Source: Nitrospirota bacterium (GTDB lineage: Bacteria > Nitrospirota > Nitrospiria > Nitrospirales > Nitrospiraceae). From it: a DNA stretch of 64,000 nucleotides. Both the position numbers and the translations under genes were made by a program. The notes beneath the pieces were generated by a model. It saw only the letters and a program-made list of their open reading frames with translations. It did not search any database and was not told the DNA's origin. Within the stretch, counting starts at the first letter, position 1, and every line of letters begins with the position of its first letter. The DNA lies in contig JBFLWP010000003.1 of assembly GCA_040757595.1 (NCBI GenBank), positions 166,873 to 230,872 of the forward strand. The letters are read 5' to 3'. Positions 1 to 64,000 of the stretch are shown piece after piece.

Positions 1-1209
1 TCCCTGGCCGAGGGGGAGAGCGAGATCCGCGGCTACTGTCCGGGCGAGGACTGTCTGAACACGGCCCGCTCGTTCCGGGCGATGGGCGTGCGGATCGGGG
101 AAGAGCCGGACCGGCTGCGCGTCTCCGGCAAGGGCCTCTGGGGGCTCGCGGAGCCGGAGCAGCCTCTGGATTGCGGCAACTCCGGCACCGGCATCCGCCT
201 CCTGACCGGGCTCCTGGCCGGGCAGGATTTTTTCACGATCCTGACCGGCGACGAGTCCGTCCGGCGCCGTCCGATGGGCCGCGTCGTCAAGCCGCTCAGA
301 GAGATGGGCGCCGTCATCGCCGGGCGCAAGGGCGGCTCGCTGGCGCCGCTCGCCGTCACCGGCAGCCGGCTCCGCGGGATCGTCTACGCCTCGCCCGTGG
401 CCAGCGCCCAGGTGAAGTCCTCGCTGCTCCTGGCCGGCCTCTATGCGGAGGGGACCACCAGCATCACGGAGCCGCGTCGGTCCCGGGACCATACGGAGCG
501 CATCTTCCGGTTCTTCGGCGTCCCCGTGAAGGAAGAGGGGACCACCGTGTCGATCCAGGGACGGCCCTCCGTCGGCTGGCCGGGCCGGACCGTGCTCGTG
601 CCGGGGGACTTGTCGTCTGCGGCCTTTTTTCTCGTCGGGGCGACGATCGTGCCCGGCTCGGACGTGACGATCACGGGAGTCGGAGTGAATCCTACGAGGA
701 CCGGCCTTCTGGAGACCCTGAAAGAGATGGGGGCCGACATCCAGGTGTTCAACCAGCGGGAGGAGGCGGGCGAGCCGGTGGCGGACTTGCGCGTCCGCTC
801 CGCGTCCCTGCGCGGAACGAGGATCGGGGCCGATCGCATCCCTCGGACGATCGACGAGTTTCCGATCCTGTGCGTGGCTGCGGCCCTGGCCGAGGGCGAC
901 ACCGTCGTCTCCGGTGCGGAGGAGTTGCGCGTCAAGGAGAGCGACCGGATCGCGACGATGGCGTCGGAGCTGCGCAAGATGGGCGTGGCGGTGACCGAGC
1001 GACCGGACGGGTTGGTCATCAGCGGGTCCGGCGGCCGTCCCTTCCGCGGAGCGGCTTGCACGAGTTACGGCGATCACCGGGTGGCCATGTCCCTGGCTGT
1101 GGCCGCGCTGATGGCTGAGGGGGCTTCGCAGATCGCCGACACGGCTTGCATCGAGACCTCGTTTCCGGGGTTTGAAGGCAAGCTGTTGGAATTATTGACA
1201 AAGTCATGA
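1..1209 (+). CDS. aroA: 3-phosphoshikimate 1-carboxyvinyltransferase (EPSP synthase), 5' partial
   Basis: This enzyme joins phosphoenolpyruvate to shikimate-3-phosphate in the shikimate pathway. The frame is open from base 1, so the N-terminus lies outside the window; 402 residues are visible and roughly 25-30 should be missing compared with the family. Family signatures are the substrate-binding LDCGNSGTGIRL, RRRPMGRV, the active-site stretch TIDEFPILCVAAALAEG and RVKESDRI near the C-terminus. Its TGA overlaps the cmk ATG by four bases (ATGA), pointing to translational coupling. The other shikimate genes here, aroK and aroE, form a separate minus-strand group at 11.8-13.2 kb. Confidence 0.97.
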   Translation, partial: SLAEGESEIRGYCPGEDCLNTARSFRAMGVRIGEEPDRLRVSGKGLWGLAEPEQPLDCGNSGTGIRLLTGLLAGQDFFTILTGDESVRRRPMGRVVKPLREMGAVIAGRKGGSLAPLAVTGSRLRGIVYASPVASAQVKSSLLLAGLYAEGTTSITEPRRSRDHTERIFRFFGVPVKEEGTTVSIQGRPSVGWPGRTVLVPGDLSSAAFFLVGATIVPGSDVTITGVGVNPTRTGLLETLKEMGADIQVFNQREEAGEPVADLRVRSASLRGTRIGADRIPRTIDEFPILCVAAALAEGDTVVSGAEELRVKESDRIATMASELRKMGVAVTERPDGLVISGSGGRPFRGAACTSYGDHRVAMSLAVAALMAEGASQIADTACIETSFPGFEGKLLELLTKS

Positions 1210-1943
1210 CAAAGACTATAATGCACCCCCACCGGGACGCTGGGCGGGCTGCTGGTGCGAGTACGCAGCAGCGCGAACGGCGGTTCGTCGTGACGATTGA
1301 CGGACCGGCCGGGGCCGGCAAGAGCACGGTGGCGAAGCTGCTCGCGTCGCGACTGAAATACCTCTACCTCGACACCGGCGCGCTCTACCGGGCCCTGGCC
1401 TGGAAGGTGCGCGAGCGGGGGATCGATCCGGCTCAGAGCCAGGCCGTGGCCGCGCTGCTCCCCTCGACCAAAGTGGCGATGGAGGACGGGCCCGGGCGCC
1501 CGCGCATTTCCGTGGACGGGCGGGACGTGACCGAACAGATTCGGACTCCGGAGATCAGCCGCCTGGCTTCCATCGTGTCCGCGATTCCGGCGGTGCGGGA
1601 CTGGCTGCTCCCGATCCAGCGGCAGATCGGCGCCGCGGGCGGCGTGGTGGGGGAGGGGCGGGACCTCGGCACGAAGGTGTTCCCGGCCGCCGACGTGAAG
1701 TTCTTTCTCGACGCGGACGTGGAGGTCCGCGCCGCGCGCCGTCACCGGGAGTTGGCGGCGTCCGGACACGTCGCGCGTCTGGACGAGACGCGCCGGGAGA
1801 TCCAGACCCGCGACACCCAAGATCGTTCCCGGGAGGTCGCCCCGTTGATCCCGGCGGCGGATGCCATTGTGATCGACACGTCCGTCCTGGGAGTGGAACA
1901 GGTCGTGGAGCGCATGCTGGCCGTGATCGCGACCAGGCTGTGA
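1206..1943 (+). CDS. cmk: cytidylate kinase
   Basis: It phosphorylates CMP and dCMP with ATP in pyrimidine nucleotide metabolism. The P-loop GPAGAGKS is at residues 33-40, followed by the YLDTGALYRA substrate motif; GEGRDLGTKVFP and the Arg-rich lid region also fit the family. The protein has 245 residues, about 25 longer at the N-terminus than usual. The ATG that overlaps the aroA stop is kept, but an ATG at 1221 is possible. The 3' end overlaps the plsC GTG (GTGA), so aroA, cmk and plsC look translationally linked. The aroA-cmk-rpsA order is common in bacteria. Confidence 0.95.
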   Translation: MTKTIMHPHRDAGRAAGASTQQRERRFVVTIDGPAGAGKSTVAKLLASRLKYLYLDTGALYRALAWKVRERGIDPAQSQAVAALLPSTKVAMEDGPGRPRISVDGRDVTEQIRTPEISRLASIVSAIPAVRDWLLPIQRQIGAAGGVVGEGRDLGTKVFPAADVKFFLDADVEVRAARRHRELAASGHVARLDETRREIQTRDTQDRSREVAPLIPAADAIVIDTSVLGVEQVVERMLAVIATRL

Positions 1944-2653
1944 GTGCGGTTGTCTATTGGTTTCTCTGGCTGCTGTTCGGCCTGATCGCGCGGGTCTGCT
2001 TCCGGTACCGGGTGGCGGGACAGGCCCACGTTCCCAGGGACGGTGGGGTTTTGGTGGCGGCCAACCACGGCAGCTACCTGGACATTCCGCTCCTGGGCAT
2101 TGGGATCCCCAGGCGGGTCGCCTTTCTGGGACGTCAGGATCTGTTTCCCATCCCGGGACTGCGGTGGGCCTGCCGACAGTTGGGCTGGATTCCGATCCGG
2201 CCGGACCGGCTGGACCGCGAGGGGTTCGGCAAGGCGATCGGGCTCATCAAGGAAGGCCGGGCGGTGGTGATCTATCCGGAGGGCACGCGCACGGTGGACG
2301 GCCGGTTGCAGCCGGGGAAGCCGGGGATCGGCGTGATCGTCGAGGAGACCGGCTGTCCGGTGGTGCCGGCCTATATCGAAGGGGCCTTCCAGGCTCTGCC
2401 GCCCAGGGCGTCCCGGGTTCGCTTCCACCCGGTCCGGGTCACCTTCGGGGAGCCGATCGACTTCTCGAAGGACGCGCAGCAGTTGAAGGGCAAGGAGTTC
2501 TATCGTTACGTGAGCCGAACCGTGATGGAACGGATCGCCGAACTGGGCCGGGTGGCCCCGCCGGCGGGCCCTCCGCAGGGACGGCTGTCCGATCCCATAG
2601 CGCTGAGTGGGGCCGGACATGGACAACCATCAGCACCCGACCGTTGTCGGTAA
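1940..2653 (+). CDS. plsC: 1-acyl-sn-glycerol-3-phosphate acyltransferase
   Basis: It acylates lysophosphatidic acid to phosphatidic acid at the inner membrane. The HX4D catalytic motif appears in NHGSYLDIPLL, and the acceptor-binding motif as YPEGTRTVDG. A hydrophobic N-terminal segment (about residues 4-20) fits membrane association. It has 237 residues, normal for the family. The GTG start overlaps the cmk stop. The C-terminal 25 residues are Pro/Gly-rich and look unconserved. rpsA begins 23 bases downstream. Confidence 0.92.
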   Translation: MSAVVYWFLWLLFGLIARVCFRYRVAGQAHVPRDGGVLVAANHGSYLDIPLLGIGIPRRVAFLGRQDLFPIPGLRWACRQLGWIPIRPDRLDREGFGKAIGLIKEGRAVVIYPEGTRTVDGRLQPGKPGIGVIVEETGCPVVPAYIEGAFQALPPRASRVRFHPVRVTFGEPIDFSKDAQQLKGKEFYRYVSRTVMERIAELGRVAPPAGPPQGRLSDPIALSGAGHGQPSAPDRCR

Positions 2654-2676
2654 AGCAAAGGATTAGGATCAGAAGC

Positions 2677-4395
2677 ATGGATACGGCGTCGAAGCAGACA
2701 AGCGAGCAGATGGACCGGGGGGCCCTGGCCGCCCTCTACGAGGAAACCTTCCGCAATTTCGAGGAAGGCACGATCATCGAGGGCCGCGTCGTCGCGGTCA
2801 GCAAGGACCGGGTGGTCGTGGACATCGGCTACAAATCGGAGGGCATCATCCCGGCCGACCAGTTCTCCGGCGAGGAGCTGGCCGCCCTCAAGGTCAACGA
2901 CCGGCTCCAGGTCTACATCGAGGAGCGCGAGGACGCCGAAGGCAACCTCATCCTGTCCAAGGAAAAAGCCGACAAGATGAAGGTCTGGGAGGATTTGGAG
3001 AAGGCCTTCAAGGAGGAGCGGGTCGTCGAGGGCCGCATCATCTCCCGCATCAAGGGCGGCATGATGGTGGACATCGGCGTCAAGGCGTTCCTGCCCGGTT
3101 CCCAGATCGACCTCCACCCCGTGCGCGACCTCGACTCGCTGGTCGGCAAGACCTTCCCGCTGAAGATCATCAAGATCAACCACCGCCGCGGCAACGTGGT
3201 CGTGTCGCGTCGGGTGCTGCTCGAGGAGACCCGCGACCGGAAGCGGCAGAGCACGCTCTCCACCCTCAAGGAGGGCCAGTTGATCCAGGGCACCGTGAAG
3301 AACATCACCGAGTACGGGGCCTTCATTGACCTGGGCGGGATCGACGGCCTCCTGCACATCACGGACATGTCCTGGGGACGGGTCGGCCATCCGTCCGAGC
3401 TGTTCGTGATCGGGGACAAGGTCGAGGTGATGGTGCTCAAATACGACCGGGAGACCGGCCGGATCTCCCTGGGGCTCAAACAGAAGACCGCGGATCCGTG
3501 GACGAACGTGGGGGCCCGCTATCCGGTCGGCACCCGGGTGCGCGGCAAGGTCGTGAGCCTGACGGACTACGGGGCCTTCGTGGAGCTGGAGCCCGGCGTC
3601 GAGGGGCTCGTGCACGTCTCCGAGATGTCCTGGACCCACGAGGTGCGGCACCCCTCCAAGCTGGTCTCCGTGGGCGACCAGGTCGAGGCGGCCGTGCTGA
3701 ACGTGGACCCCAACAACCGTAAGATCTCGCTGGGCATGAAGCAGACCGCCCCGAATCCCTGGGACATGATCGAGTCCAAGTACCCGCCCGGCACCCGCAT
3801 CGAGGGGAAGGTCAAGAGCCTCACCGACTTCGGCGCCTTCATCGGGCTCGACGAGGGGATCGACGGGTTGATCCACATCTCCGACATGTCCTGGACCAAG
3901 CACGTCAAGCACCCCTCCGAGCTCTTCAAGAAGGGGCAGAAGGTCTCGGCGGTCGTGCTGCGGATCGACAAGGAGAAGGAGCGGCTCTCGCTCGGCTACA
4001 AGCAGCTCTCGCGCGATCCGTGGGAAGAGGAGATCCCGCAGCGCTACAAGGTCGGGGCCGGCGCGGATGGGAAGGTCTCGAAGATCACCGACTTCGGCGT
4101 GTTCGTGGAGCTGGAAGGCGCGGTGGAGGGGTTGATCCACATCAGCGAGATCGGCCTGGAGCCGCACGCGCGCATGGACGAGAAGTTCAAGGTCGGCGAC
4201 CAGGTGTCCGCCAAGATCATCAAGGTGGACCGGGACGAGCGCAAGATCGCGCTCAGCCTTCGCGAGCATCAGTTGGATTCCGAGCGGCGCCAGGTGGACG
4301 AGTTCCATGCCAGCCAGGGCTCGGTGGATCAGACCCTGGGTCGTGCGGCCAAGAAAAGCAGGAAGCGGGGCGACGGTGACCAGGAGAACGGCTGA
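2677..4395 (+). CDS. rpsA: 30S ribosomal protein S1
   Basis: S1 binds mRNA and helps start translation on the 30S subunit. The 572-residue protein contains six S1 RNA-binding domains in tandem. They begin near GTIIEGRVVAVSKDRVVVD, VEGRIISRIKGG, IQGTVKNITEYGAF, VRGKVVSLTDYGAF, IEGKVKSLTDFGAF and ADGKVSKITDFGVF; the last four are the canonical kind ending in H(I/V)S(D/E)M-like segments. The ATG at 2677 is chosen because homology starts there (MDTASKQ); the open frame continues upstream but only as an out-of-frame reading of plsC. A Lys/Arg-rich tail closes the protein. Confidence 0.97.
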   Translation: MDTASKQTSEQMDRGALAALYEETFRNFEEGTIIEGRVVAVSKDRVVVDIGYKSEGIIPADQFSGEELAALKVNDRLQVYIEEREDAEGNLILSKEKADKMKVWEDLEKAFKEERVVEGRIISRIKGGMMVDIGVKAFLPGSQIDLHPVRDLDSLVGKTFPLKIIKINHRRGNVVVSRRVLLEETRDRKRQSTLSTLKEGQLIQGTVKNITEYGAFIDLGGIDGLLHITDMSWGRVGHPSELFVIGDKVEVMVLKYDRETGRISLGLKQKTADPWTNVGARYPVGTRVRGKVVSLTDYGAFVELEPGVEGLVHVSEMSWTHEVRHPSKLVSVGDQVEAAVLNVDPNNRKISLGMKQTAPNPWDMIESKYPPGTRIEGKVKSLTDFGAFIGLDEGIDGLIHISDMSWTKHVKHPSELFKKGQKVSAVVLRIDKEKERLSLGYKQLSRDPWEEEIPQRYKVGAGADGKVSKITDFGVFVELEGAVEGLIHISEIGLEPHARMDEKFKVGDQVSAKIIKVDRDERKIALSLREHQLDSERRQVDEFHASQGSVDQTLGRAAKKSRKRGDGDQENG

Positions 4396-4473
4396 GCCGG
4401 CGCCCGCGTCGAAAGCGATCGGCCTGCGCCGTGAGCGCACGTGCCGTAGACGGGGCGGAGGAGCCCCGGAGCC

Positions 4474-5373
4474 ATGACCCAAGACTCCACCCAGCAGCCG
4501 CCTCGACGGTTCAAGCCTCTGCGGCTGCTCTTCTGGCTGTTGGTCGCCGGATTCGTGCTCACGATCCTGGCCAACGTCCTGGGGCCGGACATGGATCTTT
4601 CCGGCGAGGATCGCGTTGCGCTGATCCGGGTCGAGGGCGTGATCCTGGACGCCCACCAGACGGTCAGCGACCTGAAGCGGTACGCGGAAAGCCCATCGGT
4701 CAAGGCGATCGTGCTGCGGATCGACAGCCCCGGCGGCGGGGTCGTCCCCTCGCAGGAAATCCACGACGCGGTCAAGCGCGTCCGCAACAAGAACAACAAG
4801 GCGGTCGTCGCGTCCATGGGGACCGTGGCGGCCTCGGGCGGCTACTACATCGCCGCGGCGACGGACCGCATCATCGCCAATCCCGGCACGCTGACGGGCA
4901 GCATCGGCGTCATCATGGAGCTGGCGAACCTGGAGGGGCTGCTCAAGAAGATCGGCGTGGAGAGCGTGGTGGTGAAGAGCGGCCAGCACAAGGATATCGG
5001 CTCCCCGTTCAGAAAGATGGACGAGTCGGACCGGCGGATCCTGCAAGCCGTGATGGACGACGTGCACCGGCAGTTCATCGAGGCGGTCGCCGAGGGTCGG
5101 GCGTTGGACGTGCGGGACGTGCAGCCGCTGGCCGACGGGCGCATTTTCACCGGCCGGCAGGCCGTGGCGGCGAAGCTGGTCGATGAGCTGGGGGACCTGG
5201 AAGACGCGATCAGGCTCGCGGGCGAGATGGGCGGGATCGAGGGAGAGCCGAAGGTCGTGGAGCCGAAGCGGCGGTTTTCCATTCGCGAGCTGCTCGAGAG
5301 CCACCTGTTCGGGTCGCTCCCCCGGTTGGATTTCCAGACGGGAGTCAGCCTCAAATACCTGATGGCGTTCTGA
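4474..5373 (+). CDS. sppA: signal peptide peptidase SppA (peptidase S49)
   Basis: A membrane-anchored serine protease that degrades cleaved signal peptides. An N-terminal membrane segment lies at about residues 17-36. The nucleophile is Ser121 in GTVAASGGYY and the general base Lys173 in GQHKDIGSP; their 52-residue spacing matches the short Bacillus-type SppA rather than the duplicated E. coli type. Total length is 299 residues. The 78-base gap after rpsA contains a purine-rich stretch (ggcggagg) ahead of the ATG. ihfB follows after a hairpin-containing gap. Confidence 0.93.
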   Translation: MTQDSTQQPPRRFKPLRLLFWLLVAGFVLTILANVLGPDMDLSGEDRVALIRVEGVILDAHQTVSDLKRYAESPSVKAIVLRIDSPGGGVVPSQEIHDAVKRVRNKNNKAVVASMGTVAASGGYYIAAATDRIIANPGTLTGSIGVIMELANLEGLLKKIGVESVVVKSGQHKDIGSPFRKMDESDRRILQAVMDDVHRQFIEAVAEGRALDVRDVQPLADGRIFTGRQAVAAKLVDELGDLEDAIRLAGEMGGIEGEPKVVEPKRRFSIRELLESHLFGSLPRLDFQTGVSLKYLMAF

Positions 5374-5385
5374 ACGCGGAGCACT

Positions 5386-5423
5386 CAGCCTTGAGCGAGC
5401 GGCGCTCGAAAACCCGAAGGCTG
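5386..5423. other. nested hairpin between sppA and ihfB
   Basis: CAGCCTT at 5386-5392 pairs with AAGGCTG at 5417-5423, and inside it GAGC pairs with GCTC. There is no T-run, so it may be an RNA-processing or stability element, not a clean terminator. The ihfB ribosome binding site lies 30-40 bases downstream. Confidence 0.4.
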
Positions 5424-5467
5424 TGTCTCCAAGCTGGCCGCTGGCAGCTCAGAGAGGAGGCGGAGGA

Positions 5468-5746
5468 ATGACGAAGGCACAGATCATCGAACGGGTGGCG
5501 GCGGAAGTTCCCACGTTGACGAAACGGCAGGCCGAGATCGTGGTGAACACCATCTTCAACAGCATCCGCAATTCCCTGCAGAAGGGGGACAAGACCGAGA
5601 TCCGGGGCTTCGGAAGCTTCCGCCTGCGCGCCCGCCGGATGAAGGAGGGCCGCAACCCCAAGACCGGCGCCACCGTCTCCGTGCCGGCCAAAAAGGTGCC
5701 TTTCTTCAAAGCCGGGAAAGAACTCAAGGAACTGCTGAACAAGTAA
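5468..5746 (+). CDS. ihfB: HU/IHF-family DNA-bending protein, IHF beta-like
   Basis: A small nucleoid protein that bends DNA as a dimer. The 92 residues show the family signature RGFGSF, then GRNPKTG and VPFFKAGKELKELL, closest by eye to IHF beta. The ATG at 5468 follows a strong ribosome binding site (agaggaggcggagga); the upstream in-frame ATG at 5423 would add 15 unconserved residues. An IHF-type protein is relevant here because lpxC in this window has a sigma54 promoter with an IHF-like site. HU rather than IHF cannot be excluded from sequence alone. Confidence 0.88.
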   Translation: MTKAQIIERVAAEVPTLTKRQAEIVVNTIFNSIRNSLQKGDKTEIRGFGSFRLRARRMKEGRNPKTGATVSVPAKKVPFFKAGKELKELLNK

Positions 5747-5775
5747 CCGCGGCCCTCGCCGCTGAGCGGGTCACG

Positions 5776-6780
5776 ATGGGAAGCTACGACGCAGGGGAAT
5801 CGGCTGCCACCTCAGAAATCGTCTGGACCGAGGAGGCGCTCAAACGCATGGAGCGGGCCCCGGTCTTCCTCCGGGGCATGGTGAAGAAGCTGGCCGAGAA
5901 GAAGGCTCGGGAGCTGGGCTACGGCGAGATCACCGCCGAGATCCTGGACCGGTTCAAGAGCCAGATGATGGGGCGCATGGGCGGAGAGGCCGGCATGGCG
6001 GCCGCCGCCGCCCAGATGGAGAAGGGGCAGCTCCCTTGGACCGCCGCCGCGCGGGAGCGGCTGGAGACCGTGCCCGAGTTCATGCGGCCCATGATCAAGC
6101 AGATCGCCGAGGAATTGGCGGCGGAGGGCGGTCACCTCGAGGTCAACGTCGAGCTGTTCCAGCGGGTGGAGGCTTTGGGTGATCGGGAGGAGCAGGCCCG
6201 GCCGCCCATGGAGTGGACCGAGGGCGCCCTGGCCCGGCTCCGGGACAAGATCAAGCACTCGCCGCCCATCGCGATGGACTTCGTGGCCGACATGCTGAAG
6301 CGGGACACGGAGGACCTGGCCCGTGAGAAGGGGATCGCCCAGATCGACGAGGCGGCGCTGAGCCGGCTCTGGGACGCGCCGCAGGAGCGGATCGCCTGGA
6401 CGGACGAAGCCTGGAAGCGCCTCCAGACCTCCCCGGACTTCGTGCGGAGCGGGATCAGGAAGGCGGCCGAGCGCCGGGCCCGCAAGCTGGGCCTGAAGGA
6501 GATCGATTCTGAGCACCTCACGAAGTTCCGGAACGAGGCGATGATGAAGGCCGTGAAGCGCATCCGGAGCTTCGGCTATCAGGAGCTCACGTTCGACGCG
6601 TTCGAGACGGCGCTCCAGAAGACCAAGCGTCTGCAAGGGAACGAGCAGGCCGAGAAACGCCTCGAGGAAATCCGGCAGCACTTCAAGAATCCGGAGACCA
6701 AGAAGCCGGAGGGCGGGACGCTCGGCGCCGAGCTCATGGACCGGTTCCGTCGCTATCTCAAGGGGGAAGGCCCCCTCTAA
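5776..6780 (+). CDS. tandem PCP_red-domain protein (four repeats)
   Basis: The 334 residues hold four copies of a helical module starting WT(E/D)xAxxRL and ending in a Leu-rich helix, at about 17-57, 88-128, 147-195 and 208-248. The module matches the small PCP_red domain known from the C-terminus of the light-independent protochlorophyllide reductase B subunit (recognised by eye). Here it stands alone, with no nitrogenase-like partner or other bacteriochlorophyll gene in the window. The first and fourth copies are most canonical (APVFLRGMVKKLAEKKAREL; SPDFVRSGIRKAAERRARKL). No signal peptide, so probably cytoplasmic. Function is unknown. Confidence 0.7.
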   Translation: MGSYDAGESAATSEIVWTEEALKRMERAPVFLRGMVKKLAEKKARELGYGEITAEILDRFKSQMMGRMGGEAGMAAAAAQMEKGQLPWTAAARERLETVPEFMRPMIKQIAEELAAEGGHLEVNVELFQRVEALGDREEQARPPMEWTEGALARLRDKIKHSPPIAMDFVADMLKRDTEDLAREKGIAQIDEAALSRLWDAPQERIAWTDEAWKRLQTSPDFVRSGIRKAAERRARKLGLKEIDSEHLTKFRNEAMMKAVKRIRSFGYQELTFDAFETALQKTKRLQGNEQAEKRLEEIRQHFKNPETKKPEGGTLGAELMDRFRRYLKGEGPL

Positions 6781-6786
6781 CAGGAC

Positions 6787-6887
6787 GTGAAAGGTGAGAC
6801 GTGAAACGTGAGACCTGAGGCTCAACGTGTTCACCTTCCTTCCCTCTCGATCCGGTAGCTCTTACCGTTCACGTCTCACGTTTCACG
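6787..6887. repeat. heptad-word inverted repeat
   Basis: The left arm (6787-6820) reads as 7-base words GTGAAAG, GTGAGAC, GTGAAAC, GTGAGAC, CTGAGGC. The right arm (6867-6887) holds the complementary words in reverse order (TTCACGT, CTCACGT, TTCACGG). The right arm lies inside the reading frame of the next gene and encodes part of its signal peptide. It belongs to the family described in the findings. Confidence 0.75.
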
Positions 6888-7486
6888 GTCTCTGCAGGCT
6901 GGCCCTGGCGGTCGTCCTCCTGGCCGGTTGCGCCACGGGGCTCAAGCGCGACGGCGAGTGTCTCGCCAGCCTGACCCCGGCGTACCTGGACGCGCAGGAC
7001 GAGCTCGCGCGGTTGGAGGCCTCCTGGCGCGAGGCGCTGCGCCGCCGCGACGCCGGGCTGAACCGTCCCATTGCCCTGTTCCCCGCCAGCCCGGTAGCCC
7101 TGACCGCGTCGGCCCCGCTCACGCCCGACGAATCGGCCTCGCTCGCCTACCAGCGGCTGCGCGAAACGCGGATCCGTTACCAGCCGATGTTCGCCTGGTA
7201 CGATCGTGTCTATCAGCGCGTGCAGGTGCGTCTGGACGAGGAGCGGGTGCTGTCCGATCTCCGGATGGTGCTGCTGACTGGGCCCGGGGTCGTCTTCTAT
7301 CCGGTGATCCGCTGGAACGTCCGTTCCGTCTTCTGGGACGGGGTTGATCCGGATTCGGAATCCGATCCCGTGACCCGGTTTTGCGCCGACCGGTTGAGGA
7401 GCCCCGGGACCCCCGTCACTTCGACAGGGCCCGGCCGTTCCGGAAGCGACGAGGGAACCGTGCTGGCTGGGAACGTCGGGAGGTAA
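6827..7486 (+). CDS. predicted lipoprotein, function unknown
   Basis: A hydrophobic segment followed by the lipobox LLAGC (Cys35 from the GTG at 6827) predicts an outer- or inner-membrane lipoprotein. The mature part is about 185 residues, rich in Arg/Ala/Leu helices, with no domain I recognise. The start is uncertain: no good ribosome binding site precedes the GTG, and the n-region (residues 14-21) is encoded by the right arm of an inverted repeat. The original start may have been displaced by that repeat. The C-terminal 40 residues look disordered. Confidence 0.6.
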   Translation: MFTFLPSRSGSSYRSRLTFHGLCRLALAVVLLAGCATGLKRDGECLASLTPAYLDAQDELARLEASWREALRRRDAGLNRPIALFPASPVALTASAPLTPDESASLAYQRLRETRIRYQPMFAWYDRVYQRVQVRLDEERVLSDLRMVLLTGPGVVFYPVIRWNVRSVFWDGVDPDSESDPVTRFCADRLRSPGTPVTSTGPGRSGSDEGTVLAGNVGR

Positions 7487-7497
7487 AGCGGGACAAG

Positions 7498-7576
7498 TGG
7501 TGGAGGGACGTCCCTACAGGAGGACAAAGAGACGTCAGTTACTTCGGGGCACAACCGAAGTAAGCAACCTCCACCA
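7498..7576. other. three-stem structured element between convergent genes
   Basis: An outer stem TGGTGGAGG (7498-7506) / CCTCCACCA (7568-7576) encloses two further stems: GACGTC (7508-7513) with GACGTC (7531-7536), and TTACTTCGG (7539-7547) with CCGAAGTAA (7555-7563). All are perfect. It lies between convergent genes, so it may act as a two-way terminator or be part of an RNA. The remainder of the gap up to 7682 shows nothing I recognise. Confidence 0.45.
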
Positions 7577-7682
7577 AGTTCAATAAACCACGGCCCAGGC
7601 CTGATTCGCAAGGCCCGTTCCGGCGGCTCTCCAGGCCTTCAATCCGGTCGTCGGGACGGAATGAGGAGGCTGACCGCCGGGC

Positions 7683-8003
7683 TCAGTGGGCGGCGGGCTG
7701 CTGGGGCCAGAACTTGTGGCGGATCTGCGGCAGCGGGACGTTGTCGAAGTTCGGGATGTCGTACAGGCACCGGTCAATGATGGCCACTTCCTCAGGCGTG
7801 AATTCCAGCACGACCTTCTTTTTCCAGAACTGATCCAGCGTGAAGTAGTCGCCTGACTGGGGCTTTTCGGCCAGGAGCGCCTGCATCTTCTTGAAGCCCT
7901 CCGTATCCACCCCCGGAATCCGACCCTTGTTTCGGTCGATGCACCATTTCAACACTTCGGCGACGCCATACATCGTCAATTCGATCTTCACCGTTTCCGC
8001 CAT
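7683..8003 (-). CDS. conserved-looking hypothetical protein (106 aa)
   Basis: A 106-residue soluble protein starting MAETVKIELTMYG after a strong ribosome binding site (aggaggaaccg). No signal peptide, membrane helix or known motif; it is mildly acidic, with a C-terminal His/Pro-rich end. A -10-like TAGAAT (minus strand, 8054-8059) lies about 50 bases upstream, without a clear -35. Codon usage matches its neighbours, which supports a real gene. Function is not recognised. Confidence 0.65.
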   Translation of the reverse strand: MAETVKIELTMYGVAEVLKWCIDRNKGRIPGVDTEGFKKMQALLAEKPQSGDYFTLDQFWKKKVVLEFTPEEVAIIDRCLYDIPNFDNVPLPQIRHKFWPQQPAAH

Positions 8004-8149
8004 CGGTTCCTCCTGGATGCCCGTTGCCCTGAAATCGCAACGGGCCAGGGCGCATTCTATCCCATTCCGACGCTCATCTGCCAGAGGGAACCTTGCCGGA
8101 AGGCCGGTGCCACCGGGTGGATGGGCTCGGGACCACGGCCGCCTGCTCG

Positions 8150-8178
8150 TTGCGTCCTGTTGGAGGGGTCTGTATACT
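8150..8178 (+). promoter_or_regulatory. sigma70-type promoter
   Basis: TTGCGT (8150-8155), a 17-base spacer and TATACT (8173-8178). The predicted start of transcription near 8185 makes the ATG at 8187 leaderless and supports translation from the ATG at 8247. Confidence 0.6.
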
Positions 8179-8246
8179 CTCCCCACATGATCGGGCCTCT
8201 GGCAAGCCCTCCCGCCACCAGCAGGCGTGACCTTGAACGGCGCCCC

Positions 8247-9461
8247 ATGCCAAGCTACGAGAGACATCGGTCGATTTTTGCCCGCCGGCCGCGCCGTAAC
8301 GGGATTCTGCTGCGCACGGGGCTCGCACTGGCCCTGGCACTGACGGGCGGGTGCGTTCAAAAGGACGCCTACGTTCCCCCGGACCTCTTCTACCTGTTTG
8401 CGACCTACCAGGTCGGCAAGAACCCGACTTCGATCGCGGCGGCCGATTTCAACCAGGACGGCCTGACGGATCTCATCACCACCAACATCGCCCACAATTC
8501 CCTCTCCGTCCTCTTCGGCAACGGGGACGGGACGTTCAAGGAACAGGTTCAGATCGAGGCGGCAAAGGAGCCGCGCGCGCTGGCGCTCGGAGACTACAAC
8601 GGGGACGGGCGCGTGGACTTGGCGGTGGCCTGTTCGGGCAGCGATCAGGTGGCCGTGTTCCTAGGTCTGGCGAACGGCGCATTCGGCTTGGGCCAGCGAT
8701 ATACGGTGAACAAGACACCGGTCTCCGTCGCCGGCGGGGACTTCAACGGAGATCAAAAGCCGGACCTCGCGGTCGCCTTACGGAACGACAAGATCAAGGT
8801 GTTGCTGGGGAACGGGGACGGTTCGTTCGCGGAAGGGGCGCTCTATGAATACGGCGACACCCCGACATCGATCGCGGCCTCCGATCTGAATCGGGACGGA
8901 AAGCCGGACCTGGCCGTCACGAACGGCGGTCCGATGAGCAGCGCGGTCTCCATCTGGCTCGGCAACGGCGACGGCACCTTTCAGAAGCCCACCGACTACC
9001 GGACCGGCAAGCGCCCCCTCGGGGTGACGTTCGCGGATTTCAACAACGACCAGCTGACCGATCTGTTGGTCATGAACGGGGAGATGGACACGTTCACGAT
9101 CTTTCTCGGCAACGGCAACGGCACCTTCCAGGCCGGCAAGGAGGCCGGGGCCGATGCGGGACCGGTCTACGGCCTCGCCCGCGACTTCGACGGAGATCAT
9201 CTGACCGACGTGGCGATCGTCAACGTCCAGTCGAACGACCTGTCCATCCTCTTCGGTCGCGGGGACGGCACGTTCCAATATCCTCCGATGAACTACAAGA
9301 CGAAAGGCGGGCCCTTCGCGATCGCCCTGCTGAGCCTGACGGCCAGGCAGTCCGAAGAGCCGGGACTGGCCGTCGCGAACAACGGAACCGGGAGCATCTC
9401 GATCTTCCTGCATCGCGGGCTCAAGGCGCAGCACCAGCCGAGCGCGTCCGGCCATTCCTGA
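8247..9461 (+). CDS. FG-GAP/VCBS repeat lipoprotein
   Basis: A signal peptide with lipobox LTGGC is followed by about seven repeats of roughly 50 residues carrying Ca-binding loops such as DFNQDGLTDL, DYNGDGRVDL, DFNGDQKPDL, DLNRDGKPDL and DFDGDHLTDV, each next to an FGNGDGTF-type segment. These form a beta-propeller of the FG-GAP/VCBS class, usually outside the cytoplasm. The ATG at 8247 is preferred because of the promoter at 8150-8178; an in-frame ATG exists at 8187. It stands as its own transcription unit. Role unknown; adhesion or surface binding is typical of the fold. Confidence 0.85.
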   Translation: MPSYERHRSIFARRPRRNGILLRTGLALALALTGGCVQKDAYVPPDLFYLFATYQVGKNPTSIAAADFNQDGLTDLITTNIAHNSLSVLFGNGDGTFKEQVQIEAAKEPRALALGDYNGDGRVDLAVACSGSDQVAVFLGLANGAFGLGQRYTVNKTPVSVAGGDFNGDQKPDLAVALRNDKIKVLLGNGDGSFAEGALYEYGDTPTSIAASDLNRDGKPDLAVTNGGPMSSAVSIWLGNGDGTFQKPTDYRTGKRPLGVTFADFNNDQLTDLLVMNGEMDTFTIFLGNGNGTFQAGKEAGADAGPVYGLARDFDGDHLTDVAIVNVQSNDLSILFGRGDGTFQYPPMNYKTKGGPFAIALLSLTARQSEEPGLAVANNGTGSISIFLHRGLKAQHQPSASGHS

Positions 9462-9474
9462 GCCTTCTCGTGCC

Positions 9475-9503
9475 TTGACAGGCAATCATCGGTCGGCTAG
9501 ATT
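9475..9503 (+). promoter_or_regulatory. sigma70-type promoter
   Basis: TTGACA (9475-9480), a 17-base spacer and TAGATT (9498-9503), about 60 bases upstream of the small membrane protein gene at 9562. Confidence 0.65.
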
Positions 9504-9561
9504 CGCGCGGGCCCCGGCTTTATGGGAGTCGGGGGACGCCGGAGCGGGAGCGCGTTCCGCA

Positions 9562-9756
9562 ATGAGGCGGTTTCTCTGGTGGTTCGGCATGGGGTCGTTG
9601 ACCACGCTCGCGGTGCTGATGGTGCAAGGCGGGGTGCGGGACCTCCTCTACGACACGCATCCCGGCGGGAGCGGGTTCTTCAGCTTCGCGATCACGATTC
9701 TCGGCGGCGGCTTGCTGGCCGGCTGTCTGGCGTTGATCCTGGGTCGGTTACGTTGA
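9562..9756 (+). CDS. small membrane protein (64 aa)
   Basis: It begins MRRFLWWFGMG and carries two hydrophobic helices (about residues 4-22 and 39-60) joined by a short polar loop with DTHPGGSG. The start at 9562 is chosen because it lies a normal distance downstream of a consensus promoter; the longer reading would start inside that promoter. No family recognised. The promoter and clean helices support a real gene. Confidence 0.6.
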   Translation: MRRFLWWFGMGSLTTLAVLMVQGGVRDLLYDTHPGGSGFFSFAITILGGGLLAGCLALILGRLR

Positions 9757-9772
9757 AAAGGAGCGATTCCGC

Positions 9773-9801
9773 TTGACAGTCCAGCTGGGGCAAGGTAGAA
9801 G
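9773..9801 (+). promoter_or_regulatory. sigma70-type promoter
   Basis: TTGACA (9773-9778), a 17-base spacer and TAGAAG (9796-9801), 67 bases upstream of the zinc-ribbon gene at 9868. It probably drives that gene and the overlapping carboxypeptidase. Confidence 0.6.
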
Positions 9802-9867
9802 CAGCGAGCAAGCGCGCCGTACCCACAGGACGGGCTCAAGGTTTGAACGCCTTCAGCCGACAACGGA

Positions 9868-10056
9868 ATGCATTGCCTGAAGTGCAAGGGCTACATGATG
9901 GTCGAGCGGCACTATACGCTGCTCAACCGCCGTCTGTACGCGCGATGCCTCAATTGCGGGTTCTGGCTGGACCTGGCCGATCTGTTGCGGTTCTTTCACA
10001 AGGTGCTCGACAGCGCGGTGCGTGGTGCGAAGGTTCGTGAGACCATCACGTTGTAG
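9868..10056 (+). CDS. small zinc-ribbon protein (62 aa)
   Basis: Two Cys pairs, CLKC at residues 3-6 and CLNC at 27-30, form a likely zinc ribbon, followed by an amphipathic helix (LADLLRFFHKVLD). No specific family is recognised. It sits behind its own promoter, and its 3' end overlaps the start region of the carboxypeptidase gene by 35 bases, suggesting co-expression. Confidence 0.65.
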   Translation: MHCLKCKGYMMVERHYTLLNRRLYARCLNCGFWLDLADLLRFFHKVLDSAVRGAKVRETITL

Positions 10057-11002
10057 CCGTTCATTGACCGGGTTCTGCGGGAACCTGCTCGGCCTGGCTT
10101 GCGCGACAGCCGTCATGGCCGCGATGGCGCCGGCGGCGTCACGAGCCGAGACCTCCCCCCTTCCCTCTTACGCCGTATCCCACGTGGCCTCCGCGTCCGC
10201 CGCCCGGACCGCACGCATCGAACGCCACCGGGCGCTCCGGCCGTTCCACGGGTTCCGTTACGCCGCCAGCGGGGTGTTGCTCAAGGATCTGGCCACGGGC
10301 CGGACCCTGTACGAATTCGGCTCGGACCAGCGGCTCTCGCCGGCCAGCTTAACCAAGATCATGTCGGCGCTGGTGATCCTGGAGCAGGGGCAGCTCCAGG
10401 ACTCCGCCACCGTGAGCCGCAAGGCGGCGACCGCGCACAAGATCCGCCTGGGGCTCCGGTCCGGCTACGTCTTCCGCCTGGAGGATCTGCTCAAGGCCAT
10501 GCTGATCACGTCGGCCAACGACGCCTGCCTGGCCGCAGCGGAGCACGTGGCGGGGTCGGAGGAGCGCTTCGTGGACCTCATGAACGAAAAGGCCGCCGCG
10601 CTCGGGCTCACGGACACCCACTTCAGCAACGCCTGCGGATTCGACGGCCCGTTGCACTACTCGACGGCGGCGGATCTGGCGAAGCTCAGCGAGGTCGCTC
10701 TGCAGCACCCGGTCTTCCGATCCCTCGTGCGGGAAGAGGCGGAAGTCATCACCGCCCTCAACGCGAATCGGACCTACCTGCTCAGGAACACGAACCGGTT
10801 GCTCGGCCGCCTGCCCGGCGTGGAGGGGGTGAAAACCGGATTCACGTCGCGCGCCGGCCGGTGTCTGATTGCGAAGGTCTCTCAGGATGGAAAGGAACTG
10901 CTCCTCGTGCTTCTGAACGCCAGGCGTCGCTGGAACACCGCATCCAGTCTGATCCATTACGGGCTCGAGCGGCTGGATCAGCCGCTGCCGACCTTGCGGT
11001 AG
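10022..11002 (+). CDS. D-alanyl-D-alanine carboxypeptidase (peptidase S11)
   Basis: A penicillin-binding protein of the PBP5/6 class that trims peptidoglycan pentapeptides in the periplasm. The three active-site motifs are present: SLTK (Ser109), SAN (164-166) and KTG (271-273). An export signal covers about residues 14-42, ending near ASRAE. The start is uncertain: the GTG at 10022 is used, but a later start such as the TTG near 10064 is possible, since the signal peptide core begins there. The C-terminal beta domain and membrane anchor of PBP5 are missing; the protein ends soon after the catalytic domain, like smaller family members. Confidence 0.88.
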   Translation: MVRRFVRPSRCSRSLTGFCGNLLGLACATAVMAAMAPAASRAETSPLPSYAVSHVASASAARTARIERHRALRPFHGFRYAASGVLLKDLATGRTLYEFGSDQRLSPASLTKIMSALVILEQGQLQDSATVSRKAATAHKIRLGLRSGYVFRLEDLLKAMLITSANDACLAAAEHVAGSEERFVDLMNEKAAALGLTDTHFSNACGFDGPLHYSTAADLAKLSEVALQHPVFRSLVREEAEVITALNANRTYLLRNTNRLLGRLPGVEGVKTGFTSRAGRCLIAKVSQDGKELLLVLLNARRRWNTASSLIHYGLERLDQPLPTLR

Positions 11003-11170
11003 AGGCGTCGGGCTTCCCCGCGCTCCCGCCCCGTTCTCTTCCCCGTTCAATTTGTCGAGAAACTCTTTGAGACAAGCTCGGGCCAGGACCGGCTGCACGG
11101 GCGGAGCAGTCCTGTGGACGGGTCAGAGGGAGACGGCGTGACGTCCGCCTGCGACGGCGGCCGGGCTTCG

Positions 11171-11704
11171 CTACGGGGCGGGTGAAAATTCGATGTTGAC
11201 GTCCTTGCCCAGATAATTCACCAGAAATCCCTGCTTTCCATAGTTCAGCACGGCGCCCATCACGTTTTCGTCCCCGGAATCTTCCTTTCCCAGGATCTTC
11301 CGGACTTCGTCCGGGCTCTCGCTGTTCAGCACGTTGCGGAAGACGCCGCGTGTCTTGTAGGCGAATCGATTGTTGATGAAGATCAAATCCACCTTCCCGT
11401 CCATGAGGCGCACCCCGGCCATCGGTCCGGTCGGTTTCCGCTGGTCCAGGAGCAGGATGAACGTGCCCTCCAGCTCGCTCTTCACCCCCGGGATCTTTTC
11501 GTTCACGAGGATGTCCATGGCCTTGCTTTCGGGATCGCCGAGCTTGACGCCGAACAGGGAGACCTCCGCGCTCTTGATTTGCTTGGGGTCCATGACGTCG
11601 GACTTGGTCAGTTCGTAAGACTCGGCCCCGGCCAGGCCTCCCGTCAGGAACAGCGTTGCGAGCCCCAGCGAGGCGCACCACAGCGGCCACCGTCGTGCTT
11701 CCAT
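11171..11704 (-). CDS. exported protein of unknown function (177 aa)
   Basis: A signal peptide (hydrophobic residues 7-25, likely cleaved after LAGA) leads into a 150-residue mixed alpha/beta domain with repeated VKLGDPESKA and LNSESPDEVRKILGK-like turns. No known family is recognised. The ribosome binding site is gggaggattcg and a good promoter lies upstream on the same strand, so this is an independent unit. The 168-base gap to the carboxypeptidase gene shows nothing notable. Confidence 0.75.
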   Translation of the reverse strand: MEARRWPLWCASLGLATLFLTGGLAGAESYELTKSDVMDPKQIKSAEVSLFGVKLGDPESKAMDILVNEKIPGVKSELEGTFILLLDQRKPTGPMAGVRLMDGKVDLIFINNRFAYKTRGVFRNVLNSESPDEVRKILGKEDSGDENVMGAVLNYGKQGFLVNYLGKDVNIEFSPAP

Positions 11705-11770
11705 CGAATCCTCCCTTAGCAGGCCAGCAGATGGGATGACGGGCAGAATGACCCCGGAAAAAGTCGCGCC

Positions 11771-11799
11771 ATTGTAGCCGACGAGGTCTCCACTTGCAA
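11771..11799 (-). promoter_or_regulatory. sigma70-type promoter (minus strand)
   Basis: On the minus strand TTGCAA (11799-11794), a 17-base spacer and TACAAT (11776-11771), about 65 bases before the exported protein's ATG at 11704. Confidence 0.65.
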
Positions 11800-11816
11800 G
11801 GCGGACTGCCGGCCTT

Positions 11817-12323
11817 CTACAGGTTGAGATTGGCCAGGATCGTTTGCACGATCTCGCCCACGGACTTGCCGTCGGTCGGCACCACGTGATCCGCCGCAGC
11901 TCGGTACTTGGGCTCCCGTTCCCGCAGCACCTCGCCGATCTCCTCGACGAACGACTTGGTGCCGGTCAGGGACGGCCGCTGCGTGTCGCCGCCGATGCGC
12001 TCGGCGATGGTGCGGACTTCCGCGGTGAGCCAGAACAGGCGGCCGTTGGCCTTGAGGCGGTCCACGTTCTGCTGTCGCAGGATCGCGCCGCCGCCGGTGT
12101 CGATGACCAAGCCGTCCTGGCCGGCCAGTTCGCGGCACACCTCCGACTCCAAATTCCGGAAATGCTCCCAGCCGAACCGCTGGACGATCTCGGGGATGGG
12201 CAGGCCGGCCCGTGTGACGATTTCGGCGTCGGTGGAGATCAAGCGGCGCTCCAGCCGCTGGGCCAGGGCTTTTCCCACGCTGCTCTTGCCGGTTCCGCGG
12301 TAGCCGATCAGGACGATGTTCAT
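11817..12323 (-). CDS. aroK: shikimate kinase
   Basis: It phosphorylates shikimate with ATP. The P-loop GYRGTGKSS lies at residues 7-15; the DxD-type Mg/shikimate region is STDAEIV, the second shikimate motif is IDTGGGAIL, and the lid contains GDTQRPSL. 168 residues, normal length. Its ATG overlaps the aroE stop by four bases (ATGA), so the two steps of the same pathway are co-translated. It is the last gene of a minus-strand operon trmI-SDR-aroE-aroK. Confidence 0.95.
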   Translation of the reverse strand: MNIVLIGYRGTGKSSVGKALAQRLERRLISTDAEIVTRAGLPIPEIVQRFGWEHFRNLESEVCRELAGQDGLVIDTGGGAILRQQNVDRLKANGRLFWLTAEVRTIAERIGGDTQRPSLTGTKSFVEEIGEVLREREPKYRAAADHVVPTDGKSVGEIVQTILANLNL

Positions 12324-13174
12324 CGGAAGTGGGATTCGAGCACGGCCCGCATGACGTCGGAGGGAGCGGTCTGGCCGGTCCAGAGCTCGAACTGGCCGAC
12401 CGCCTGGTTGAGGAACATCTCCAGTCCGGGGATCGTCCGGCAGCCGGCCGCCGCGGCCTCCCGAAGCAGCCGCGTCTCGCGCGGGTTGTACACGATGTCC
12501 ATCACGGTCAGCCGCGGATTCAGCAGGCGGGCGGGCACGCAGGTCTCGTCGCCCTTGGGGTGCATACCGGTCGGCGTACAATGGATCAAAATGTCGGACC
12601 GGGCGATGGCGGCCCGGAGACGGTCGTCGGTGATCGGACCCTCCTCCGCGCGCAGGTCGGTCCGATCTCTCAGGTCCTTCACCAGCGCCGACCGCTCCTT
12701 CTCGTCGATGCCCAGGATGCTCAACGCGCCGACCCGCTTGCCGGCTCCCAGGGCGAAGGCGATCGCCCGCGCCGCTCCCCCGGAGCCCAGCATCAGGATC
12801 CGCGCGCCTTCGAGCGTCACGCCGGCCTGCTCCAGCGCCAGGACCGCGCCCGACGCGTCCGTGTTGTAGCCCGTCAGCCTGTCCCCGTCCACGACGATCG
12901 TGTTCACCGACCCGATGTGTCTGGCGGTTTGCTCCACCTCGTCCAGGAAGGGGATGATCGCGACCTTGTGGGGGATCGTCACGCTGAAACCGCGGAGGTT
13001 GCCGAGCGCCCGGATGCCGCGAACGGCGCCGTCCAAATCTTCCACTTTGAAGGCCAGGTAAACGAAGTTCAGCCCCAATTTCTGGAACGCGGCGTTGTGG
13101 ATGAGCGGGGAGAGGGAATGGTCCACCGGGTTGCCGAGCAGTCCGCAGAGCTTGGTCTTGGCGTTGATCTCCAT
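12320..13174 (-). CDS. aroE: shikimate dehydrogenase (NADP+)
   Basis: It reduces 3-dehydroshikimate to shikimate. The N-terminal substrate domain has GNPVDHSLSPLIHN and the catalytic Lys in TIPHK, followed by GYNTDASG. The NADP-binding turn is GSGGAARA, and a later segment reads TPTGM. 284 residues, typical length. It overlaps aroK and sits 12 bases after the SDR gene. Confidence 0.95.
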   Translation of the reverse strand: MEINAKTKLCGLLGNPVDHSLSPLIHNAAFQKLGLNFVYLAFKVEDLDGAVRGIRALGNLRGFSVTIPHKVAIIPFLDEVEQTARHIGSVNTIVVDGDRLTGYNTDASGAVLALEQAGVTLEGARILMLGSGGAARAIAFALGAGKRVGALSILGIDEKERSALVKDLRDRTDLRAEEGPITDDRLRAAIARSDILIHCTPTGMHPKGDETCVPARLLNPRLTVMDIVYNPRETRLLREAAAAGCRTIPGLEMFLNQAVGQFELWTGQTAPSDVMRAVLESHFR

Positions 13175-13186
13175 CTCCCCCTTCGT

Positions 13187-13939
13187 CTATTGGGCAGTCA
13201 TCCCGCCGTCAATGGGGAAGATCGCGCCCGTCACCCAGGCGGATTCATCCGACGCCAGGTAGAGGATCAGCTTGGCCACCTCCTCCGGCGTGCCCGGCCT
13301 CCCGAGCGGGTACATGCTCATCGCCCAGGCCAGCTTTTCCGGATCGCCGATCAGCGGCGCCGCCATCGGCGTGTCCACCAGGCCGGGGCAGATGGCGTTG
13401 CAGCGGATGCCCTGCTTCGCGTAGTCGACGGCCAGACAGCGGGTCAAGGCGTCGAGGGCCCCCTTCGTCGCACTGTAGGCGGCGGTCAGCGGGATACCGA
13501 CCAGGCCGGCAATCGAGGAGATGTTGACGATGGAGCCGCCGCCCGCTTTCAGCAGCTCGGGCACGGCGGCCCGGGTCATGCGAAAGACGCCGGTCAGGTT
13601 CACGGCCAGAAGATCGTTCCACGTCGCGTCGTCCTCTTCGTGCAGCTGCTTGCCGAAGGCCCCGATGCCCGCGTTGTTGACGAGGATGTTGAGCGCACCG
13701 AAGGCCCGCACCGCCTGCGCCACCGCCGATCGGGCGTGGGCTTCGTCGCTGACGTCGCCCGCCACGGCCAGGGCCCGGCCGCCCGCCTTCTGGATCGCCC
13801 CGGCGGCCTGCTCCAGGGGCTCCTTGCGCCGCCCGGTGACGACGACCGCGGCCCCTTCCCGGGCGAACAACCGGGCGGTCGCCTCGCCGATGCCGGTCCC
13901 CCCGCCCGTGACCAATGCCACCTTGCCCGTCAGTTTCAT
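13187..13939 (-). CDS. short-chain dehydrogenase/reductase, FabG-like
   Basis: A classical SDR of 250 residues: the cofactor turn TGGGTGIG (residues 11-18), NNAG, the catalytic Ser in VNISSIAG and the YSATK catalytic pair, then ICPGLVDTPM. The Arg pair after the second strand (TGRRKE) suggests NADP(H). The substrate cannot be deduced; SDRs next to aroE are not a fixed pathway association. Its ATG overlaps the trmI stop (ATGA). Confidence 0.9.
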   Translation of the reverse strand: MKLTGKVALVTGGGTGIGEATARLFAREGAAVVVTGRRKEPLEQAAGAIQKAGGRALAVAGDVSDEAHARSAVAQAVRAFGALNILVNNAGIGAFGKQLHEEDDATWNDLLAVNLTGVFRMTRAAVPELLKAGGGSIVNISSIAGLVGIPLTAAYSATKGALDALTRCLAVDYAKQGIRCNAICPGLVDTPMAAPLIGDPEKLAWAMSMYPLGRPGTPEEVAKLILYLASDESAWVTGAIFPIDGGMTAQ

Positions 13940-14820
13940 GGACGCTCTTGCCCCTCCCGTTCCCGATCGCCCTCGTCCGCTCCCTCTTCCTCAGGCCGGG
14001 GCTGGAGCCGGTCGCCTGCTGAGCCGCCGCTCCAGAGGCCCGGCTCGACCTTCCGGGCAACCGTGATGAATCCCGAGTGCGCCACCATCCGGTGGTCGGG
14101 GCGCACGCTCCGGCCCTGGATGTTCCACGTGCGCAGCAGGGTTTCGAAGGTCTCGATCAGTCCGAACACCGCAGCCCGTTCTAAAGCTTCCACCGTCTGC
14201 ATGACCTGGGGCACCGTCGGCACGTAGCTCAGGAAGAGCCCGCCGGAGCGGAGCGCCCGGACCGCATGGGGCACCACCCGCCAGGGTTCGGGCAGATCGA
14301 GGACGATCCGGTCGAAGGTCCCGTCCGCTTCGGCGATGCCCTCGTAGATGTCCTGGCGTCGGACCGCCAGGGTCGGCGTCGGTCCGAGGTACCGCTCGAT
14401 GTTCTTCATCGCCGTGCGGGCGAAGTCCTCGCGTGCTTCGTAGCTCACCACGCCCCCCTGCGGTCCGACGGCGCGGAGCAGGGCCATGGTCAGGGCTCCC
14501 GAGCCGGTCCCGGCTTCGAGCACGCGGGCTCCCGGGTAGATGTCGGCCCAGATCGTGATCATGGCCAAGTCCTTGGGGTAGATGACCTGGGCCCCGCGGG
14601 GCATCTTCAGCACGTATTCCCCCAGGGTGGGCCGGACCGCCAGCATCCGCCGCCCGCGGGAGAGCGTTACGAGCGATCCGTCCGCTTTGCCGATCACGTC
14701 GTCGTGCGCGATCGTTTCTCCGCTCAGTTGGAACGTTTCCCCGGCCTTGAGCGTCACGGCGTACTGCCGTCCCTTCTTGTCCACCAGGTGAACGCGCTCT
14801 CCGTTGCGCAAATGAGTCAT
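13936..14820 (-). CDS. trmI: tRNA (adenine-58-N1)-methyltransferase TrmI
   Basis: An AdoMet-dependent enzyme that makes m1A58 in the T-loop of tRNA. The N-terminal small beta domain is followed by the AdoMet site VLEAGTGSGALTMALL and by LDLPEPW, a TrmI-type motif. The ATG at 14820 is chosen because it begins the conserved N-terminus (MTHLRNGERVHLVD). 294 residues; the last 30 are Glu/Arg-rich and probably disordered. It is the promoter-proximal gene of the minus-strand operon; a TAGAAT -10-like box lies just upstream without a clear -35. Confidence 0.9.
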   Translation of the reverse strand: MTHLRNGERVHLVDKKGRQYAVTLKAGETFQLSGETIAHDDVIGKADGSLVTLSRGRRMLAVRPTLGEYVLKMPRGAQVIYPKDLAMITIWADIYPGARVLEAGTGSGALTMALLRAVGPQGGVVSYEAREDFARTAMKNIERYLGPTPTLAVRRQDIYEGIAEADGTFDRIVLDLPEPWRVVPHAVRALRSGGLFLSYVPTVPQVMQTVEALERAAVFGLIETFETLLRTWNIQGRSVRPDHRMVAHSGFITVARKVEPGLWSGGSAGDRLQPRPEEEGADEGDREREGQERP

Positions 14821-14879
14821 GGTCCGCCATTCTAGCCCGGACGATTCCCGCCCGTCTACTGACGCCGCGGGCTCGTTTC

Positions 14880-14908
14880 TTGACACCCTGGGACGCGGGC
14901 CGTATCAT
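14880..14908 (+). promoter_or_regulatory. sigma70-type promoter
   Basis: TTGACA (14880-14885), a 17-base spacer and TATCAT (14903-14908), about 70 bases upstream of nfeD and divergent from trmI. Confidence 0.7.
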
Positions 14909-14976
14909 CGGCTCTGACGCGGGGCCACTCTTTATCCCCTCCCATCGCGGCCCGGCGCGCCCAATCGAAGTCGGCG

Positions 14977-16317
14977 ATGGGGCCTTCCATGATCAGACGG
15001 CGTTGCGCGTTCATCGTTTCCCGATCGGCCGTGGCCGGGCTCGTGCTCCTGGCCGCTGCCTGCACGGGCGTGGCGCACGCCGGGGGAGCGCAGCCGGTCG
15101 TCGTGGCCACCTACGACGGCGTCGTCAACCCGGTCACGGCCGAGTACGTACACGACGCGCTGGCGTTCGCGGAGACGAGCGGCGCGCAGGCCCTCATCGT
15201 CCGGTTGGACACGCCGGGCGGACTCGATACCTCGATGCGGGTGATCATCAAGGATTTCACGGGCGCGCGGCTGCCCGTGGTGGTCTACGTGGCGCCGTCC
15301 GGAGGGCGGGCCGCCTCAGCCGGCGTCTTCCTCACGTTGGCGGCTCACGTCGCCGCCATGGCGCCGGGCACCAATATCGGCGCCGCCCACCCGGTGGCGA
15401 TGGGCGGGAGCGAGATGGACAAGACCATGAAGGAAAAGGTCGAAAACGACTCGGTCGCCTACATCAAGTCCATCGCGGAGCAGCGGGGGCGAAACGTCGC
15501 CTGGGCGGAGGATGCAGTGCGCAAAAGCGTATCAGCCACGGAAAAGGAGGCCCTGGCCCTGAAGATCGTGGATTTGGTGGCGGACGACCTCGACGGCCTG
15601 CTCGAGAAACTGGAGGGGCGGACCGTCGCGCTTGCCACCGGGTCCGTGGTGCTCAAGACGAAGGGGGCGACGGTGCGCGAGTTCCCGATGGGGTGGCGGC
15701 TGGAGCTCCTCCAGACCCTCAGCGATCCCAACATCGCCTACGTGCTCATGACGATCGGAACGATCGGGCTGCTCGCCGAGCTGTACAATCCCGGCGCCAT
15801 CCTCCCCGGCATCGTGGGCGCGATCAGCCTCATCCTGGCCTTCTACTCGTTCCAGTCGCTGCCGGTGAACTACGCGGGCGTGCTGCTGATCCTTCTCGGG
15901 ATCGTGCTGTTCATCCTGGAAGTCTCCGTGACCAGCTACGGCCTGCTGGCGATCGGGGGCGTCGTCTCGATGATCCTCGGGTCGCTGATGTTGGTGAAGG
16001 GCGGGGCCCCGTTTCTGCAAATTTCCTGGGCCGTCATCCTGCCCGTCGTCGGCATGGCGGCGGCCTTCACCCTGCTGGTGGTCGGCATGGGCATCCGCGC
16101 GATGCGGCGCCCGCCGCTGACGGGAGGGGAGGGGATGGTGGGGATGATCGGGGTCGCCAAGACGGCGGTCGCGCCCCAGGGGCGGGTTCTGGTTCACGGC
16201 GAGTTGTGGGACGCGGTCAGCGACCAGCCGGTGCAGCCGGGAGAGCGGGTGGAGGTCACCCGGCTGGAAGGGCTGACACTCCACGTGAAGCCCGCGTTGA
16301 GAAAAGGGGAGGCCTGA
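14977..16317 (+). CDS. NfeD-family membrane serine protease (NfeD1b, ClpP-class)
   Basis: A signal peptide leads into a ClpP/SppA-like protease domain: [11 protein letters not shown], then the nucleophile in [12 protein letters not shown], with the Lys of the dyad in the following [13 protein letters not shown] region. Four to five membrane helices (about residues 255-375) precede a C-terminal OB-fold NfeD domain ([18 protein letters not shown]...). 446 residues. An alternative ATG lies at 14989. It is followed after one base by a slipin gene; NfeD-stomatin pairs are a known conserved couple in which the protease cleaves the stomatin partner in membrane quality control. Confidence 0.93.
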
Positions 16318-16318
16318 C

Positions 16319-17092
16319 ATGAATCTCATCTTCAGCCCGCTCACGGTTCTGATCCTGTTCGCGCTGGTCGTCGGCATGGGGTTCCACGTCCTGCGGGAAT
16401 ACGAGCGGGCCGTGATCTTCCGGTGGGGACGGCTGGCCCGCGGCCTCGTGGGAGGCACCGGGCCCGGCGTCGTGATCATCATCCCGTTCGTCGACAAGCT
16501 GGTCCGGGTCAGCCTGCGGACGGTCGCGATGGACGTGCCGCCCCAGGACGTCATCACGAAGGACAACGTGACGGTCAAGGTGAACGCGGTCATCTATTTC
16601 CGCGTGGTGGACCAGCAGCGGGCGATCGTGGAAGTCGAGGACTACCTCTACGCGACCTCCATGATGGCGCAGACGACGCTCCGCAGCGTGCTGGGACAGA
16701 GCCAGTTGGACGATCTCCTGTCCAGGCGGGACGAGATCAACACCGAGTTGCAGCGGATCATCGACCAGCAGACGGAGCCCTGGGGCGTCAAGGTCACGGC
16801 CGTGGAGGTCAAGAACGTGGACCTGCCCCAGGAGATGCAGCGGGCCATCGCCCGGCAGGCGGAGGCCGAGCGGGAGCGCCGGGCCAAGGTCATCCACGCC
16901 GAAGGCGAGTACCAGGCGGCCCAGCGACTGGCCGAGGCGGCTGGCGTGATCAGTCAGAATCCGGTGGCCTTGCAGCTCCGGTATCTCCAGACCCTCGTGG
17001 AGATCGCCGCCGAAAAGAATTCCACCACGATCTTCCCCGTCCCCATCGACATCATCACCCCGCTCATCAAGGGGCTGGAGCGGAAGGCCTAG
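16319..17092 (+). CDS. slipin (SPFH/stomatin-like protein)
   Basis: One N-terminal membrane helix (residues 5-22), then an SPFH/Band-7 domain ([32 protein letters not shown]) and an Ala/Glu-rich C-terminal helix ([19 protein letters not shown]) that drives oligomer formation. 257 residues. It starts one base after nfeD, so the two are certainly co-transcribed and probably act as a protease-scaffold pair in the membrane. Confidence 0.94.
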
Positions 17093-17144
17093 GCGGAGGA
17101 CCTCTGCGGGCGGGGACCTGACGACCATTTGGAGCGAGTGAGCC

Positions 17145-17837
17145 ATGGCCAAACGTCAATTTGCGGTGATCGGGCTCGGCCGGTTCGGCTACAGCGTGGC
17201 CGAGACCCTGGTCAGGAAGGGATGCGAGGTCCTGGCGATCGACCTCGACGAGAGCAAGGTGCAGTCCATCAGCGACCTGGCGACCTTCGCGGTCCAATGT
17301 GACGCGACGGACGAGCGGGCGCTGCGGGCGGTCAGCACCCAGAACGTGGACGTCGCGGTGGTGAGCATCGGCGAGAACATCGAGGCCAGCATCCTGATCG
17401 TCCAGGCCCTCAAGGAAATGGGCATCAAGACCGTCATCGCCAAGGCCGTGACCAACGCCCACGGCAAGATCCTCACCAACCTCGGAGTGAGCGAGGTCAT
17501 CTACCCGGAGCGGGACGCCGCCGTGCGGCTGGCCCACCGGTTGGTCTCGCCGAACGTGCTCGAGTACCTGGAGCTGGCGCCCGGCTACAGCATCGAGGAA
17601 GTGACCGTGCCGGACCGGCTCGCGGGGCTGCGCCTCGGGGAGACCATGATCCGCGAGCAGCACAAGCTCAACCTGATCGGGGTGAAGAAGCAGGTGACCA
17701 GGATGGTCAAGGGCCGGATGGTCAAGGACAACGTCTTCAACTTCACGCCGACCCTGGACGACGTCATCGAGAAGGGCGACGTGCTCGTGGTGATCGGCAA
17801 GGAAGAGGATCTGGACCGGTTCTGCGCGATGGAATAG
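17145..17837 (+). CDS. KtrA/TrkA-type potassium channel regulatory protein
   Basis: A cytoplasmic gating subunit of K+ uptake systems. The RCK-N Rossmann domain shows GLGRFGYSV with the acidic AIDLDE at strand 2; an RCK-C domain follows from about residue 140. 230 residues, the size of KtrA rather than the duplicated TrkA. Its membrane partner (KtrB/TrkH) is not in the window. The ribosome binding site is ggagcgagtgagcc. Its nearness to the antiporters at 20.7-23.5 kb and the osmolyte genes at 23.8-28 kb fits an ion-homeostasis region. Confidence 0.9.
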   Translation: MAKRQFAVIGLGRFGYSVAETLVRKGCEVLAIDLDESKVQSISDLATFAVQCDATDERALRAVSTQNVDVAVVSIGENIEASILIVQALKEMGIKTVIAKAVTNAHGKILTNLGVSEVIYPERDAAVRLAHRLVSPNVLEYLELAPGYSIEEVTVPDRLAGLRLGETMIREQHKLNLIGVKKQVTRMVKGRMVKDNVFNFTPTLDDVIEKGDVLVVIGKEEDLDRFCAME

Positions 17838-17860
17838 CCCGCCCAACTTTCCTCCTTCAG

Positions 17861-17888
17861 TTGACCTCGCGCCCCTCGTGGCTATCTC
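17861..17888 (+). promoter_or_regulatory. possible sigma70-type promoter upstream of the sigma factor gene
   Basis: TTGACC (17861-17866), a 16-base spacer and TATCTC (17883-17888). It would give a 5' leader of about 195 bases containing a hairpin (GGACGAT 17966-17972 with ATCGTCC 17982-17988) and the structured element at 18010-18090. Confidence 0.4.
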
Positions 17889-18009
17889 TACTTCGCGCCG
17901 CACCCTGTTGGCCTGTGGGGTTTTGGACTCTCTCATGGGTTAGGCGCGTAACAATTGGGAATATTGGACGATTTTCGTTCGATCGTCCCAGGCGAATCCT
18001 TTGGGGGTC

Positions 18010-18090
18010 CGCCGGTCTCTAAACATCCATTAGGAATGGCAGACCGTAAAGCTGGAACGAGGGGGCGGGTAAACCGAAGTAGGCGAAATC
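18010..18090 (+). ncRNA. structured 5' leader, resembling a c-di-GMP-I (GEMM) riboswitch
   Basis: GGTCT (18014-18018) pairs with AGACC (18041-18045) around an AAAC-containing internal loop and the hairpin CCATT/AATGG (18027-18039). It is followed by GTAAAGC and, further on, by GGGTAAACCGAAG just before the start codon. The order AAAC, hairpin, GAC-G-AAAGC, then a 3' ACCGA that can pair with the 5' CGGT is like GEMM. However, the loop is not a GNRA tetraloop and several conserved bases differ, so this is only a candidate. Confidence 0.3.
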
Positions 18091-19353
18091 ATGGGAAAAG
18101 GGAATCTGACAGAGGACAGGCAGCGTGGGGCGGTCGAGCCGACTCGCCCGCTGGACCCGGAAGCGGACGACCCGGAAGCCAGCGACCTGCTGGAATTGAT
18201 CGAACGGGATACGGCCGAGTCCGAGACGCCGGAGTCGAAGCCGGAACCGGCGGGGGCCGGGCGGGAAGAGGATGCCTCACTCGCGCTGGAGTCGGTCTAC
18301 TTCCGGTCATTCGGCGAGCGGCCGCTGCTCAACCGGGAAGAAGAAGTCGAACTGGCCAAGCGGATCGACGAGGGCACGCGCGGCATCCGCGCGGCGCTCA
18401 AGGAAGCGGCAGGCCTCGCGTGCAAGCTCCGGAGGAACGAGAATCTGCAGGAGTCGCTGCAGTCCTTGCAGGAGATTCGGGGGCTCAGCGGGTTCTCCGC
18501 GATCGCGTTGAACCGGGCGGAGGCCTGTCTGGCGGCGCTTCAAGCCGAGGCCAGGGGGCCGAGCAAGGCTGCAGCGGCCAGGGTGAAGCAGTTGGCGGCT
18601 TGCCGGCGCCGGCTTCGCCAGTCGCGGACCCTGCAGGAGCAGGCCAAGGACGAGATGGTCCGCTGCAACCTGCGGCTGGTGGTGGACATCGCCAAGCACT
18701 ACACCGGGCGCGGGTTGACCCTGCTCGATCTGGTTCAGGAAGGCAACATGGGGCTGATGAAGGCCGCGGAGCGGTACCAATACCGCAAGGGGTTCAAGTT
18801 CAGCACCTACGCGACCTGGTGGATTCGCCAGGGGATCACCCGCGCGTTGGCGGACCAGTCACGGACCATCCGGATTCCGGTGCACCTGACCGAGGCGTCG
18901 CACCGGATCGTGCGGACGTCGCGGCGGCTCGTGCAGCAGCTCGGCCGTGAAGTGCGGGTCGAGGAGGTGGGCAAGGTCCTCCGGACCAGCCCGGAGAAGA
19001 TCCAGGAGACCTTGCAGGCGTTCCAGGAGCCGGTCTCGCTGGAAAATCCGATCGGAGACGGAGAAACGCTCCTCGGGGAGTTGATCGCGGACCGCCAGGC
19101 GGTCGCGCCGGACGCCCATGTCCATCGCACCGAGCTGACGAGGGAGATGGACCGAATCCTTGGAACGCTGACGCCGAGGGAGCAGACGGTGATCCGGATG
19201 CGGTTCGGAATCGGCCAGGACGAGCCCTTCACGCTCGAGCAGGTGGGCCAGCACCTCTCCGTGACCCGCGAGCGGATCAGGCAGATCGAAGCCAAGGCCA
19301 TCAAGAAGCTCAAGACGCCGGAGATCAAGGAGCTGTTCGCCGCGATCCGGTGA
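18091..19353 (+). CDS. RNA polymerase sigma factor, RpoD/SigA family
   Basis: A sigma70-family factor of 420 residues. After an acidic, probably disordered N-terminus (1-60), region 1.2 appears near SVYFRSFGERPLL, then a non-conserved insert. Region 2 follows (NLRLVVDIAKHYTGRG, DLVQEGNMGLMKA, FKFSTYATWWIRQ), then region 3 and region 4 ending VTRERIRQIEAKAIKKL. The full region 2.4/4.2 set suggests recognition of standard -35/-10 promoters. It is shorter than a main RpoD, so it may be an RpoS-like or second principal factor. A strong terminator follows the gene. Confidence 0.9.
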   Translation: MGKGNLTEDRQRGAVEPTRPLDPEADDPEASDLLELIERDTAESETPESKPEPAGAGREEDASLALESVYFRSFGERPLLNREEEVELAKRIDEGTRGIRAALKEAAGLACKLRRNENLQESLQSLQEIRGLSGFSAIALNRAEACLAALQAEARGPSKAAAARVKQLAACRRRLRQSRTLQEQAKDEMVRCNLRLVVDIAKHYTGRGLTLLDLVQEGNMGLMKAAERYQYRKGFKFSTYATWWIRQGITRALADQSRTIRIPVHLTEASHRIVRTSRRLVQQLGREVRVEEVGKVLRTSPEKIQETLQAFQEPVSLENPIGDGETLLGELIADRQAVAPDAHVHRTELTREMDRILGTLTPREQTVIRMRFGIGQDEPFTLEQVGQHLSVTRERIRQIEAKAIKKLKTPEIKELFAAIR

Positions 19354-19378
19354 CGCGCTCAGGGGAACGGATGTCGGC

Positions 19379-19419
19379 ACGACGGGCGAGGGAGCTTTTC
19401 CCCTCGCCCGTCGTCTTTT
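19379..19419 (+). terminator. rho-independent terminator after the sigma factor gene
   Basis: A perfect 14-base stem, ACGACGGGCGAGGG (19379-19392) with CCCTCGCCCGTCGT (19401-19414), is followed by CTTTTG. It ends the sigma factor transcript just before the next promoter. Confidence 0.85.
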
Positions 19420-19427
19420 GAAGCCCC

Positions 19428-19456
19428 TTGAGACTTTGCCCGGTTTAGCCCACAAT
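19428..19456 (+). promoter_or_regulatory. sigma70-type promoter
   Basis: TTGAGA (19428-19433), a 17-base spacer and CACAAT (19451-19456). The -10 covers the first in-frame ATG (19455), so the HtrA gene must start further down. Confidence 0.5.
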
Positions 19457-19487
19457 GCGCACCGTTCGAGGCCGAGGAGGCTCCTGC

Positions 19488-20567
19488 GTGGCCGTGGGAC
19501 TCAATCGGATCGGGCGTTCCGCCCTGTGCGGACGCGGCCTGATCCTCGTTCTGATCATGACCTGCATCGGGACGTTCGCCTGCTCGACGGCCTCCGTCTC
19601 GGCCCAGAACGGTCCGGAAGCGGCAAAGACCAAGCCGATGTCGGTTCCGGAGGTGGTCGCGGCGGTCAGGCCCTCCGTCGTGACCGTCCTGACCAGGGGC
19701 GTGCCCCCCATTTCCAGCCAGCATCCCACGCCACCCGGTTCCGGGTCGGGCCTCATCATCGCCGAGACCGGCTACATCCTGACGAACAACCACCTGGTTG
19801 AAGGGATCGGGAGCGTGGTGGTCGGACTTCCGACCGGCCGGCTTACGCCCGGCCGGGTCGTCGCCAGGGACTTCCTGCTGGATCTGGCGCTGATCAAAAT
19901 TCAGGCCAAGGATCTGGTCGCGGCCAAGCTGGGCCAGTCTTCCTCGCTCCAGATCGGCGAGACCGTGGTCGCGATCGGCAACCCCTTCGCCTTGCGGGGC
20001 GGGTCCACGGTCACGGTCGGAGTGGTCAGCGCCCTGGATCGGTCGATCCTGGCGCCCAACGGCGAGACCCTGTATGACCTCATCCAGACCGATGCGGCGA
20101 TCAATCCGGGCAACAGCGGAGGGCCGTTGGTGGATCTGTCGGGACGGGTCGTCGGCCTCAACGTCGCCGTGGCGCCGGCGGCCCAGGCGATCAGCTACGC
20201 GATCTCGATCGACGCCGCTTTTCCCCAGATCCAGTCCATGCTCGTGCGCGGGACGGTGCTGCGGCCGGACCTGGGGTTCGTCCCGCTCACGGTGACGCCC
20301 AGCATCGTGGCCAGCTTCAGCCTGGAGGTGGATCGGGGCGTCCTCGCCGTGCAAGTGGAAGAGTCGCGGCCGGCCGCCCAAGCCGGCCTCCAGAGCGGAG
20401 ACGTGATCACGGCGGTGGACAACGTTCCGCTCTACAACGTCGGCGACTTCTGGCACGCCTTTCTCCGGCCCGGTGAACAGGCCCCGGCCCAGCTCACCGT
20501 CCACGGGAAGAAAGGGCAATACACCGCCACCCTTCCCCGGCCGCTGCTCCTTCCGCCCTCCCGGTAG
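19488..20567 (+). CDS. HtrA/DegP-like serine protease with one PDZ domain
   Basis: A trypsin-like protease of the periplasm. With the GTG start at 19488 the catalytic triad is His102 (TNNHLVEG), Asp132 (LLDLALIK) and Ser210 (NPGNSGGPL), followed by one C-terminal PDZ domain (GVLAVQVEESRPAAQAGLQS). A signal peptide with a hydrophobic core (LILVLIMTCIGTFACS) precedes it. The GTG at 19488 is chosen because GAGGAGG lies seven bases upstream and the earlier ATG overlaps the promoter. 359 residues, DegS/DegQ-like size. Confidence 0.9.
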   Translation: MAVGLNRIGRSALCGRGLILVLIMTCIGTFACSTASVSAQNGPEAAKTKPMSVPEVVAAVRPSVVTVLTRGVPPISSQHPTPPGSGSGLIIAETGYILTNNHLVEGIGSVVVGLPTGRLTPGRVVARDFLLDLALIKIQAKDLVAAKLGQSSSLQIGETVVAIGNPFALRGGSTVTVGVVSALDRSILAPNGETLYDLIQTDAAINPGNSGGPLVDLSGRVVGLNVAVAPAAQAISYAISIDAAFPQIQSMLVRGTVLRPDLGFVPLTVTPSIVASFSLEVDRGVLAVQVEESRPAAQAGLQSGDVITAVDNVPLYNVGDFWHAFLRPGEQAPAQLTVHGKKGQYTATLPRPLLLPPSR

Positions 20568-20596
20568 CGTCATTCCGATCGGAGCTGCCCGGGCGG

Positions 20597-20625
20597 TTGC
20601 CGCGTAGGCCGCAACTTGCTATATT
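20597..20625 (+). promoter_or_regulatory. sigma70-type promoter
   Basis: TTGCCG (20597-20602), a 17-base spacer and TATATT (20620-20625), about 50 bases upstream of the antiporter gene. Confidence 0.6.
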
Positions 20626-20673
20626 CCGGCCGCGCGGATTCTCCTCACCTCCTTTTTCCTTCGGAGGCCTGCC

Positions 20674-21966
20674 ATGGAGCAATTGAGTGTCCAGGCCGTC
20701 CTTGGCCTCGTCGGCTTCATCATCCTCATCGGCTTGGCCGGGGAGCTGTTCCTCAAGAAGACGGGCATCCCCAGCGTGTTGCTGCTCGTCGCCCTGGGCG
20801 TGATGGGCGGGCCGGTGCTGAACCTGGTAGAGCCGAGCCGGGTCCAGGTGCTGGCACCCTACTTCGGCACTCTGGCCTTGCTGATCATCCTGTTCGACGG
20901 CGGGCTCAATCTCCGGATCGCAAGGGTCCTGCGGGAAGCGCCGTTGGCCCTGGCCTTCACGGTCGTCGTCTTTTCCGCAACGGTCGGCGCGACGGCCTGG
21001 GTGTATGCGGGCCTTCTGGACCACCCTTGGCTCCACGGGGTCCTGCTCGGCGCAATCCTCGGCGGCACGACCGGCGCAATCGTCATCCCCGTCGTCTCCC
21101 ATCTTGCCGCGCTGCGGAATGAGACGAAGGTACTGCTCAGCCTGGAGTCCGCGTTCACCGACGTCTTCGTCGTCATTGCGACGCTGGCGGTGATCGGCAT
21201 GCTGACCACTCCCGCCGGGTCGGCCCACCTCGTCCGCGACGTGTTCCACGCCTTCTTCGACGCCTTGTTGCTGGCCGTGGTCACCGGCGTGCTTTGGGCG
21301 AGGCTCTTGACCTGGCTGCGTGGCCAGACCTTCTCCTACATGTTAACGCTCGCGGCCATCCTGGTGTTGTACGACGTGGCCGAGCTTGTCGGGGCGAATG
21401 GCGCAGTCACGATCTTGTTGTTTGGCATCGTGCTGGCGAATCTGGAGACGCTGGCGCGGCGTCTCGCCGGCCCTATCCGTCGTGCGATCGGGTACGAGTT
21501 GAATCAGGCCGAGTTCTCGATGGACGAAGCGCTTCGACGACTCAACGAGGAACTGTCGTTTTTGGTTCGGACGTTCTTTTACGTGTTGCTCGGCCTGATC
21601 CTGGACCTGTCGGCCATAACGTGGAGGGTGGGGCTGGTGGGCCTGCTCCTGTTCGCCCTCGCCGTCGTCGTCCGGTGGCTGGTGGTCGAGGGGTTCGGAC
21701 GTCTCTGGTGCAATTGGAGTCCGGTCGAGCGGCGCGTAGCGGCCGCCATGCTGCCGCGCGGCCTGGCGGCGGCGGTGATGGCCTTCATGCCGGCCAGCGC
21801 CGGCGTCCAGGACACGGAGTCGTTCCCGATGTACGCGCTCAGCGTGATCGCGCTCTCTGTCGCTTACATGACGGTCGCGCTGGCGTTGGAGCGGCGCCGG
21901 GGCGCAGAACCCTCGGGGTCGGTTCCGGTCGAGCCCGCCTCGGTATCGGAGCCCGGTCGGTCATGA
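20674..21966 (+). CDS. CPA-family Na+(K+)/H+ antiporter
   Basis: A polytopic protein with about 12-13 membrane helices; characteristic segments are LLIILFDGGLNLR, GAILGGTTGAIVIPV and SLESAFTDVFVV. These match the NhaP/KefB-like cation:proton antiporter core, with the conserved acidic residue on the ion-binding helix. 430 residues, no C-terminal RCK domain; a Pro/Ser-rich tail ends the protein. It probably exports Na+ or K+ in exchange for H+. A gap of 175 bases separates it from a second transporter on the same strand. Confidence 0.85.
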   Translation: MEQLSVQAVLGLVGFIILIGLAGELFLKKTGIPSVLLLVALGVMGGPVLNLVEPSRVQVLAPYFGTLALLIILFDGGLNLRIARVLREAPLALAFTVVVFSATVGATAWVYAGLLDHPWLHGVLLGAILGGTTGAIVIPVVSHLAALRNETKVLLSLESAFTDVFVVIATLAVIGMLTTPAGSAHLVRDVFHAFFDALLLAVVTGVLWARLLTWLRGQTFSYMLTLAAILVLYDVAELVGANGAVTILLFGIVLANLETLARRLAGPIRRAIGYELNQAEFSMDEALRRLNEELSFLVRTFFYVLLGLILDLSAITWRVGLVGLLLFALAVVVRWLVVEGFGRLWCNWSPVERRVAAAMLPRGLAAAVMAFMPASAGVQDTESFPMYALSVIALSVAYMTVALALERRRGAEPSGSVPVEPASVSEPGRS

Positions 21967-22141
21967 CGGACGGGCCGAGACTCCGCAGCCCAGAAAGCAA
22001 CGCCGCGACACGCTGCTCTCTGCGGATGGCTTTTCTCTGGATTCGGCGTCGGGGCCGCGCGGGAACCTCGGGCCCGGGAACCAGCCGGATGACCGGATGT
22101 GCCCCGGCCGGGTCGGCCGAGCGGTCGGAAGGGACTGCGTC

Positions 22142-23482
22142 GTGAGCGATTTCACGCTGGCCTTGCTCATCTTCGGGGTCGCCTACCTGGCGATCGTCAC
22201 GGAGCGCATCCACAAGACCATCGTGGCCCTGTTCGGCGCCGCGCTCATGATCGGGGTCGGCGTCCTCACGCAGGAGGAGGCGTTTCACTCGCACGAGTAC
22301 GGGGTGGATTACAACGTGATCTTCCTGCTGATCGGCATGATGGTCATCATCAACATTACCCGTAAGACGGGGCTCTTTGAGGTCTTGGCCATTTGGGCCG
22401 CCAAAAAGGCCAAAGCCCGCCCGTTCCGGATGCTGCTGCTGTTGGCCACGATCACAGCCGTCGTCTCCGCCCTGCTCGACAACGTCACCACCGTGCTGCT
22501 GATGGCGCCGGTCACGCTGGAGGTGACCAAGCGGCTGAAGCTGAATCCGGTGACGTTCCTGGTGGCCGAAGCGATCGCCTCCAACATCGGCGGCACCGCC
22601 ACGCTCGTGGGCGATCCTCCGAACATCATGATCGCCAGCAAGGCGCACCTCGGCTACGTGGACTTTCTCGCGATGCTGATGCCCGTGACGGTCGTTATCA
22701 TGGCCGCCTTCCTGGGCGCGCTCTGGCTGATCTTTGGACGGTCGATGGTCGTCGCGCCGGAATTGCGGCAAGCGATCCTCGCGCTCAACGTCAAGGATGC
22801 CGTGCGGCATCGCGCGGGGCTGATTCAATGCCTCGCGCTGCTGGCCCTTACGACGCTCGGTTTTTGCCTGCACGACTTGTTTCATCTCGAACCAGCGACG
22901 GTCGCGCTGCTGGGGGCCAGCCTGTTCATGCTGACCGACCAGGGCCGGAGCGGGAACGGCGGAGACGCCGAGTTGGACTACCTCACGCAGGTCGAATGGA
23001 AAACGATTTTCTTCTTCATCGGGCTGTTCATCCTGGTCGGTGGGCTGGTCAAGGTCGGGGCGATCCGTGCGCTCGCCGATCAGCTCGTGTCTCACACGTC
23101 CGGCAACGTCGCCCGCACGACGTTCACGGTGCTGTGGGGGTCTGCCATCCTCTCGTCGATCGTGGACAACATTCCATACGTCGCGGCCATGAACCCGCTC
23201 ATCGTGGATTTTGCGCGGTCGCTGCATCCGGACGTCGCGGACTATACGACGCTGGTGCACCAGGCGGACATTCTCCCCTTGTGGTGGGCCCTCGCGTTGG
23301 GCGCCTGTCTGGGCGGAAACGGGACCTTGATCGGAGCCACGGCCAACGTGGTGATCGTGGACATGGCCAGGCGTGCCGGCTACCCGATCAGTTTCTGGCG
23401 GTTTCTCGCCTTCGGCTTGCCGGTGATGCTGGCGTCGGTGGCGATCAGCCACCTCTATCTATGGCTGTGCTTTTCCCTGTAG
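22142..23482 (+). CDS. ArsB/NhaD-superfamily ion transporter
   Basis: About 11-12 membrane helices in two inverted halves, each with a signature hairpin: ASNIGGTATLVGDPPNIM and GACLGGNGTLIGATANVV. These mark the ion transporter superfamily of ArsB, NhaD and DASS carriers. Na+/H+ antiport or anion export are both possible; no arsenic genes are nearby, and the adjacent CPA antiporter favours Na+/H+. The GTG at 22142 is chosen because GGAAGGGA lies seven bases upstream; the longer reading lacks a binding site. 446 residues. Confidence 0.85.
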   Translation: MSDFTLALLIFGVAYLAIVTERIHKTIVALFGAALMIGVGVLTQEEAFHSHEYGVDYNVIFLLIGMMVIINITRKTGLFEVLAIWAAKKAKARPFRMLLLLATITAVVSALLDNVTTVLLMAPVTLEVTKRLKLNPVTFLVAEAIASNIGGTATLVGDPPNIMIASKAHLGYVDFLAMLMPVTVVIMAAFLGALWLIFGRSMVVAPELRQAILALNVKDAVRHRAGLIQCLALLALTTLGFCLHDLFHLEPATVALLGASLFMLTDQGRSGNGGDAELDYLTQVEWKTIFFFIGLFILVGGLVKVGAIRALADQLVSHTSGNVARTTFTVLWGSAILSSIVDNIPYVAAMNPLIVDFARSLHPDVADYTTLVHQADILPLWWALALGACLGGNGTLIGATANVVIVDMARRAGYPISFWRFLAFGLPVMLASVAISHLYLWLCFSL

Positions 23483-23800
23483 CGTCGAACCCGCCGCGCA
23501 GGGCGTAACGGACGATCCGTGCGGCGGATGGGGACGGCGCGGTTCGATCCGTCGGGATCGGTCGGCTGGAAGCGGGCTGTGTCGAGGCTTCGGGGAAAAC
23601 GGAAGTTCCCTGACGTGACACGATCCACCCGGTCGGGCGTGTCCCGCGGGACGCGAGCCGGATACTTCTACGTAAACCGAAGGGATGGCTCGACGTGAGA
23701 TCGAGCCGGCACGGGCGCAATCGGGTTGACTTAGGCTCCGGATCGTTTCAGACTATCGGGAGAAAAGCCGTGAGCCTTCCTACGGCTGTGAGGTGCGGAG
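23483..23800 (+). promoter_or_regulatory. intergenic region with hairpins and a probable promoter
   Basis: 318 bases without a gene. It holds the hairpin GGCTCGA/TCGAGCC (around 23684-23704), an imperfect stem near 23637-23654, and a probable promoter TTGACT (23727-23732), 17 bases, CAGACT (23750-23755). Near the gene, AGCCGT and ACGGCT can form a small hairpin. This is the likely control region of the glycosylglycerate genes. Confidence 0.45.
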
Positions 23801-25039
23801 ATGTCCGATTTCCATCAGAACGGCGTGGTGGCCGTCTTACATCGGCTCGGACGGCCAAACCTGGAACAGCTTGAAGCCGAGCTGCAACGACACGCGACCA
23901 CCAATCCGGTCGCGTTGGTCCTGCCGTCGCTCTACTCCGAGTTGGAGCGACCGGCCCTCAAGGGGATCGTCGAGCACCTGAAGCAGGTCACCTACCTGAA
24001 CGAGATCATCGTCGCACTGGGGCAAGCGTCGGCCCTGGAGTTTCGGCGCGCCAAGGAATATTTCAAGGTGTTGCCGCAGGACGTCCGTCTCGTGTGGGTG
24101 GACGGCCCTCGCATCCAGGACATCCTCAAAAGCCTCGTCGAGCACGAAATTGACATCGGTCTGCCGGGGAAAGGGCAGTCCTGCTGGATCGCATTCGGGT
24201 ACGTGCTGGCCCGCCGCCGAAGCAACGTGATCGCCCTGCACGACTGCGATATTCTCAGCTATAGTCGCGAATACCTGGCCCGCCTGTGTTATCCCATCAC
24301 CAACCCGAATCTCGGCTATGAGTTCTGCAAGGGCTATTACAGTCGCGTGACGGACCGCATGCACGGCCGGGTCACCCGTCTCCTCATCACGCCGTTGCTT
24401 CGCAGCCTCCAGCAACTGGTGGGGGCGCAGCCGCTGCTGGCGTTCCTCGACGGGTTCCGCTATCCCCTGGCCGGCGAGTTCGCCATGGTCAAGGATCTGG
24501 CTTGGATCAACCGGATCCCGGGCGACTGGGGCCTGGAGGTCGGCGTGCTGGCCGAGGTCTATCGCAACTGCGCGCTGCGTCGGATCTGCCAAGTGGACAT
24601 CGCAGACGCCTACGAGCACAAACACCAGACCCTGTCGGCGGACAACCCGGAGGCGGGGCTCCACAAGATGTGCGTAGACATCACCAAGTCCCTGTTGCGG
24701 AACCTGGCGAGCGAGGGGGTGGTGCTGTCGGAGGAGCGGCTCAAGACGCTGCGCGCGACCTATCTCCAGGCGGCCCAGGAAACTATCCGGCGCTACGAGG
24801 ACGACGCGGCCATCAACAGCCTGAAGTTCGACCGGCACGAGGAGCGGACCGCGGTCGAGGTCTTTCTCAAGGGCATCAAGCTGGCGTCGGAGGATTTTCT
24901 GAAGGACCCGCTGGGCGTGCCGATGATTTCCAACTGGAGTCGCGTGGCCGCCGCGATGCCGGATATCTTCGGCCGGCTCATCGAGGCGGTCGAGGACGAC
25001 CGCGAGTGGGATCCGGCAGCCGCAAGCGGGCAGGCCTGA
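23801..25039 (+). CDS. glucosyl-3-phosphoglycerate synthase-like glycosyltransferase (GT81)
   Basis: It probably transfers a sugar from an NDP-sugar to 3-phosphoglycerate, the first step in making glucosylglycerate-type compatible solutes. Visible features are LPGKGQSCWIAFG, the metal-binding DCD in IALHDCDI, GYYSRVTDRMHGRVTR, PLAGEFAMV and GDWGLEVGVLAEVY, which parallel GpgS enzymes of GT81. 412 residues, with a long helical C-terminus. The ribosome binding site is gaggtgcggag. Two bases separate it from the next glycosyltransferase, and a matching HAD phosphatase lies 3 kb away. Mannosyl- versus glucosyl-specificity cannot be read from sequence. Confidence 0.75.
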   Translation: MSDFHQNGVVAVLHRLGRPNLEQLEAELQRHATTNPVALVLPSLYSELERPALKGIVEHLKQVTYLNEIIVALGQASALEFRRAKEYFKVLPQDVRLVWVDGPRIQDILKSLVEHEIDIGLPGKGQSCWIAFGYVLARRRSNVIALHDCDILSYSREYLARLCYPITNPNLGYEFCKGYYSRVTDRMHGRVTRLLITPLLRSLQQLVGAQPLLAFLDGFRYPLAGEFAMVKDLAWINRIPGDWGLEVGVLAEVYRNCALRRICQVDIADAYEHKHQTLSADNPEAGLHKMCVDITKSLLRNLASEGVVLSEERLKTLRATYLQAAQETIRRYEDDAAINSLKFDRHEERTAVEVFLKGIKLASEDFLKDPLGVPMISNWSRVAAAMPDIFGRLIEAVEDDREWDPAAASGQA

Positions 25040-25041
25040 GC

Positions 25042-26319
25042 ATGACCGTCGCGGCAACACCCTTGACCTCGGAGACCGAGAGCAGGGTTCAGGAGATCGG
25101 CGAGGCCGACGTCCTGGTCGGCATTCCCAGTTTCAACAACGCCGGCACGATCGAACACGTGGTCCGGGCCGTCAGTGCCGGGCTCGCCAAGTATTTCCCC
25201 GCCGCGCGCGCGGTCCTGGTCAATTCGGACGGGGGCTCCTCGGACGGCACTCCCGACGCGGTCGCCCGAGCGATCGTGGACTTCGGCGCCATGCTCATCA
25301 GTGAGCGCCAGAGTCGCCTGCACAAGATCATCACTCCTTACCACGGGATTCCCGGCAAGGGGAGCGCATTCCGGACGATCTTCGAGATTGCGCGGCGGTT
25401 GAAGGCCAGGGCCTGCGCCGTGGTGGATTCGGACTTGCGCAGCATCACGCCCGAGTGGATCGAGCTGCTGGTTCTGCCCGTGCTGAAAGAAGGCTATGAC
25501 TACGTGGCCCCCTATTACCTCCGCCACAAGTACGACGGCACGATCACCAACAGCATCGCCTACCCGCTGACGAGGGCCCTGTACGGGCAGCGCATCCGCC
25601 AGCCGATCGGCGGCGACTTCGGCTTTTCGGGACGGCTCGCGGAGCACTACCTGGACAAGCACGTCTGGGAGTCGGACGTGGCGCGGTTCGGCATCGATAT
25701 CTGGATGACGACGGAGGCGATTGCCAGCGGCGCGCGGGTTTGCCAGAGCTTCCTCGGCGCCAAAATCCACAACCCAAAGGATCCGGCCGCGGACCTCTCC
25801 GCGATGCTGGTGCAGGTCGTGGGCGCCCTCTTCGCCCTGATGGAAGAGCACCAGGCGGTCTGGGCCAAGCTGGAAGCGTCGAATCCGGTCAAACTGTACG
25901 GCTTTCAGTACGAGGTGGCCGTGGAGCCGGTCAACGTCAACGTGGAGCCCATGGTCCACACGTTCCATCAGGGCCTTACCGACCTGGAGCCGATCTGGCG
26001 GCAGATGCTGGCTCCGGAGACGCTCGGAGAGCTCCTGCCGCTCAAGGGTTGCCCTCTGCGGGAGTTCCGCATCCCGGATGACCTCTGGGCCCGCATCGTC
26101 TACGATGCGGCCCTCGCCCATCACCGCCGCACCATGCCGCGCGAGCATCTCCTCCGGGCGCTCACGCCGCTGTACCTGGGACGCACCGCCACCTTCGTCC
26201 TTGAGACCCAGGCGCTCACCACGACGGAGGCCGAGGGCCGGATCGAAACGCTGTGTCAGGTGTTCGAGAAACGCAAGCCGTACCTGGTCGGACGATGGCA
26301 TGAATCAGCCAACAGCTAA
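25042..26319 (+). CDS. GT-A glycosyltransferase, resembling mannosylglycerate synthase (GT78)
   Basis: A 425-residue retaining GT-A enzyme. Features in order are VGIPSFNNAGTI, SDGGSSDGTPD, GIPGKGSAFRT, the DxD in VVDSDLRSITPEW, RQPIGGDFGFSGRL and FGIDIWMTTEA. The layout (GKG, DxD with T-PEW, Q-P-GG-, D-GID) follows Rhodothermus mannosylglycerate synthase by eye. It starts two bases after the GT81 gene, so the two act together. They may add two sugars in turn, as in mannosylglucosylglycerate synthesis, or the second may be an alternative one-step synthase. Confidence 0.7.
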   Translation: MTVAATPLTSETESRVQEIGEADVLVGIPSFNNAGTIEHVVRAVSAGLAKYFPAARAVLVNSDGGSSDGTPDAVARAIVDFGAMLISERQSRLHKIITPYHGIPGKGSAFRTIFEIARRLKARACAVVDSDLRSITPEWIELLVLPVLKEGYDYVAPYYLRHKYDGTITNSIAYPLTRALYGQRIRQPIGGDFGFSGRLAEHYLDKHVWESDVARFGIDIWMTTEAIASGARVCQSFLGAKIHNPKDPAADLSAMLVQVVGALFALMEEHQAVWAKLEASNPVKLYGFQYEVAVEPVNVNVEPMVHTFHQGLTDLEPIWRQMLAPETLGELLPLKGCPLREFRIPDDLWARIVYDAALAHHRRTMPREHLLRALTPLYLGRTATFVLETQALTTTEAEGRIETLCQVFEKRKPYLVGRWHESANS

Positions 26320-26373
26320 CAGCCTCCGGCATTAGCTCGGCGGACAGGCTGCTCGCTCGGAGCTGTTTGCTGT
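26307..26373. repeat. heptad-word inverted repeat (short member)
   Basis: Left words CAGCCAA, CAGCTAA, CAGCCTC; right arm GAGCTGT, TTGCTGT. ACAGCTAACAG pairs with CTGTTTGCTGT with one mismatch. The left arm overlaps the last codons of the glycosyltransferase. Confidence 0.55.
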
Positions 26374-26390
26374 AGGGGAGGGAGGAGACC

Positions 26391-27095
26391 ATGACGGAAT
26401 TCTGGGAGACGGCGTTGCTGGGCCCGCTGGAAGATCTGGGCCGGAGGGTGTTGGCGCTGCTGCCGAATCTGCTCGCGATGGGCATCATCCTGTCTGCCGG
26501 GCTCGTGGCAGCTTGGGGGCTCGGGTCCCTCATCGAGCGGTTTCTCCGCGTGGTCGGGCTGGACCATCTGTGCAACCGCCTCGGCGTGAACGCCGCGCTG
26601 GCGCGGGGAGGCGTGAAGGCCGATCCGTCGCATCTGGTCGGGCGTGCGGCCTACTGGAGCACGGTAATCTTCGCGACGATGGCCAGCCTCGAGGCGCTGA
26701 ACCTCCAGCCGGTCAACCAGTTTACGCGCGCGCTGCTGGCGTACATCCCGCACCTGTTTACCGCCGCCTTGATTCTGACTGCCGGCTACCTGCTCTCCAA
26801 CTTCATCTCGCAGGCGGTTCTCATTGCCGCGGTGAACGCCGGCCTGCGGCCTGCCCGCCTGGTCGCGGCCTGTTCGCGCTGGGGCGTGCAACTGGTGGCC
26901 GCCGCCATGGCGCTCGAGCAGCTCGGCATCGCGCAACAGATCGTGGTGGTCGGGTTCGGCCTTGCGTTTGGCGGTGTGGTACTGGCCGTGGCGCTGGCCT
27001 TCGGCCTCGGCGCGAGGGATCTGGCCCGGCAGTTCCTGGAGCGGCAGTTCGGCAGAGGCGGAGAACAGAACAAGGACGACCTCACACACCTCTGA
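26391..27095 (+). CDS. MscS-like membrane protein lacking the channel vestibule domain
   Basis: Four or five membrane helices (about residues 18-40, 80-100, 108-140, 160-180, 185-208) with Gly/Ala-rich packing segments similar to the TM-helix repeat found in MscS-related proteins. It ends at 234 residues without the soluble beta domain of true MscS. The ribosome binding site gggaggaggagacc is strong. Between the osmolyte glycosyltransferases and the phosphatase, it may help osmolyte or ion release on down-shock; this is inferred from position only. Confidence 0.7.
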   Translation: MTEFWETALLGPLEDLGRRVLALLPNLLAMGIILSAGLVAAWGLGSLIERFLRVVGLDHLCNRLGVNAALARGGVKADPSHLVGRAAYWSTVIFATMASLEALNLQPVNQFTRALLAYIPHLFTAALILTAGYLLSNFISQAVLIAAVNAGLRPARLVAACSRWGVQLVAAAMALEQLGIAQQIVVVGFGLAFGGVVLAVALAFGLGARDLARQFLERQFGRGGEQNKDDLTHL

Positions 27096-27123
27096 TGGGG
27101 CTCGGGGCTAGGGGAGGAACCTT

Positions 27124-27966
27124 CTAACCCCATTTTTGAAGCAGGAGTTGGCGGACCGCCTGGTTCCAGCCGGCCGGGCCGATCCCCGGTGCGCGGAGCA
27201 GGTTCGGCAACGACGCCTCTGGGTCGTACGATCCGTCCGGGCGTCGGACCAGTACCGGCCGGTCCACGACGGCCAGCATGGGGAGGTCGTTGAGGCTGTC
27301 GCCGATCCCCGCGGTCACGAGCCGGTCTCCGCCGGGGGCGAGCCGGCGATAGGCGTCGATCAGGAGGCGACAGGCGCGCCCCTTGTCGCCGTCCCCCGTC
27401 AAGTGGAAGAACCGCCCCCCTCGCGTGCAGCGAAGCCCCCGCGCCTCGGCTTGCTTGCCGATCTCCTTCAGCGGCGCAGCTCGTCCCTCGACCACGAAGG
27501 GCTCGTCATATTCCCGTTGCTTTGCCAGGGCGGCGTCGGCGAGCGAAAGTCCCGTGCGGGATGCGATCTCGCCGACGGCCATGTCCCCGAACCCGCGCAG
27601 CGGGCAGCCGAGGGCCTTGGCGATTTCCCTCAGGGCCGAACGCAGGCGCTCGTAGGAAACGCCGAGCTCGATCACCTGGTACGGCCCGCGGTACGCCGCT
27701 CCCGCCACGGGCCCGCCGAAGTACCCGGTGGGGATCACGACGGCCCCGCCGTTTTCGACGACGAAGGGATGCCGATGCTCCAGGCGATACCGGATCGACT
27801 CGATCTCCGCCCTGGTCTTGCTCGAGACCAGGACGAGGGGTGCCCCGCTGGCCCGCAGCGCGCCGAGCGCTTCCCTGGCGGCAGCGAACGAGTAGGAGCG
27901 GGCGTCCAGCAAGCTCCCGTCGAGGTCCGTGAAGACGACCAGTCGCGTTGGCACAAAGCACTCCAC
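27124..27966 (-). CDS. mannosyl-/glucosyl-3-phosphoglycerate phosphatase (HAD superfamily)
   Basis: A HAD hydrolase of the MpgP/Cof type. Motif I is FTDLDGSLL (Asp14, Asp16), motif II SSKTR, and motif IV GIGDSLNDLPML; the cap region has VVENGGAV, FFHLTGDGDKG and GGRFFHL, typical of mannosyl-3-phosphoglycerate phosphatases. It would remove the phosphate from the glycosyl-3-phosphoglycerate made by the adjacent glycosyltransferases. Start is GTG at 27966; a GTG four codons later is also possible. It is convergent with the plus-strand operon. Confidence 0.85.
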   Translation of the reverse strand: MECFVPTRLVVFTDLDGSLLDARSYSFAAAREALGALRASGAPLVLVSSKTRAEIESIRYRLEHRHPFVVENGGAVVIPTGYFGGPVAGAAYRGPYQVIELGVSYERLRSALREIAKALGCPLRGFGDMAVGEIASRTGLSLADAALAKQREYDEPFVVEGRAAPLKEIGKQAEARGLRCTRGGRFFHLTGDGDKGRACRLLIDAYRRLAPGGDRLVTAGIGDSLNDLPMLAVVDRPVLVRRPDGSYDPEASLPNLLRAPGIGPAGWNQAVRQLLLQKWG

Positions 27967-28081
27967 CGTGGGGTGGCGACGACACCTTACCTGGAACGGA
28001 CTGCCGGCACAACTCCGGGCCAGGATTGACTTCGCCGGGGCGGACGATTCACACTGCCCGCTCTATCCGAGCCGTGTGAGC

Positions 28082-28495
28082 ATGGGGCTTGTCCGCCTGA
28101 ACGCAGTCCTCGGCGCCGTCGTGGTGACGGTCGGCTTCTGGCTGATCTGGAGCGATCTGGCGCCGACGGTCGCGGCAGCCTTCGCGCTGGCTGTCGCCTG
28201 GTTCCTGGCCTGGCGGGGCAGGGGGCCCCGGCATACTGGCCAGCCCGTGGCCGGCCAGATGGGGGGAGGGGCCGCCGCGGTCTGGGCCTGGGCGACCCTC
28301 CTGTTGGGAATCGAGTGCGTCGCCTGGCCGTTCGTCACGATGGTCCAGATCAGAATGGTCACGGACCAGCCGTCTGAGACGCAGATGGGGGAGATCCTCC
28401 GGGCGGTGCTGTTCGGGGTCTTCTCCGGCGTCTTCTGGATGACTCTCTCCTACGGCATCTTCAAGCGGATGGTGTGGAAGAACACGGAGGTCTGA
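28082..28495 (+). CDS. small integral membrane protein, function unknown
   Basis: 137 residues with about four hydrophobic helices (5-22, 25-43, 63-82, 104-126) and a polar Arg/Gly loop between the second and third. No family recognised. The ATG at 28082 is used; GTG at 28076 is equally possible. TTGACT at 28026-28031 followed by CACACT after 18 bases may be its promoter. Convergent with priA. Confidence 0.6.
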   Translation: MGLVRLNAVLGAVVVTVGFWLIWSDLAPTVAAAFALAVAWFLAWRGRGPRHTGQPVAGQMGGGAAAVWAWATLLLGIECVAWPFVTMVQIRMVTDQPSETQMGEILRAVLFGVFSGVFWMTLSYGIFKRMVWKNTEV

Positions 28496-28546
28496 AGTTC
28501 GAAGGGAACCGGCAGGCTTCAGCGTTCCTGCTTCTGCCTTGTTGGG

Positions 28547-30700
28547 TTAGCCCATCTCCACCGGATCCACGTCCACCTCGAACTTCACGTTCCGCACGGT
28601 CCTCTCCGATTCCAATTGGTCCAGCGTGACTCTGACGGTCCGACGCGCCGCTTCGGCGTCGGCCGACTTCACGAGCAAATGCCAGCGGTGCCGGCCCCGG
28701 AGCTGCGCGTGCGGGGCGGGGATGGGGCCCATGATGGTCACCTCGTCCGGGGGCCGGCTTGGCGCGGCAGCCCTGAGCCGGTTCGCCCACCCCTCTGCCG
28801 CCCGCTGCACCAGCCTGGGGTTCTTCCCTGAAACATGCAGGCTGATGAGGTGAGTGAAGGGCGGATAGCCCAGGGCCTGGCGGAAGGCCGATTCCTGCTC
28901 GTAGAAGAGGCCCGGCTGCTGGCCGGCGACGGCGGCGATCGCATGGTGGGTGGGCAGGTAGGTCTGGAGGAGGACCTGGCCGCCAGCCTGGCCAGGAAGG
29001 GCCAGGCCCACGGCTTCCTGCAGCATGTGGAAGGTCCGTTCCGCGGCCCGGAAGTCCGGCAGGTGGAGCCCGGCATCCGCATGGGGAAGGCCCACCAGCT
29101 CCACTCGGGGCAGGGGCGGACCCTGAAAGAGCATCTGGGTGCCGATCAACACGTCCAGCTCGCCGCCCGCGGCGCGCCGGCGGATCGCCTCCGCTTGTCC
29201 CTGCGTGCGGGCCGTGTCCTTGTCGAGCCGTCCGATCCGGGCGGTAGGAAAGAGCCGCCGCAAGTCCTCCTCGAGCCGTTCCGTTCCGAACCCGATCGGA
29301 TCGAGTTGCGCCGCACGGCAGGCCGGGCAGGTGTCGGGAATCGGCTGTGAAGCCCCGCAGGAGTGGCAGGCGAGCCGTCCGCTCCGCCGGTAGAGGGTGA
29401 GCGCGACGCTGCAGCGAGAGCAGCGTGGAACGGCGCCGCAGTCCCGGCAGAGCAACGCCGGGGCGAATCCCTTCCGGTTCAGGAAGAGGATCACGCTCAG
29501 CCGGCCTGTACGAGCTTCGAGGGCCGTGCGGATGGCTGCGATCAGCGGTGGGGTCAGGAGCGTGCCGTGGGGCGTCCGGCGGAGGTCGATGAGTTGGAGG
29601 TTCGGGACGTTGGAAGGACTCTCGGCGTCCAAGGTCAGCCTCGCCTCGGAAGCGACCAGGCGCATGGCCTCCAGTGACGGATGAGAGGAGCCGAGCAGGA
29701 GAACCGCCCCATGCTGCTCGGCGCGGAGCCTCGCGACGCCCCCCGCATGGTACCGGGGTTCCTGCTCTTCTTTGAGCGCCGCGTCGTCTTCACGGTCCAC
29801 GTAGAGCAAGCCCAACGAATCGAGCGGGGCGAAGACGGCCGACCTCGTGCCGATGACCACTCGCACGGCCCCGGATCTGATCCGTTCCCAAGCCTCGTTG
29901 CGCTGGGCGGGGGCCAGGCCGCCGTGAAGCAGCGCGACCCGCTCGCCCCATCGGGCCCGGGCGAGCTGTGCCAGCATGACGGCGTGCGAGACTTCCGGAG
30001 TGATGGCCAGCACGGATCGGTCCCGATCCAGGGTCTTGCCCGTCAAATCCATCAGGCAGGCGAGCCGGACCCCGGCAGGCGCCTGGACGAGCCACGTCGC
30101 ATAGCGCGGAGAGGCCAATGCGGCAGAGAGTCGGTCCTGCCAGGCTTCGGGGACTGGGGGGAGGGCCGTGGTCTGAGACGTCGTCGCCTCCTCCGTTCGG
30201 TCGGCAGGGCGTGCCGGCGCGCCGCGCCGGCGCGATCGGGGCGATTTGGCGGCGGATGAGGCGGATATGGCGGGAAGGGCGAGACGGAGACATTGCCCCC
30301 AGGGGGCCAGGTACCGGTCGGCGACTAGGCGGGTCAGCTCCAAGAGCTCTGGCGGGACTTCCGTTGGGCTTGTCCCATCGGCCGGAGGCAGGATTTCGCG
30401 CAAGCGCCCGATGCTCGGCCCCCCGGCCCCCACGGTGCCGGTGAGTCGCTCGGGGAGCGCGACGATGACGCCCTGAATCCGGCTGGGGCCGAAGGGAACA
30501 AGGACCAGACTGCCGACCCCGACTTGCCCGCGCAGCCGGTCCGGGATCAGATAGGTGAACGACCGGTACAGGTGGCGCGGAACGACGACTTCTGCGTACC
30601 GACCCGGGTGGATCTGGTCAGGTGTCGCCGGCTCGGGGGAACGGGGATCAGGCGTTCGGTCTGTGCGGACGGGCTGAGCGGCGCGGCCGGACCGGAGCAT
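28547..30700 (-). CDS. priA: primosomal protein N' (PriA-like) with degenerate helicase motifs
   Basis: PriA restarts stalled replication forks. The N-terminal DNA-binding domain (RHLYRSFTYLIPDRL) and the eight-Cys zinc region (CRDCGAVPRCSRC ... CHSCG ... CPAC) are intact, as are GTRSAVFAP and GTQMLFQG. The ATPase motifs are not: the Walker A is shortened to MDLTGKT (near residue 220), the usual DEEH reads DRED (near 303), and the GRAGR arginine finger is replaced by LALPGQAGG. 717 residues from the ATG at 30700; a TTG five codons earlier is possible. Likely a PriA that loads the primosome without helicase activity. Confidence 0.88.
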   Translation of the reverse strand: MLRSGRAAQPVRTDRTPDPRSPEPATPDQIHPGRYAEVVVPRHLYRSFTYLIPDRLRGQVGVGSLVLVPFGPSRIQGVIVALPERLTGTVGAGGPSIGRLREILPPADGTSPTEVPPELLELTRLVADRYLAPWGQCLRLALPAISASSAAKSPRSRRRGAPARPADRTEEATTSQTTALPPVPEAWQDRLSAALASPRYATWLVQAPAGVRLACLMDLTGKTLDRDRSVLAITPEVSHAVMLAQLARARWGERVALLHGGLAPAQRNEAWERIRSGAVRVVIGTRSAVFAPLDSLGLLYVDREDDAALKEEQEPRYHAGGVARLRAEQHGAVLLLGSSHPSLEAMRLVASEARLTLDAESPSNVPNLQLIDLRRTPHGTLLTPPLIAAIRTALEARTGRLSVILFLNRKGFAPALLCRDCGAVPRCSRCSVALTLYRRSGRLACHSCGASQPIPDTCPACRAAQLDPIGFGTERLEEDLRRLFPTARIGRLDKDTARTQGQAEAIRRRAAGGELDVLIGTQMLFQGPPLPRVELVGLPHADAGLHLPDFRAAERTFHMLQEAVGLALPGQAGGQVLLQTYLPTHHAIAAVAGQQPGLFYEQESAFRQALGYPPFTHLISLHVSGKNPRLVQRAAEGWANRLRAAAPSRPPDEVTIMGPIPAPHAQLRGRHRWHLLVKSADAEAARRTVRVTLDQLESERTVRNVKFEVDVDPVEMG

Positions 30701-30758
30701 GGACCATTCTAGCAAGCGGGGGAGCAGGGGACAATCGTGCGGTCGTGGCGGTTCTCGG

Positions 30759-32165
30759 TTATGGCGCAGGCGGCGTGGAGGCAGGGGGCGCTGCGGTCTG
30801 CGGCTGGGCCGGGGCGGGAGGAGGTGCCTCGGCTGGGCCGCCCGGCGCTGACGGAGGGGCCGGCGACTCCATCGGAAGCAGGACGATCTCGATTCGACGG
30901 TTTTGCTTTCGTCCCGCTTCCGTCTTGTTGTTGGCCACCGGCTTGGTGTCGCCGTGGCCCACCGCGGACAGGGTGGACGGGTCGACTCCTTCCTCTTCGA
31001 CCAGGTACTTCACGACGCCGGCCGCCCTGGCTTCGGAGAGTTCCTGGTTGCCGGGGAACAGCCCTTTCAGCGACGGACCGATCGGGCGGTCGTCCGCATG
31101 GCCTTCGATCCGCGCCCGTTTGTCCGGGATCTGCTTGAGGATCTCGCCGATGCGTTTGAGGATCGGGAGCCCCTTCGGCTTGACCGGGGCCTCGCCCGGG
31201 TCGAACTCCAGTTGTCGAGCCAGGTCAGCCAGCAAGGCCTCGGGGGATTGCTGACCAGCCTGCGCCTCCTGCGGAGCCTCTTTCGCCTCCGATTCCCGGC
31301 TGGCGCTCTCCAGCCGCTCCAGTTCTTCGCTCACCGATTCTGCGGGTGCAGCCCCTTCGGCGCCCTTTGCCAATTCCTTCGCCACAGGCGGCTTGAACGT
31401 CACTCGGTCGCCTTTCAGGAACGGGACCAACGAGCGGACGATTTGCGTGGTGGCGGTGGACTCCTCCACGGCCAGAACCTTGATCTCGCCGATGAGACGC
31501 ATGGGCAGGCCGGTCGTGACCCGGAAGACCTCGAGCCGATCCCCGACGTAGAGCCCGTCCCTCCGACCCTGGTCGATGTACACTGCCTGGCCCTGTCCGA
31601 TGAGGAAGTGCTGGGGCGGGATCGCCACGATGGTGCCCTGGGCGACGGGTGGCTGCCGGCCGGCCGGCGCCGCCTCCGGAGGCGGCGGGGGAACAAACTG
31701 CATGGCGCTGTCCCCGGGGGTGATGGGTCCATAGGCGCGGACGATGCGGACGGACGCCAGATCCTGCGTGACTTTCGTGACGTTGACGATGCCGACGATC
31801 GCATACAGGTTGCCCAGGAGCTGGCCGGTGAAGGGATGGAACACCTCGGAGATCCGGCGATAGATGGTGAGGGCGTCGCCCGCGGCGACCTGGCGCGAAC
31901 CGCTCAAGCGGAGAAAGATCGCCTCGTTGGCCCCAAGCAGGATTCGGTTGCCGCCCGAGACGGTGTCACCGGAAATCTGGCTGACAACCCCGTCCTGCGG
32001 AAGGGATGGGCGGATGAATCCGGCGGCGAAGGCCAGGGCCGGCTCCCCGACCCGCACACGGTCCACGCCGGTTTTTTGATCCGGAGGTTCACACAAGGCG
32101 GGCGCAGTCCAGAGCAGGATCCATCCGAGGGTGCTGAGCAGTGTGCAGAGGCGAAATGTGGTCAT
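30759..32165 (-). CDS. exported protein with C-terminal OmpA/MotB domain
   Basis: A signal peptide (core LLSTLGWILLWTAPALC) is followed by two beta-rich segments (about residues 90-270) and a Glu/Ala-rich linker. A peptidoglycan-binding OmpA domain follows (ARIEGHADDRPIG, LSEARAAGVVKYLV, SAVGHGDTKPVANN, KQNRRIEIVL), then a Pro/Ala tail. It probably ties an envelope structure to the cell wall. The start at 32165 (MTTFRLCTLL) is chosen over an earlier in-frame codon because a promoter ends just upstream. 468 residues. Confidence 0.85.
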   Translation of the reverse strand: MTTFRLCTLLSTLGWILLWTAPALCEPPDQKTGVDRVRVGEPALAFAAGFIRPSLPQDGVVSQISGDTVSGGNRILLGANEAIFLRLSGSRQVAAGDALTIYRRISEVFHPFTGQLLGNLYAIVGIVNVTKVTQDLASVRIVRAYGPITPGDSAMQFVPPPPPEAAPAGRQPPVAQGTIVAIPPQHFLIGQGQAVYIDQGRRDGLYVGDRLEVFRVTTGLPMRLIGEIKVLAVEESTATTQIVRSLVPFLKGDRVTFKPPVAKELAKGAEGAAPAESVSEELERLESASRESEAKEAPQEAQAGQQSPEALLADLARQLEFDPGEAPVKPKGLPILKRIGEILKQIPDKRARIEGHADDRPIGPSLKGLFPGNQELSEARAAGVVKYLVEEEGVDPSTLSAVGHGDTKPVANNKTEAGRKQNRRIEIVLLPMESPAPPSAPGGPAEAPPPAPAQPQTAAPPASTPPAP

Positions 32166-32186
32166 GCGATTCCAAGCAATGCCGCC

Positions 32187-32214
32187 ACGATAGCAAAACA
32201 CAGGCGGTTGTCAA
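32187..32214 (-). promoter_or_regulatory. sigma70-type promoter (minus strand)
   Basis: On the minus strand TTGACA (32214-32209), a 16-base spacer and TATCGT (32192-32187), about 20 bases upstream of the OmpA-domain gene. Confidence 0.6.
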
Positions 32215-32260
32215 GCAAAGTCCGAAGCCGATGCGCTCCCAGGCTTGCTGCCGCCGTGGT

Positions 32261-32290
32261 TTGCGTTTCGGTTTCGGAGGGTGCTACGCT
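32261..32290 (+). promoter_or_regulatory. possible sigma70-type promoter
   Basis: TTGCGT (32261-32266), an 18-base spacer and TACGCT (32285-32290), 39 bases before the small basic protein gene and divergent from the OmpA-domain gene. Confidence 0.45.
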
Positions 32291-32328
32291 TGACCGCGGC
32301 CATTCATCCGTCCGGCTCGGAGGGAACG

Positions 32329-32520
32329 ATGAGCGAGACGACGAGACCCCAAGCTCAACAGGACCGTCCGGCGTCCCCCAGACGCCGCATCGAGACCCAG
32401 ATCCCTCGGCGCAAGAAGGCCAAAGCTGTGCCGCCGTTCGAGGCGGAATGGGAAGCAGCGTCGGGCCGGCCCCCAGCCGATCTCCGCACCCCGCCAGACA
32501 GGATGAAGCGGTCTCGCTAG
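32329..32520 (+). CDS. small Pro/Arg/Lys-rich protein (63 aa)
   Basis: It starts MSETTRPQAQQDRPASPRRR after the ribosome binding site cggagggaacg. Highly basic, with RRRIETQIPRRKKAK and a Pro-rich second half; no secondary structure or family is evident. Promoter, binding site and typical codon use support a real gene. It could bind nucleic acid by its charge, but this is a guess. Confidence 0.5.
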   Translation: MSETTRPQAQQDRPASPRRRIETQIPRRKKAKAVPPFEAEWEAASGRPPADLRTPPDRMKRSR

Positions 32521-32746
32521 ACCTCACAGCCGGCCATCGTGGCAAACCCTCTTCGATCCAAGCTGCGGGAACAGGCCAGCCGTTCGCAACCATAGAGAAA
32601 ATAAGGAGATATAATTCTTGATCGAAAGCCGTGTAGGGCTTTCGGGAGGGGCGCCGTTAGGTCCTTTGTTCGCTTGATCTTGCGCGGAGGGAGAGTCTAA
32701 GATGCCGAATCTCCGTTGGAAGTCAAGGTGTTGGACGTGAGGTGAC
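32521..32746 (+). promoter_or_regulatory. nuo operon leader with -10 element and hairpins
   Basis: An AT-rich patch contains TATAAT (32610-32615) with no good -35 at 17 bases. Downstream are a perfect hairpin CGAAAGCC (32623-32630) / GGCTTTCG (32637-32644) and a second possible stem pairing CGGAG-containing sequence near 32681 with TCTCCG near 32710. nuoA starts at 32747. This is the likely transcription start region and structured leader of the 14-kb operon. Confidence 0.5.
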
Positions 32747-33130
32747 ATGAGCGGGATGGAGCTGCTCCTTGAGTATTTAGGCCGCTACTTCCCGGTTCTG
32801 CTGTTCATCGTGATCGCGCTGGCCTTCGGCGTGGTCACGTTGGTCATCAGCTATTTGGTCCAGCCCAAGTATCCGGAACCGGAGAAGCTCAGCGCCTACG
32901 AATGCGGCAGCGAGCCCTTCTCCGATGCCCGGATGCCCTTCCCCGTCCGCTATTACATCTTCGCGATGCTGTTCGTCATCTTCGATATCGAGGTGATCTT
33001 CCTGTATCCCTGGGCGGTCGTCTTCGACAAGATCGGGCTCATCGGTCTGGTCGAGATGCTGATCTTCATCGGCCTGTTCCTGGTCGCCTACGTGTACGCG
33101 TGGCGCAAAGGCGCGCTGGAGTGGGACTGA
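32747..33130 (+). CDS. nuoA: NADH-quinone oxidoreductase subunit A
   Basis: Three membrane helices (about residues 12-37, 67-90, 97-117) and the conserved loop with the reactive Cys in YECGSEPFSDA. 127 residues; ATG at 32747 or 32756. NuoA helps form the quinone-binding site at the junction of the membrane and peripheral arms of complex I. First gene of nuoABCDGIJKLMMN. Confidence 0.96.
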   Translation: MSGMELLLEYLGRYFPVLLFIVIALAFGVVTLVISYLVQPKYPEPEKLSAYECGSEPFSDARMPFPVRYYIFAMLFVIFDIEVIFLYPWAVVFDKIGLIGLVEMLIFIGLFLVAYVYAWRKGALEWD

Positions 33131-33288
33131 ATGGGTGACGGGTGACGCGTGATGAGTGACGGACGACGCGGGGATGGGGCGACACGGGGACTCGGAGATG
33201 GAGATCGCCGCGTCGCCCCCTCGCCGTGTCTCCGCGTCGGTTCATTGGCGTGGCACTTGTCACGCATCACCGAACACGGGGCTTCGAG
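33131..33288. repeat. compound heptad-word inverted repeat, nuoA-nuoB junction
   Basis: Outer words GGGTGAC, GGGTGAC, GCGTGAT, GAGTGAC, GGACGAC on the left and TTGTCAC, GCATCAC on the right. A second, longer inverted repeat is nested inside, with GGCGACACGG opposite CCGTGTC and GGGGCGA opposite TCGCCCC. The predicted RNA is a long stem just before nuoB. Confidence 0.7.
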
Positions 33289-33804
33289 ATGGGCTTGATC
33301 CAGATCGGACGGCACGAGAAGGATGGGCAACTGGACGTGATCACCACGACGGTCGAGAAGGCCGTCAACTGGGCACGCAAGGGCTCGCTCTGGCCCATGA
33401 CGTTCGGGCTCGCCTGCTGTGCGATCGAGATGATCGCGGCCGTCTCCTCCCGCTACGACATGGACCGGTACGGGGCTGGCGTCTTCCGGGCGTCGCCGCG
33501 CCAGTCCGACCTGATGATCGTGGCCGGCACGGTCTGTCGCCGGATGGCGCCCGTGATCCGCAAGATCTACGATCAGATGCCGGAACCCAAGTACGTGATC
33601 GCCATGGGGTCCTGCGCGACCTCCGGCAACATCTACGACAGTTACAGCGTCGTCCAGGGCGTGGACCGGTTCGTGCCGGTGGACATCTACGTGCCCGGCT
33701 GCCCGCCCACGCCCGAAGCTCTGTTCGACGGCATCCTCAAGCTGCAGGAGCGGATCATGCAGAAGCGGGTCTTCACCAAGCAGCCGGACGCCGTCAAAGC
33801 GTGA
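33289..33804 (+). CDS. nuoB: NADH-quinone oxidoreductase subunit B
   Basis: It carries cluster N2, the last iron-sulfur cluster before quinone. The four ligand cysteines are seen in [17 protein letters not shown] and [10 protein letters not shown]. 171 residues from the ATG at 33289 ([14 protein letters not shown]); an in-frame GTG-type start further up lies in the repeat and is rejected. Confidence 0.96.
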
Positions 33805-33887
33805 TGGGTGATGAGCGATGGGTAACGGGTTGAAAAGCGGTCCGGAGATTTTTCCCTCTGCGTCACGCATCACCCATCACGATAGTT
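33805..33887. repeat. heptad-word inverted repeat, nuoB-nuoC junction
   Basis: Left words GTGATGG, GTGATGA, GCGATGG, GTAACGG; right words GTCACGC, ATCACCC, ATCACGA. The loop is about 25 bases. Confidence 0.75.
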
Positions 33888-33891
33888 TGAG

Positions 33892-34383
33892 ATGCATCCG
33901 ATAGCCGAGCGCATCCAGCAGAAGTTTCCCGAGTCCTTCGTTCAGGCCGTGGAGTGGCGCGGGGATTTGGCCGTGACCGTCAAACGGGAGGCCCTCCACG
34001 GCGTGGCGCGATTCCTCCACGACGACCCGGGGATGGATTTCGACTACATCGTCCACGTGAGCTCGGTGGACTGGCCGGACGACGAGGGGCGGTTCGAAGT
34101 CGTCTACGAGTTCTATTCGATCCGGAAGCGGCATCGGATCCGGCTGAAGACCCGCGTGCCCGAGGCCGATTGCACGGTGGACTCCCTGACGGACATCTGG
34201 AAGGGCGCCAACTTCATGGAGCGCGAGGTCTACGACATGATGGGCATCCGGTTCCGCAACCACCCGGACCTGCGCCGCATCCTGATGCCGGACGATTATT
34301 CCGAAGGGTACCCGCTCCGGAAAGACTTTCCGGTGCAGGGAAAGGGGTGGCGGGACACGTTCGAGTTCCTGAACGAGACATAG
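33892..34383 (+). CDS. nuoC: NADH-quinone oxidoreductase subunit C
   Basis: A peripheral-arm subunit in contact with NuoD. The family signature is EREVYDMMGIRFRNHPDLRR followed by ILMPDDYSEGYPLRKDF. 163 residues; a separate gene, not fused to nuoD as in E. coli. Confidence 0.95.
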   Translation: MHPIAERIQQKFPESFVQAVEWRGDLAVTVKREALHGVARFLHDDPGMDFDYIVHVSSVDWPDDEGRFEVVYEFYSIRKRHRIRLKTRVPEADCTVDSLTDIWKGANFMEREVYDMMGIRFRNHPDLRRILMPDDYSEGYPLRKDFPVQGKGWRDTFEFLNET

Positions 34384-34466
34384 TGTTGAATTGTGAATTT
34401 TGAGTTTTGAATTGGCTGGAGCCTGATAACTAAACACTCAAAACTACAAACTCCAAACTTTTTCTA
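34384..34466. repeat. heptad-word inverted repeat, nuoC-nuoD junction
   Basis: Left words TGTTGAA, TTGTGAA, TTTTGAG, TTTTGAA; right words TAAACAC, TCAAAAC, TACAAAC, TCCAAAC. The AT-rich vocabulary differs from the other copies, yet the arms remain complementary. Confidence 0.75.
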
Positions 34467-34469
34467 CGC

Positions 34470-35714
34470 GTGAAATTGGAAGATCAACGACAGACCGTTT
34501 ACAGGGTCGATCCCGACCATCCGGAGACTGATACGCTCCCGCTCGTCCGAACCGAGGAGCTGCTCCTCAACATGGGACCGCAGCATCCGAGCACGCACGG
34601 GGTGCTGAAGGTGATCCTGGAGTTGGAAGGGGAGCGGATCGTCAAGTCCACGCCGGTCATGGGCTTCCTCCACCGGGGAGTCGAGAAGCTGGCGGAGGAC
34701 GGGACCTACCAGCAGTTCATCCCGCACACGGACCGGCTGGACTACGTCTGCGCGATGTACAACAACTTCGCCTACTGCCGCGCGGTCGAGAAGCTGATGA
34801 ACGTCACCGTGCCGGAGCGGGCCGAGTACCTGCGCACGATCGTCGCGGAGGTGCAGCGGATCATCGGGCACCAGTTCTGGCTGGGCACGCAGGCCCTCGA
34901 CATTGGGGCCATGACGGTCTTCTTCTACACGTTCCGCGACCGGGAGATCCTCCTCGACTGGTTCGACGAGCTCTGCGGGGCGCGCCTGACGACGAGCTGG
35001 TACCGGATCGGCGGGGTGGAGCGGGACCTGACGCCTGCGCTGATCGAGAAGCTCCGGCGCTTCCTCGACTACTTCCTGCCGAAGATTGACGAGTACGTCG
35101 TGTTCCTGGAGAAGAACCGCATCTGGCTCGCCCGGACGAAGGGCGTGGCGGTGATCTCGGCGGAGGACGCGGTTAACTTCGGGCTCAGCGGCCCGACGCT
35201 CCGCGGGTCCGGCGTGGACTACGACCTGCGCAAGTACGAGGCCTACGGGGCCTATCCCCGGTGCGAGTTCAGCGTCCCGGTGGGCAAGAACGGCGACACC
35301 TACGACCGGTACTGGATCCGGGTCGAGGAGATGCGCGAGAGCGTCAAGATCATCAAGCAGTGCCTGGCCCAGATGCCGGAAGGCCCGATCATGGCCGACG
35401 TCCCCAGCGTCACCCTGCCGAAGAAGGAGCGGGTCTTCACGAACCTGGAGTCCATGATCCAGCAGTTCAAGCTCTTCTCGCAGGGGTTCGACGCGCCGAA
35501 GGGCGAGGTCTACTGCGGGACCGAGGCCCACAAGGGCGAGCTGGGCTTCTACATCGTCAGCGCGGGCGGCGGGAAGCCCTACCGGCTGAAGATCCGCGCC
35601 CCGTCGTTCATTCACATGGGCGCGTTCGATTATATGGCGCGGGGCTACATGATCGCGGACGCCGTGACGATCTTCGGGACCTACGACATCGTCATGGGGG
35701 AGTGCGACCGCTGA
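34470..35714 (+). CDS. nuoD: NADH-quinone oxidoreductase subunit D
   Basis: The 49-kDa-type subunit that lines the quinone cavity. Conserved stretches are NMGPQHPSTHGVL, MGFLHRGVEKL, RLDYVCAMYNN and the C-terminal ARGYMIADAVTIFGTYDIVMGECDR region. 414 residues. The GTG at 34470 follows the inverted repeat directly with no clear ribosome binding site, so initiation may depend on the hairpin or on coupling. Confidence 0.96.
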   Translation: MKLEDQRQTVYRVDPDHPETDTLPLVRTEELLLNMGPQHPSTHGVLKVILELEGERIVKSTPVMGFLHRGVEKLAEDGTYQQFIPHTDRLDYVCAMYNNFAYCRAVEKLMNVTVPERAEYLRTIVAEVQRIIGHQFWLGTQALDIGAMTVFFYTFRDREILLDWFDELCGARLTTSWYRIGGVERDLTPALIEKLRRFLDYFLPKIDEYVVFLEKNRIWLARTKGVAVISAEDAVNFGLSGPTLRGSGVDYDLRKYEAYGAYPRCEFSVPVGKNGDTYDRYWIRVEEMRESVKIIKQCLAQMPEGPIMADVPSVTLPKKERVFTNLESMIQQFKLFSQGFDAPKGEVYCGTEAHKGELGFYIVSAGGGKPYRLKIRAPSFIHMGAFDYMARGYMIADAVTIFGTYDIVMGECDR

Positions 35715-35793
35715 AGACGTGAAAGGTGAGAGGTGAAACGTGAGAAGCCGCGGTGGGGTTTCGTTTCACGTCTTACGTTTCACGTTTTACGGA
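35713..35793. repeat. heptad-word inverted repeat, nuoD-nuoG junction
   Basis: Left words ACGTGAA, AGGTGAG, AGGTGAA, ACGTGAG; right words TTTCACG, TCTTACG, TTTCACG, TTTTACG. nuoE, nuoF and nuoH are not found here or elsewhere in the window. Confidence 0.75.
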
Positions 35794-35801
35794 GTTGAGA
35801 C

Positions 35802-38549
35802 ATGGCTCTGAAACCGGCCACCAATCCCGAAGTCGAAGCGGCGACGATCGAGCTGACCATCGACGGTCAGACCGTCACGGCCAAGGACGGGGTCTCGCTG
35901 TACGACGTGATCGCCAGCACGGGGAAGATCATCCCCGCGATGTGCTACCACTACACCTTCGACCCCTTCGGCTCCTGCGGCATGTGCCTGGTGATGCAGG
36001 AGGGCAAGAAGGCGCCGGTCCGCTCCTGCACGGCCAAGGCCACGGCCGGCATGGTGATCCGGACGGACGGCGACGAACTCTTCCAGGCCCGCAAGAAGGC
36101 GGTCGAGAAGCACCTGTCGGTCCACCCGCTGGACTGCCCGGTCTGCGACGCGGACGGCCACTGCGAGCTCCAGGACATGGCGTTCCTGCACCGGGTGACC
36201 AGTCTGGCCAACGCCAAGCAGAAGCTGATCCCGGAGGACACGCGCAGCCTCGTGCTCGACTTCAACATGAACCGCTGCATCGCCTGCGGCGAGTGCATCA
36301 ACATCTGCAAGGACGTGCAGATGATCGACGCGCTCCAGTTCATGAAGAAGGGCGGCTTCAACCAGGTGGTGGCCAAGGGCGACGTCGCGCTCTCCTGCGA
36401 GTTCTGCGGCGACTGCCTGGCGGTCTGCCCGGTCGGGGCGATCACGAACAAGTTCTCCAAGTACCTCTACAAGCCCTGGCAGCTGAAGAAGACCACGACC
36501 ACCTGCAACTACTGCGGGGACGGCTGCCAGATGCACGTCGAGACCAAGGACACGGAAGTGGTCCGCGTCACGTCGCCCCTGTCCTGGAAGAACAAATGGG
36601 GAGACCGGGCCGAGACCGTGAAGGGCCACGGCGGGCTCTGCGTGCGGGGCCGGTTCGGCTTTCAGTTCATCGACAACAAGAGCCGGCTGGGAATGCCCCT
36701 GGTCCGGCAGGACGACCGTCTGGTCGAGGCTCCCTGGCTGGAGACGATGCACCGGCTCGTGGACCGGCTGGCCGAGATCAAGGCCCAGCACGGGCCTCGG
36801 GCCATCGCGGGCCTGATCACGGCGCGCTGCACGAACGAGGATCTGTACCTGTTCCAGAAGCTCATGCGGGTGGCGATCGGGACCAACCAGCTCGACTCGA
36901 GCGCGCGGTACGGCCACATGAACTTCGTCCACGCGGTCCGGAAGGCGCTCGGCGCGGGCCGGATGACGAACGACTCCGAGGACATCACCAAGGCCAAGGC
37001 CATCCTCGTGGTCGGGTCCAACATCACCGAGACGAACCCCCTGGCCAGCGTGCGCGTGAAGCAGGCGATCCGCACGTACGGCGCGCAGGTGATCGTCGTG
37101 GATTCGGCCATGACCAACATCGCGAAGCTGGCGTCCCACCCGATGCTCGTCAAGCCGGGCACCGAGGGACTCTTCCTCCAGGGGCTGGTCAAGGCGGTGG
37201 TCGAGCAGGACCTCATCGACGAGGAGGCGACGGGGAAGCATCCGCAGGCCTTCGCCGCGCTCAAACGGGCGGTGGCGGCGGTGTCGCTGGAAGCGGTGGC
37301 CGCCCAGACCGGGGTGCCGGCGGAGCAGATCCGCGAGTGCGCCGCCATCTTCGCGGAAGCGCCGCGCGCGGTGATCATCTGCGGCGAAGGGATCGTCCGG
37401 CGGGCGGGCGGCTACCGGCACGTCCTGACCGCGGTGGACCTGGCCTGGGTGACCGGCAAGCTGGGAAGGCCCGGTTGCGGGATCAACACGGTGGTCGAGG
37501 AGGCCAACGAGCAGGGAGCGGCGGACATGGGTGCGGCGCCGGAGTTCCTGCCGGGCCAGGCCCGGTTCGGGGACGAAGCGGCGCGGGCCAAGTTCGCGAA
37601 GGCCTGGGGAGGCGACTCGCCGGCCCAGTTGCCGCCTGCGAAAGACGGCGCCGGTTTGATGGAGATCCTCAAACGCTGCCGGAGCGGAGCGATCAAGGCC
37701 CTGTACGTGATTGGGGAGAATCCGGTCGCCACGCTGCCGGCTTCGCTGGAGGTCAAGGAGGCGCTGTCCAATCTCGATTTGCTGATCTGCCAGGATCCTT
37801 TTTTGACCGAGACCGCGCAACTGGCCCACTTCGTCCTGCCCGCCTGCACGTTCGCGGAGAAGGACGGGACCGTGACCAATCAGGAGGGCAAGGTCCAGCG
37901 CGTCCGCCAGACGATGGATCCGATCGGGGAGAGCCTCCCCGACTGGTACATCATGACGGCGCTGTCCAGCGGCCTGGGCTACCCGCTCGATTATGAATCG
38001 CCGCAGGACATCCAGAACGAGATCATGAAGCTGCTGCCCGGCTACTACAACCTCGGCCAGCCCCGGAAGCTCGCCCCGACACCAGACGCCTATCTGGCCG
38101 ACGGCTTCGCGGCCGAGGTGGCGGACCGGTATTCGGACGGGGGCGCCTCTCGCGCTTCACGTCTCACCTCTCACGATCAGTCGTTCACTCTGCTCATGGG
38201 GCAGGTGCTCTACCATTCCGGCAAGCTCTCCACACAGGCCTCCGGGTTGATCCGGATCGCACCGAACACCGGACGGCTGCGGATGAACGGGCAGGACCTG
38301 GAGCGATTGGGGCTGGGTTCCCGGAGCCCGGAGGGATCGGGAGGGGCGGGCGGACGGGTCCGCGTCATTTCGGAGCGCGGCTCGCTGGAGATGGGGGTGC
38401 AAGCGGACCCGTCGGTGCTGCCTGGGAGCTGCTTCTTCCCCGAGCATTTCAACGAGCCGCCGGTCAAGGACCTGATGCCGGTCGAGGTCGACGCCGTCAC
38501 GGGGGTTCCCTCGTTCAAGCTGGCGCGCGTCTCTATTGAAAAGGCCTGA
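35802..38549 (+). CDS. nuoG: NADH-quinone oxidoreductase subunit G
   Basis: The large iron-sulfur subunit of the peripheral arm, 915 residues. In order: a [2Fe-2S] domain (FGSCGMC and CTAKATAGM), the His/Cys cluster (HPLDCPVCDADGHCELQDM), two [4Fe-4S] motifs (CIACGECINIC; CEFCGDCLAVCPVGA), a further cluster site (CNYCGDGC ... CVRGRFG) and a molybdopterin-oxidoreductase-like body that in NuoG holds no molybdenum. Residues about 784-793 are encoded by one arm of a heptad-word repeat, an apparent insertion before the C-terminal domain. ATG at 35802 with ggagttgag upstream. Confidence 0.95.
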   Translation: MALKPATNPEVEAATIELTIDGQTVTAKDGVSLYDVIASTGKIIPAMCYHYTFDPFGSCGMCLVMQEGKKAPVRSCTAKATAGMVIRTDGDELFQARKKAVEKHLSVHPLDCPVCDADGHCELQDMAFLHRVTSLANAKQKLIPEDTRSLVLDFNMNRCIACGECINICKDVQMIDALQFMKKGGFNQVVAKGDVALSCEFCGDCLAVCPVGAITNKFSKYLYKPWQLKKTTTTCNYCGDGCQMHVETKDTEVVRVTSPLSWKNKWGDRAETVKGHGGLCVRGRFGFQFIDNKSRLGMPLVRQDDRLVEAPWLETMHRLVDRLAEIKAQHGPRAIAGLITARCTNEDLYLFQKLMRVAIGTNQLDSSARYGHMNFVHAVRKALGAGRMTNDSEDITKAKAILVVGSNITETNPLASVRVKQAIRTYGAQVIVVDSAMTNIAKLASHPMLVKPGTEGLFLQGLVKAVVEQDLIDEEATGKHPQAFAALKRAVAAVSLEAVAAQTGVPAEQIRECAAIFAEAPRAVIICGEGIVRRAGGYRHVLTAVDLAWVTGKLGRPGCGINTVVEEANEQGAADMGAAPEFLPGQARFGDEAARAKFAKAWGGDSPAQLPPAKDGAGLMEILKRCRSGAIKALYVIGENPVATLPASLEVKEALSNLDLLICQDPFLTETAQLAHFVLPACTFAEKDGTVTNQEGKVQRVRQTMDPIGESLPDWYIMTALSSGLGYPLDYESPQDIQNEIMKLLPGYYNLGQPRKLAPTPDAYLADGFAAEVADRYSDGGASRASRLTSHDQSFTLLMGQVLYHSGKLSTQASGLIRIAPNTGRLRMNGQDLERLGLGSRSPEGSGGAGGRVRVISERGSLEMGVQADPSVLPGSCFFPEHFNEPPVKDLMPVEVDAVTGVPSFKLARVSIEKA

Positions 38550-38561
38550 GGAGAGGAGTAG

Positions 38562-38583
38562 GCTGTCGCGGCTTCGCGGCAGC
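38562..38583. other. short hairpin between nuoG and nuoI
   Basis: GCTGTCGCG (38562-38570) and CGCGGCAGC (38575-38583) pair with one G-U wobble around a 4-base loop. It is not built of heptad words and has no T-run. Confidence 0.45.
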
Positions 38584-38603
38584 GAAGGGATCGGGAGAGG
38601 AGC

Positions 38604-39191
38604 ATGAGCGTCGGCGCGCTGACGAGGAAGGTTCTGCAGGCGGCCCTGTTCTATGAGATTTGGGACGCGATGAAAGTGACCTTCAAACACATGTTCCATC
38701 GGCCGATCACCTTCCAGTACCCGCGGGAGCAGCGGACGATCCCGGACACGCACCGGGGCGCGCTGGGCCTGCTGCGCTACGACGATGGGCGGGAGCGCTG
38801 CGTGGGGTGCGACCTGTGCGAGGCGGCCTGCCCCTCCCGCTGCATCAAAGTCATCAGTGCGGAGAACAGGGATCTGCCGCTCCAGCGGTACGCGAGCGAG
38901 TTTTACATCGACATCACGAAGTGCGTGTTTTGCGGGTACTGCGTGGAGGCCTGCCCGGTCAACGCGCTGGCGATGACCAAGCTCTACGAGTATTCCACCC
39001 ACGACAAACGGACCCTCCTGTTCGATAAACGGCGGCTCTACGAGATCGGGGAACGGCATTTGGCTGACGCGAAGAAGTATTTGGTGGCCCACAACCAGGA
39101 GAAGGACGACCAGTGGAGCCGCGACTACCGGTACTTCTTTCCCCAGTCGGTCCAGAAACCGACGCAGCCGCCGCCGAAACACCTGACCTGA
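38604..39191 (+). CDS. nuoI: NADH-quinone oxidoreductase subunit I
   Basis: It carries clusters N6a and N6b in two CxxCxxCxxxC sets: CVGCDLCEAACPSRC and CVFCGYCVEACPVNA. The N-terminal amphipathic segment attaches it to the membrane arm. 195 residues; the C-terminus is Gln/Pro-rich. In complete clusters nuoH normally precedes it; here nuoG does. Confidence 0.96.
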   Translation: MSVGALTRKVLQAALFYEIWDAMKVTFKHMFHRPITFQYPREQRTIPDTHRGALGLLRYDDGRERCVGCDLCEAACPSRCIKVISAENRDLPLQRYASEFYIDITKCVFCGYCVEACPVNALAMTKLYEYSTHDKRTLLFDKRRLYEIGERHLADAKKYLVAHNQEKDDQWSRDYRYFFPQSVQKPTQPPPKHLT

Positions 39192-39201
39192 TTCGACATC
39201 C

Positions 39202-39723
39202 ATGATCCTGCTGTTCTTCGTCTATTTTTCCCTGGTAAGCATTGCCGCCGGGGTGCTCACGGTTGCGCTGCGGAACCCCGTGCACTGCGGCCTGGCGCTG
39301 CTGACGCTGCTGCTGCACGTGGCCGGACTGTTCGTGCTCCTCAACGCCGAGTTCCTCTTCGCCGTCCAGATCATCGTCTACGCGGGCGCCATCCTGGTGC
39401 TCTACCTGTTCGTGCTGATGCTCCTCAACCTGAAGACGGACGAGCGGTACCTCCACACCCGCTACGCGGTGATCCTCTTTGCCGCCGTCGCGGTCTGCGG
39501 GGAGCTCCTGCTGCTGGTGCTGCGGTCTCCGTTCGGCGGCGCGCGCGGCGATGCCCCGGCGGACACGGTGCTCCAGACCGGGCCGAGCCACGCCGTCGGG
39601 ATCAAGATGTTCAGCGACTACCTGCTGCCGTTCGAGATCGTCGGGGTCTTCCTGCTGGGCGCCATCATCGGGGCGATCGTGCTGGCGAAAACCCCTTCTT
39701 CAACGGACGAACGTGAAGCGTGA
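39202..39723 (+). CDS. nuoJ: NADH-quinone oxidoreductase subunit J
   Basis: Five membrane helices. The third has the conserved AVQIIVYAGAILVLYLFVLM with its pi-bulge Tyr. 173 residues. It begins ten bases after nuoI; the C-terminal residues lead into the heptad-word repeat. Confidence 0.94.
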   Translation: MILLFFVYFSLVSIAAGVLTVALRNPVHCGLALLTLLLHVAGLFVLLNAEFLFAVQIIVYAGAILVLYLFVLMLLNLKTDERYLHTRYAVILFAAVAVCGELLLLVLRSPFGGARGDAPADTVLQTGPSHAVGIKMFSDYLLPFEIVGVFLLGAIIGAIVLAKTPSSTDEREA

Positions 39724-39800
39724 AGCGTGAAGCGTGAAGCGTGAAGCGTGAAGCGAAGAAAGATCCCTAACGCTTTACGAGCGACGAGAGACGAACGACG
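39715..39800. repeat. heptad-word repeat, nuoJ-nuoK junction
   Basis: One ACGTGAA word and then GCGTGAA five times in tandem form the left arm; the right arm (GCTTTAC, then GACGA-type words) matches poorly. This copy shows the tandem 7-base unit most clearly and looks recently expanded. Confidence 0.75.
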
Positions 39801-39806
39801 ATTGTT

Positions 39807-40109
39807 ATGGTTCCATTGAGCGCATACGTGGCCGTGAGCGCGATCCTGTTCGCGACCGGCCTGATCGGCGTGCTGATCCGCCGGAACTTCATCATCGTCT
39901 TGATGGCGGTCGAGGTCATGCTGAACGCGGCCAACATCAACCTGGTCGCCTTCTCTCACTATCTGGAGTCCATGGCGGGCCAGATCGTGGCGCTGTTCGT
40001 GATCGCGATCGCGGCCGGCGAGGCGGCGGTGGGCCTGGCGATCATCATCGTCGTGTTCCGCGGCAAACTGTCGACCAACGTGGATGAAATGAATCTCTTA
40101 AAGTGGTAA
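39807..40109 (+). CDS. nuoK: NADH-quinone oxidoreductase subunit K
   Basis: Three membrane helices with the conserved acidic residues in VLMAVEVMLNAANIN and the next helix (VIAIAAGEAAVGLAI), part of the proton path. 100 residues, standard length. It is followed one base later by nuoL. Confidence 0.95.
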   Translation: MVPLSAYVAVSAILFATGLIGVLIRRNFIIVLMAVEVMLNAANINLVAFSHYLESMAGQIVALFVIAIAAGEAAVGLAIIIVVFRGKLSTNVDEMNLLKW

Positions 40110-40110
40110 C

Positions 40111-42111
40111 GTGTTCGAGCTGCTCGTCCTTCTGATCCCGACCTTTCCGCTCCTGGCCGTGCTCCTGAACGGCCTGCTGGGGCACCGTTACTCGCACGAG
40201 GTGGCACACCGGCTGGCCTGGGGCTCGGTGGGGCTGTCGTTCCTCTGCGCGATCTGGGTCTTCGCCGACACGCTCCACACGGGCGTTCCGCGCGAAGTGG
40301 TGGCCTATCGCTGGATCTTCGGCGGCGACCTCACGGTCAACCTGGCCTTCCTGATTGATCCGCTGACCTGCGTCATGCTGCTGGTCGTGACCGGCGTCGG
40401 GTTCTTCATCCACCTCTATTCGGTCGGGTACATGCACGGGGAGGAGGGGTTCACCCGCTTCTTCACCTACATGAACCTGTTCATGGTGTCCATGCTCCTG
40501 CTGGTGATGGGGAACAACTACCTGGTCCTCTTCATCGGCTGGGAGGGCGTGGGGCTCTGCTCCTACCTGCTGATCGGCTACTACTTCGACCGGGTCTCGG
40601 CGGCCAAGGCGGCGACCAAGGCCTTCGTCGTGAACCGGATCGGGGACGCCGGCTTCCTCCTGGCGATCTTCCTCGTCTTCATGAACTTCAAGACGCTGGA
40701 CTACACCCAGGTCTTCGCCCAGGCGGGCCACCTCTCGACCGGGATGGCGACGGCGATCGCCCTCTGTCTGCTGATCGGGGCGGTCGGAAAGTCCGCCCAG
40801 GTCCCCCTGTACACCTGGCTGCCCGACGCGATGGAGGGGCCGACGCCGGTCAGCGCGTTGATCCACGCCGCCACGATGGTCACGGCCGGCGTGTACATGA
40901 TCGTGCGCAACCACGTGCTCTACGACATGGCGCCGGTGGCCATGACCACGGTGGCCTGGATCGGCGGCGGCACGGCCCTCTTCGCCGCGACGATCGGGCT
41001 CGTCCAGACGGACATCAAGCGGGTGCTGGCCTATTCCACGGTCAGCCAGCTCGGCTACATGTTCCTGGCCTGCGGGATCGGGGCTTACACGGCCGCGATC
41101 TTCCACCTGATGACCCATGCGTTCTTCAAGGCGCTGCTGTTCCTGTCGGCCGGCTCCGTCATCCACGCCCTTCACGGCGAGCAGGACATCCGCAAAATGG
41201 GCGGCTTGAAGTCCAGGATTCCCTGGACCCACGGCCTGTTCCTCGTCGGGACGCTGGCGATCGCCGGCATCTTCCCCCTGTCCGGGTTCTGGAGCAAGGA
41301 CGAGATCCTGGCCCACGCCTTCACGCACGGCTACTACGCCCTCTACGCGATGGCGGCGGTCGGGGCCTTCCTGACGGCCTTCTATATGTTCCGGCTCACG
41401 TACCTGACCTTCTACGGCCAGTCTCGCGTGGACCACCATACGGCCGAGCACATCCACGAGTCGCCTCCGGTCATGATCGGGCCGCTCGTGGTGCTCGCGG
41501 CCCTGTCGGTGATCGGCGGCTTCCCCGGCGTCCCGCCGGAGGCCGGCTGGTTCCATCACTTCCTGCACCCCGTGACGGTGTCGGCGGGAGGCGAAGGCGG
41601 GCACGAGATCGGCTTCGGGCTCCTCGCGACGCTGATGGGAGTGGCGACCGCGATCGCGCTGGCCGGGTGGGGCCTGGCCCATTACCTGTACAGCGTCCGC
41701 CCCGAGGCCGCGCCGGAGTTGGCCGCGCGCCTGCCCGGCGCCTACACGACGCTCTTGAACAAGTACTACGTGGACGAGCTCTACGACCTGCTGTTCGTGG
41801 AGCCCACCAAGCGTCTGGGACAGGTCTGGGACTGGTTCGACCGGAACGTCATCGACCGGATCGTCCTCGGGGTGGGGCAGATGACCCAGTCGGGCTCGGC
41901 GGCCAGCACCTGGATCGAGAAACACGTGATTTACGGGTTCCTGAACGTCGTGGGTTACGCCAACCACCTGGCAGCCCGCTCCTGGCGGCAGTTGCAGTCC
42001 GGACAGGTGCACCATTACGCGGCCATCATCGTGGCCGGACTCTTCATCCTGGTCCACCTGATCCTCGCCTGGTGGAGCGGCTCATCCGGCATCGGGGTGG
42101 CGTGGCGGTAA
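40111..42111 (+). CDS. nuoL: NADH-quinone oxidoreductase subunit L
   Basis: The distal antiporter-like proton pump of complex I. It has the key Glu in FIGWEGVGLCSYLL and the helix-7 Lys in GAVGKSAQVPLYTWLPDAM; the C-terminal part (from about 540) contains the long lateral helix and a last anchor helix (YAAIIVAGLFILVHLILAW). 666 residues, longer than E. coli NuoL (613); a longer lateral helix would be needed to span two NuoM subunits. GTG start one base after nuoK. Confidence 0.95.
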   Translation: MFELLVLLIPTFPLLAVLLNGLLGHRYSHEVAHRLAWGSVGLSFLCAIWVFADTLHTGVPREVVAYRWIFGGDLTVNLAFLIDPLTCVMLLVVTGVGFFIHLYSVGYMHGEEGFTRFFTYMNLFMVSMLLLVMGNNYLVLFIGWEGVGLCSYLLIGYYFDRVSAAKAATKAFVVNRIGDAGFLLAIFLVFMNFKTLDYTQVFAQAGHLSTGMATAIALCLLIGAVGKSAQVPLYTWLPDAMEGPTPVSALIHAATMVTAGVYMIVRNHVLYDMAPVAMTTVAWIGGGTALFAATIGLVQTDIKRVLAYSTVSQLGYMFLACGIGAYTAAIFHLMTHAFFKALLFLSAGSVIHALHGEQDIRKMGGLKSRIPWTHGLFLVGTLAIAGIFPLSGFWSKDEILAHAFTHGYYALYAMAAVGAFLTAFYMFRLTYLTFYGQSRVDHHTAEHIHESPPVMIGPLVVLAALSVIGGFPGVPPEAGWFHHFLHPVTVSAGGEGGHEIGFGLLATLMGVATAIALAGWGLAHYLYSVRPEAAPELAARLPGAYTTLLNKYYVDELYDLLFVEPTKRLGQVWDWFDRNVIDRIVLGVGQMTQSGSAASTWIEKHVIYGFLNVVGYANHLAARSWRQLQSGQVHHYAAIIVAGLFILVHLILAWWSGSSGIGVAWR

Positions 42112-42112
42112 G

Positions 42113-42208
42113 GAACGTGAAGCGTGAAACGTGAAGCGTTGGACGTAGGAGGGTGCGGGCGAATCCCAGGCCGGTGGTTGTCTTTAGCGCTTCACGCTTC
42201 ACGAGCGG
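42113..42208. repeat. heptad-word inverted repeat, nuoL-nuoM junction
   Basis: Left words ACGTGAA, GCGTGAA, ACGTGAA, GCGTTGG; right words GCTTCAC, GCTTCAC with TTTAGC before them. The loop is about 55 bases. Confidence 0.75.
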
Positions 42209-42224
42209 CACATGACGCGATTTT

Positions 42225-43871
42225 ATGCTTGAAGAGCTGACATTCGGGTTTCCGATCCTCTCGGCGATCCTCTTCTTCCCGCTCCTGGGGGCCATCGCCC
42301 TGTGGCTGCTGGACGAGGAGGACCTGATCAAGAACGTCGCGCTGGCCGTGTCGCTCCTGGAGCTGGCGCTGACGGTCGTCGTGCTGCTCCGCTTCGTCCC
42401 CGAGTCCCCGGCCATGCAGTTCTCCGAGCGGCTGAACTGGATTCCCCCGCTCGGAATCAGCTACCACCTGGCGCTGGACGGCATCAGCATCCTGTTCGTG
42501 CCGCTCACGGCCTTCCTCACTGTGCTGATCGTGCTGTACTCCTGGGACACGGTGCGCCACCAGATCAAGACCTACTTCATCGCGCTGCTGAGCCTGGAGA
42601 CGATGGTCATGGGGATCTTCGAGTCGCTGGACTTGATCCTCTTCTTCGTCTTCTGGGAGCTGATGCTGATCCCCAGCTACTTCCTGATCAAGCTCTGGGG
42701 CGGGGTCGAGCGGCAGTACGCGGCCCTCAAGTACGTCCTCTACACGCTCCTGGGCAGCGTGTTCATGCTGGTCGGGATCGTGCTCCTGGACCTGAACTAC
42801 CACCAGTGGGCCGTGACGCACCACATCGAGCCGGCCTACACGTTCGATTTCCTGCAATTGCTGGCCATCCCGATCCCCACGGACAAGCAGATCCTGATCT
42901 TCTGGCTCATCTTCCTCGGGCTGGCCTTCAAGGCGCCGATCTTTCCGTTCCACACCTGGCTGCCGGACGCCCTGCTGGAAGGGCCGATCGGCATGTCGGT
43001 GGTCCTGGCCGGGGTCAAACTCGGGACCTACGGTTTCCTGCGGTTCAGCCTGCCGTTGCTCCCGGACGCGGCCAGGAGCGAGGGCGTGGTCGCGGTCATG
43101 ATGGCGCTGGCGTTGGCGGCGATCGTGTACGGGGCGATCGTGGCCCTGATCCAGCCGGATTTCCGGCGGCTGCTGGCCTTCAGCAGCATCAGCCACCTGG
43201 GCTTCGTCGTGGCGGGGACCTTCGCGCTGAACTTCCAGGGGCTCCAGGGCAGCCTGCTCACGATGATCAACCTGGGCTTCAGCACGGCCGGCCTCTTCTT
43301 CCTGGCCGGGTTCCTCTACGTGAGGCGGCAGACGACGAACCTCTCGGCCTTCGGCGGCCTGGCCAAGAAGCTCCCGCTGCTGGCCACGTTCCTGCTGATC
43401 ATCGGCCTGGCCTCGATCGGGCTGCCGGGGACGAACGGGTTCGTGGGGGAGTTCCTGATCCTCCTGGGCACCTTCCAGGCTTCCTGGCTCTACGGGGCGA
43501 TCGCGGTGACCGGGGTGATTTTCGGGGCGGCCTATTTCCTCTGGTACTACGAGCGGGCCATGTTCGGGCCGCTGACCCAGACCGTGAGCCACGCGCTCAC
43601 GGACCTGAACGTCCGCGAGCTGGTGATCGCCGCCTCCCTCTCGGTCATGATTTTCTGGATCGGAGTCTATCCCTCGCCGTTCCTCAGGATGATGAACGGG
43701 TCGGTGCAGGCCCTGGTGGAGCGGCTGGAGCGGGGCGCGGCGGTGGCGCTCGCGCAACCGCCGGGCGCGAGGCACGAGGCGCGGGGCGCGGGGCATCAGA
43801 CTAATGCGAGCAACGGGTTTTCTTCGGCATTGCCTCGTGCCACGAACCTCGAACCTCGCGCCGTGAATTAA
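42225..43871 (+). CDS. nuoM: NADH-quinone oxidoreductase subunit M, first copy
   Basis: An antiporter-like proton-pumping subunit with 14 helices. It has the pump residues Glu145 (FWELMLIP), Lys236 (LAFKAPIFPFHTWLPDA) and Lys265 (AGVKLGTYG). 548 residues. The last 35 or so residues (from about 513) are encoded by a heptad-word inverted repeat rich in Arg, Ala and Pro codons and are absent from typical NuoM; the true domain ends before them. The stop is followed one base later by the second nuoM. Confidence 0.95.
   Translation: MLEELTFGFPILSAILFFPLLGAIALWLLDEEDLIKNVALAVSLLELALTVVVLLRFVPESPAMQFSERLNWIPPLGISYHLALDGISILFVPLTAFLTVLIVLYSWDTVRHQIKTYFIALLSLETMVMGIFESLDLILFFVFWELMLIPSYFLIKLWGGVERQYAALKYVLYTLLGSVFMLVGIVLLDLNYHQWAVTHHIEPAYTFDFLQLLAIPIPTDKQILIFWLIFLGLAFKAPIFPFHTWLPDALLEGPIGMSVVLAGVKLGTYGFLRFSLPLLPDAARSEGVVAVMMALALAAIVYGAIVALIQPDFRRLLAFSSISHLGFVVAGTFALNFQGLQGSLLTMINLGFSTAGLFFLAGFLYVRRQTTNLSAFGGLAKKLPLLATFLLIIGLASIGLPGTNGFVGEFLILLGTFQASWLYGAIAVTGVIFGAAYFLWYYERAMFGPLTQTVSHALTDLNVRELVIAASLSVMIFWIGVYPSPFLRMMNGSVQALVERLERGAAVALAQPPGARHEARGAGHQTNASNGFSSALPRATNLEPRAVN
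43763..43865. repeat. heptad-word inverted repeat inside the 3' end of nuoM copy 1
   Basis: Left words GGGCGCG, AGGCACG, AGGCGCG, GGGCGCG; right words GCCTCGT, GCCACGA, ACCTCGA, ACCTCGC. It is fully translated as the C-terminal tail of the first NuoM. Confidence 0.7.
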
Positions 43872-43872
43872 G

Positions 43873-45534
43873 ATGAGCGACTACACGCTGCTCTACATCC
43901 TGTTCGCGCCCTTCCTCGGGGCGATCCTGCTGCTGTTCATTCCGAACCGGCAGGCCCTCCAGGTCCGCCTCGTCGCGGCCGTCTCCTCCGGGATTTCCCT
44001 GTTGGCCTCCTTCTACCTCTTCTACGCCTACGACCCGGCCAAGGGCGGCTTTCAGTTCATCCAACGGTACGAATGGTCCCGGGAGCTGGGGATCGCCTTC
44101 TACCTGGGCGTGGACGGCATCGGGACCCCGCTGGTCCTGGCCTCCTCGATCCTGCTCTTCGCCGGCGTCTTCATCTCCTGGCACATCAAGGACCGGACCA
44201 AGGAGTTCTACATCTTCCTGCTGATCCTGGCGGCCGCCACGATCGGCGTGTTCATGTCGCTGGACCTCTTCTTCCTCTATTTCTTCTACGAGATGTCCGT
44301 GATCCCGATGTACCTCCTGTTGGGCGTCTGGGGCAGCCACACCAAGGGGTACCTGGACATGACCGACCCGGAGGGCCTCAAGAAGCGGGATTCGGTCGGG
44401 TTCATCTTCAACTTCGGGGCCAACAGCAAGGAATATGCGGCGATGAAGCTGACCCTGTTCCTTTCGGCCGGGGCGGTCGTCGCGCTGATGGGCATCCTGC
44501 TGATCTACAAGTACTCGGGCCTCAACACCTTCGACATCCTGGTGCTGCGGGAGAAGGCCCGCTTCTCCGGTCTCCTGGCCGACGTCATCTGGCTCCTGGT
44601 CTTCTTCGGGTTCGCCTCGATCGCCCCGATCTGGCCGCTGCACTCCTGGTCGCCGGTCGGGCACGCCGCGGCCCCGGCCGCCACGAGCATGCTGCACGCC
44701 GGCGTGCTGATGAAGCTCGGGCACTTTTCGATCATCCGGGTGGGCTACGAGATCCTGCCCGAGACCACCCGCGAGCTGATGCCGATCGCCGCGGTCCTCT
44801 GCATCTTCAGCATCATCTACGGCGGGTTCGTCGCCTATTACGCGCGGGACACCAAGTACGTGATCGGGTACTCCAGCTCCAGCCACATGGGGTACGTGTT
44901 CCTCGGCATGGCGGCGCTGGACTACATCAGCCTGAGCGGGGCCGTGCTCTACATGTTCGCCCACGCGCTCGCGACGGGCATGCTCTTCGCCATGGCCGGC
45001 TGGGTCTACGACCAGACGCACACGCGCGACATTCCCTCGCTCGGCGGGCTCGTGAACCGCATGCCGTTCGTGGCCGGCTGCTTCCTCGTCGCCTGCATGG
45101 CTTCGATCGGGATGCCGGGCACGGTCAACTTCATCGCGGAGATCATGATCCTGGTCGGGAGCTGGAACAAGTACCCGTTCCAGGTGATCGTGGCCGTGGT
45201 CGGGATCGTGCTGACGATGGCCTACCTGTTCCGGATGATGCGCGGGGTGTTCTACGGGGCGATGGACGCCCATTACAGCCACGCGCACGACGCGGTCGCG
45301 ACGGTGGACCGGCTCCCGCTGCTGCTCATGATCGCGTGCAGCATCTCGTTCGGCATCTTCCCCGGCCACTTCTACAACGTGATCCGGTCCGGGGTGGACC
45401 CGCTGATCTCCCGCATCACGCAGGTGGTGCCGCTGACCGCGCAGAGCGGTGACGCGTTAACGAACCACGCGGATGAATTGGCCGCTTCCCCCCGTCACTC
45501 GTCACTCGTCACCCGTCACGAGGGGAACGAATGA
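43873..45534 (+). CDS. nuoM: NADH-quinone oxidoreductase subunit M, second copy
   Basis: A second, divergent NuoM of 553 residues. Glu140 (FFYEMSVIP) and Lys281 (HAGVLMKLGHF) are kept, but the conserved helix-7 Lys is replaced: the segment reads GFASIAPIWPLHSWSPVGH, with Ile250 at that place and an altered WLPDA motif. A loop of about 25 residues (155-185) is inserted after the fifth helix. The last 15 residues come from a heptad-word repeat arm. Two NuoM subunits imply an extra antiporter module in complex I, a type known from Nitrospira. Confidence 0.94.
   Translation: MSDYTLLYILFAPFLGAILLLFIPNRQALQVRLVAAVSSGISLLASFYLFYAYDPAKGGFQFIQRYEWSRELGIAFYLGVDGIGTPLVLASSILLFAGVFISWHIKDRTKEFYIFLLILAAATIGVFMSLDLFFLYFFYEMSVIPMYLLLGVWGSHTKGYLDMTDPEGLKKRDSVGFIFNFGANSKEYAAMKLTLFLSAGAVVALMGILLIYKYSGLNTFDILVLREKARFSGLLADVIWLLVFFGFASIAPIWPLHSWSPVGHAAAPAATSMLHAGVLMKLGHFSIIRVGYEILPETTRELMPIAAVLCIFSIIYGGFVAYYARDTKYVIGYSSSSHMGYVFLGMAALDYISLSGAVLYMFAHALATGMLFAMAGWVYDQTHTRDIPSLGGLVNRMPFVAGCFLVACMASIGMPGTVNFIAEIMILVGSWNKYPFQVIVAVVGIVLTMAYLFRMMRGVFYGAMDAHYSHAHDAVATVDRLPLLLMIACSISFGIFPGHFYNVIRSGVDPLISRITQVVPLTAQSGDALTNHADELAASPRHSSLVTRHEGNE
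45487..45522. repeat. heptad-word repeat, nuoM2-nuoN junction (mainly one arm)
   Basis: CGTCACT, CGTCACT, CGTCACC, CGTCACG in tandem, translated as the end of NuoM copy 2. A weak left partner (GGTGACGCG) lies near 45449. Confidence 0.6.
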
Positions 45535-47030
45535 CGTTCAACCTGTCGCTATCGGGCTCGGACCTGCTCCTGATGCTGCCGGAGATCGTCCTCACGCTCT
45601 GGCTGTGCGTGGTCCTGATCGTGGACTTCGCCATGCCCCGGCTGCCCAAGGACCGGATCGCCTACCTGAGCCTGGCCGGATTGGGGCTCGTGCTGCTCAA
45701 CCTCGCCTGGTTCGACCGGGCCGGCGTGACCGGCACCCTCTTCGCCAACATGTTCGTCGTGGACCGGCTGGCGATCTTCTTCAAGGTCTTCGTCGTCGGC
45801 GCCACGGCCCTGGTCATCCTGGCCTCGATGGACTACGTCCGGCGCTTCCGGTTCTTCAAGGGCGAGTATTACTTCCTCGTCCTGATGTCGGCGCTGGGCA
45901 TGATGTTCATGGCTTCGGCCAACGACCTGCTGTCGGTCTTCATCACGCTGGAGTTCTCCACCTTCGGCTTCTACGTCCTGGTCGCCTACCTGCGCGACGA
46001 CGTGGCCTCCAACGAGGCGGGGCTCAAGTTCTTCATCCTCGGCGTCTTTGCGGCGGGCCTGCTGGCCTACGGGATCAGCCTGGTGTTCGGCGAGACGGGC
46101 AAGCTGGTGTTCTCCGACATCGCCTCGGCCGGGGCGACGCCGGGGCTCGTGATCGGGTTCCTGCTGATCTTCGCCGCCCTCGGCTTCAAAATCGGGGCGG
46201 TGCCGTTCCACTCCTGGATTCCGGACACCTACCACGGGGCGCCCACGCCCGTGACCGCGTTCCTCTCGATCGCGCCCAAGGGGGCGGCCTTCGCGATCCT
46301 GCTCCGGATGTTCTTCGTGTCGCTGGCCACGTTCAAACCCGCCTGGGTGATGATGCTGGTGGGGGTCTCGATCCTCTCGATGACCTACGGGAACATCGTG
46401 GCGATCGCGCAGAAGAACATCAAGCGCCTGCTGGCTTACTCCGGAATCGCGCAGATCGGAAACGTGCTGATCGGGCTGGCGGCTGGCACCAAGATGGGGG
46501 GCGACGCGATCCTGTTCTACCTGCTGACCTATCTGTTCGCCAACCTGGGCGCCTTCGCGATCGTGATCGCGGTGGGCAACCTGATCCAGAGCGACGAGAT
46601 CGAGGATTACAACGGCCTCAACCGCCGCTCCCCGTTCCTGGCTTTCGCCATGCTGGTCTTCCTCCTGTCCCTGGCCGGGGTCCCGCCGCTGGCCGGCTTC
46701 ATCGGCAAGCTTTACATCTTCGTCGCCGCGATCAAAGAGGGCCTCTACACGCTGATCGTGGTCGGGCTCGTCAACATCGTGATCTCGATGTACTACTACC
46801 TGGTCGTGGTCAAGAAGATGTACATCAACGAGCCGGCCGATTCCACGCCGCTCGCCATCTCGGGCCCGATGAAGGCGGTCGTCTACGTCGGCCTGGCCGG
46901 CACGCTGATCCTGGGCATCTACCCGCAGCCCTTCATCGACTGGGTCGTCGCCGCGACCCTCATGTTCTCCAACATGGCCGGGGCGTCCGCCTCGATCGCG
47001 CCTCCGCCCGTCCTCCCCTTCGGCGGCTAA
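45531..47030 (+). CDS. nuoN: NADH-quinone oxidoreductase subunit N
   Basis: The antiporter-like subunit nearest the peripheral arm, 14 helices, 499 residues. Family features are LEFSTFGFYVLVAYLRDD, FKIGAVPFHSWIPDTYHGAPTPVTAF and the later AQKNIKRLLAYSGIAQIG. The ATG overlaps the stop of nuoM copy 2 (ATGA). Last gene of the operon; no clear terminator is seen before the next promoter. Confidence 0.95.
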   Translation: MTFNLSLSGSDLLLMLPEIVLTLWLCVVLIVDFAMPRLPKDRIAYLSLAGLGLVLLNLAWFDRAGVTGTLFANMFVVDRLAIFFKVFVVGATALVILASMDYVRRFRFFKGEYYFLVLMSALGMMFMASANDLLSVFITLEFSTFGFYVLVAYLRDDVASNEAGLKFFILGVFAAGLLAYGISLVFGETGKLVFSDIASAGATPGLVIGFLLIFAALGFKIGAVPFHSWIPDTYHGAPTPVTAFLSIAPKGAAFAILLRMFFVSLATFKPAWVMMLVGVSILSMTYGNIVAIAQKNIKRLLAYSGIAQIGNVLIGLAAGTKMGGDAILFYLLTYLFANLGAFAIVIAVGNLIQSDEIEDYNGLNRRSPFLAFAMLVFLLSLAGVPPLAGFIGKLYIFVAAIKEGLYTLIVVGLVNIVISMYYYLVVVKKMYINEPADSTPLAISGPMKAVVYVGLAGTLILGIYPQPFIDWVVAATLMFSNMAGASASIAPPPVLPFGG

Positions 47031-47058
47031 GCTTCCCTTCTGAGTCGCGCCGCGATCG

Positions 47059-47087
47059 TTGACAGGGCCCGAACGGAACGGTAGAGT
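47059..47087 (+). promoter_or_regulatory. sigma70-type promoter
   Basis: TTGACA (47059-47064), a 17-base spacer and TAGAGT (47082-47087), 33 bases before the start of the caspase-like gene, with its ribosome binding site in between. Confidence 0.7.
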
Positions 47088-47120
47088 TTGCCCGTTGATG
47101 AAATCAGAGGGGAGGTCAGG

Positions 47121-48896
47121 ATGCGCTTCACTCCGAGCAGGTCGAACGTCGGTCCCGGACTCATCATCGGGTGCATGATCCTGGCTCTCGGCGTGCAAGC
47201 CGGCTGCGGCACACTGGCCGTGACGGAGGAGCCGACCCCGAGCCTTCCGCAGAAACCCATCCCGGCCAGGCTGGGCGTGCACGTGACCGGCGAGGCGCTC
47301 AAGCGGGCCTTCGCCGATCCGGATCGGCGCAAGCTGGGGCTGGCCCCGGGACAATACTTCACCGACGTCATCCTGCTTCCTCCGGAAACCCGGTACATCG
47401 CCCCGCAAGACATTCTCGATCAGTTCGGCGCGGATCTGATCCTCCAGCTCCAAATCACCGATACGAAGAGCAGCGGGGATATGAACGCGATCTTTTTCGC
47501 GGCGATGCCCTTGACCTTCTTCGAGCCGCTCGCGCCGATCATGAGCTATGAAGTCACCGTGACCATGGAGGCCAACCTGCGGGATGCCCGAACCGGCCGC
47601 CTGCTCTGGGCCAAGACCGAGCCGACCTTGGCCACCGACCACTTCAGTCCCATCGGTCCGGAAGAGAAGATGGCCGGCTTAGCTCAGCGCGGGCTCCACA
47701 ATGCCGTCGTCAGGGTCTTCGAGACCTTGAAGCAGGAGCTGGCGGCCTATCAGCCTGGCGCTGTCCCCAAGCTGGCGGGCAGGATCGGGAGCAGCGCGGC
47801 CCTCAGCCAGGTACAAAAGGAGCTCAAGGAGCTCGAGGAGCAGGAGCGGCAGCTCGATGAGCAGAAGAAAGAGGAGCAGAAGAGGCTGGCCGCGGTTCGG
47901 CAGCAGATTGAAGAGAAGAAGAAGCGGATCGAGGAGGAGAAAAGGAGCAGGGTGGGGGGCGGCGCCGCGCTCAGCCAGGCGGAAAAGGAGCTCAAGGCGC
48001 TGGAGGAGCAAGAGCGGCAGGTAGAGGAACAGAAGAAAGAGCAGGTGAAGTTGGCGGCGATTCAGCAGCAGATCGAAGAAAAGAAGAGGCGGATTCTCGA
48101 AGAAGAGAAGAAGAAGCGGGAAAGGGTGAAGGCGAATCGCTATGCGATCGTGATGGGCATCGAGCAGTATCGGGAGCGAATTCCCAAGGCGGACTTTGCG
48201 GTGCAGGATGCCAAGGACGTGGCCCAGTTCCTGACCGCACAGGCCGGCTACCGGGAGGAGAACGTCATCCTGCGCCTGAACGAGCAGGCGACGAAGTCCG
48301 ACATGGAGAAGTACTTCGAGGCCTGGCTCAAGAACAACGTGGACGCGAACGCCAGCCTGCTCATTTACTTTTCCGGCCACGGCGCCCCCCAGGCCGCGAC
48401 CGGCGACGCCTACCTCGTGCCCTACGACGGAGACCCGGCCTTCATTGAGCAGACCGGCTATCCGCTCAAGCGGCTCTACCTGATGCTGGACAAGCTGCCG
48501 ACCAAGAACGTCGTCGTGATGCTGGATTCCTGTTTCTCCGGGGCCGGCGGCCGGTCCGTGCTGGCCAAGGGGGCCAGGCCGATGGTCCTGACGGTCGAGG
48601 GGCTGGCGAGCAGCGCGAAGGCCGTGGTCCTGGCCGCGACCTCCGGGAGCCACCTCAGCCTGGCGGATCAGGAGAAGGGCCACGGCCTGTTCACCTATTA
48701 CGCGCTCCAGGGGCTTGCCGGCGACGCCGACGCGAACGGCGACGGGGCCATCGACGTGCAGGAGCTCTTCGAGTACCTCAAGCCGCAGGTGCAGCGGGTC
48801 GCCCGCCGGACCTACAACACCGAACAGGTGCCGCAATTGATCGTCCCGCCCGCACTGGCCACCCAGGCCCCGCCCAGGCTGGTCGAGCTGCGATAG
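47121..48896 (+). CDS. caspase-like (peptidase C14) lipoprotein with coiled coil
   Basis: 591 residues. A lipobox (VQAGC, Cys29) anchors it in the membrane. A 170-residue N-terminal domain of unknown kind follows, then two near-identical coiled-coil blocks of about 50 residues (KELKELEEQERQ / KELKALEEQERQ, DNA at 47794-47942 and 47966-48115). The C-terminal p20-type domain has the His/Cys dyad His420 (YFSGHGA) and Cys471 (LDSCFSGAGG). Near the end DADANGDGAID looks like an EF-hand loop. The ATG at 47121 follows gaggggaggtcagg. No gasdermin or other known effector gene is adjacent. Role unknown. Confidence 0.88.
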   Translation: MRFTPSRSNVGPGLIIGCMILALGVQAGCGTLAVTEEPTPSLPQKPIPARLGVHVTGEALKRAFADPDRRKLGLAPGQYFTDVILLPPETRYIAPQDILDQFGADLILQLQITDTKSSGDMNAIFFAAMPLTFFEPLAPIMSYEVTVTMEANLRDARTGRLLWAKTEPTLATDHFSPIGPEEKMAGLAQRGLHNAVVRVFETLKQELAAYQPGAVPKLAGRIGSSAALSQVQKELKELEEQERQLDEQKKEEQKRLAAVRQQIEEKKKRIEEEKRSRVGGGAALSQAEKELKALEEQERQVEEQKKEQVKLAAIQQQIEEKKRRILEEEKKKRERVKANRYAIVMGIEQYRERIPKADFAVQDAKDVAQFLTAQAGYREENVILRLNEQATKSDMEKYFEAWLKNNVDANASLLIYFSGHGAPQAATGDAYLVPYDGDPAFIEQTGYPLKRLYLMLDKLPTKNVVVMLDSCFSGAGGRSVLAKGARPMVLTVEGLASSAKAVVLAATSGSHLSLADQEKGHGLFTYYALQGLAGDADANGDGAIDVQELFEYLKPQVQRVARRTYNTEQVPQLIVPPALATQAPPRLVELR

Positions 48897-48988
48897 AATC
48901 GGGGCCGGTCGCGGGCTTCTTGGGCCTCCTGGAGGCGACGCTCGTTCAGCCCCCGTCGTCGTGCGCGGATCGTCATGAGACGCCGATC

Positions 48989-49852
48989 GTGAGAGAGCGA
49001 AGGCACAGATCGCTAATGGGGCTCTTCGTCTTGTGGCTGGTCGGGCTGGCGGGGCTGACGGCGCCGGGACCGGCTCTGGCCCAGAACGTGGAGTGGGAGC
49101 CGCTCGATGACGGGCTGGCTGTCTCGGTCTGGGAACCGGCGGCGCAGTGCCACGACGACGTGCCGGCCCTCTATCTCGTCAGGATCGATCCCGAGCAGCT
49201 CCGCTTCGAGACCTACTACTACCGGGACGAAAGGCTGACGGTCCCCCCGACCATCCGGGAATGGCAGGAGCGGACGAAGAGCCGCCTGCTCTTCAACGCC
49301 GGGCTTTTCCGGGAGGATTACTCCTACATGGGGCTGCTGTTCAAGGGCGCGCGGTCTCTGGGGGGGAAGCGCCATTCCCAATGGCAGGGGCTCTTCGTGG
49401 CGGAGCCGGTCCACAAGGGCCTGCCCAAGGCGCGCGTCCTGGACTTGGCGGCCGATCCCTTCCCCGAGTCGAATCCCCCCTACAGGGAGGCGGCCCAGTC
49501 GCTGATGCTGCTGGACGGCTCGGGGAAGCCGCGGGTGCGTCAGACCGACAAACGGGCGCACCAGACGATCGTGGCGGAGGACGCTCAGGGCCAGATCCTC
49601 GTGCTCAAAACGACCGACGAGGTGGGCCTGCGGGCGCTGGCGGAATGTCTGCGGGATCGGTTTCCGGCGATCCGGCGCGCCATGGCCATGGACGGCGGTT
49701 CCTCGTCCGACTTGCTGGTCGAGGCGGGGCTGCTCCAGGGGCTGAAACGTGCGGCGGGAGCGAGGTCCCGGCAGTCGCTCGTGGACGGCAGCGGGACCGC
49801 GCACATCCCGCTCCCCGCGGTCATCGGAATCTTTCCGCGGCACGAGAAGTGA
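48989..49852 (+). CDS. exported phosphodiester glycosidase-family protein (NAGPA domain)
   Basis: After a signal peptide (LMGLFVLWLVGLAGL, cleavage near ALAQ) comes a domain with FNAGLFREDYSYMGLL and MAMDGGSSSDLLV, the pattern of the NAGPA/DUF2233 family. Members act on phosphodiester-linked sugars or cell-wall glycans. The start is uncertain: GTG 48989 gives a basic n-region and is preferred; ATG 49016 has none. 287 residues. It follows the caspase-like gene by 92 bases and may be in the same unit. Confidence 0.75.
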   Translation: MRERRHRSLMGLFVLWLVGLAGLTAPGPALAQNVEWEPLDDGLAVSVWEPAAQCHDDVPALYLVRIDPEQLRFETYYYRDERLTVPPTIREWQERTKSRLLFNAGLFREDYSYMGLLFKGARSLGGKRHSQWQGLFVAEPVHKGLPKARVLDLAADPFPESNPPYREAAQSLMLLDGSGKPRVRQTDKRAHQTIVAEDAQGQILVLKTTDEVGLRALAECLRDRFPAIRRAMAMDGGSSSDLLVEAGLLQGLKRAAGARSRQSLVDGSGTAHIPLPAVIGIFPRHEK

Positions 49853-49899
49853 TGGGGAAGTGTCCCTCCCCTTTCACCTGTCGCGCGTCACGGTCTCTT

Positions 49900-50331
49900 T
49901 CAGCCTCGCGGCGCCTCGACCGGGTAGCCGGCTTCCCTCCAGGCGTTCATGCTGCCGTTGACGTTGTAGACGTGCTTGTAGCCCAGGTCGGCCAGCGCCT
50001 CGGCGGCGATGTTGCTCCGGTGCCCGGATTGGCAGTAGACGACGATGTGGTCGTCCAGCTTCGCGCCGATCTCGCGATGGCGGGCCCGGATCTGCCGGTA
50101 GTCAATGTTCCGGTCCGTGCCGGGAATCACGCCGGACCGGTGCTCTTCCGCCGTCCGGACGTCGACCAGGAAGAAGCCCTTGGCGGACGGGCTCGGAGCC
50201 TTGGCCAGCCCGGCGCGGAGCTGCTCCACGGTGAGGAGGTACGAATGGTAGGCGGAGGCCGGCCTCTCGAACGGGACCAGCGCCAAGCCCAGGACTGCGG
50301 CGATTCCGACGGCAAAGAGGGTGCGCTTCAT
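49900..50331 (-). CDS. exported rhodanese-domain protein
   Basis: A signal peptide (residues 1-27, ending PASAYH) and one rhodanese domain with the active-site loop CQSGHRS and the substrate motif DVRTAEEHRSGVIPG. 143 residues. It could move sulfur or reduce thiol compounds in the periplasm; partner unknown. The ATG at 50331 is preceded by gaggtgaagcc. Confidence 0.88.
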   Translation of the reverse strand: MKRTLFAVGIAAVLGLALVPFERPASAYHSYLLTVEQLRAGLAKAPSPSAKGFFLVDVRTAEEHRSGVIPGTDRNIDYRQIRARHREIGAKLDDHIVVYCQSGHRSNIAAEALADLGYKHVYNVNGSMNAWREAGYPVEAPRG

Positions 50332-50420
50332 GGCTTCACCTCGTGTAACGAGAACCGCGGCCCTCGACGGACCGGGGTGTGACCATGCCGATGCCCATTC
50401 CAAATCATCATAGGGGGGCG

Positions 50421-50729
50421 ATGGAGGGCTGGTCAAGAGCGGTCCTGCTGGCCGCGCTGCTCGTGGTCGCCGGCTGCGGCGAAGGCGCCAAGCTGGTGCA
50501 GGAGACGGACTCCGGCGGGATCGTCACGTATCCGTTCAAGGGCGAGAACGGCTACCTGTTCACGAAGTTCAGGAAGGACGCGTTCGGGATCATCGAGGAG
50601 CGGTGCCAGGGACGCTACACGGTGATCAAGGAGGCGGAGGCCAGGGGACGCACCCGCATCGTGGAGAACGCCGGCGGGCAGGAGGCGGTCACCGAACGGC
50701 GCTGGGGCATCCAGTTCCGGTGCAAGTAG
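50421..50729 (+). CDS. small lipoprotein, function unknown
   Basis: 102 residues, with lipobox VVAGC (Cys19) after a short hydrophobic signal. The mature part has GGIVTYPFKGENGYLF and two further Cys, no known family. The start at 50421 is preceded by taggggggcg. Its TAG leads straight into a heptad-word repeat shared with pyrE on the other strand. Confidence 0.65.
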   Translation: MEGWSRAVLLAALLVVAGCGEGAKLVQETDSGGIVTYPFKGENGYLFTKFRKDAFGIIEERCQGRYTVIKEAEARGRTRIVENAGGQEAVTERRWGIQFRCK

Positions 50730-50815
50730 GTGATCGGTGATGCGTGAAGTGTGATGGGGACCAAGATGATCTGGTTGAGTCGTCGTCACACATCACGTTT
50801 CACCCATCACCCATC
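50729..50815. repeat. heptad-word inverted repeat, lipoprotein-pyrE junction
   Basis: Left words AGGTGAT, CGGTGAT, GCGTGAA, GTGTGAT; right words CGTCACA, CATCACG, TTTCACC, CATCACC, CATCACG. It lies between convergent genes, and the right arm supplies the last codons and stop of pyrE. Confidence 0.75.
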
Positions 50816-51385
50816 ACGGTGACTTGCGGCGAGAAGGTCGTCAATCGTGAGGAGGCTCAGGAGCGTCAGCCCTTGCTCTTCGATCCTGGCCCGGCCGTCC
50901 TGCTCCTTCCGGTCCACGATCACCAGCGCGTGATCCACCTTGAGGCCCGCGTCCCGCGCGACCTTCGTCGCCTTGAGGACCGACCCGCCGCTGGTCAGCA
51001 CGTCGTCCACGATCACGGCCCGATCGCCCGGCCTCGCGGCCCCCTCGATCAGCTTCCCCAACCCGTGGTCCTTCGGCTGCTTGCGCACGACGAAGGTCCG
51101 CCAGTCCTTCCTGGGAGTCCCGCCGTGCCCGTAGTCCGAAATGGCCGTGGCGATCGCGATCGCGCCGATCTCCAGTCCGCCCAGACAGTCGAATTCCAGC
51201 GATTTCAAACGCTCGAAGGCCAGTTGGGCGACCAGGCGGCGCGGGGCCGGATGGGCCATGAGGATGCGGCAGTCCACGTAGTAGGGGCTCGTCGCGCCGG
51301 AGGCCAGCTTGAAGCCGCCGGCCGGGTCCCACTTGAAGGAGTGGGTCTCCAGAAAGGCCCGGGCCAACGCGTCCTTCGCAGTCAC
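50807..51385 (-). CDS. pyrE: orotate phosphoribosyltransferase
   Basis: It makes orotidine monophosphate from orotate and PRPP. The PRPP loop is VIVDDVLTSGGSV; FKLASGATSPYYVDCR is the family N-terminal motif. The GTG at 51385 is chosen because gaggga lies just upstream and the homology begins soon after. 192 residues. The last five residues (SHRDG) are encoded by the arm of the adjacent inverted repeat. Confidence 0.93.
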   Translation of the reverse strand: MTAKDALARAFLETHSFKWDPAGGFKLASGATSPYYVDCRILMAHPAPRRLVAQLAFERLKSLEFDCLGGLEIGAIAIATAISDYGHGGTPRKDWRTFVVRKQPKDHGLGKLIEGAARPGDRAVIVDDVLTSGGSVLKATKVARDAGLKVDHALVIVDRKEQDGRARIEEQGLTLLSLLTIDDLLAASHRDG

Positions 51386-51464
51386 GAGTCCCTCGCGGTC
51401 AGGCAGATGGCGCAGTATAGCCGGATTTGCGCCGGGAGTCACCAGGCGGGAACCGGCTCGTTTC

Positions 51465-51493
51465 TTGACGGGTCTGCCGGTCGGGCGTACGGT
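51465..51493 (+). promoter_or_regulatory. sigma70-type promoter
   Basis: TTGACG (51465-51470), a 17-base spacer and TACGGT (51488-51493), about 40 bases before the small exported protein gene. Confidence 0.55.
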
Positions 51494-51533
51494 GTTCCCT
51501 GCGGGATCAACCCGATCACGAAAGGAGCGGACC

Positions 51534-51851
51534 ATGAAGAGACAGACCATTATCGCCATGGGACTGGCCGTCGCGTTGACCGCGCCGGCGCTCGCGCAGA
51601 CTCAATCTCCCCGCGTCGACCAACGGGAGCGGAAGCAGCAACAGCGGATCGAGCAGGGGGTCAAGAGCGGGGAACTGACGCCCCGGGAGGCCAAGCGGCT
51701 GGAGGCGGAGCAGGCCGGGATCCGCGCCGAGGAAGCGCGGATGAAATCAGACGGCACGCTGACCAAGCGGGAACGGGCGAAGCTGCACCGGGACCTCGAC
51801 CGGTCCAGCCGGCACATCGCCAAGGAGAAGCACGACGCGCAGAAGCGGTGA
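51534..51851 (+). CDS. small exported helical protein (105 aa)
   Basis: A signal peptide (MKRQTIIAMGLAVALTAPALA) is followed by about 80 very polar residues rich in Lys, Arg, Glu and Gln, predicted all-helical. Segments LTPREAKRLEAEQ and LTKRERAKLHRDLDRSSRHI repeat the same design. This is like short periplasmic proteins found in many soil Gram-negatives, function unknown. Ribosome binding site aaaggagcggacc. Confidence 0.7.
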   Translation: MKRQTIIAMGLAVALTAPALAQTQSPRVDQRERKQQQRIEQGVKSGELTPREAKRLEAEQAGIRAEEARMKSDGTLTKRERAKLHRDLDRSSRHIAKEKHDAQKR

Positions 51852-52007
51852 GCGTGGCTCAGGCGGCTGTGCCGATCAGGAACTTCACCGTCGCCTCGTC
51901 GCCCAGGAGCGCGACAGCGATCAGCCAGCCCTCCACCTGTTCGGTCTTCGCGGAGGAAACTCACTAAACTCGTTTGCCATGGGAAAGCCTGTCACACCGC
52001 GGCATAA

Positions 52008-52772
52008 AAACGGATCTTGGAGGTGCTCCGCAAGAGCCCGGTGCTCCGGCTGGAGGGCAACAAGACAGTCACATTCAAGAACATCCGCCCTCCCGCGAAG
52101 ACGCTTTCCTTGTCAGCCGAGGCCCTGGTCACCAATGGCGGCGACAAGCCTGTGGCGCTCGTCTTCGGTCCGGAGAACGGCGCAGTCAGCGAAAAGCTGG
52201 TGTATGAGGCGGCGCGCGAGGCGTACGCGAAAAGCTACACGCACTTGTATGTGACCGGATTCGCCATCCAACCCAATGCCCGGACGCTCGTGGACAAGTG
52301 TTCTGAGGTGATGGGCGTTCCCGCGACCTATGTCCAGGCGAACCCGGACTTGATGATGGGCGACCTGCTGAAGAACATGCGGTCGAGCCAGATTTTCAGC
52401 GTGTGCGGACAACCGGAGATCAAGGTGCGCTGGACGAAGGGGAAACAGTATCAAGTCGAATTGCTCGGCCTGGACGTGTTCGATCCCGTCACGATGGAGG
52501 TGACGCACCGGAACGGCGAGGATGTGCCGGCCTGGTTCCTCGACACGGACTACAGTGATCTCTGCTTCCACGTCTCGCAGGCCTTCTTCCCACGAATGGG
52601 CGCCTGCGACAATCTGAAGAAGGCGCTCAAGGGCGAGTATGAGGCCAGCGTCTGGGATCACCTTGCCGGGACCGCGAGCGCGCCGTTTGAACCGGGCGAG
52701 CACAAACAGATCGCCGTGAAGGTGATTGACGACCGGGGGAACGAATTGCTGGTGGTGCAGAAGTTGGCGTAA
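52008..52772 (+). pseudogene. 3' remnant of an adenine-specific DNA methyltransferase
   Basis: About 250 residues matching, from memory, the C-terminal part of large site-specific DNA methyltransferases of Type III-like systems: VLRKSPVLRLEGNKTVT, IRPPAKTLSLSAEA, LMMGDLLKNMRSSQIF, FDPVTMEV and WFLDTDYSDLCFHVSQAFFP. The catalytic DPPY and AdoMet motifs, which lie upstream in intact enzymes, are missing, and an in-frame TAA at 52005 ends the homology. It is followed by an MNT-HEPN pair and the start of a restriction subunit, so it is the broken first gene of a lost operon. Confidence 0.65.
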
Positions 52773-52799
52773 ACTAAGGGCTCCGAGGAGATTTTGCCC

Positions 52800-53117
52800 A
52801 TGACGCAGACGGCGCTGCTAGAACACGTCACCAAGACCATCGTCGAACGGTTTCACCCGAAGCGGATCGTCGTCTTCGGAAGCTACGCACGCGGGGAGGC
52901 CGGTCCGGACAGCGACCTGGACCTCTTTATTGAAATGGATACCCCGCGCCGTCCCCCGGATCGGGCGATCGAGGTGAGCGAAGTCTTCGGACTCCGCCCC
53001 TGGCCGATGGACATCGTCGTCTATACGCCGGAGGAGGTCCGTCGCCTGCGCCACGTGAACGGCACCCTGCTATCGGTGATCGAGAAGGAGGGCAAGGTGC
53101 TGTATGAGCAGCCCTGA
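52800..53117 (+). CDS. MNT-type nucleotidyltransferase (MntA-like antitoxin)
   Basis: A 105-residue minimal nucleotidyltransferase with the motif GSYARGEAGPDSDLDL (GSx10DxD) and the third acidic site in MDIVVYT. Such proteins neutralise HEPN toxins by adding nucleotides. The gene is intact, with gaggagattttgccc upstream of the ATG. It overlaps the HEPN gene by 14 bases, the usual layout of this toxin-antitoxin type. Confidence 0.85.
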   Translation: MTQTALLEHVTKTIVERFHPKRIVVFGSYARGEAGPDSDLDLFIEMDTPRRPPDRAIEVSEVFGLRPWPMDIVVYTPEEVRRLRHVNGTLLSVIEKEGKVLYEQP

Positions 53118-53502
53118 GTCCAACTTCTCCGCGTGGGTCCGCAAGGCCGAACACGATCTGCTCAATATCGAGAATAACCTCGCCGCGAAGGAGATTCCCT
53201 GGGACACGGTCTGCTTCCACGCCCAACAGGCCGCCAAGAAACTCTTGAAGGCGTTTCTTGTCTTTCACGGTCGCGATTTGTCGAAGACGCATGATCTGGT
53301 GGCGTTGCTCGCCCAATGCGTCGAGTGCGATGCCGGCCTGGCCGCGCTGGAATCCGATTGCCGGAAGCTGACGGCTTATGGCATGGCGGCCCGGTATCCT
53401 GACGACCTGTTCGATCCCAGCGAGGCGGATGGCCGCGATGTGGTCGCGGCGGCGCATCGAGTTCGCACCGAGATTCTCGCCCGCCTCCCGAAGACCAGAT
53501 GA
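53104..53502 (+). CDS. HEPN-domain protein (putative toxin)
   Basis: 132 residues, all-helical, with CFHAQQAAKKLLKAFLVFHG and the RNase-type motif R-x5-H (RDLSKTHDL), typical of HEPN partners of MNT proteins. The gene is intact. Its stop overlaps the ATG of a restriction-subunit remnant (ATGA). HEPN domains in this setting often act as RNases held in check by the MNT partner. Confidence 0.83.
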   Translation: MSSPESNFSAWVRKAEHDLLNIENNLAAKEIPWDTVCFHAQQAAKKLLKAFLVFHGRDLSKTHDLVALLAQCVECDAGLAALESDCRKLTAYGMAARYPDDLFDPSEADGRDVVAAAHRVRTEILARLPKTR

Positions 53503-53597
53503 GCGCCTACGAAGTCCCTGAACCCATCCTCAATTCCCCCTTCGAGGAGCCAACGATCCTCAACGACCAAAGAAAAGAGCCGTTAGCTATTCGTTAG
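53499..53597 (+). pseudogene. 5' remnant of a restriction endonuclease subunit
   Basis: A 32-codon reading starting MSAYEVPEPILNSPFEEP. The phrase P-I-L-N-S-P-F-E-E-P is what I recall from the N-terminus of large helicase-type restriction endonucleases that accompany such methyltransferases. After this the sequence runs into a stem-loop and stops. The overlap with the HEPN stop shows it was once part of the operon. Confidence 0.45.
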
Positions 53598-53608
53598 CTA
53601 ACGGCTCT
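53576..53608 (+). terminator. strong stem-loop, possible terminator
   Basis: A perfect 13-base stem AGAGCCGTTAGCT (53576-53588) / AGCTAACGGCTCT (53596-53608) with a 7-base loop, followed by CTCTTG. The T-run is weak. It marks the break point of the restriction remnant, between the HEPN gene and tRNA-Leu. Confidence 0.5.
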
Positions 53609-53652
53609 CTCTTGCCTGTGAAGCCTTTGAAAAACTAGGAGAAGACGAGAAA

Positions 53653-53739
53653 TGGTGCCGAAGCCGGGACTTGAACCCGGACGGGCCGAAGCCCGCTAGA
53701 CCCTGAATCTAGTGCGTCTGCCAATTCCGCCACTTCGGC
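53653..53739 (-). tRNA. tRNA-Leu (anticodon CAG)
   Basis: On the minus strand: acceptor GCCGAAG pairs with CTTCGGC, discriminator A and encoded CCA; D-arm GGCGGAATTGGCAGACGC; anticodon stem CTAGA/TCTAG with loop TTCAGGG, anticodon CAG; a long class-II variable arm; T-arm CCGGGTTCAAGTCCCGG. 87 bases including CCA. Its 3' end faces the decayed restriction locus, a typical integration side. Confidence 0.96.
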
Positions 53740-53747
53740 ACTGAAAG

Positions 53748-53818
53748 GCAACGTTGAGTGATGAAGGCTGAACGCTGAACGAAAGAGGCCGTCTTCCATT
53801 CATCATTCCGCGTTCATC
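53748..53818. repeat. heptad-word inverted repeat upstream of tRNA-Leu
   Basis: Left words GAGTGAT, GAAGGCT, GAACGCT, GAACGAA; right words CCATTCA, TCATTCC, GCGTTCA, TCGTTGT. Confidence 0.65.
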
Positions 53819-53886
53819 GTTGTCGCGTTCGGGGGGCTGCATTATCCCTGATCGGCTGAGGCCCAGTCAAGCCGAACCCAAACGCG

Positions 53887-53917
53887 TGAGACGTAAGACG
53901 TCAAACGTGAGACGTTC
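53887..53917. repeat. heptad-word half repeat
   Basis: GTGAGAC, GTAAGAC, GTCAAAC, GTGAGAC in tandem with no right arm nearby, ending ten bases before the stop of the helicase-like gene. Confidence 0.6.
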
Positions 53918-53926
53918 TCTCCCATC

Positions 53927-55411
53927 TCATCCGGCTTGGGCCGACGGTTGGGGGCGTTGCCAGAGGGTCGAGACGCCGGACGACCCCCAGGCCTGCGGGG
54001 CGGCGAGGTCGCGGGTGTCCCCGCAGAGGACGATCCGCTCTCGGACCAGGCCCGCGGCCGCCAGCAGGAAGGAAGCCGGGATCGACGGCGCCTCGTCGGC
54101 GATCAGCACGTCGAAGCGGACCTTGCTGAACAGAGGGTCCGACACGACGCGGGCCGCCGTCGTGACGACCACCCGCTTGTTCTGGATGAACGCCTGCCGG
54201 TTGGTCCCTTCCTCCGCGGCTAGCATTTCCCGGATCTTCTTGGTGCCGCCCAGCCGTTTGATCTCCTGCTTGAGCTCGGTGTACTCGGGGCGCAGGTCCT
54301 TCGGGATGGCCGCCTCCGGGGCCAGCTCCTCGATCCGGTGCTTGGCGATCTCCAGCTCGGCCAGCAGCCCCTGGATCTGCTGCTCGTAGATGGCGCGGTG
54401 CTCGCCGAGCGTCTGCACGTTCTTGCCCATCGTCTGCATGGCGAGCCGCTTCCAGATCGGGAGCGATTCATAGTCGGCCAGCGTCTGGGCAATCTCCTTG
54501 ATCTTCCCCTGGAGCTCGCTGAGCTGCGTCAGGAGCCGCCACTCCAACAGCTTGACCTCGTCCAGGTCCCGCTGCTTCTGCGCCTTGTAGGCCAGCAGCG
54601 GCGTGAGCTCCCGGAACCGGTCGTACTTGCGGCGGAGCGCCGCCTTGTCGGCCCGGGATTTGGCGTAGAACTGGTGCATCTGCGCCTCGAAGCCCAGCTC
54701 CGCCAGGGCCATCCCGCTGGCCTGGGCGAGGACCGGCATCTCGTACCGGCAGAGCCAGCTCTTGTAGGTGAGGCCGGCGGCGCGCATCGCCCGTGCCGCG
54801 AGACCCACCACCTCGTCCGAGGACCGGTGGTCCGGGCTGACCACCAACACGCGCTTGTTGTTGCGCACCAGCTCGATGACGTGACCGGCGAGCCTGGTCC
54901 GGCGCGCGCCGAGCTCGTCGCTCCAGATGGTGCCGAAGACCGCGGTGGTCGCCGCCGCGCGCACCTGGTCCTCCCGCGTTCGGTCCGGAACCAGCCAGGG
55001 AACCAGCCGCTCGGCCGGCCCCAGCGCATAGGCCCCGGCCTTGGTCGCCATGTCGGCGAGCCGCCGCGCGGCCGTGTCGAAGAACCCGGTCGCGTCCGGC
55101 ACGATCGTGGCCGCCTCGACGGTCTGGCCGAAGGCGTCGAAGGCCTGGACCAGGGCCGTGTCGTCCGTCCGGCCGACCACGAAGCCTTCGGTGGGCTCGA
55201 TGTCGTCGGGCGGCAGGATCGTGACCGGCACGTCTTCCGCAAGGAGGCAAGAGGGCGGGACGTCGAAGGCGTAGAGGTGCAGGGTGCCGGCGGTCGCGAC
55301 GCGCCGCCCGCCGGTGGCCGTGACCGGGGCGTCGAGGCCCCGGCCGGCCGCGGCGTCGCGCTCGTCGTTCAGGGCCTGGGAGAACCGGTGGAGCAGGTCG
55401 AGAAGTTTCAT
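53927..55411 (-). CDS. superfamily-1 helicase-like protein lacking Walker A and the second core domain
   Basis: 494 residues. The first RecA-like domain is recognisable: a strand like KRVLVVSPDHRSSDEVV (motif Ia region), VVVTTAARVVSD, a Walker B VLIADEAPSIPASF and motif III VLCGDTRDLAAPQAW. Where GxxGTGKT should stand, the sequence is ELGARRTRLAG. A long coiled coil (about residues 250-420) is inserted, and the protein ends after motif III, without motifs IV-VI. It looks like a non-catalytic relative of Upf1/Dna2-type helicases. Start ATG 55411; no close neighbour on the strand. Confidence 0.6.
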   Translation of the reverse strand: MKLLDLLHRFSQALNDERDAAAGRGLDAPVTATGGRRVATAGTLHLYAFDVPPSCLLAEDVPVTILPPDDIEPTEGFVVGRTDDTALVQAFDAFGQTVEAATIVPDATGFFDTAARRLADMATKAGAYALGPAERLVPWLVPDRTREDQVRAAATTAVFGTIWSDELGARRTRLAGHVIELVRNNKRVLVVSPDHRSSDEVVGLAARAMRAAGLTYKSWLCRYEMPVLAQASGMALAELGFEAQMHQFYAKSRADKAALRRKYDRFRELTPLLAYKAQKQRDLDEVKLLEWRLLTQLSELQGKIKEIAQTLADYESLPIWKRLAMQTMGKNVQTLGEHRAIYEQQIQGLLAELEIAKHRIEELAPEAAIPKDLRPEYTELKQEIKRLGGTKKIREMLAAEEGTNRQAFIQNKRVVVTTAARVVSDPLFSKVRFDVLIADEAPSIPASFLLAAAGLVRERIVLCGDTRDLAAPQAWGSSGVSTLWQRPQPSAQAG

Positions 55412-55508
55412 CCGTCGGCGCTCGATTCCTCGAAATCGCGGCCATCTTATCGCAGGGCCCCCGGCCTGTCCAGGAGCCCTGTCCGCGTCTCCGGCCTCCA
55501 CACGTCAA

Positions 55509-55537
55509 TTGACTTTTCCCGGGGCGCTCAGTATGAT
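55509..55537 (+). promoter_or_regulatory. sigma70-type promoter
   Basis: TTGACT (55509-55514), a 17-base spacer and TATGAT (55532-55537), about 30 bases before the rplI start. Confidence 0.7.
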
Positions 55538-55568
55538 TTTTGCCTTTCTCACAGAAGGAGTCGGCGTC

Positions 55569-56057
55569 ATGAAGGTGATTCTGAAAGAGCACGTGGACGG
55601 GGTCGGGCATTTGGGGGACCTGCTGGACGTCTCCGACGGCTACGCGCGCAACTACCTGCTGCCGCGCGGCAAGGCGTTGGAGGCTAACCCCAGGAGTGTC
55701 AAGGCCTTTGAGCACGCCAAGCGGGTCATGGCGGAGAAGGCCCGGAAGGAAAAGCTGGGGATCGAGGAGCTGGCGAAGAAGATGTCGGCGGTCGCGCTCA
55801 CGATCGAGGCTCAGGTCGGCAAGGACGACAAGCTGTTCGGATCGGTCACGGCCAAAGACCTGGCCGAAGGGCTCGCCGAGCACGGGTTCACGGTGGATCG
55901 GCGCAAGATCCAGCTCGCGCAGCCGATCAAGGAGCTCGGCACCTTCACGGTCCCGGTCAAGCTCCATCGGGAGGTCACGGCCGCCGTCTCGGTCAAGGTG
56001 GTGAAGAAGCAGCAGGAGGGCGAGGCGCAGCCGGCCGAGGAGAAGGGCGGCCATTGA
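55569..56057 (+). CDS. rplI: 50S ribosomal protein L9
   Basis: The N-terminal RNA-binding domain (MKVILKEHVDGVGHLGDLLD, then DGYARNYLLPRGKA), the long connecting helix and the C-terminal domain (LFGSVTAKDLAEGL) are all present. 162 residues, slightly long because of a Gln/Glu/Lys tail. The ATG at 55569 is preceded by agaaggagtcggcgtc and a promoter. Confidence 0.96.
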   Translation: MKVILKEHVDGVGHLGDLLDVSDGYARNYLLPRGKALEANPRSVKAFEHAKRVMAEKARKEKLGIEELAKKMSAVALTIEAQVGKDDKLFGSVTAKDLAEGLAEHGFTVDRRKIQLAQPIKELGTFTVPVKLHREVTAAVSVKVVKKQQEGEAQPAEEKGGH

Positions 56058-56093
56058 GTCTGACGGCGGCGGGCGGTTGAGCGAGGAGGCGGG

Positions 56094-57371
56094 ATGACGA
56101 ACGCGGTAGGCTCATTGAAGGCCCTGAAGGCGACCGACCCGGCCGTGTACGACGCGATCCGCGCGGAGGAGAAGCGGCAGCGCGACAAGCTGCTGCTGAT
56201 CGCGTCGGAGAACTTCGCCAGCCCGGCCGTGCTGGCGGCCCAGGGCTGCCTGATGACGAACAAGTACGCGGAGGGCTACCCGGGCCGGCGCTACTACGGG
56301 GGCTGCCAGTTCGTGGATTCCGTGGAGGACCTGGCCATCCAGCGGGCCAAGCAGATCTTTGGGGCGGAGCACGTGAACGTGCAGCCCCACTCCGGCTCCC
56401 AGGCCAACATGGCGGCGTACCTGGCGGTCCTGAAGCCGGGCGACGTGATCCTGGGCATGGACCTGGCGCAGGGCGGGCACCTGACCCACGGCAGCCGGGT
56501 GAACTTCTCGGGCACGCTCTTCCACTCCTACTTCTACGGCGTGGACCGGCAGACGGAGACCGTGGATTACGACGCGGTCCGGCGGATCGCGGAGGAGTGC
56601 CGGCCGCGGATGATCGTGGTGGGCGCCAGCGCCTACGCGCGGATTCTGGACTTCCCGCGGTTCCAGGCGATCGCCCAGTCCGTCGGCGCCTATCTGCTGG
56701 TGGACATCGCCCACATTGCGGGCCTGATCGCGGCGGGGCTCCATCCCAGCCCGGTGCCCTACGCGGACTTCGTGACCACGACCACGCACAAGACTCTGCG
56801 CGGCCCCAGGGGCGGCATCGTCATGTGCAAGGCCGAGCACGCCAGGGCGGTGGACAAGATCGTGTTCCCCGGGCTCCAGGGCGGGCCGTTGATGCACGTG
56901 ATCGCGGCGAAGGCCGTCGCGCTGCAGGAGGCCCTCTCCCCCTCGTTCAAGCGGTACCAGCAGCAGGTGGTGGCCAACGCCAAGGCGCTGGCGGCCGGGC
57001 TGATCGAGCGCGGCTACCGGGTGGTCTCGGGCGGGACCGACACGCACCTCATGCTGGTCAACCTCGGCGTGAAGGGCATCACGGGCAAGGAAGCCGAGAC
57101 CGCGCTCGACGCGGCCGGCATCATCGTGAACAAGAACACCGTGCCCTACGACGAAAAACCCCCGGCCGTGGCGAGCGGCATCCGGCTCGGGACCCCCATC
57201 GTCTCCACGCGGGGCATGCGCGAGCCGGAGATGGGCGAGATCGTCGGGCTGATCGATCGGGTCCTTCAGAAGCCCCAGGACAAGCGCGTGCAGCGGGCGG
57301 TCCGGAAGGAAGCCAAGGCCCTCTGCGGGCGGTTCCCCATTTTCTATCCGTACGAAGCCGCTCCGGTCTGA
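56094..57371 (+). CDS. glyA: serine hydroxymethyltransferase
   Basis: A PLP enzyme that interconverts serine and glycine with tetrahydrofolate, feeding one-carbon metabolism. The PLP lysine is in [14 protein letters not shown]; also [21 protein letters not shown] and [13 protein letters not shown]. 425 residues. Ribosome binding site gcgaggaggcggg. nrdR starts 15 bases after its stop. Confidence 0.97.
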
Positions 57372-57386
57372 GACGGAGATCCCTCG

Positions 57387-57851
57387 GTGAAGTGTCCCTT
57401 CTGCGACGCGATCGAGGACAAGGTGGTGGATTCGCGGATGGCCCGGGAGGGCGGGGTCATCCGTCGCCGCCGCGAATGTCTGGCCTGCAAGCGGCGCTAT
57501 ACGACCTACGAGCGGGTCGAGGAGATTCTGCCGGTCGTCGTGAAGAAGGACGGCCGGCGGGAGCCCTTCGACCGGCTCAAGATCCTGGCCGGACTCAAGA
57601 AGGCCTGCGAGAAGCGTCCCATCAGCACCGCCACGATCGAGGCAGTCACGGACCGGGTCGAAAAGCGCATCCAGGAAATGGGCGAGACCGAGATCCCGAG
57701 CAGCGTCGTGGGGGAGGAGGTCATGAAGGAGCTGCACCAGCTCGACCAGGTGGCCTACGTCCGGTTCGCGTCGGTGTACCGGGAGTTCAAGGACATCGAT
57801 CAGTTCATGGACGAGCTGAAGGCGCTCGCCCGCGAGCGGCGGGAACGGTAG
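57387..57851 (+). CDS. nrdR: transcriptional regulator NrdR
   Basis: A repressor of ribonucleotide reductase genes. A zinc ribbon (CPFC ... CLAC) at residues 3-34 with [18 protein letters not shown] is followed by an ATP-cone that senses dATP/ATP ([20 protein letters not shown]). 154 residues, GTG start. The glyA-nrdR pairing is common in bacteria. Confidence 0.96.
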
Positions 57852-57937
57852 CCCGGCCCGGTCATCCGCCTCGTTTCCTCCCCGTCCGTTCCCGATCCGA
57901 CGACTTCACGAGCGCGCCGGCGTGTTGAGAGAGAGCC

Positions 57938-59053
57938 GTGCCCGTCGCACCTCCCAAATCGATGAGACGCGGAACCGCCCGGAAGCGGCCTTCCGCGGCC
58001 GTGACGCACGTGGCCATCATCGGGGCCGGGCGGGGCGGGACCGCCCTGATGGAGATCTTCGCCAAGGACCCGCTGGTCCAGATCGTGGGCATCGCGGAGA
58101 TCAACCCGAAGGCGGTCGGGCTCCCGCTGGCGCGGCGGCTCAGGATTCCCGTGACGCGCGACTACCGGGAGCTGCTCGCGATGGAGCGGGTGGACCTGAT
58201 CATCGACGTGACCGGCGACGCCGAAGTGGGACGGATGCTGCAGGATTTCCACCGGATGGGCGTCGCGGTGGTCGGCGGCGCGAGCGCCAAGTTCATGTGG
58301 CAATTGATCGAGGCGCGCATCCGGGCGACGGCGGAGATCGAGAAGACGCTCAACAAGTACCAGTCCCTGTACCGGCTCTACGTGAAGGAGGCGGGCGCGG
58401 CGGTCACCGAAGAGCGCACCCGCATCGCCTGCGAGATCCACGACGGGCTGGTCCAGAACCTGGCCGGGGTGAACTTCAAGCTGGACCTCTGCCAGGAGCT
58501 GCTGCGGAAGGACCCCCAGGCCTGCCTGGGCACGCTCCGCGAGACCAAGGCCCAGCTCAAGCTGGCGATCCAGGAGGCCCGCCAGGTCATCTTCAACCTG
58601 CGCCCGCTCCACTACGACAGGCTCGAGCTGATCCCGGCGCTCACGAACTACCTCAAGTCGTACGAAACCCAGTACCACATCAAAACCGAGTTTTCCCTGT
58701 CCGGCGACGAGACGACGCTGAACCCCAAGACGAAGATCTTCCTCTTCCGGATCATGCAGGAGGCGCTCAGCAACGTCCAGAAGCACTCCCGCGCGGAGCG
58801 AGTCTCGGTCCACCTGTCGGTCGGCCGCGACCGCCTGACCGCCACGATCACGGACGACGGCGTCGGGTTCGACGTGGAGGCCGTGGCTCGGGACCCCGAG
58901 AAGTGGGACCACTTCGGGCTGCGGGGGATTCTGGAGCGGGCCCGACTGGTCGGCGGGGAGGCCAGGATCGAGTCCAAGAAGGGGCGGGGCACGCGCGTGG
59001 TGATCGAGGTGCCGCTGACGCAGAAGGAGGCCAGGCGAAATGGAGCGCATTAA
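57938..59053 (+). CDS. cytoplasmic histidine kinase with N-terminal Rossmann sensor domain
   Basis: Residues 23-130 form an NAD(P)-binding Rossmann fold (VAIIGAGRGGTALMEIF, IAEINPKAVG, VDLIIDVTGD). After a linker comes a NarL-type HisKA_3 domain with His168 in ACEIHDGLVQNL, and an HATPase with Asn279 (EALSNVQKHS) and DDGVGFD. No membrane helix. 371 residues, GTG start with gagagagagcc upstream; ATG 57962 is an alternative. It overlaps the response regulator gene by 14 bases, so they form a two-component system. The fold suggests sensing of NAD(H) or a similar nucleotide; not proven. Confidence 0.88.
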   Translation: MPVAPPKSMRRGTARKRPSAAVTHVAIIGAGRGGTALMEIFAKDPLVQIVGIAEINPKAVGLPLARRLRIPVTRDYRELLAMERVDLIIDVTGDAEVGRMLQDFHRMGVAVVGGASAKFMWQLIEARIRATAEIEKTLNKYQSLYRLYVKEAGAAVTEERTRIACEIHDGLVQNLAGVNFKLDLCQELLRKDPQACLGTLRETKAQLKLAIQEARQVIFNLRPLHYDRLELIPALTNYLKSYETQYHIKTEFSLSGDETTLNPKTKIFLFRIMQEALSNVQKHSRAERVSVHLSVGRDRLTATITDDGVGFDVEAVARDPEKWDHFGLRGILERARLVGGEARIESKKGRGTRVVIEVPLTQKEARRNGAH

Positions 59054-59711
59054 GGTGCTGATCGCGGACGATCACCGGGTGGTTCGCGAGGGGTTGGCCG
59101 CCATCCTGAAGACGAAGGAGAACATCGAGGTCGTCGGGGAGGCGCAGGACGGGCAGGAGGCGATCGAAAAGGCCCGGTCGCTCGTGCCGGACGTGATCCT
59201 GATGGACGTGAGCATGCCCCGGATGGGCGGGGTCGAGGCCACGCGGCAGATCAAGCGGGAGTTCCCGCACATCGGCATCATCGCGCTCACGATGTACGAG
59301 GAGCAGCAGTACATCTTCGATCTCGTGCGGGCCGGGGCCACCGGCTATCTGCTGAAGGACACGGATTCGGCGCAGATCGTGGCGGCAATCCGGGCCGTGT
59401 ACCGCGGCGAGTCGCTCATCCATCCCGCGGTGGCCAGCAAGATCCTGGCGGAGTTTTCACTCCTGGCGCAGCGGAAGGGCAAAAAGCCGGCCTGGGCGGA
59501 GCACGACCTGACCGAGCGGGAGATCACGGTGCTCAGGCTGGTGGCGGACGGGAAGACCAACAAAGAAATCGCCAACAGTCTGGACCTGAGCGAGAAGACC
59601 GTCAAGAACCACGTACGCAATATCTTCCACAAGCTCCAGGTCTACGACCGGACCCAGGCGGCCATCCTGGCGATCCGCAAGGGGTTGATCGAGCTGGAGC
59701 CGAAGCCGTAA
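59040..59711 (+). CDS. NarL/FixJ-family response regulator
   Basis: A receiver domain with the phosphoacceptor Asp56 ([13 protein letters not shown]) and a C-terminal LuxR-type helix-turn-helix ([37 protein letters not shown]). 223 residues. Cognate partner of the overlapping Rossmann-sensor kinase. No target site can be assigned from the sequence. Confidence 0.94.
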
Positions 59712-59726
59712 TTGAGGAGAAGCGGT

Positions 59727-59794
59727 CAGTCTTCAGTTCTCAGTAGTCAGTTCTTTCGGAAAACCGATAACTGACAACTGAAGACTGAAAACCC
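59727..59794. repeat. heptad-word inverted repeat after the two-component genes
   Basis: Left words CAGTCTT, CAGTTCT, CAGTAGT, CAGTTCT; right words AACTGAC, AACTGAA, GACTGAA, with an inner stem TCGGaaaaCCGA. Confidence 0.75.
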
Positions 59795-59985
59795 TCACGC
59801 GTAGCAGTCCTCTTCCCAGGGGGAGCGCCGTGTTCGAATAGCCCCGCACTTCCCAGTACCCCGGCCGCTCGCGCTCCAGGAGCAGGATCTCCTTTCATCC
59901 GCTTCGCGCCTTTCCAGGCGTAACGCTTGGGCACGACCATGCGGACGGGGCCCCGCGCTCCCGCGAGAGCGGCTGCCCGTTCCTA
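59795..59985 (-). pseudogene. 3' fragment of a sulfite oxidase-family molybdoenzyme gene
   Basis: Read on the minus strand in three frames in turn, the DNA gives GQPLSRE, then MVVPKRYAWKGAKRMK, then LLLERERPGYWEVRGYSNTA and EEDCYA followed by TGA. This is the end of molybdopterin-dependent oxidoreductases of the sulfite oxidase/MsrP family. At least three frame changes within 190 bases show decay. No more of the gene is found upstream. Confidence 0.6.
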
Positions 59986-60255
59986 CTCCTGGTCAACAAG
60001 ACATCTTTAGGGGCAAGTGACAATCAACTTTCTCGACAGAACGGCTGAATTGTAAAGAACGACGCGCACAGGGCCCTGTGGCTTGGGGAACTTGCGAAAA
60101 AAGTCACACGTGTCAGGTTTTTACAACAGGATAGTCGTGGTCATGAGCGGAATGTTGGAAAATTCATTATTGAAATCAGCATGTTAAATTAATTTTCCCG
60201 AAGAGGTCTTGCTGGCACGCTCGTTGCTGAATCCGACGGTCGCTTGAGGAGATTC
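59986..60255 (+). promoter_or_regulatory. AT-rich control region of lpxC
   Basis: No gene is seen here. It holds a perfect 14-base palindrome CACAGGGCCCTGTG (60067-60080), a smaller palindrome ACACGTGT (60106-60113), an IHF-like site AATCAG-CATG-TTA (60174-60186, one mismatch to WATCAANNNNTTR) and the sigma54 promoter at 60213-60228. The base composition is clearly more AT-rich than the rest of the window. Confidence 0.6.
60213..60228 (+). promoter_or_regulatory. sigma54 (RpoN) promoter of lpxC
   Basis: TGGCACG (60213-60219), four bases, TTGCT (60224-60228): a perfect match to the -24/-12 consensus TGGCACGNNNNTTGCW. Transcription should start near 60239, leaving a short leader with the GAGGAG ribosome binding site. 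Confidence 0.8.
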
Positions 60256-61173
60256 ATGCGCCCACAATATACGATAGCTCAGCCGATCACCTGCTCCGGG
60301 GTCGGTCTCCATACCGGAGACCTGGTCACGATGACCCTCAACCCCGCTCCGCCGGACACCGGCCTGGTCTTCATCCACAAACAGGAAGACCGTGCGGTTT
60401 CGCTGCAGGCATCGGTCAGGAACCTGGTGCCGACGGAATTGTGCACCGCCCTGCACGTGAACGGCACCGTGATCAAGACGGTGGAGCACGTGCTCGCGGC
60501 GCTGGCCGGCCTCGAAGTTGACAACGTGTCCGTGGAAGTGGATGGGGGCGAGGTGCCGGCGATGGACGGCAGCGCCATCCCGTTCGTCCACATGATCCGT
60601 TCGGCGGGCATCGTTCCCCAGGAGCGGCGCCAGTCGTTCCTGAAGATCGTGCGGCCGATCGAAGTGCGTGACGGCGACCGGACGGTGAGGATCGAACCGT
60701 CGGCGACCACGCGCATCACCTATTCGATTCACTACAACCATCCGCTGATTCGGAAGCAGTCCTACACCTATGACTGGTCGGCGGCTTCGTTCGAGCGCGA
60801 GGTCGCGGAGGCCCGGACGTTCGCGTTCTTGAAGGAAGTGGAGGGCCTGTGGGCCAGAGGGCTCGCCAAAGGCGGGTCCCTCGACAACACGGTCGTCCTG
60901 TCCGACGACAACATCCTCAACGAGTCCGGCCTGCGCTTTGCCGACGAGTTCGTGCGGCACAAGGTGTTGGACCTCATCGGCGACCTCTCGCTCCTCGGCG
61001 TGCCCTTCATCGGGCATCTGATCGCCGACCGGTCCGGCCACGCCCTGCACACGAAGCTCGTCGAGAGGATTCTCGCACAGCCTGACTGCTGGGTGCTGCT
61101 GAAGAGCGGGGATCTGCCGCACGCCGCCTCGCGTGCGGTGTACACCCACGCTCCCGCCCCCGCCTCGGTCTAG
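60256..61173 (+). CDS. lpxC: UDP-3-O-acyl-N-acetylglucosamine deacetylase
   Basis: The committed, zinc-dependent step of lipid A synthesis. Zinc ligands appear in TVEHVLAALAG and HKVLDLIGDLSLLG; AMDGSAIPF and GGSLDNTVVL are family motifs. 305 residues. The ATG at 60256 is chosen because GAGGAG precedes it; a TTG at 60244 would overlap that site. The usual neighbours (cell-division genes) are absent; here it stands alone behind a sigma54 promoter, which is unusual for an essential gene. Confidence 0.95.
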   Translation: MRPQYTIAQPITCSGVGLHTGDLVTMTLNPAPPDTGLVFIHKQEDRAVSLQASVRNLVPTELCTALHVNGTVIKTVEHVLAALAGLEVDNVSVEVDGGEVPAMDGSAIPFVHMIRSAGIVPQERRQSFLKIVRPIEVRDGDRTVRIEPSATTRITYSIHYNHPLIRKQSYTYDWSAASFEREVAEARTFAFLKEVEGLWARGLAKGGSLDNTVVLSDDNILNESGLRFADEFVRHKVLDLIGDLSLLGVPFIGHLIADRSGHALHTKLVERILAQPDCWVLLKSGDLPHAASRAVYTHAPAPASV

Positions 61174-61280
61174 TCTTTCCCCGACTCGTCCCGAGCGTCT
61201 GCCGGAATTCCCACAAATGGGCGTGTGTACCTCCGGTGCGGATTGTTCTTGAGGGGGTGGGAGACTCTGCCGGGGAGAGG

Positions 61281-61319
61281 AAAAAGGGCGCCGGGGGCGA
61301 GTGGCCTCGCTCCCGGCGC
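61281..61319 (-). terminator. rho-independent terminator (minus strand)
   Basis: A 14-base stem with one wobble (61288-61301 with 61306-61319, GCGCCGGG...CCCGGCGC), followed on the minus strand by CCTTTTT (61287-61281). It ends the minus-strand unit that starts at the promoter 61757-61785. Confidence 0.75.
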
Positions 61320-61334
61320 GCATGCGTGGAGGGC

Positions 61335-61373
61335 TTATCTCTTCTTCTTCTTCGCGCCCTTCTTCGTCGCCAA
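61335..61373 (-). CDS. candidate Lys-rich micropeptide (12 aa)
   Basis: A consensus Shine-Dalgarno AAGGAGG (minus strand, 61388-61382) is followed eight bases later by TTG, giving MATKKGAKKKKR and a stop, then the terminator hairpin. The same frame extends upstream to an ATG at 61742, so the peptide could instead be the end of a 135-residue protein; that longer reading has poor protein-like character in its middle. Function unknown. Confidence 0.35.
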   Translation of the reverse strand: MATKKGAKKKKR

Positions 61374-61756
61374 CGCACTCACCTCCTTTCGTAGATCCCC
61401 GGCTTGAAAACCGGAAAATCCTTCACGCCGCCTGCGGCACAGCCGCGGCAACGTGTATGGAGCGTTCCAGCAGGAACTCCCGCGCTTGCTCGATGACATC
61501 GCTGACCGGCGGGAGGCGCGGTCGCTTCTGGTCGGTGATAATTCGGCTTGACGGGCTGGCGAGTTTGGCTGAGTCGGGTTCCACTCGGTGGCGGAGTTCG
61601 GCAAGGTCTGGCGCCTCTTGTTGGCGCGGGTGCTTGTTCGAGGCGCGTTTCGCTGTTTCTCCAGTTCCAGCAGAGGAATCTTGTAACTGCCGATCCGCTG
61701 TGCGAGGCCTACGAAAATATCGTTGGGCTCATCCACGAACATGCACTCTGCGACAC
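61374..61756 (-). ncRNA. minus-strand transcribed region, RNA or frameshifted gene
   Basis: Together with the micropeptide this makes a transcript of about 460 bases, bounded by a consensus promoter and a terminator. An ATG at 61742 opens a frame with a protein-like start (MFVDEPNDIFVGLAQRIG). In another frame the stretch 61423-61650 also looks protein-like (IITDQKRPRLPPVSDVIEQA, then REFLLERSIHVAAA). A frameshift near 61625 would join them. It is either a decayed gene, a frameshifting gene or an RNA. No tmRNA, RNase P, SRP or 6S features are seen. Confidence 0.35.
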
Positions 61757-61785
61757 GATATAGCAGCGATGAAAAACCAAGTCAA
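61757..61785 (-). promoter_or_regulatory. sigma70-type promoter (minus strand)
   Basis: On the minus strand TTGACT (61785-61780), a 17-base spacer and TATATC (61762-61757). The predicted start near 61750 lies only about eight bases before the ATG at 61742. Confidence 0.65.
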
Positions 61786-62004
61786 CCAAAAAATCGCCAG
61801 ACGCGACTCGATTGCCGCCCGTCGAGGATGCTCGTCGTCGGTTGTCCCCGATCCAAACGGGCAGCCGGCTGCGCACGGGGGCCACGCCTCCTGCGGCTTG
61901 GCCAGGGATTTTGCCTGCCTCAAAGAAAGCGGATCTGTGTTAGAGTCGTGAGGGAATCGTCGGGAGCTCGCCGGTCGCTCCACGAAAACTACAAGGAGGA
62001 TTCG

Positions 62005-62484
62005 ATGAACAAGCTGAAGCTGCTCGCCCTGCTCTGCCTGGTCATGGCTCTGACCGCAGCCGGCTGCGGCCGCCATTACGGCCGCGGCGATGTGGACGCG
62101 ATGGGCGAACGGGTCGCCCACGAGATGAACGAGCTGATCGAGAAGACCGTCCAGGACTCCGAGAAGGCCAAGAAGGTCGAGGCGGTTGTGGCCGACATCG
62201 TGCAGGAGATCAAGGAGTCCTACAAGCAGAACCGCCAGTTCCACCGGAAGCTCTACGAGCTCAACGCCAACTACCAGGCGGTGCCCGAAGATTTCACGAA
62301 GATCCTGGACGAGATGAACAACAGCCGGATGCGCTCGGCCACCAAGATCCTGGGCCTGCGGTTCAAGATGAAGGAGATGCTCACGGCGGAGGAGTGGAAA
62401 TCGCTCAGCGACGGGATGAACCAGTATCGCGCGCGCTACTGGCACGACAAGGACGGGACTGACGCGGGGAAGAGCGGCGGCTGA
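62005..62484 (+). CDS. small helical lipoprotein, possibly Spy/CpxP-like
   Basis: 159 residues, with lipobox LTAAGC. The rest is predicted all-helical, rich in Lys, Glu, Asn and Met, with ESYKQNRQFHRKLYELNANY and MLTAEEWKSLSDGM. The late LTxEEW phrase recalls the LTxxQ motif of Spy/CpxP periplasmic proteins, but the match is loose. Strong ribosome binding site aaggaggattcg. The 200 bases upstream, between the divergent units, hold TAGAGT (61941-61946) as a possible -10 without a good -35. Confidence 0.65.
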   Translation: MNKLKLLALLCLVMALTAAGCGRHYGRGDVDAMGERVAHEMNELIEKTVQDSEKAKKVEAVVADIVQEIKESYKQNRQFHRKLYELNANYQAVPEDFTKILDEMNNSRMRSATKILGLRFKMKEMLTAEEWKSLSDGMNQYRARYWHDKDGTDAGKSGG

Positions 62485-62485
62485 G

Positions 62486-63094
62486 TCACCCGAGCGCGGC
62501 GAGATCGGTCGGATAGTTCACGCAGAGGAGCTCGGCCGTGCCGTCCCGCACTTCGAGGGCCGTCAAGGCTGCGTGGGCGACGCGGATCTGGCGGATGCGC
62601 TGGAGGTCCAAGCGGAGGTAGTGGGCCAGGATGGTCCGCAGCACGTCGGCGTGGGACACGAGGAGGAGCGGGGCTGAACCGGTCTGGGTGCAGGCCCGCT
62701 CGACCGTCGCGACGGCCCGCTCTTGCACCTCGCGCAGCGTCTCGCCGCCGGGCGGACGGGCGTCCAGCGAGTGTGCGTAGAAGTTGAGCCGCACGAGATC
62801 ATCCGCCAGCTCCTGCCAGTAGCGTCCTTCCCACTCTCCCACGCCGATCTCGGTGAGCCCCCGGTCGGTGGTCACCGGCACCTTGAGCGTCGCGGCGAGA
62901 ATCTCCGCCGTCTGCCGGGCCCGCGCGACCGGGCTCGAATAGAGCGCGCCAATCGTCCGCCCTTCGAGCAGGGTTGCCAGGCGCCGCGCCTGGGCCTCTC
63001 CGGTCCGGTTCAGCGGCACGGGCTTCTCGCCCATGATCTGCCCGCTGCAGTTCCAGTCCGTTTCGCCGTGTCTGACGAGGAGGAGCGTGCTCAT
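62486..63094 (-). CDS. histidine phosphatase family protein (phosphoglycerate mutase-like)
   Basis: The catalytic signature LVRHGETDWN at residues 6-15 and the second His in LLLVSHADVL; also SSPVARARQTAEI. 202 residues. Members include phosphoglycerate mutases, alpha-ribazole phosphatases and general sugar phosphatases; which applies is not clear. It is convergent with the lipoprotein gene and 18 bases after the BNR protein on the same strand. Confidence 0.88.
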   Translation of the reverse strand: MSTLLLVRHGETDWNCSGQIMGEKPVPLNRTGEAQARRLATLLEGRTIGALYSSPVARARQTAEILAATLKVPVTTDRGLTEIGVGEWEGRYWQELADDLVRLNFYAHSLDARPPGGETLREVQERAVATVERACTQTGSAPLLLVSHADVLRTILAHYLRLDLQRIRQIRVAHAALTALEVRDGTAELLCVNYPTDLAALG

Positions 63095-63112
63095 GGAGCG
63101 TTCCGGCTCTGC

Positions 63113-64000
63113 TCACCCGGCGGCCGGCCGGGCATCCGTCTTGGCCGTCAAGGGGATGTGGACCCACCGTTGGGCTCCGTCGGTGGAGCGGTAGAGCCCG
63201 CTCCCGTTTGTGCCGACGTAGAGGACCCTGGAATCCAGGGGGCTCATGACGATCGTGCGGATGTTCAGGGTCTCCAACCCGTCGTTCATGGCCTGCCAGG
63301 TCCGGCCGCCGTCCAGGCTCTTGAAGATCCCGGCGCGGCCTCCGACGTACAGCGTGAGCGGGCTGGTCGGGTCCACCACGACGGTGCTCACGTACTGGTC
63401 CGGCAGCGACTGGCCGATGCGGCTCCACGAGTCGCCCCGGTTCGTGCTCTTGAACAGCCCGTTGTTGGAGCCGGCGTAGATCGTGTCCGGATTGCCGGGA
63501 TCGATCACGACCTTGCTGACCCCGAGAGCCAGGGAGGCGTCCAGGATCTCCGGCGGGATCAGGCCGTTGTTGATCTTGTGCCAGGAAGTCGTGCCGTCAA
63601 GGCTCCGGTAGGTTCCGCCGGTCGTGCCGGCGTAGAAAATGTGCGGTCGGGCCTGATCCTGGGCGACTGAAAAGACGATGTGCACTTCCTTCATGCCGGC
63701 CATGCGCTCGTCCCACAGACGACCTCCGTCGGTGCTTCGAAAGACCCCGACCGTCGTGGCCGCATAGACGGTCTCGCTGTCCCTCGGGTCGAAGAGGAAC
63801 TGATTGACGACCGAGACGTGTTCCTTCAGGCCGGCGTTGTGCGCGATCCACCGTTGCCCGCCGTCCGGGCTCTTGTAGACCGCGTCGCCCATGGTGCCGG
63901 CGTACACGGAGGCCGGGTGCTTGGGATCCAGGGCCAGCGAGAGCACCCGGTACGTGCTCAGGTCGGTGGCCATCCGTTCCCAGGAGTTTCCCCCGTCCCG
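63113..64000 (-). CDS. BNR/Ycf48-like beta-propeller protein, 5' partial
   Basis: The frame is open to the window edge, so the N-terminus is outside. At least six repeats of the type VYAGT-x-GVFKSTDGG-x-W are visible (AGTMGDAVYKSPDGGQRW, AGSNNGLFKSTNRGDSW, VGTNGSGLYRSTDGAQRW), forming a beta-propeller like sortilin or the photosystem II assembly factor Ycf48. In non-phototrophs such proteins are often exported and of unknown role. It precedes the histidine phosphatase gene. Confidence 0.8.
   Translation of the reverse strand, partial: RDGGNSWERMATDLSTYRVLSLALDPKHPASVYAGTMGDAVYKSPDGGQRWIAHNAGLKEHVSVVNQFLFDPRDSETVYAATTVGVFRSTDGGRLWDERMAGMKEVHIVFSVAQDQARPHIFYAGTTGGTYRSLDGTTSWHKINNGLIPPEILDASLALGVSKVVIDPGNPDTIYAGSNNGLFKSTNRGDSWSRIGQSLPDQYVSTVVVDPTSPLTLYVGGRAGIFKSLDGGRTWQAMNDGLETLNIRTIVMSPLDSRVLYVGTNGSGLYRSTDGAQRWVHIPLTAKTDARPAAG

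Follow-up and report, generated by a model that had tools for sequence, protein, structure and literature searches.

The window analyzed here is a stretch of 64,000 nt, and all coordinates and strands are given in its numbering. Positions 5776 to 6780 of the plus strand hold a gene, starting with ATG, for a free-standing protein of 334 aa, referred to here as PCP4, in which four PCP_red (PF08369) repeats are followed by a conserved helical tail. Pfam hmmscan returned PCP_red as the sole family above its cutoff (E value of 8.2e-46; 154.2 bits, cutoff of 32.5), matched in four stretches; the preliminary description of this DNA, which had recognized a whole protein made of four PCP_red domains, was therefore borne out, with the qualification that repeat 3 taken singly falls below the cutoff. 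In a six-frame genome scan, repeat 1 (aa 14 to 62; 5815 to 5961, plus strand), repeat 2 (aa 85 to 133; 6028 to 6174, plus strand), and repeat 4 (aa 205 to 253; 6388 to 6534, plus strand) scored above the PF08369 cutoff on their own, at 57.6, 50.1, and 51.8 bits, respectively, the first two being domains marked by a local HMM, whereas the diverged repeat 3 (aa 146 to 197; 6211 to 6366, plus strand), which has a longer first loop, reached 23.6 bits. Judged from alignment and predicted structure, repeat 3 is nevertheless a genuine PCP_red repeat, because it is found in place in the class orthologues aligned (alignment A1, 18 sequences) and shows the same order of secondary structure as the other repeats in an AlphaFold2 model. 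Profile searches assigned no family to the helices of the tail (aa 254 to 334; 6535 to 6777, plus strand).

The four repeats share 29 to 45% pairwise identity, and repeat 1 and the PCP_red part of BchB in PDB entry 2xdq share 44%. Recent expansion of the repeats was ruled out, as repeats at the DNA level within the gene are no longer than 24 nt. PCP4 has no cysteine and is near neutral (pI of 7.8), with a basic repeat 4 (charge of +6); across the 18 sequences of A1, pI ranges from 6.0 to 9.2 and net charge from -3 to +5. No cysteine or histidine is invariant among these sequences, so any axial ligation would need another residue.

The AlphaFold2 model of PCP4, built from an input of 37 sequences drawn from the window and related loci only, had a mean pLDDT of 71.3 and a pTM of 0.52. 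All four repeats were modeled as strand-helix-helix-strand-helix, with pLDDT mostly in the 80s for repeat 3 and with less certainty for the helical tail; repeat 4 and the tail folded alone gave a poor model (pLDDT of 62.8). The top Foldseek rows were 2kru and 2l09, the two PCP_red structures that have been solved (E values of 8.9e-3 and 7.7e-2; TMt of 0.76 and 0.69; probability of 1.00 for both). They also took the top ranks in VIA-align 2, with Z scores of 8.2 and 7.5, the latter score being shared with unrelated RuvBL rows. The Foldseek and VIA-align 2 matches to RuvB/RuvBL, ClpC, and histones were weak and were not taken to indicate homology.

Upstream of PCP4, across a gap of 29 nt, lies an ihfB-like gene (5468 to 5746, plus strand; PRK00199 at 112.9 bits, just below the cutoff of 115), preceded by sppA, encoding a signal peptide peptidase (4474 to 5373, plus strand; TIGR00706 at 246.9 bits). 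The neighbors named in the preliminary description were thus identified correctly, ihfB as an IHF/HU-type gene. Its remark that the gene lies far from any pigment gene also held for the 64,000-nt window, in whose gene list we recognized no pigment-related gene on reading. The same reading turned up a run of genes at 32747 to 47030 that resembles a respiratory complex I (nuo) operon. It is probable, from the spacing and strand, that the ihfB-like gene and PCP4 are cotranscribed. A single scan covering 84,980 species genomes yielded 277 confirmed relatives, the best 80 of which are the named loci; nearly all of these are labeled Nitrospira, Nitrospiraceae, Nitrospirae, or similar (one is labeled "Nitrosospira"), and they include the complete genome of Nitrospira moscoviensis. 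An ihfB-like gene stands directly upstream of PCP4 on the same strand, 3 to 35 nt away, in all 80 named loci, with sppA upstream of ihfB in 79. That PCP4 is plasmid-borne was rejected, as a search of 72,556 plasmid records gave no match.

This arrangement is conserved in the Nitrospiraceae but does not look ancestral, because in most of the deeper class members examined PCP4 lies with other PCP_red genes. Within the Nitrospirales it appears to have moved into an rpsA-sppA-ihfB operon, about 14 to 38 kb from a gene for a zinc-ribbon-PCP_red protein in the genomes checked. In 9 of the 11 class loci examined outside the Nitrospirales, a further PCP_red gene lies no more than 5 kb from PCP4 (the exceptions are L049 and L050), and in three loci (L047, L048, and L053) it adjoins a gene for a radical SAM-PCP_red protein.

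A check of how tandem forms are distributed, suggested in the preliminary description, found PCP4 by protein search in 134 of 136 genomes of the class, of which it is thus a core gene. The two genomes with no PCP4 match, G027 and G169, both still carry PCP_red. A pN/pS of 0.19, from 600 random pairs of 81 coding sequences and to be read as a guide only since synonymous sites are near saturation, indicates that PCP4 is under purifying selection. By part, the ratio was lowest for repeat 4, the best conserved repeat (0.10; 0.099 unrounded), and the tail (0.12; 0.122 unrounded) and highest for the N terminus (0.62) and repeat 3 (0.28).

PCP_red is known from BchB, and the setting here had been described as apparently nonphototrophic, a view that our searches confirm. 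BchB (TIGR01278) was found in none of 295 phylum genomes, for each of which the best few first-look candidates were scored, and a cyanobacterial control was positive; the nitrogenase-like family PF00148 was found in none of 41 relatives, the window's own assembly included. PCP4 itself scored 84.5 bits with TIGR01278 (cutoff of 490.35), with the C terminus alone aligned. Given the PF00148 and BchB counts, the latter over the best first-look candidates, we ruled out that PCP4 is a remnant of BchB or part of a split DPOR. PCP_red, by comparison, occurs in 164 of the 295 phylum genomes and in all 41 relatives, at 4 to 12 copies each.

PCP4 had been presented as a single odd protein; the protein is as described, but its genome encodes five PCP_red proteins in all, PCP4 among them. 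The second, a radical SAM/SPASM protein of 455 aa, is NirJ/AhbD-like and ends in PCP_red. Its best curated matches are NirJ2 at 319 bits and AhbD at 314 bits (313.8 bits for the AhbD heme b synthase model, TIGR04545), both below cutoffs of 500, and it is present in 130 of 136 class genomes. The third, of 724 aa, carries three PCP_red copies together with two USP domains and a weak rubredoxin-like match, and its gene adjoins the radical SAM-PCP_red gene in 10 of the 11 loci showing the latter (the exception is in G027). The fourth, of 249 aa, has two CxxC pairs of a zinc ribbon and two PCP_red copies, and lies beside the Fe-S carrier Mrp. The fifth, of 168 aa with two PCP_red copies, has both DUF420 and a cytochrome bd-like oxidase as neighbors. 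All three stand together in locus L011, where a pair of cytochrome bd-like oxidase genes sharing 54% identity lies at 9608 to 11560 and 15166 to 17130. Elsewhere, in family f13, we observed a free-standing protein of 57 aa with a single PCP_red (L076, 1486 to 1659).

In all 20 class loci, the zinc-ribbon-PCP_red gene has Mrp/ApbC as its immediate same-strand neighbor; of 6 loci outside the class, 2 show this pairing (L180 and L185, but not L181 to L184). These loci had been chosen by a PCP_red or HDO match, not by Mrp. The neighboring Mrp scored 247.9 bits with the NUBPL/Mrp model and matched NifH/BchL models weakly. In class members outside the Nitrospirales, an HDO/CADD-like (heme-oxygenase-like) protein is also encoded beside the zinc-ribbon-PCP_red gene (L043, 9731 to 10501; L044 to L046; L052; and L168 to L174). 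This neighbor (PF14518) was considered as a member of the system and reduced to an optional one, since only 21 of 136 class genomes encode it and the window's own genome lacks it.

Fusions join PCP_red to several enzymes. A single 706-aa open reading frame (L066, 367 to 2487) encodes radical SAM, SPASM, and PCP_red domains and then PCP4 repeats 2 to 4 with the tail; from PCP_red onward it is 42% identical to PCP4, with repeats 2 and 4 marked by the local profile and repeat 3 by the alignment. In L067, profile domains and reading of the sequence place USP domains and PCP_red in one protein with repeat 4 and a PCP4-like tail. In two genera of family f21, PCP_red is joined to the Chlor_dismutase/HemQ family (L078, 1324 to 2451; L081, 1102 to 2487), with Chlor_dismutase matches of 60 and 66 bits (cutoff of 25). 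HemQ is the best NCBIfam model for both, at 48 and 47 bits, below its cutoff of 235, so that the subfamily is tentative. The start codons of the two reading frames are uncertain, but the proteins align over the whole length from just before PCP_red to the C terminus. In PDB entries 2xdq and 2ynm, PCP_red is part of BchB.

The heme pathway offers a context for these partners. A review assigns coproheme decarboxylation to AhbD in some organisms and to HemQ in others (PMC7242693), and another paper names a chlorite dismutase of Nitrospira defluvii (PMC5157759). In the window's own genome, hemE, hemH, and a HemY-type gene are consecutive. HemN was above its cutoff in 1 of 41 relatives (G027), and the HemN-like proteins that were checked, one each in G000 and G018, proved to be HemW; absence of HemN is by itself no proof of a coproporphyrin route. 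Siroheme decarboxylase (PF17805) was found in none of the 21 genomes searched, which would place the radical SAM-PCP_red protein outside the usual Ahb/Nir pathway. A match to ferrochelatase (PF00762) at an E value of 1e-10 was obtained in 15 of 21 genomes, with no match in G031, G003, G007, or three genomes of family f3 (G026, G029, and G032); those f3 genomes keep both PCP4 and the radical SAM-PCP_red protein, and G029 is a single-contig assembly. The HemN-positive genome, G027, carries the radical SAM-PCP_red protein and lacks PCP4, and its hemN-like gene has, on reading, unusual neighbors. We set this coincidence aside as evidence, as it concerns one genome and a gene so placed.

The reading that we prefer, at a probability of roughly 0.37, is that PCP4 serves a PCP_red-based tetrapyrrole system, of the heme branch and core to the class, as a multivalent carrier or scaffold. 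PCP_red would be a tetrapyrrole-handling module because it is joined to BchB, to NirJ/AhbD-like radical SAM proteins, and to Chlor_dismutase/HemQ-family proteins, and a heme-branch role for PCP4 is suggested because coproheme is decarboxylated by AhbD or, alternatively, by HemQ and because HemN was above cutoff in only 1 of 41 relatives. The L066 fusion and the gene order with other PCP_red genes tie PCP4 to this system, and its spread is close to that of the radical SAM-PCP_red protein (134 and 130 of 136 class genomes, respectively); the hemE-hemH-hemY run and the cluster of DUF420, PCP_red, and bd-like oxidase genes in L011 also argue for heme. The PCP_red fold would bind a flat tetrapyrrole or dock tetrapyrrole enzymes. 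In cells with HemE, HemH, and a HemY-type oxidase but without HemN, the radical SAM-PCP_red protein may carry out the last heme step, from coproheme to heme b. PCP4, with four sites, could then pass coproheme or heme between that enzyme and acceptors, or hold the enzymes together, and the 168-aa PCP_red protein, encoded next to the cytochrome bd-like oxidase, would serve one such acceptor. Counted against the heme reading are the lack of an invariant cysteine or histidine in the aligned PCP4 sequences, the scores of the radical SAM-PCP_red protein, well below the AhbD and NirJ2 cutoffs, the absence of siroheme decarboxylase from the 21 genomes searched, the presence of ferrochelatase in only 15 of 21 genomes, and the retention of the radical SAM-PCP_red protein in the HemN-positive G027; the USP, zinc-ribbon, CopD-like, and Mrp partners of PCP_red are not specific to tetrapyrroles. 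The earlier guess that a tandem array might be a tetrapyrrole- or cofactor-handling protein thus gains circumstantial support from the NirJ/AhbD-like and HemQ-family fusions and from the 40 of 41 relatives with no HemN above cutoff, and the binding itself stays putative. The accompanying statement that PCP_red helps to present substrate in DPOR finds no support in the passages of the DPOR and tetrapyrrole literature that we consulted.

A more far-reaching version, which we regard as rather doubtful, would make PCP_red a general coproheme- and heme-handling module, older or wider than chlorophyll synthesis. In the Nitrospiria, without HemN, a new subfamily of radical SAM enzymes tagged with PCP_red would complete heme; PCP4 would carry porphyrin within the cell on four sites, and delivery to oxidases and to Fe-S or redox partners would fall to the remaining PCP_red proteins. 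Such a heme-trafficking system would, on this version, have been missed because the PCP_red family is annotated as protochlorophyllide reductase.

Three other explanations were weighed against the heme-branch carrier or scaffold. The first, which we think unlikely, takes PCP_red as a generic small helical module for protein interaction with no shared ligand, so that PCP4 would scaffold an unrelated core process and the links to tetrapyrroles would be accidental. The diversity of partners (USP, rubredoxin-like, zinc ribbon, and radical SAM) and a fold resembling the RuvBL/RuvB lid, the ClpC N-domain, and histone-like rows, mostly weakly, are what such a module would lead one to expect, but all three enzyme types joined to PCP_red act on tetrapyrroles or belong to families of tetrapyrrole enzymes.

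The second, also unlikely but the main rival, holds that PCP_red docks Fe-S ATPases to clients with [4Fe-4S] clusters, with PCP4 as a scaffold on which cluster donor and client meet; in DPOR the ATPase would be BchL and the client BchNB, and here they would be Mrp/ApbC and the radical SAM protein. It is a serious rival because the Mrp neighbor is constant and the partner of BchB, BchL, is NifH-like. Radical SAM/SPASM proteins are carriers of Fe-S clusters, and the partner here matches both SPASM and Radical_SAM; the position of Mrp/ApbC beside the zinc-ribbon-PCP_red gene (20 of 20 loci within the class, 2 of 6 outside it) and the Mrp scores, with their weak NifH/BchL matches, point the same way. 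However, PCP_red is also fused to a HemQ-family protein, a family not known to contain an Fe-S cluster, and Mrp is a general carrier.

The third, a nucleoid- or translation-associated protein, as an operon with cmk, rpsA, sppA, and ihfB might imply, is very improbable: ihfB is directly upstream in all of the best 80 of 277 loci, histone-like folds appear among the weak structural matches, and repeat 4 is basic, but the net charge and pI of the 18 aligned proteins span the near-neutral ranges given above, and outside the Nitrospirales PCP4 is mostly beside PCP_red genes and away from sppA and rpsA.

If the heme-branch reading is true, a core and constrained protein of Nitrospira-type bacteria, a clade that includes nitrite oxidizers and comammox bacteria, acquires a function, and completion of heme without HemN in these bacteria becomes testable. 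PCP_red would also gain a general role; its role in DPOR is not discussed in the literature passages on DPOR that we consulted. Either way, PF08369 is unsafe as a marker of phototrophy, because it would flag every one of the 41 relatives examined here. In a 2026 paper, PF08369 is listed with the Pfam families whose prevalence in phototrophs is highest, and genomes are prescreened with photosynthesis-related Pfams ahead of a pathway check (PMC12815261).

The PCP_red domain and the solved structure of a single free-standing copy (2l09) are already known; the passages of the literature on PCP_red/PF08369, DPOR/BchB, and heme biosynthesis in Nitrospira that we consulted contain no description of a four-repeat core protein, of the five-protein set, or of the radical SAM and HemQ-family fusions. 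PCP4 shares its domain family and fold with the C-terminal PCP_red of the DPOR subunit BchB/ChlB, whose nitrogenase-like body it lacks. That single free-standing copy, Asr4154 of Nostoc, has the same fold as well, but it is one domain of 62 aa from a cyanobacterium, and hence a phototroph, whereas PCP4 has four repeats and a tail and belongs to a lineage without BchB. AhbD and NirJ, of heme b and heme d1 synthesis, provide the best models for the radical SAM-PCP_red partner, which falls below both cutoffs in a lineage where the siroheme decarboxylase family was absent from all 21 genomes searched. Within the same phylum, the HemQ/chlorite dismutase-PCP_red proteins of L078 and L081 likewise join PCP_red to a family of heme enzymes; unlike PCP4, they carry a single PCP_red copy and are seen only in family f21, among distant relatives.

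Follow-up and report, generated by a model that had tools for sequence, protein, structure and literature searches.

A lysine-less NuoM with a TM8 histidine in the double-NuoM complex I of a Nitrospirota bacterium

To our knowledge, every antiporter-like subunit has been described as having a conserved TM7 lysine that pairs with the TM5 glutamate. In NuoM of E. coli and Paracoccus, where the two residues form this pair, replacing the lysine inactivates the enzyme (PMC3046159, PMC9802314). The central proton carrier of NuoM is not this residue but the TM8 lysine (PMC9271201, PMC11496545). NuoL and MrpA possess in addition a conserved TM8 histidine (E. coli NuoL His254), which adjoins TM5 Glu144 (PMC4938563), is located on a TM8 pi-bulge, and acts as a ‘histidine switch’ that turns either towards the Lys-Glu pair or towards the exit side (PMC10396290, PMC10212512, PMC13358369). 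Complexes I with two NuoM subunits are themselves already known. In the accessible portions of the literature on the clade 3 ‘2M’ complex of Nitrospirota, the operon has the order L-M1-M2-N, an extended NuoL lateral helix and no nuoE/F/H, and the second NuoM (M2) is treated as an extra pumping subunit (PMC6606698, PMC9040806, PMC12342949); for the Nitrospira complex, reverse electron transfer to ferredoxin is proposed (PMC6606698, PMC12342949). Independent 2M complexes exist in other phyla, for example in Anaerolinea (PMC7117926). Those same portions of the clade 3 papers (PMC6606698, PMC9040806, PMC12342949) make no mention of a missing TM7 lysine, of a TM8 histidine or of a reciprocal loss of uptake histidines, and our literature search returned no 2M complex structure.

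The 2M operon and its second NuoM

The window analysed here is a 64,000-nucleotide stretch of a near-complete Nitrospirota assembly, and carries an operon in the order nuoA-B-C-D-G-I-J-K-L-M1-M2-N, in which nuoL and nuoN flank a tandem pair of nuoM genes:

32747..40109, + strand: nuoA, B, C, D, G, I, J and K (ORF list, profile matches)
40111..42111, + strand: nuoL, with all checked canonical residues and an elongated C-terminal lateral helix (profile match, alignment)
41830..41910, + strand: insertion of 27 residues, with approximate boundaries, by which the NuoL lateral helix exceeds that of E. coli (alignment; a 2M trait in PMC9040806)
42225..43871, + strand: nuoM copy 1, M1 (profile match, alignment)
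42930..42932, + strand: M1 Lys236, codon AAG, equivalent to E. coli Lys234 (codon check)
43873..45534, + strand: nuoM copy 2, M2, 553 residues, a Lys-less His-type NuoM (TIGR01972, PF00361, fold match 8qby_M)
45531..47030, + strand: nuoN, with TM12 Lys393 kept and Gln308 where E. coli has His305 (profile match, alignment)

No nuoE, nuoF or nuoH was found among the ORFs of the operon (32747-47030). The genome has a single nuoH match, next to the canonical nuo operon on a different contig, and the 2M complex must therefore share NuoH or lack it. Judged by gene order, gene content, the NuoL insertion and host, the operon is the known clade 3 2M complex I of Nitrospira.

M2 scores 422.8 bits against TIGR01972 (NADH-quinone oxidoreductase subunit M), exceeding the curated cut-off of 263.8, also matches PF00361, and has a predicted fold that matches Paracoccus NuoM (8qby_M) with a TMq of 0.83. 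The AlphaFold model shows a NuoM fold in which TM7 is interrupted (helices 233-248 and 260-266, separated by a break at 249-259), the model being only moderate at residues ~250-260 (block mean pLDDT ~55-66). The positions that matter for what follows are:

44290..44292, + strand: Glu140, TM5 ion-pair glutamate (E. coli Glu144), kept (alignment)
44335..44427, + strand: insertion of ~30 residues between TM5 and TM6, residues 155-185 (alignment, model)
44620..44622, + strand: Ile250 (ATC), where E. coli NuoM has Lys234, the TM7 ion-pair lysine (alignment, codon check)
44650..44652, + strand: Ser260 in place of the TM7b gating leucine (E. coli Leu244, Paracoccus Leu242) (alignment)
44662..44664, + strand: His264, TM7b uptake histidine (E. 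coli His248), kept; M1 has Leu250 (alignment)
44695..44697, + strand: His275 in TM8, aligned with NuoL His254, the histidine switch (alignment)
44713..44715, + strand: Lys281, TM8 central lysine (E. coli Lys265), kept (alignment)
44884..44886, + strand: His338 (E. coli His322), kept (alignment)
44962..44964, + strand: His364 (E. coli His348), kept; M1 has Leu350 (alignment)
45139..45141, + strand: Glu423, TM12 terminal glutamate (E. coli Glu407), kept (alignment)

A preliminary description of this DNA had placed Ile250 of M2 at the helix-7 lysine position, with Glu140 and Lys281 kept and Lys236 intact in the motif of M1, and all of these readings hold. An alignment with E. coli K-12 NuoM, NuoL and NuoN sets Ile250 on NuoM Lys234 and gives the other E. 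coli NuoM equivalents listed above, and a phmmer comparison with Paracoccus NuoM (8qby_M), which serves as an independent check of the register, puts the isoleucine over the same lysine. We looked for another M2 lysine that might slide onto the Lys234 column, and both comparisons rule this out. Similar to the NuoM/ND4/Nqo13 subunits of E. coli, Paracoccus and Thermus, M2 has the fold, the TM5 glutamate, the TM8 lysine, His322 and the TM12 glutamate, the last a NuoM trait where NuoL and NuoN have lysine, and it shares His348 with the E. coli and Paracoccus proteins. It differs from E. coli NuoM in the change of the TM7 lysine to isoleucine, of the gating leucine to serine, of the TM7b aspartate to valine (Val262), of Trp143 to tyrosine (Tyr139, directly before Glu140, where M1 and the canonical NuoMs of the phylum have tryptophan), and of the TM8 leucine to histidine, and in the TM5-TM6 insertion. 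This insertion is conserved in M2 and is found neither in M1 nor in E. coli NuoM nor in Lys-less NuoMs of single-M operons; part of it falls in a low-confidence region of the predicted model, and it may touch the lengthened NuoL helix. The TM5 Glu-TM7 Lys ion pair is thus incomplete, Glu140 being present and its lysine partner replaced by Ile250. M2 is a NuoM by descent and fold, yet like the whole Lys-less clade it does not have the textbook ion pair. A NuoL-like TM6 Arg/Asp pair was considered as a replacement for the lysine and rejected, as the columns of NuoL Arg175 and Asp178 hold the uncharged Ser198 and Ala201 in M2.

Conservation and descent of the lysine-less NuoM

At the Lys234 column we observe isoleucine in 123/124 M2-type sequences and leucine in the remaining one, while lysine is found in 140/140 M1 sequences having a residue there and in every M1, canonical NuoM, NuoL and NuoN scored; these raw counts are not independent, as loci from different searches partly repeat genomes. 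In a de-replicated set of 114 NuoMs the column holds isoleucine in 29/29 M2, leucine in the 1/1 single-M type, lysine in 83/83 M1 and canonical sequences, and lysine in E. coli. M2-type matches occur throughout the class Nitrospiria. A scan of genome contigs returned only close Nitrospirota-type sequences, the further genome searches covered this phylum, and a scan of viral contigs gave no relative. Estimates of dN/dS were ~0.09-0.17 for M2 and ~0.16-0.24 for M1, and M2 is under purifying selection that is stronger than that on M1. This low dN/dS, together with the conservation across homologues, rules out a sequencing error, chance or a pseudogene as the source of Ile250.

Lys-less NuoMs are not restricted to complexes with two NuoM subunits. 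One genome of the class Nitrospiria (99% complete; G162:C16) carries a second operon running from nuoA to nuoN, complete and in order and including nuoE, F and H, whose single NuoM is 42% identical to M2 and has leucine at the Lys234 column; the NuoL of this operon has no net lateral-helix insertion. The same genome also carries a 2M-type operon with two L-like subunits. This single NuoM shares one signature with the NuoMs of three Bacteroidales (Prevotella nigrescens, Bacteroides finegoldii and Phocaeicola massiliensis): tyrosine for Trp143, leucine for Lys234, serine for Leu244 and histidine for Leu259, with Glu144, Lys265, His322, His348 and Glu407 retained. Two of the Bacteroidales records are annotated; in both, the operon encodes no NuoM besides the Lys-less protein, and no nuoE/F appears in its annotated stretches. 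The Bacteroidales proteins are thus similar to M2 in belonging to one clade with the Lys-less His-type signature, and unlike it in serving as sole NuoM of a three-module complex, in having leucine rather than isoleucine at the lysine column, in keeping the TM7b aspartate and in having no TM5-TM6 insertion.

In a tree containing the Bacteroidales, single-M and M2 sequences, the Lys-less NuoMs all group in a single clade (support 100/98), which adjoins a Paenibacillus NuoM having both Lys234 and the TM8 histidine; the root of this tree is a midpoint root and the Paenibacillus branch is long. A single loss of the lysine, inside a lineage that already had the TM8 histidine, would suffice on this tree, and the loss would then predate the diversification of the Nitrospira 2M complex. 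The distribution of the trait indicates that the loss is old and fixed rather than recent. That M2 is a recent duplicate of M1 is ruled out by their 29% identity and separate clades; the quick M1/M2 tree carries a long-branch warning, and a second tree also separates the two.

The TM8 histidine and the division of uptake histidines

The preliminary description had suggested looking for a nearby histidine that takes over the lysine position, and a strong candidate is the TM8 residue His275, which lies on the histidine-switch column of NuoL and MrpA. This column (259) is histidine in all M2-type and NuoL sequences, and leucine in nearly all Lys-type NuoM and NuoN of the set. M2 and NuoL are alike in having histidine at this one TM8 column; NuoL, however, combines it with a TM7 lysine, no TM8 lysine and a TM12 lysine, whereas M2 has a TM8 lysine, no TM7 lysine and a TM12 glutamate, and of the Lys-Glu pair, towards which the switch turns on one side, half is missing in M2. 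Since the TM8 histidine occurs together with a TM7 lysine in NuoL, the histidine need not replace the lysine. That Lys234 is needed for pumping in E. coli, as the preliminary description had also stated, is correct as to the need, but the residue acts as an ion-pair lysine and not as the central proton-carrying one (PMC3046159, PMC9802314). The latter is retained in M2 as Lys281, and all Lys-less NuoMs carry the TM8 histidine and retain the TM5 glutamate, TM8 lysine and TM12 glutamate.

We consider it probable that M2 is a working proton-transfer subunit from an old His-type NuoM lineage, in which a Glu-His gate replaces the Glu-Lys gate. Cytoplasmic protons would be taken up via His264, and from the aligned axis residues we infer a path from TM5 Glu140 through TM8 His275 and TM8 Lys281 to His338/His364 and TM12 Glu423, with Glu140 and His275 taking the gate role of the canonical ion pair. 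The closest experiment is counter-evidence: in Paracoccus, NuoM K232Q stops catalysis (PMC9802314), although this NuoM has no TM8 histidine. The gene order L-M1-M2-N suggests, if colinear, a membrane order N-M2-M1-L, in which M2 Glu140 would face NuoN TM12 Lys393 as a possible counter-charge; in the order N-M1-M2-L it would instead face M1 Glu409, with no lysine. The NuoN His305 column is glutamine in 129/130 NuoN scored as adjacent to M2, as well as in the single-M operon of class Nitrospiria and two aligned Bacteroidales, while most NuoN of canonical-NuoM complexes keep His305, with a few exceptions. This co-variation fits a direct M2-NuoN contact, and may alternatively reflect the shared ancestry of complexes inherited as a whole.

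M1 retains the Glu145/Lys236 ion pair, has Leu250 for His248 and Leu350 for His348, and lacks two TM8 residues beside the central lysine, changes that render its sequence NuoN-like; this deletion and Leu350 are common to 36/41 de-replicated 2M M1s. Scoring His248 and His348 in 128 M1/M2 pairs, we found them lost in M1 and kept in M2 in 119, kept in M1 and lost in M2 in 8, kept in both in 1 and in neither in 0, the 128 operon copies including repeated genomes and so not being independent. The reversed arrangement belongs to a Manganitrophaceae-like group, whose M1 has both histidines and whose M2 has tyrosine and aspartate, and the reciprocal loss probably represents two evolutionary events. 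In Paracoccus, H246F (the His248 equivalent) abolishes catalysis while H346Q has little effect (PMC9802314), so the His248 half of the pair matters most. What is new here is that the two NuoMs of a 2M complex appear to divide the uptake histidines between them, such that M2 would be the proton-uptake NuoM, while M1 retains the ion pair but is NuoN-like.

Rival readings of the second NuoM

The reciprocal loss looks like subfunctionalisation, and appears to weaken, without refuting, an independent fourth uptake site. Carried further, M1 and M2 would be subfunctionalised halves, one with the uptake histidines and the other with the Glu-Lys pair, that together amount to one canonical NuoM plus a conduit, and the Lys-less His-gated NuoM would be a second natural complex I gate; we offer this only tentatively, as a possible but doubtful reading. 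If it holds, the extra module lengthens the charge chain, adds no independent uptake route, and a fifth proton is not required. The preliminary description's point that M2 bears on proton stoichiometry is pertinent, and the reciprocal histidine loss gives it an additional reason in that it seems to question a simple ‘fifth proton’. The opposite case, in which M2 is a full independent fourth pump in a complex moving five protons, the TM7 lysine is dispensable and the M1/M2 histidine differences are neutral, strikes us as unlikely. It can draw on the retention of Lys281, His338, His364 and Glu423 in M2, on the 27-residue NuoL lateral-helix insertion, thought to span four modules, and on the extra translocation proposed in PMC6606698 and PMC9040806 with reference to Chadwick et al. 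2018. On the other side, M2 has no ion-pair lysine, M1 has no equivalent of the uptake histidine Paracoccus His246, whose H246F substitution is dead (PMC9802314), and 0/128 of the 2M operon copies have both NuoMs fully canonical.

The preliminary description had also raised the possibility that M2 is a modified or passive module. Modified it is; that it is a passive spacer or regulatory subunit moving no protons we regard as highly improbable, even though the TM7 lysine, the gating leucine (Ser260) and the TM7b aspartate (Val262) were lost together, since the remaining axis residues are almost invariant, selection is stronger on M2 (dN/dS ~0.09-0.17) than on M1, and the Lys-less clade includes the sole NuoM of Bacteroidales operons and of the complete 14-gene operon in class Nitrospiria. 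There is similarly very little to commend an adaptation of Lys-less modules to another ion or energetic regime (a low-potential acceptor or menaquinone, reverse electron transport, or Na+) with the TM8 histidine conferring selectivity. In its favour, the residues that set ion specificity in NuoL/MrpA have been proposed to lie on TM8 (PMC4938563), reverse operation towards ferredoxin is proposed for the Nitrospira 2M complex (PMC6606698, PMC12342949), and nuoE/F are found neither in the window operon nor in the annotated stretches of the Bacteroidales operons; however, the single-M Lys-less operon has nuoE, F and H, so that absence of the lysine does not go hand in hand with absence of the NADH module.

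The sequence comparisons suggest that M2 most likely represents a His-gated NuoM, a second type of this subunit that here shares the complex with another specialised NuoM; the proton path, subunit order and stoichiometry outlined above are putative. We know of no measurement on any Lys-less complex I. A natural Lys-less clade that includes the only NuoM of gut Bacteroidales offers a direct test of the Glu-Lys pair as an obligatory gate and of what can stand in for it, and the reciprocal histidine loss bears both on whether each module moves one proton or a single axis leads to one exit, and on the extra proton claimed for Nitrospira complex I.

Two further weak NuoM/NuoL-like ORFs lie outside the nuo operons of the host genome (G000:C5:147206-150114), and a caspase-domain (Peptidase_C14) protein is encoded immediately downstream of nuoN, at 47088-48896.
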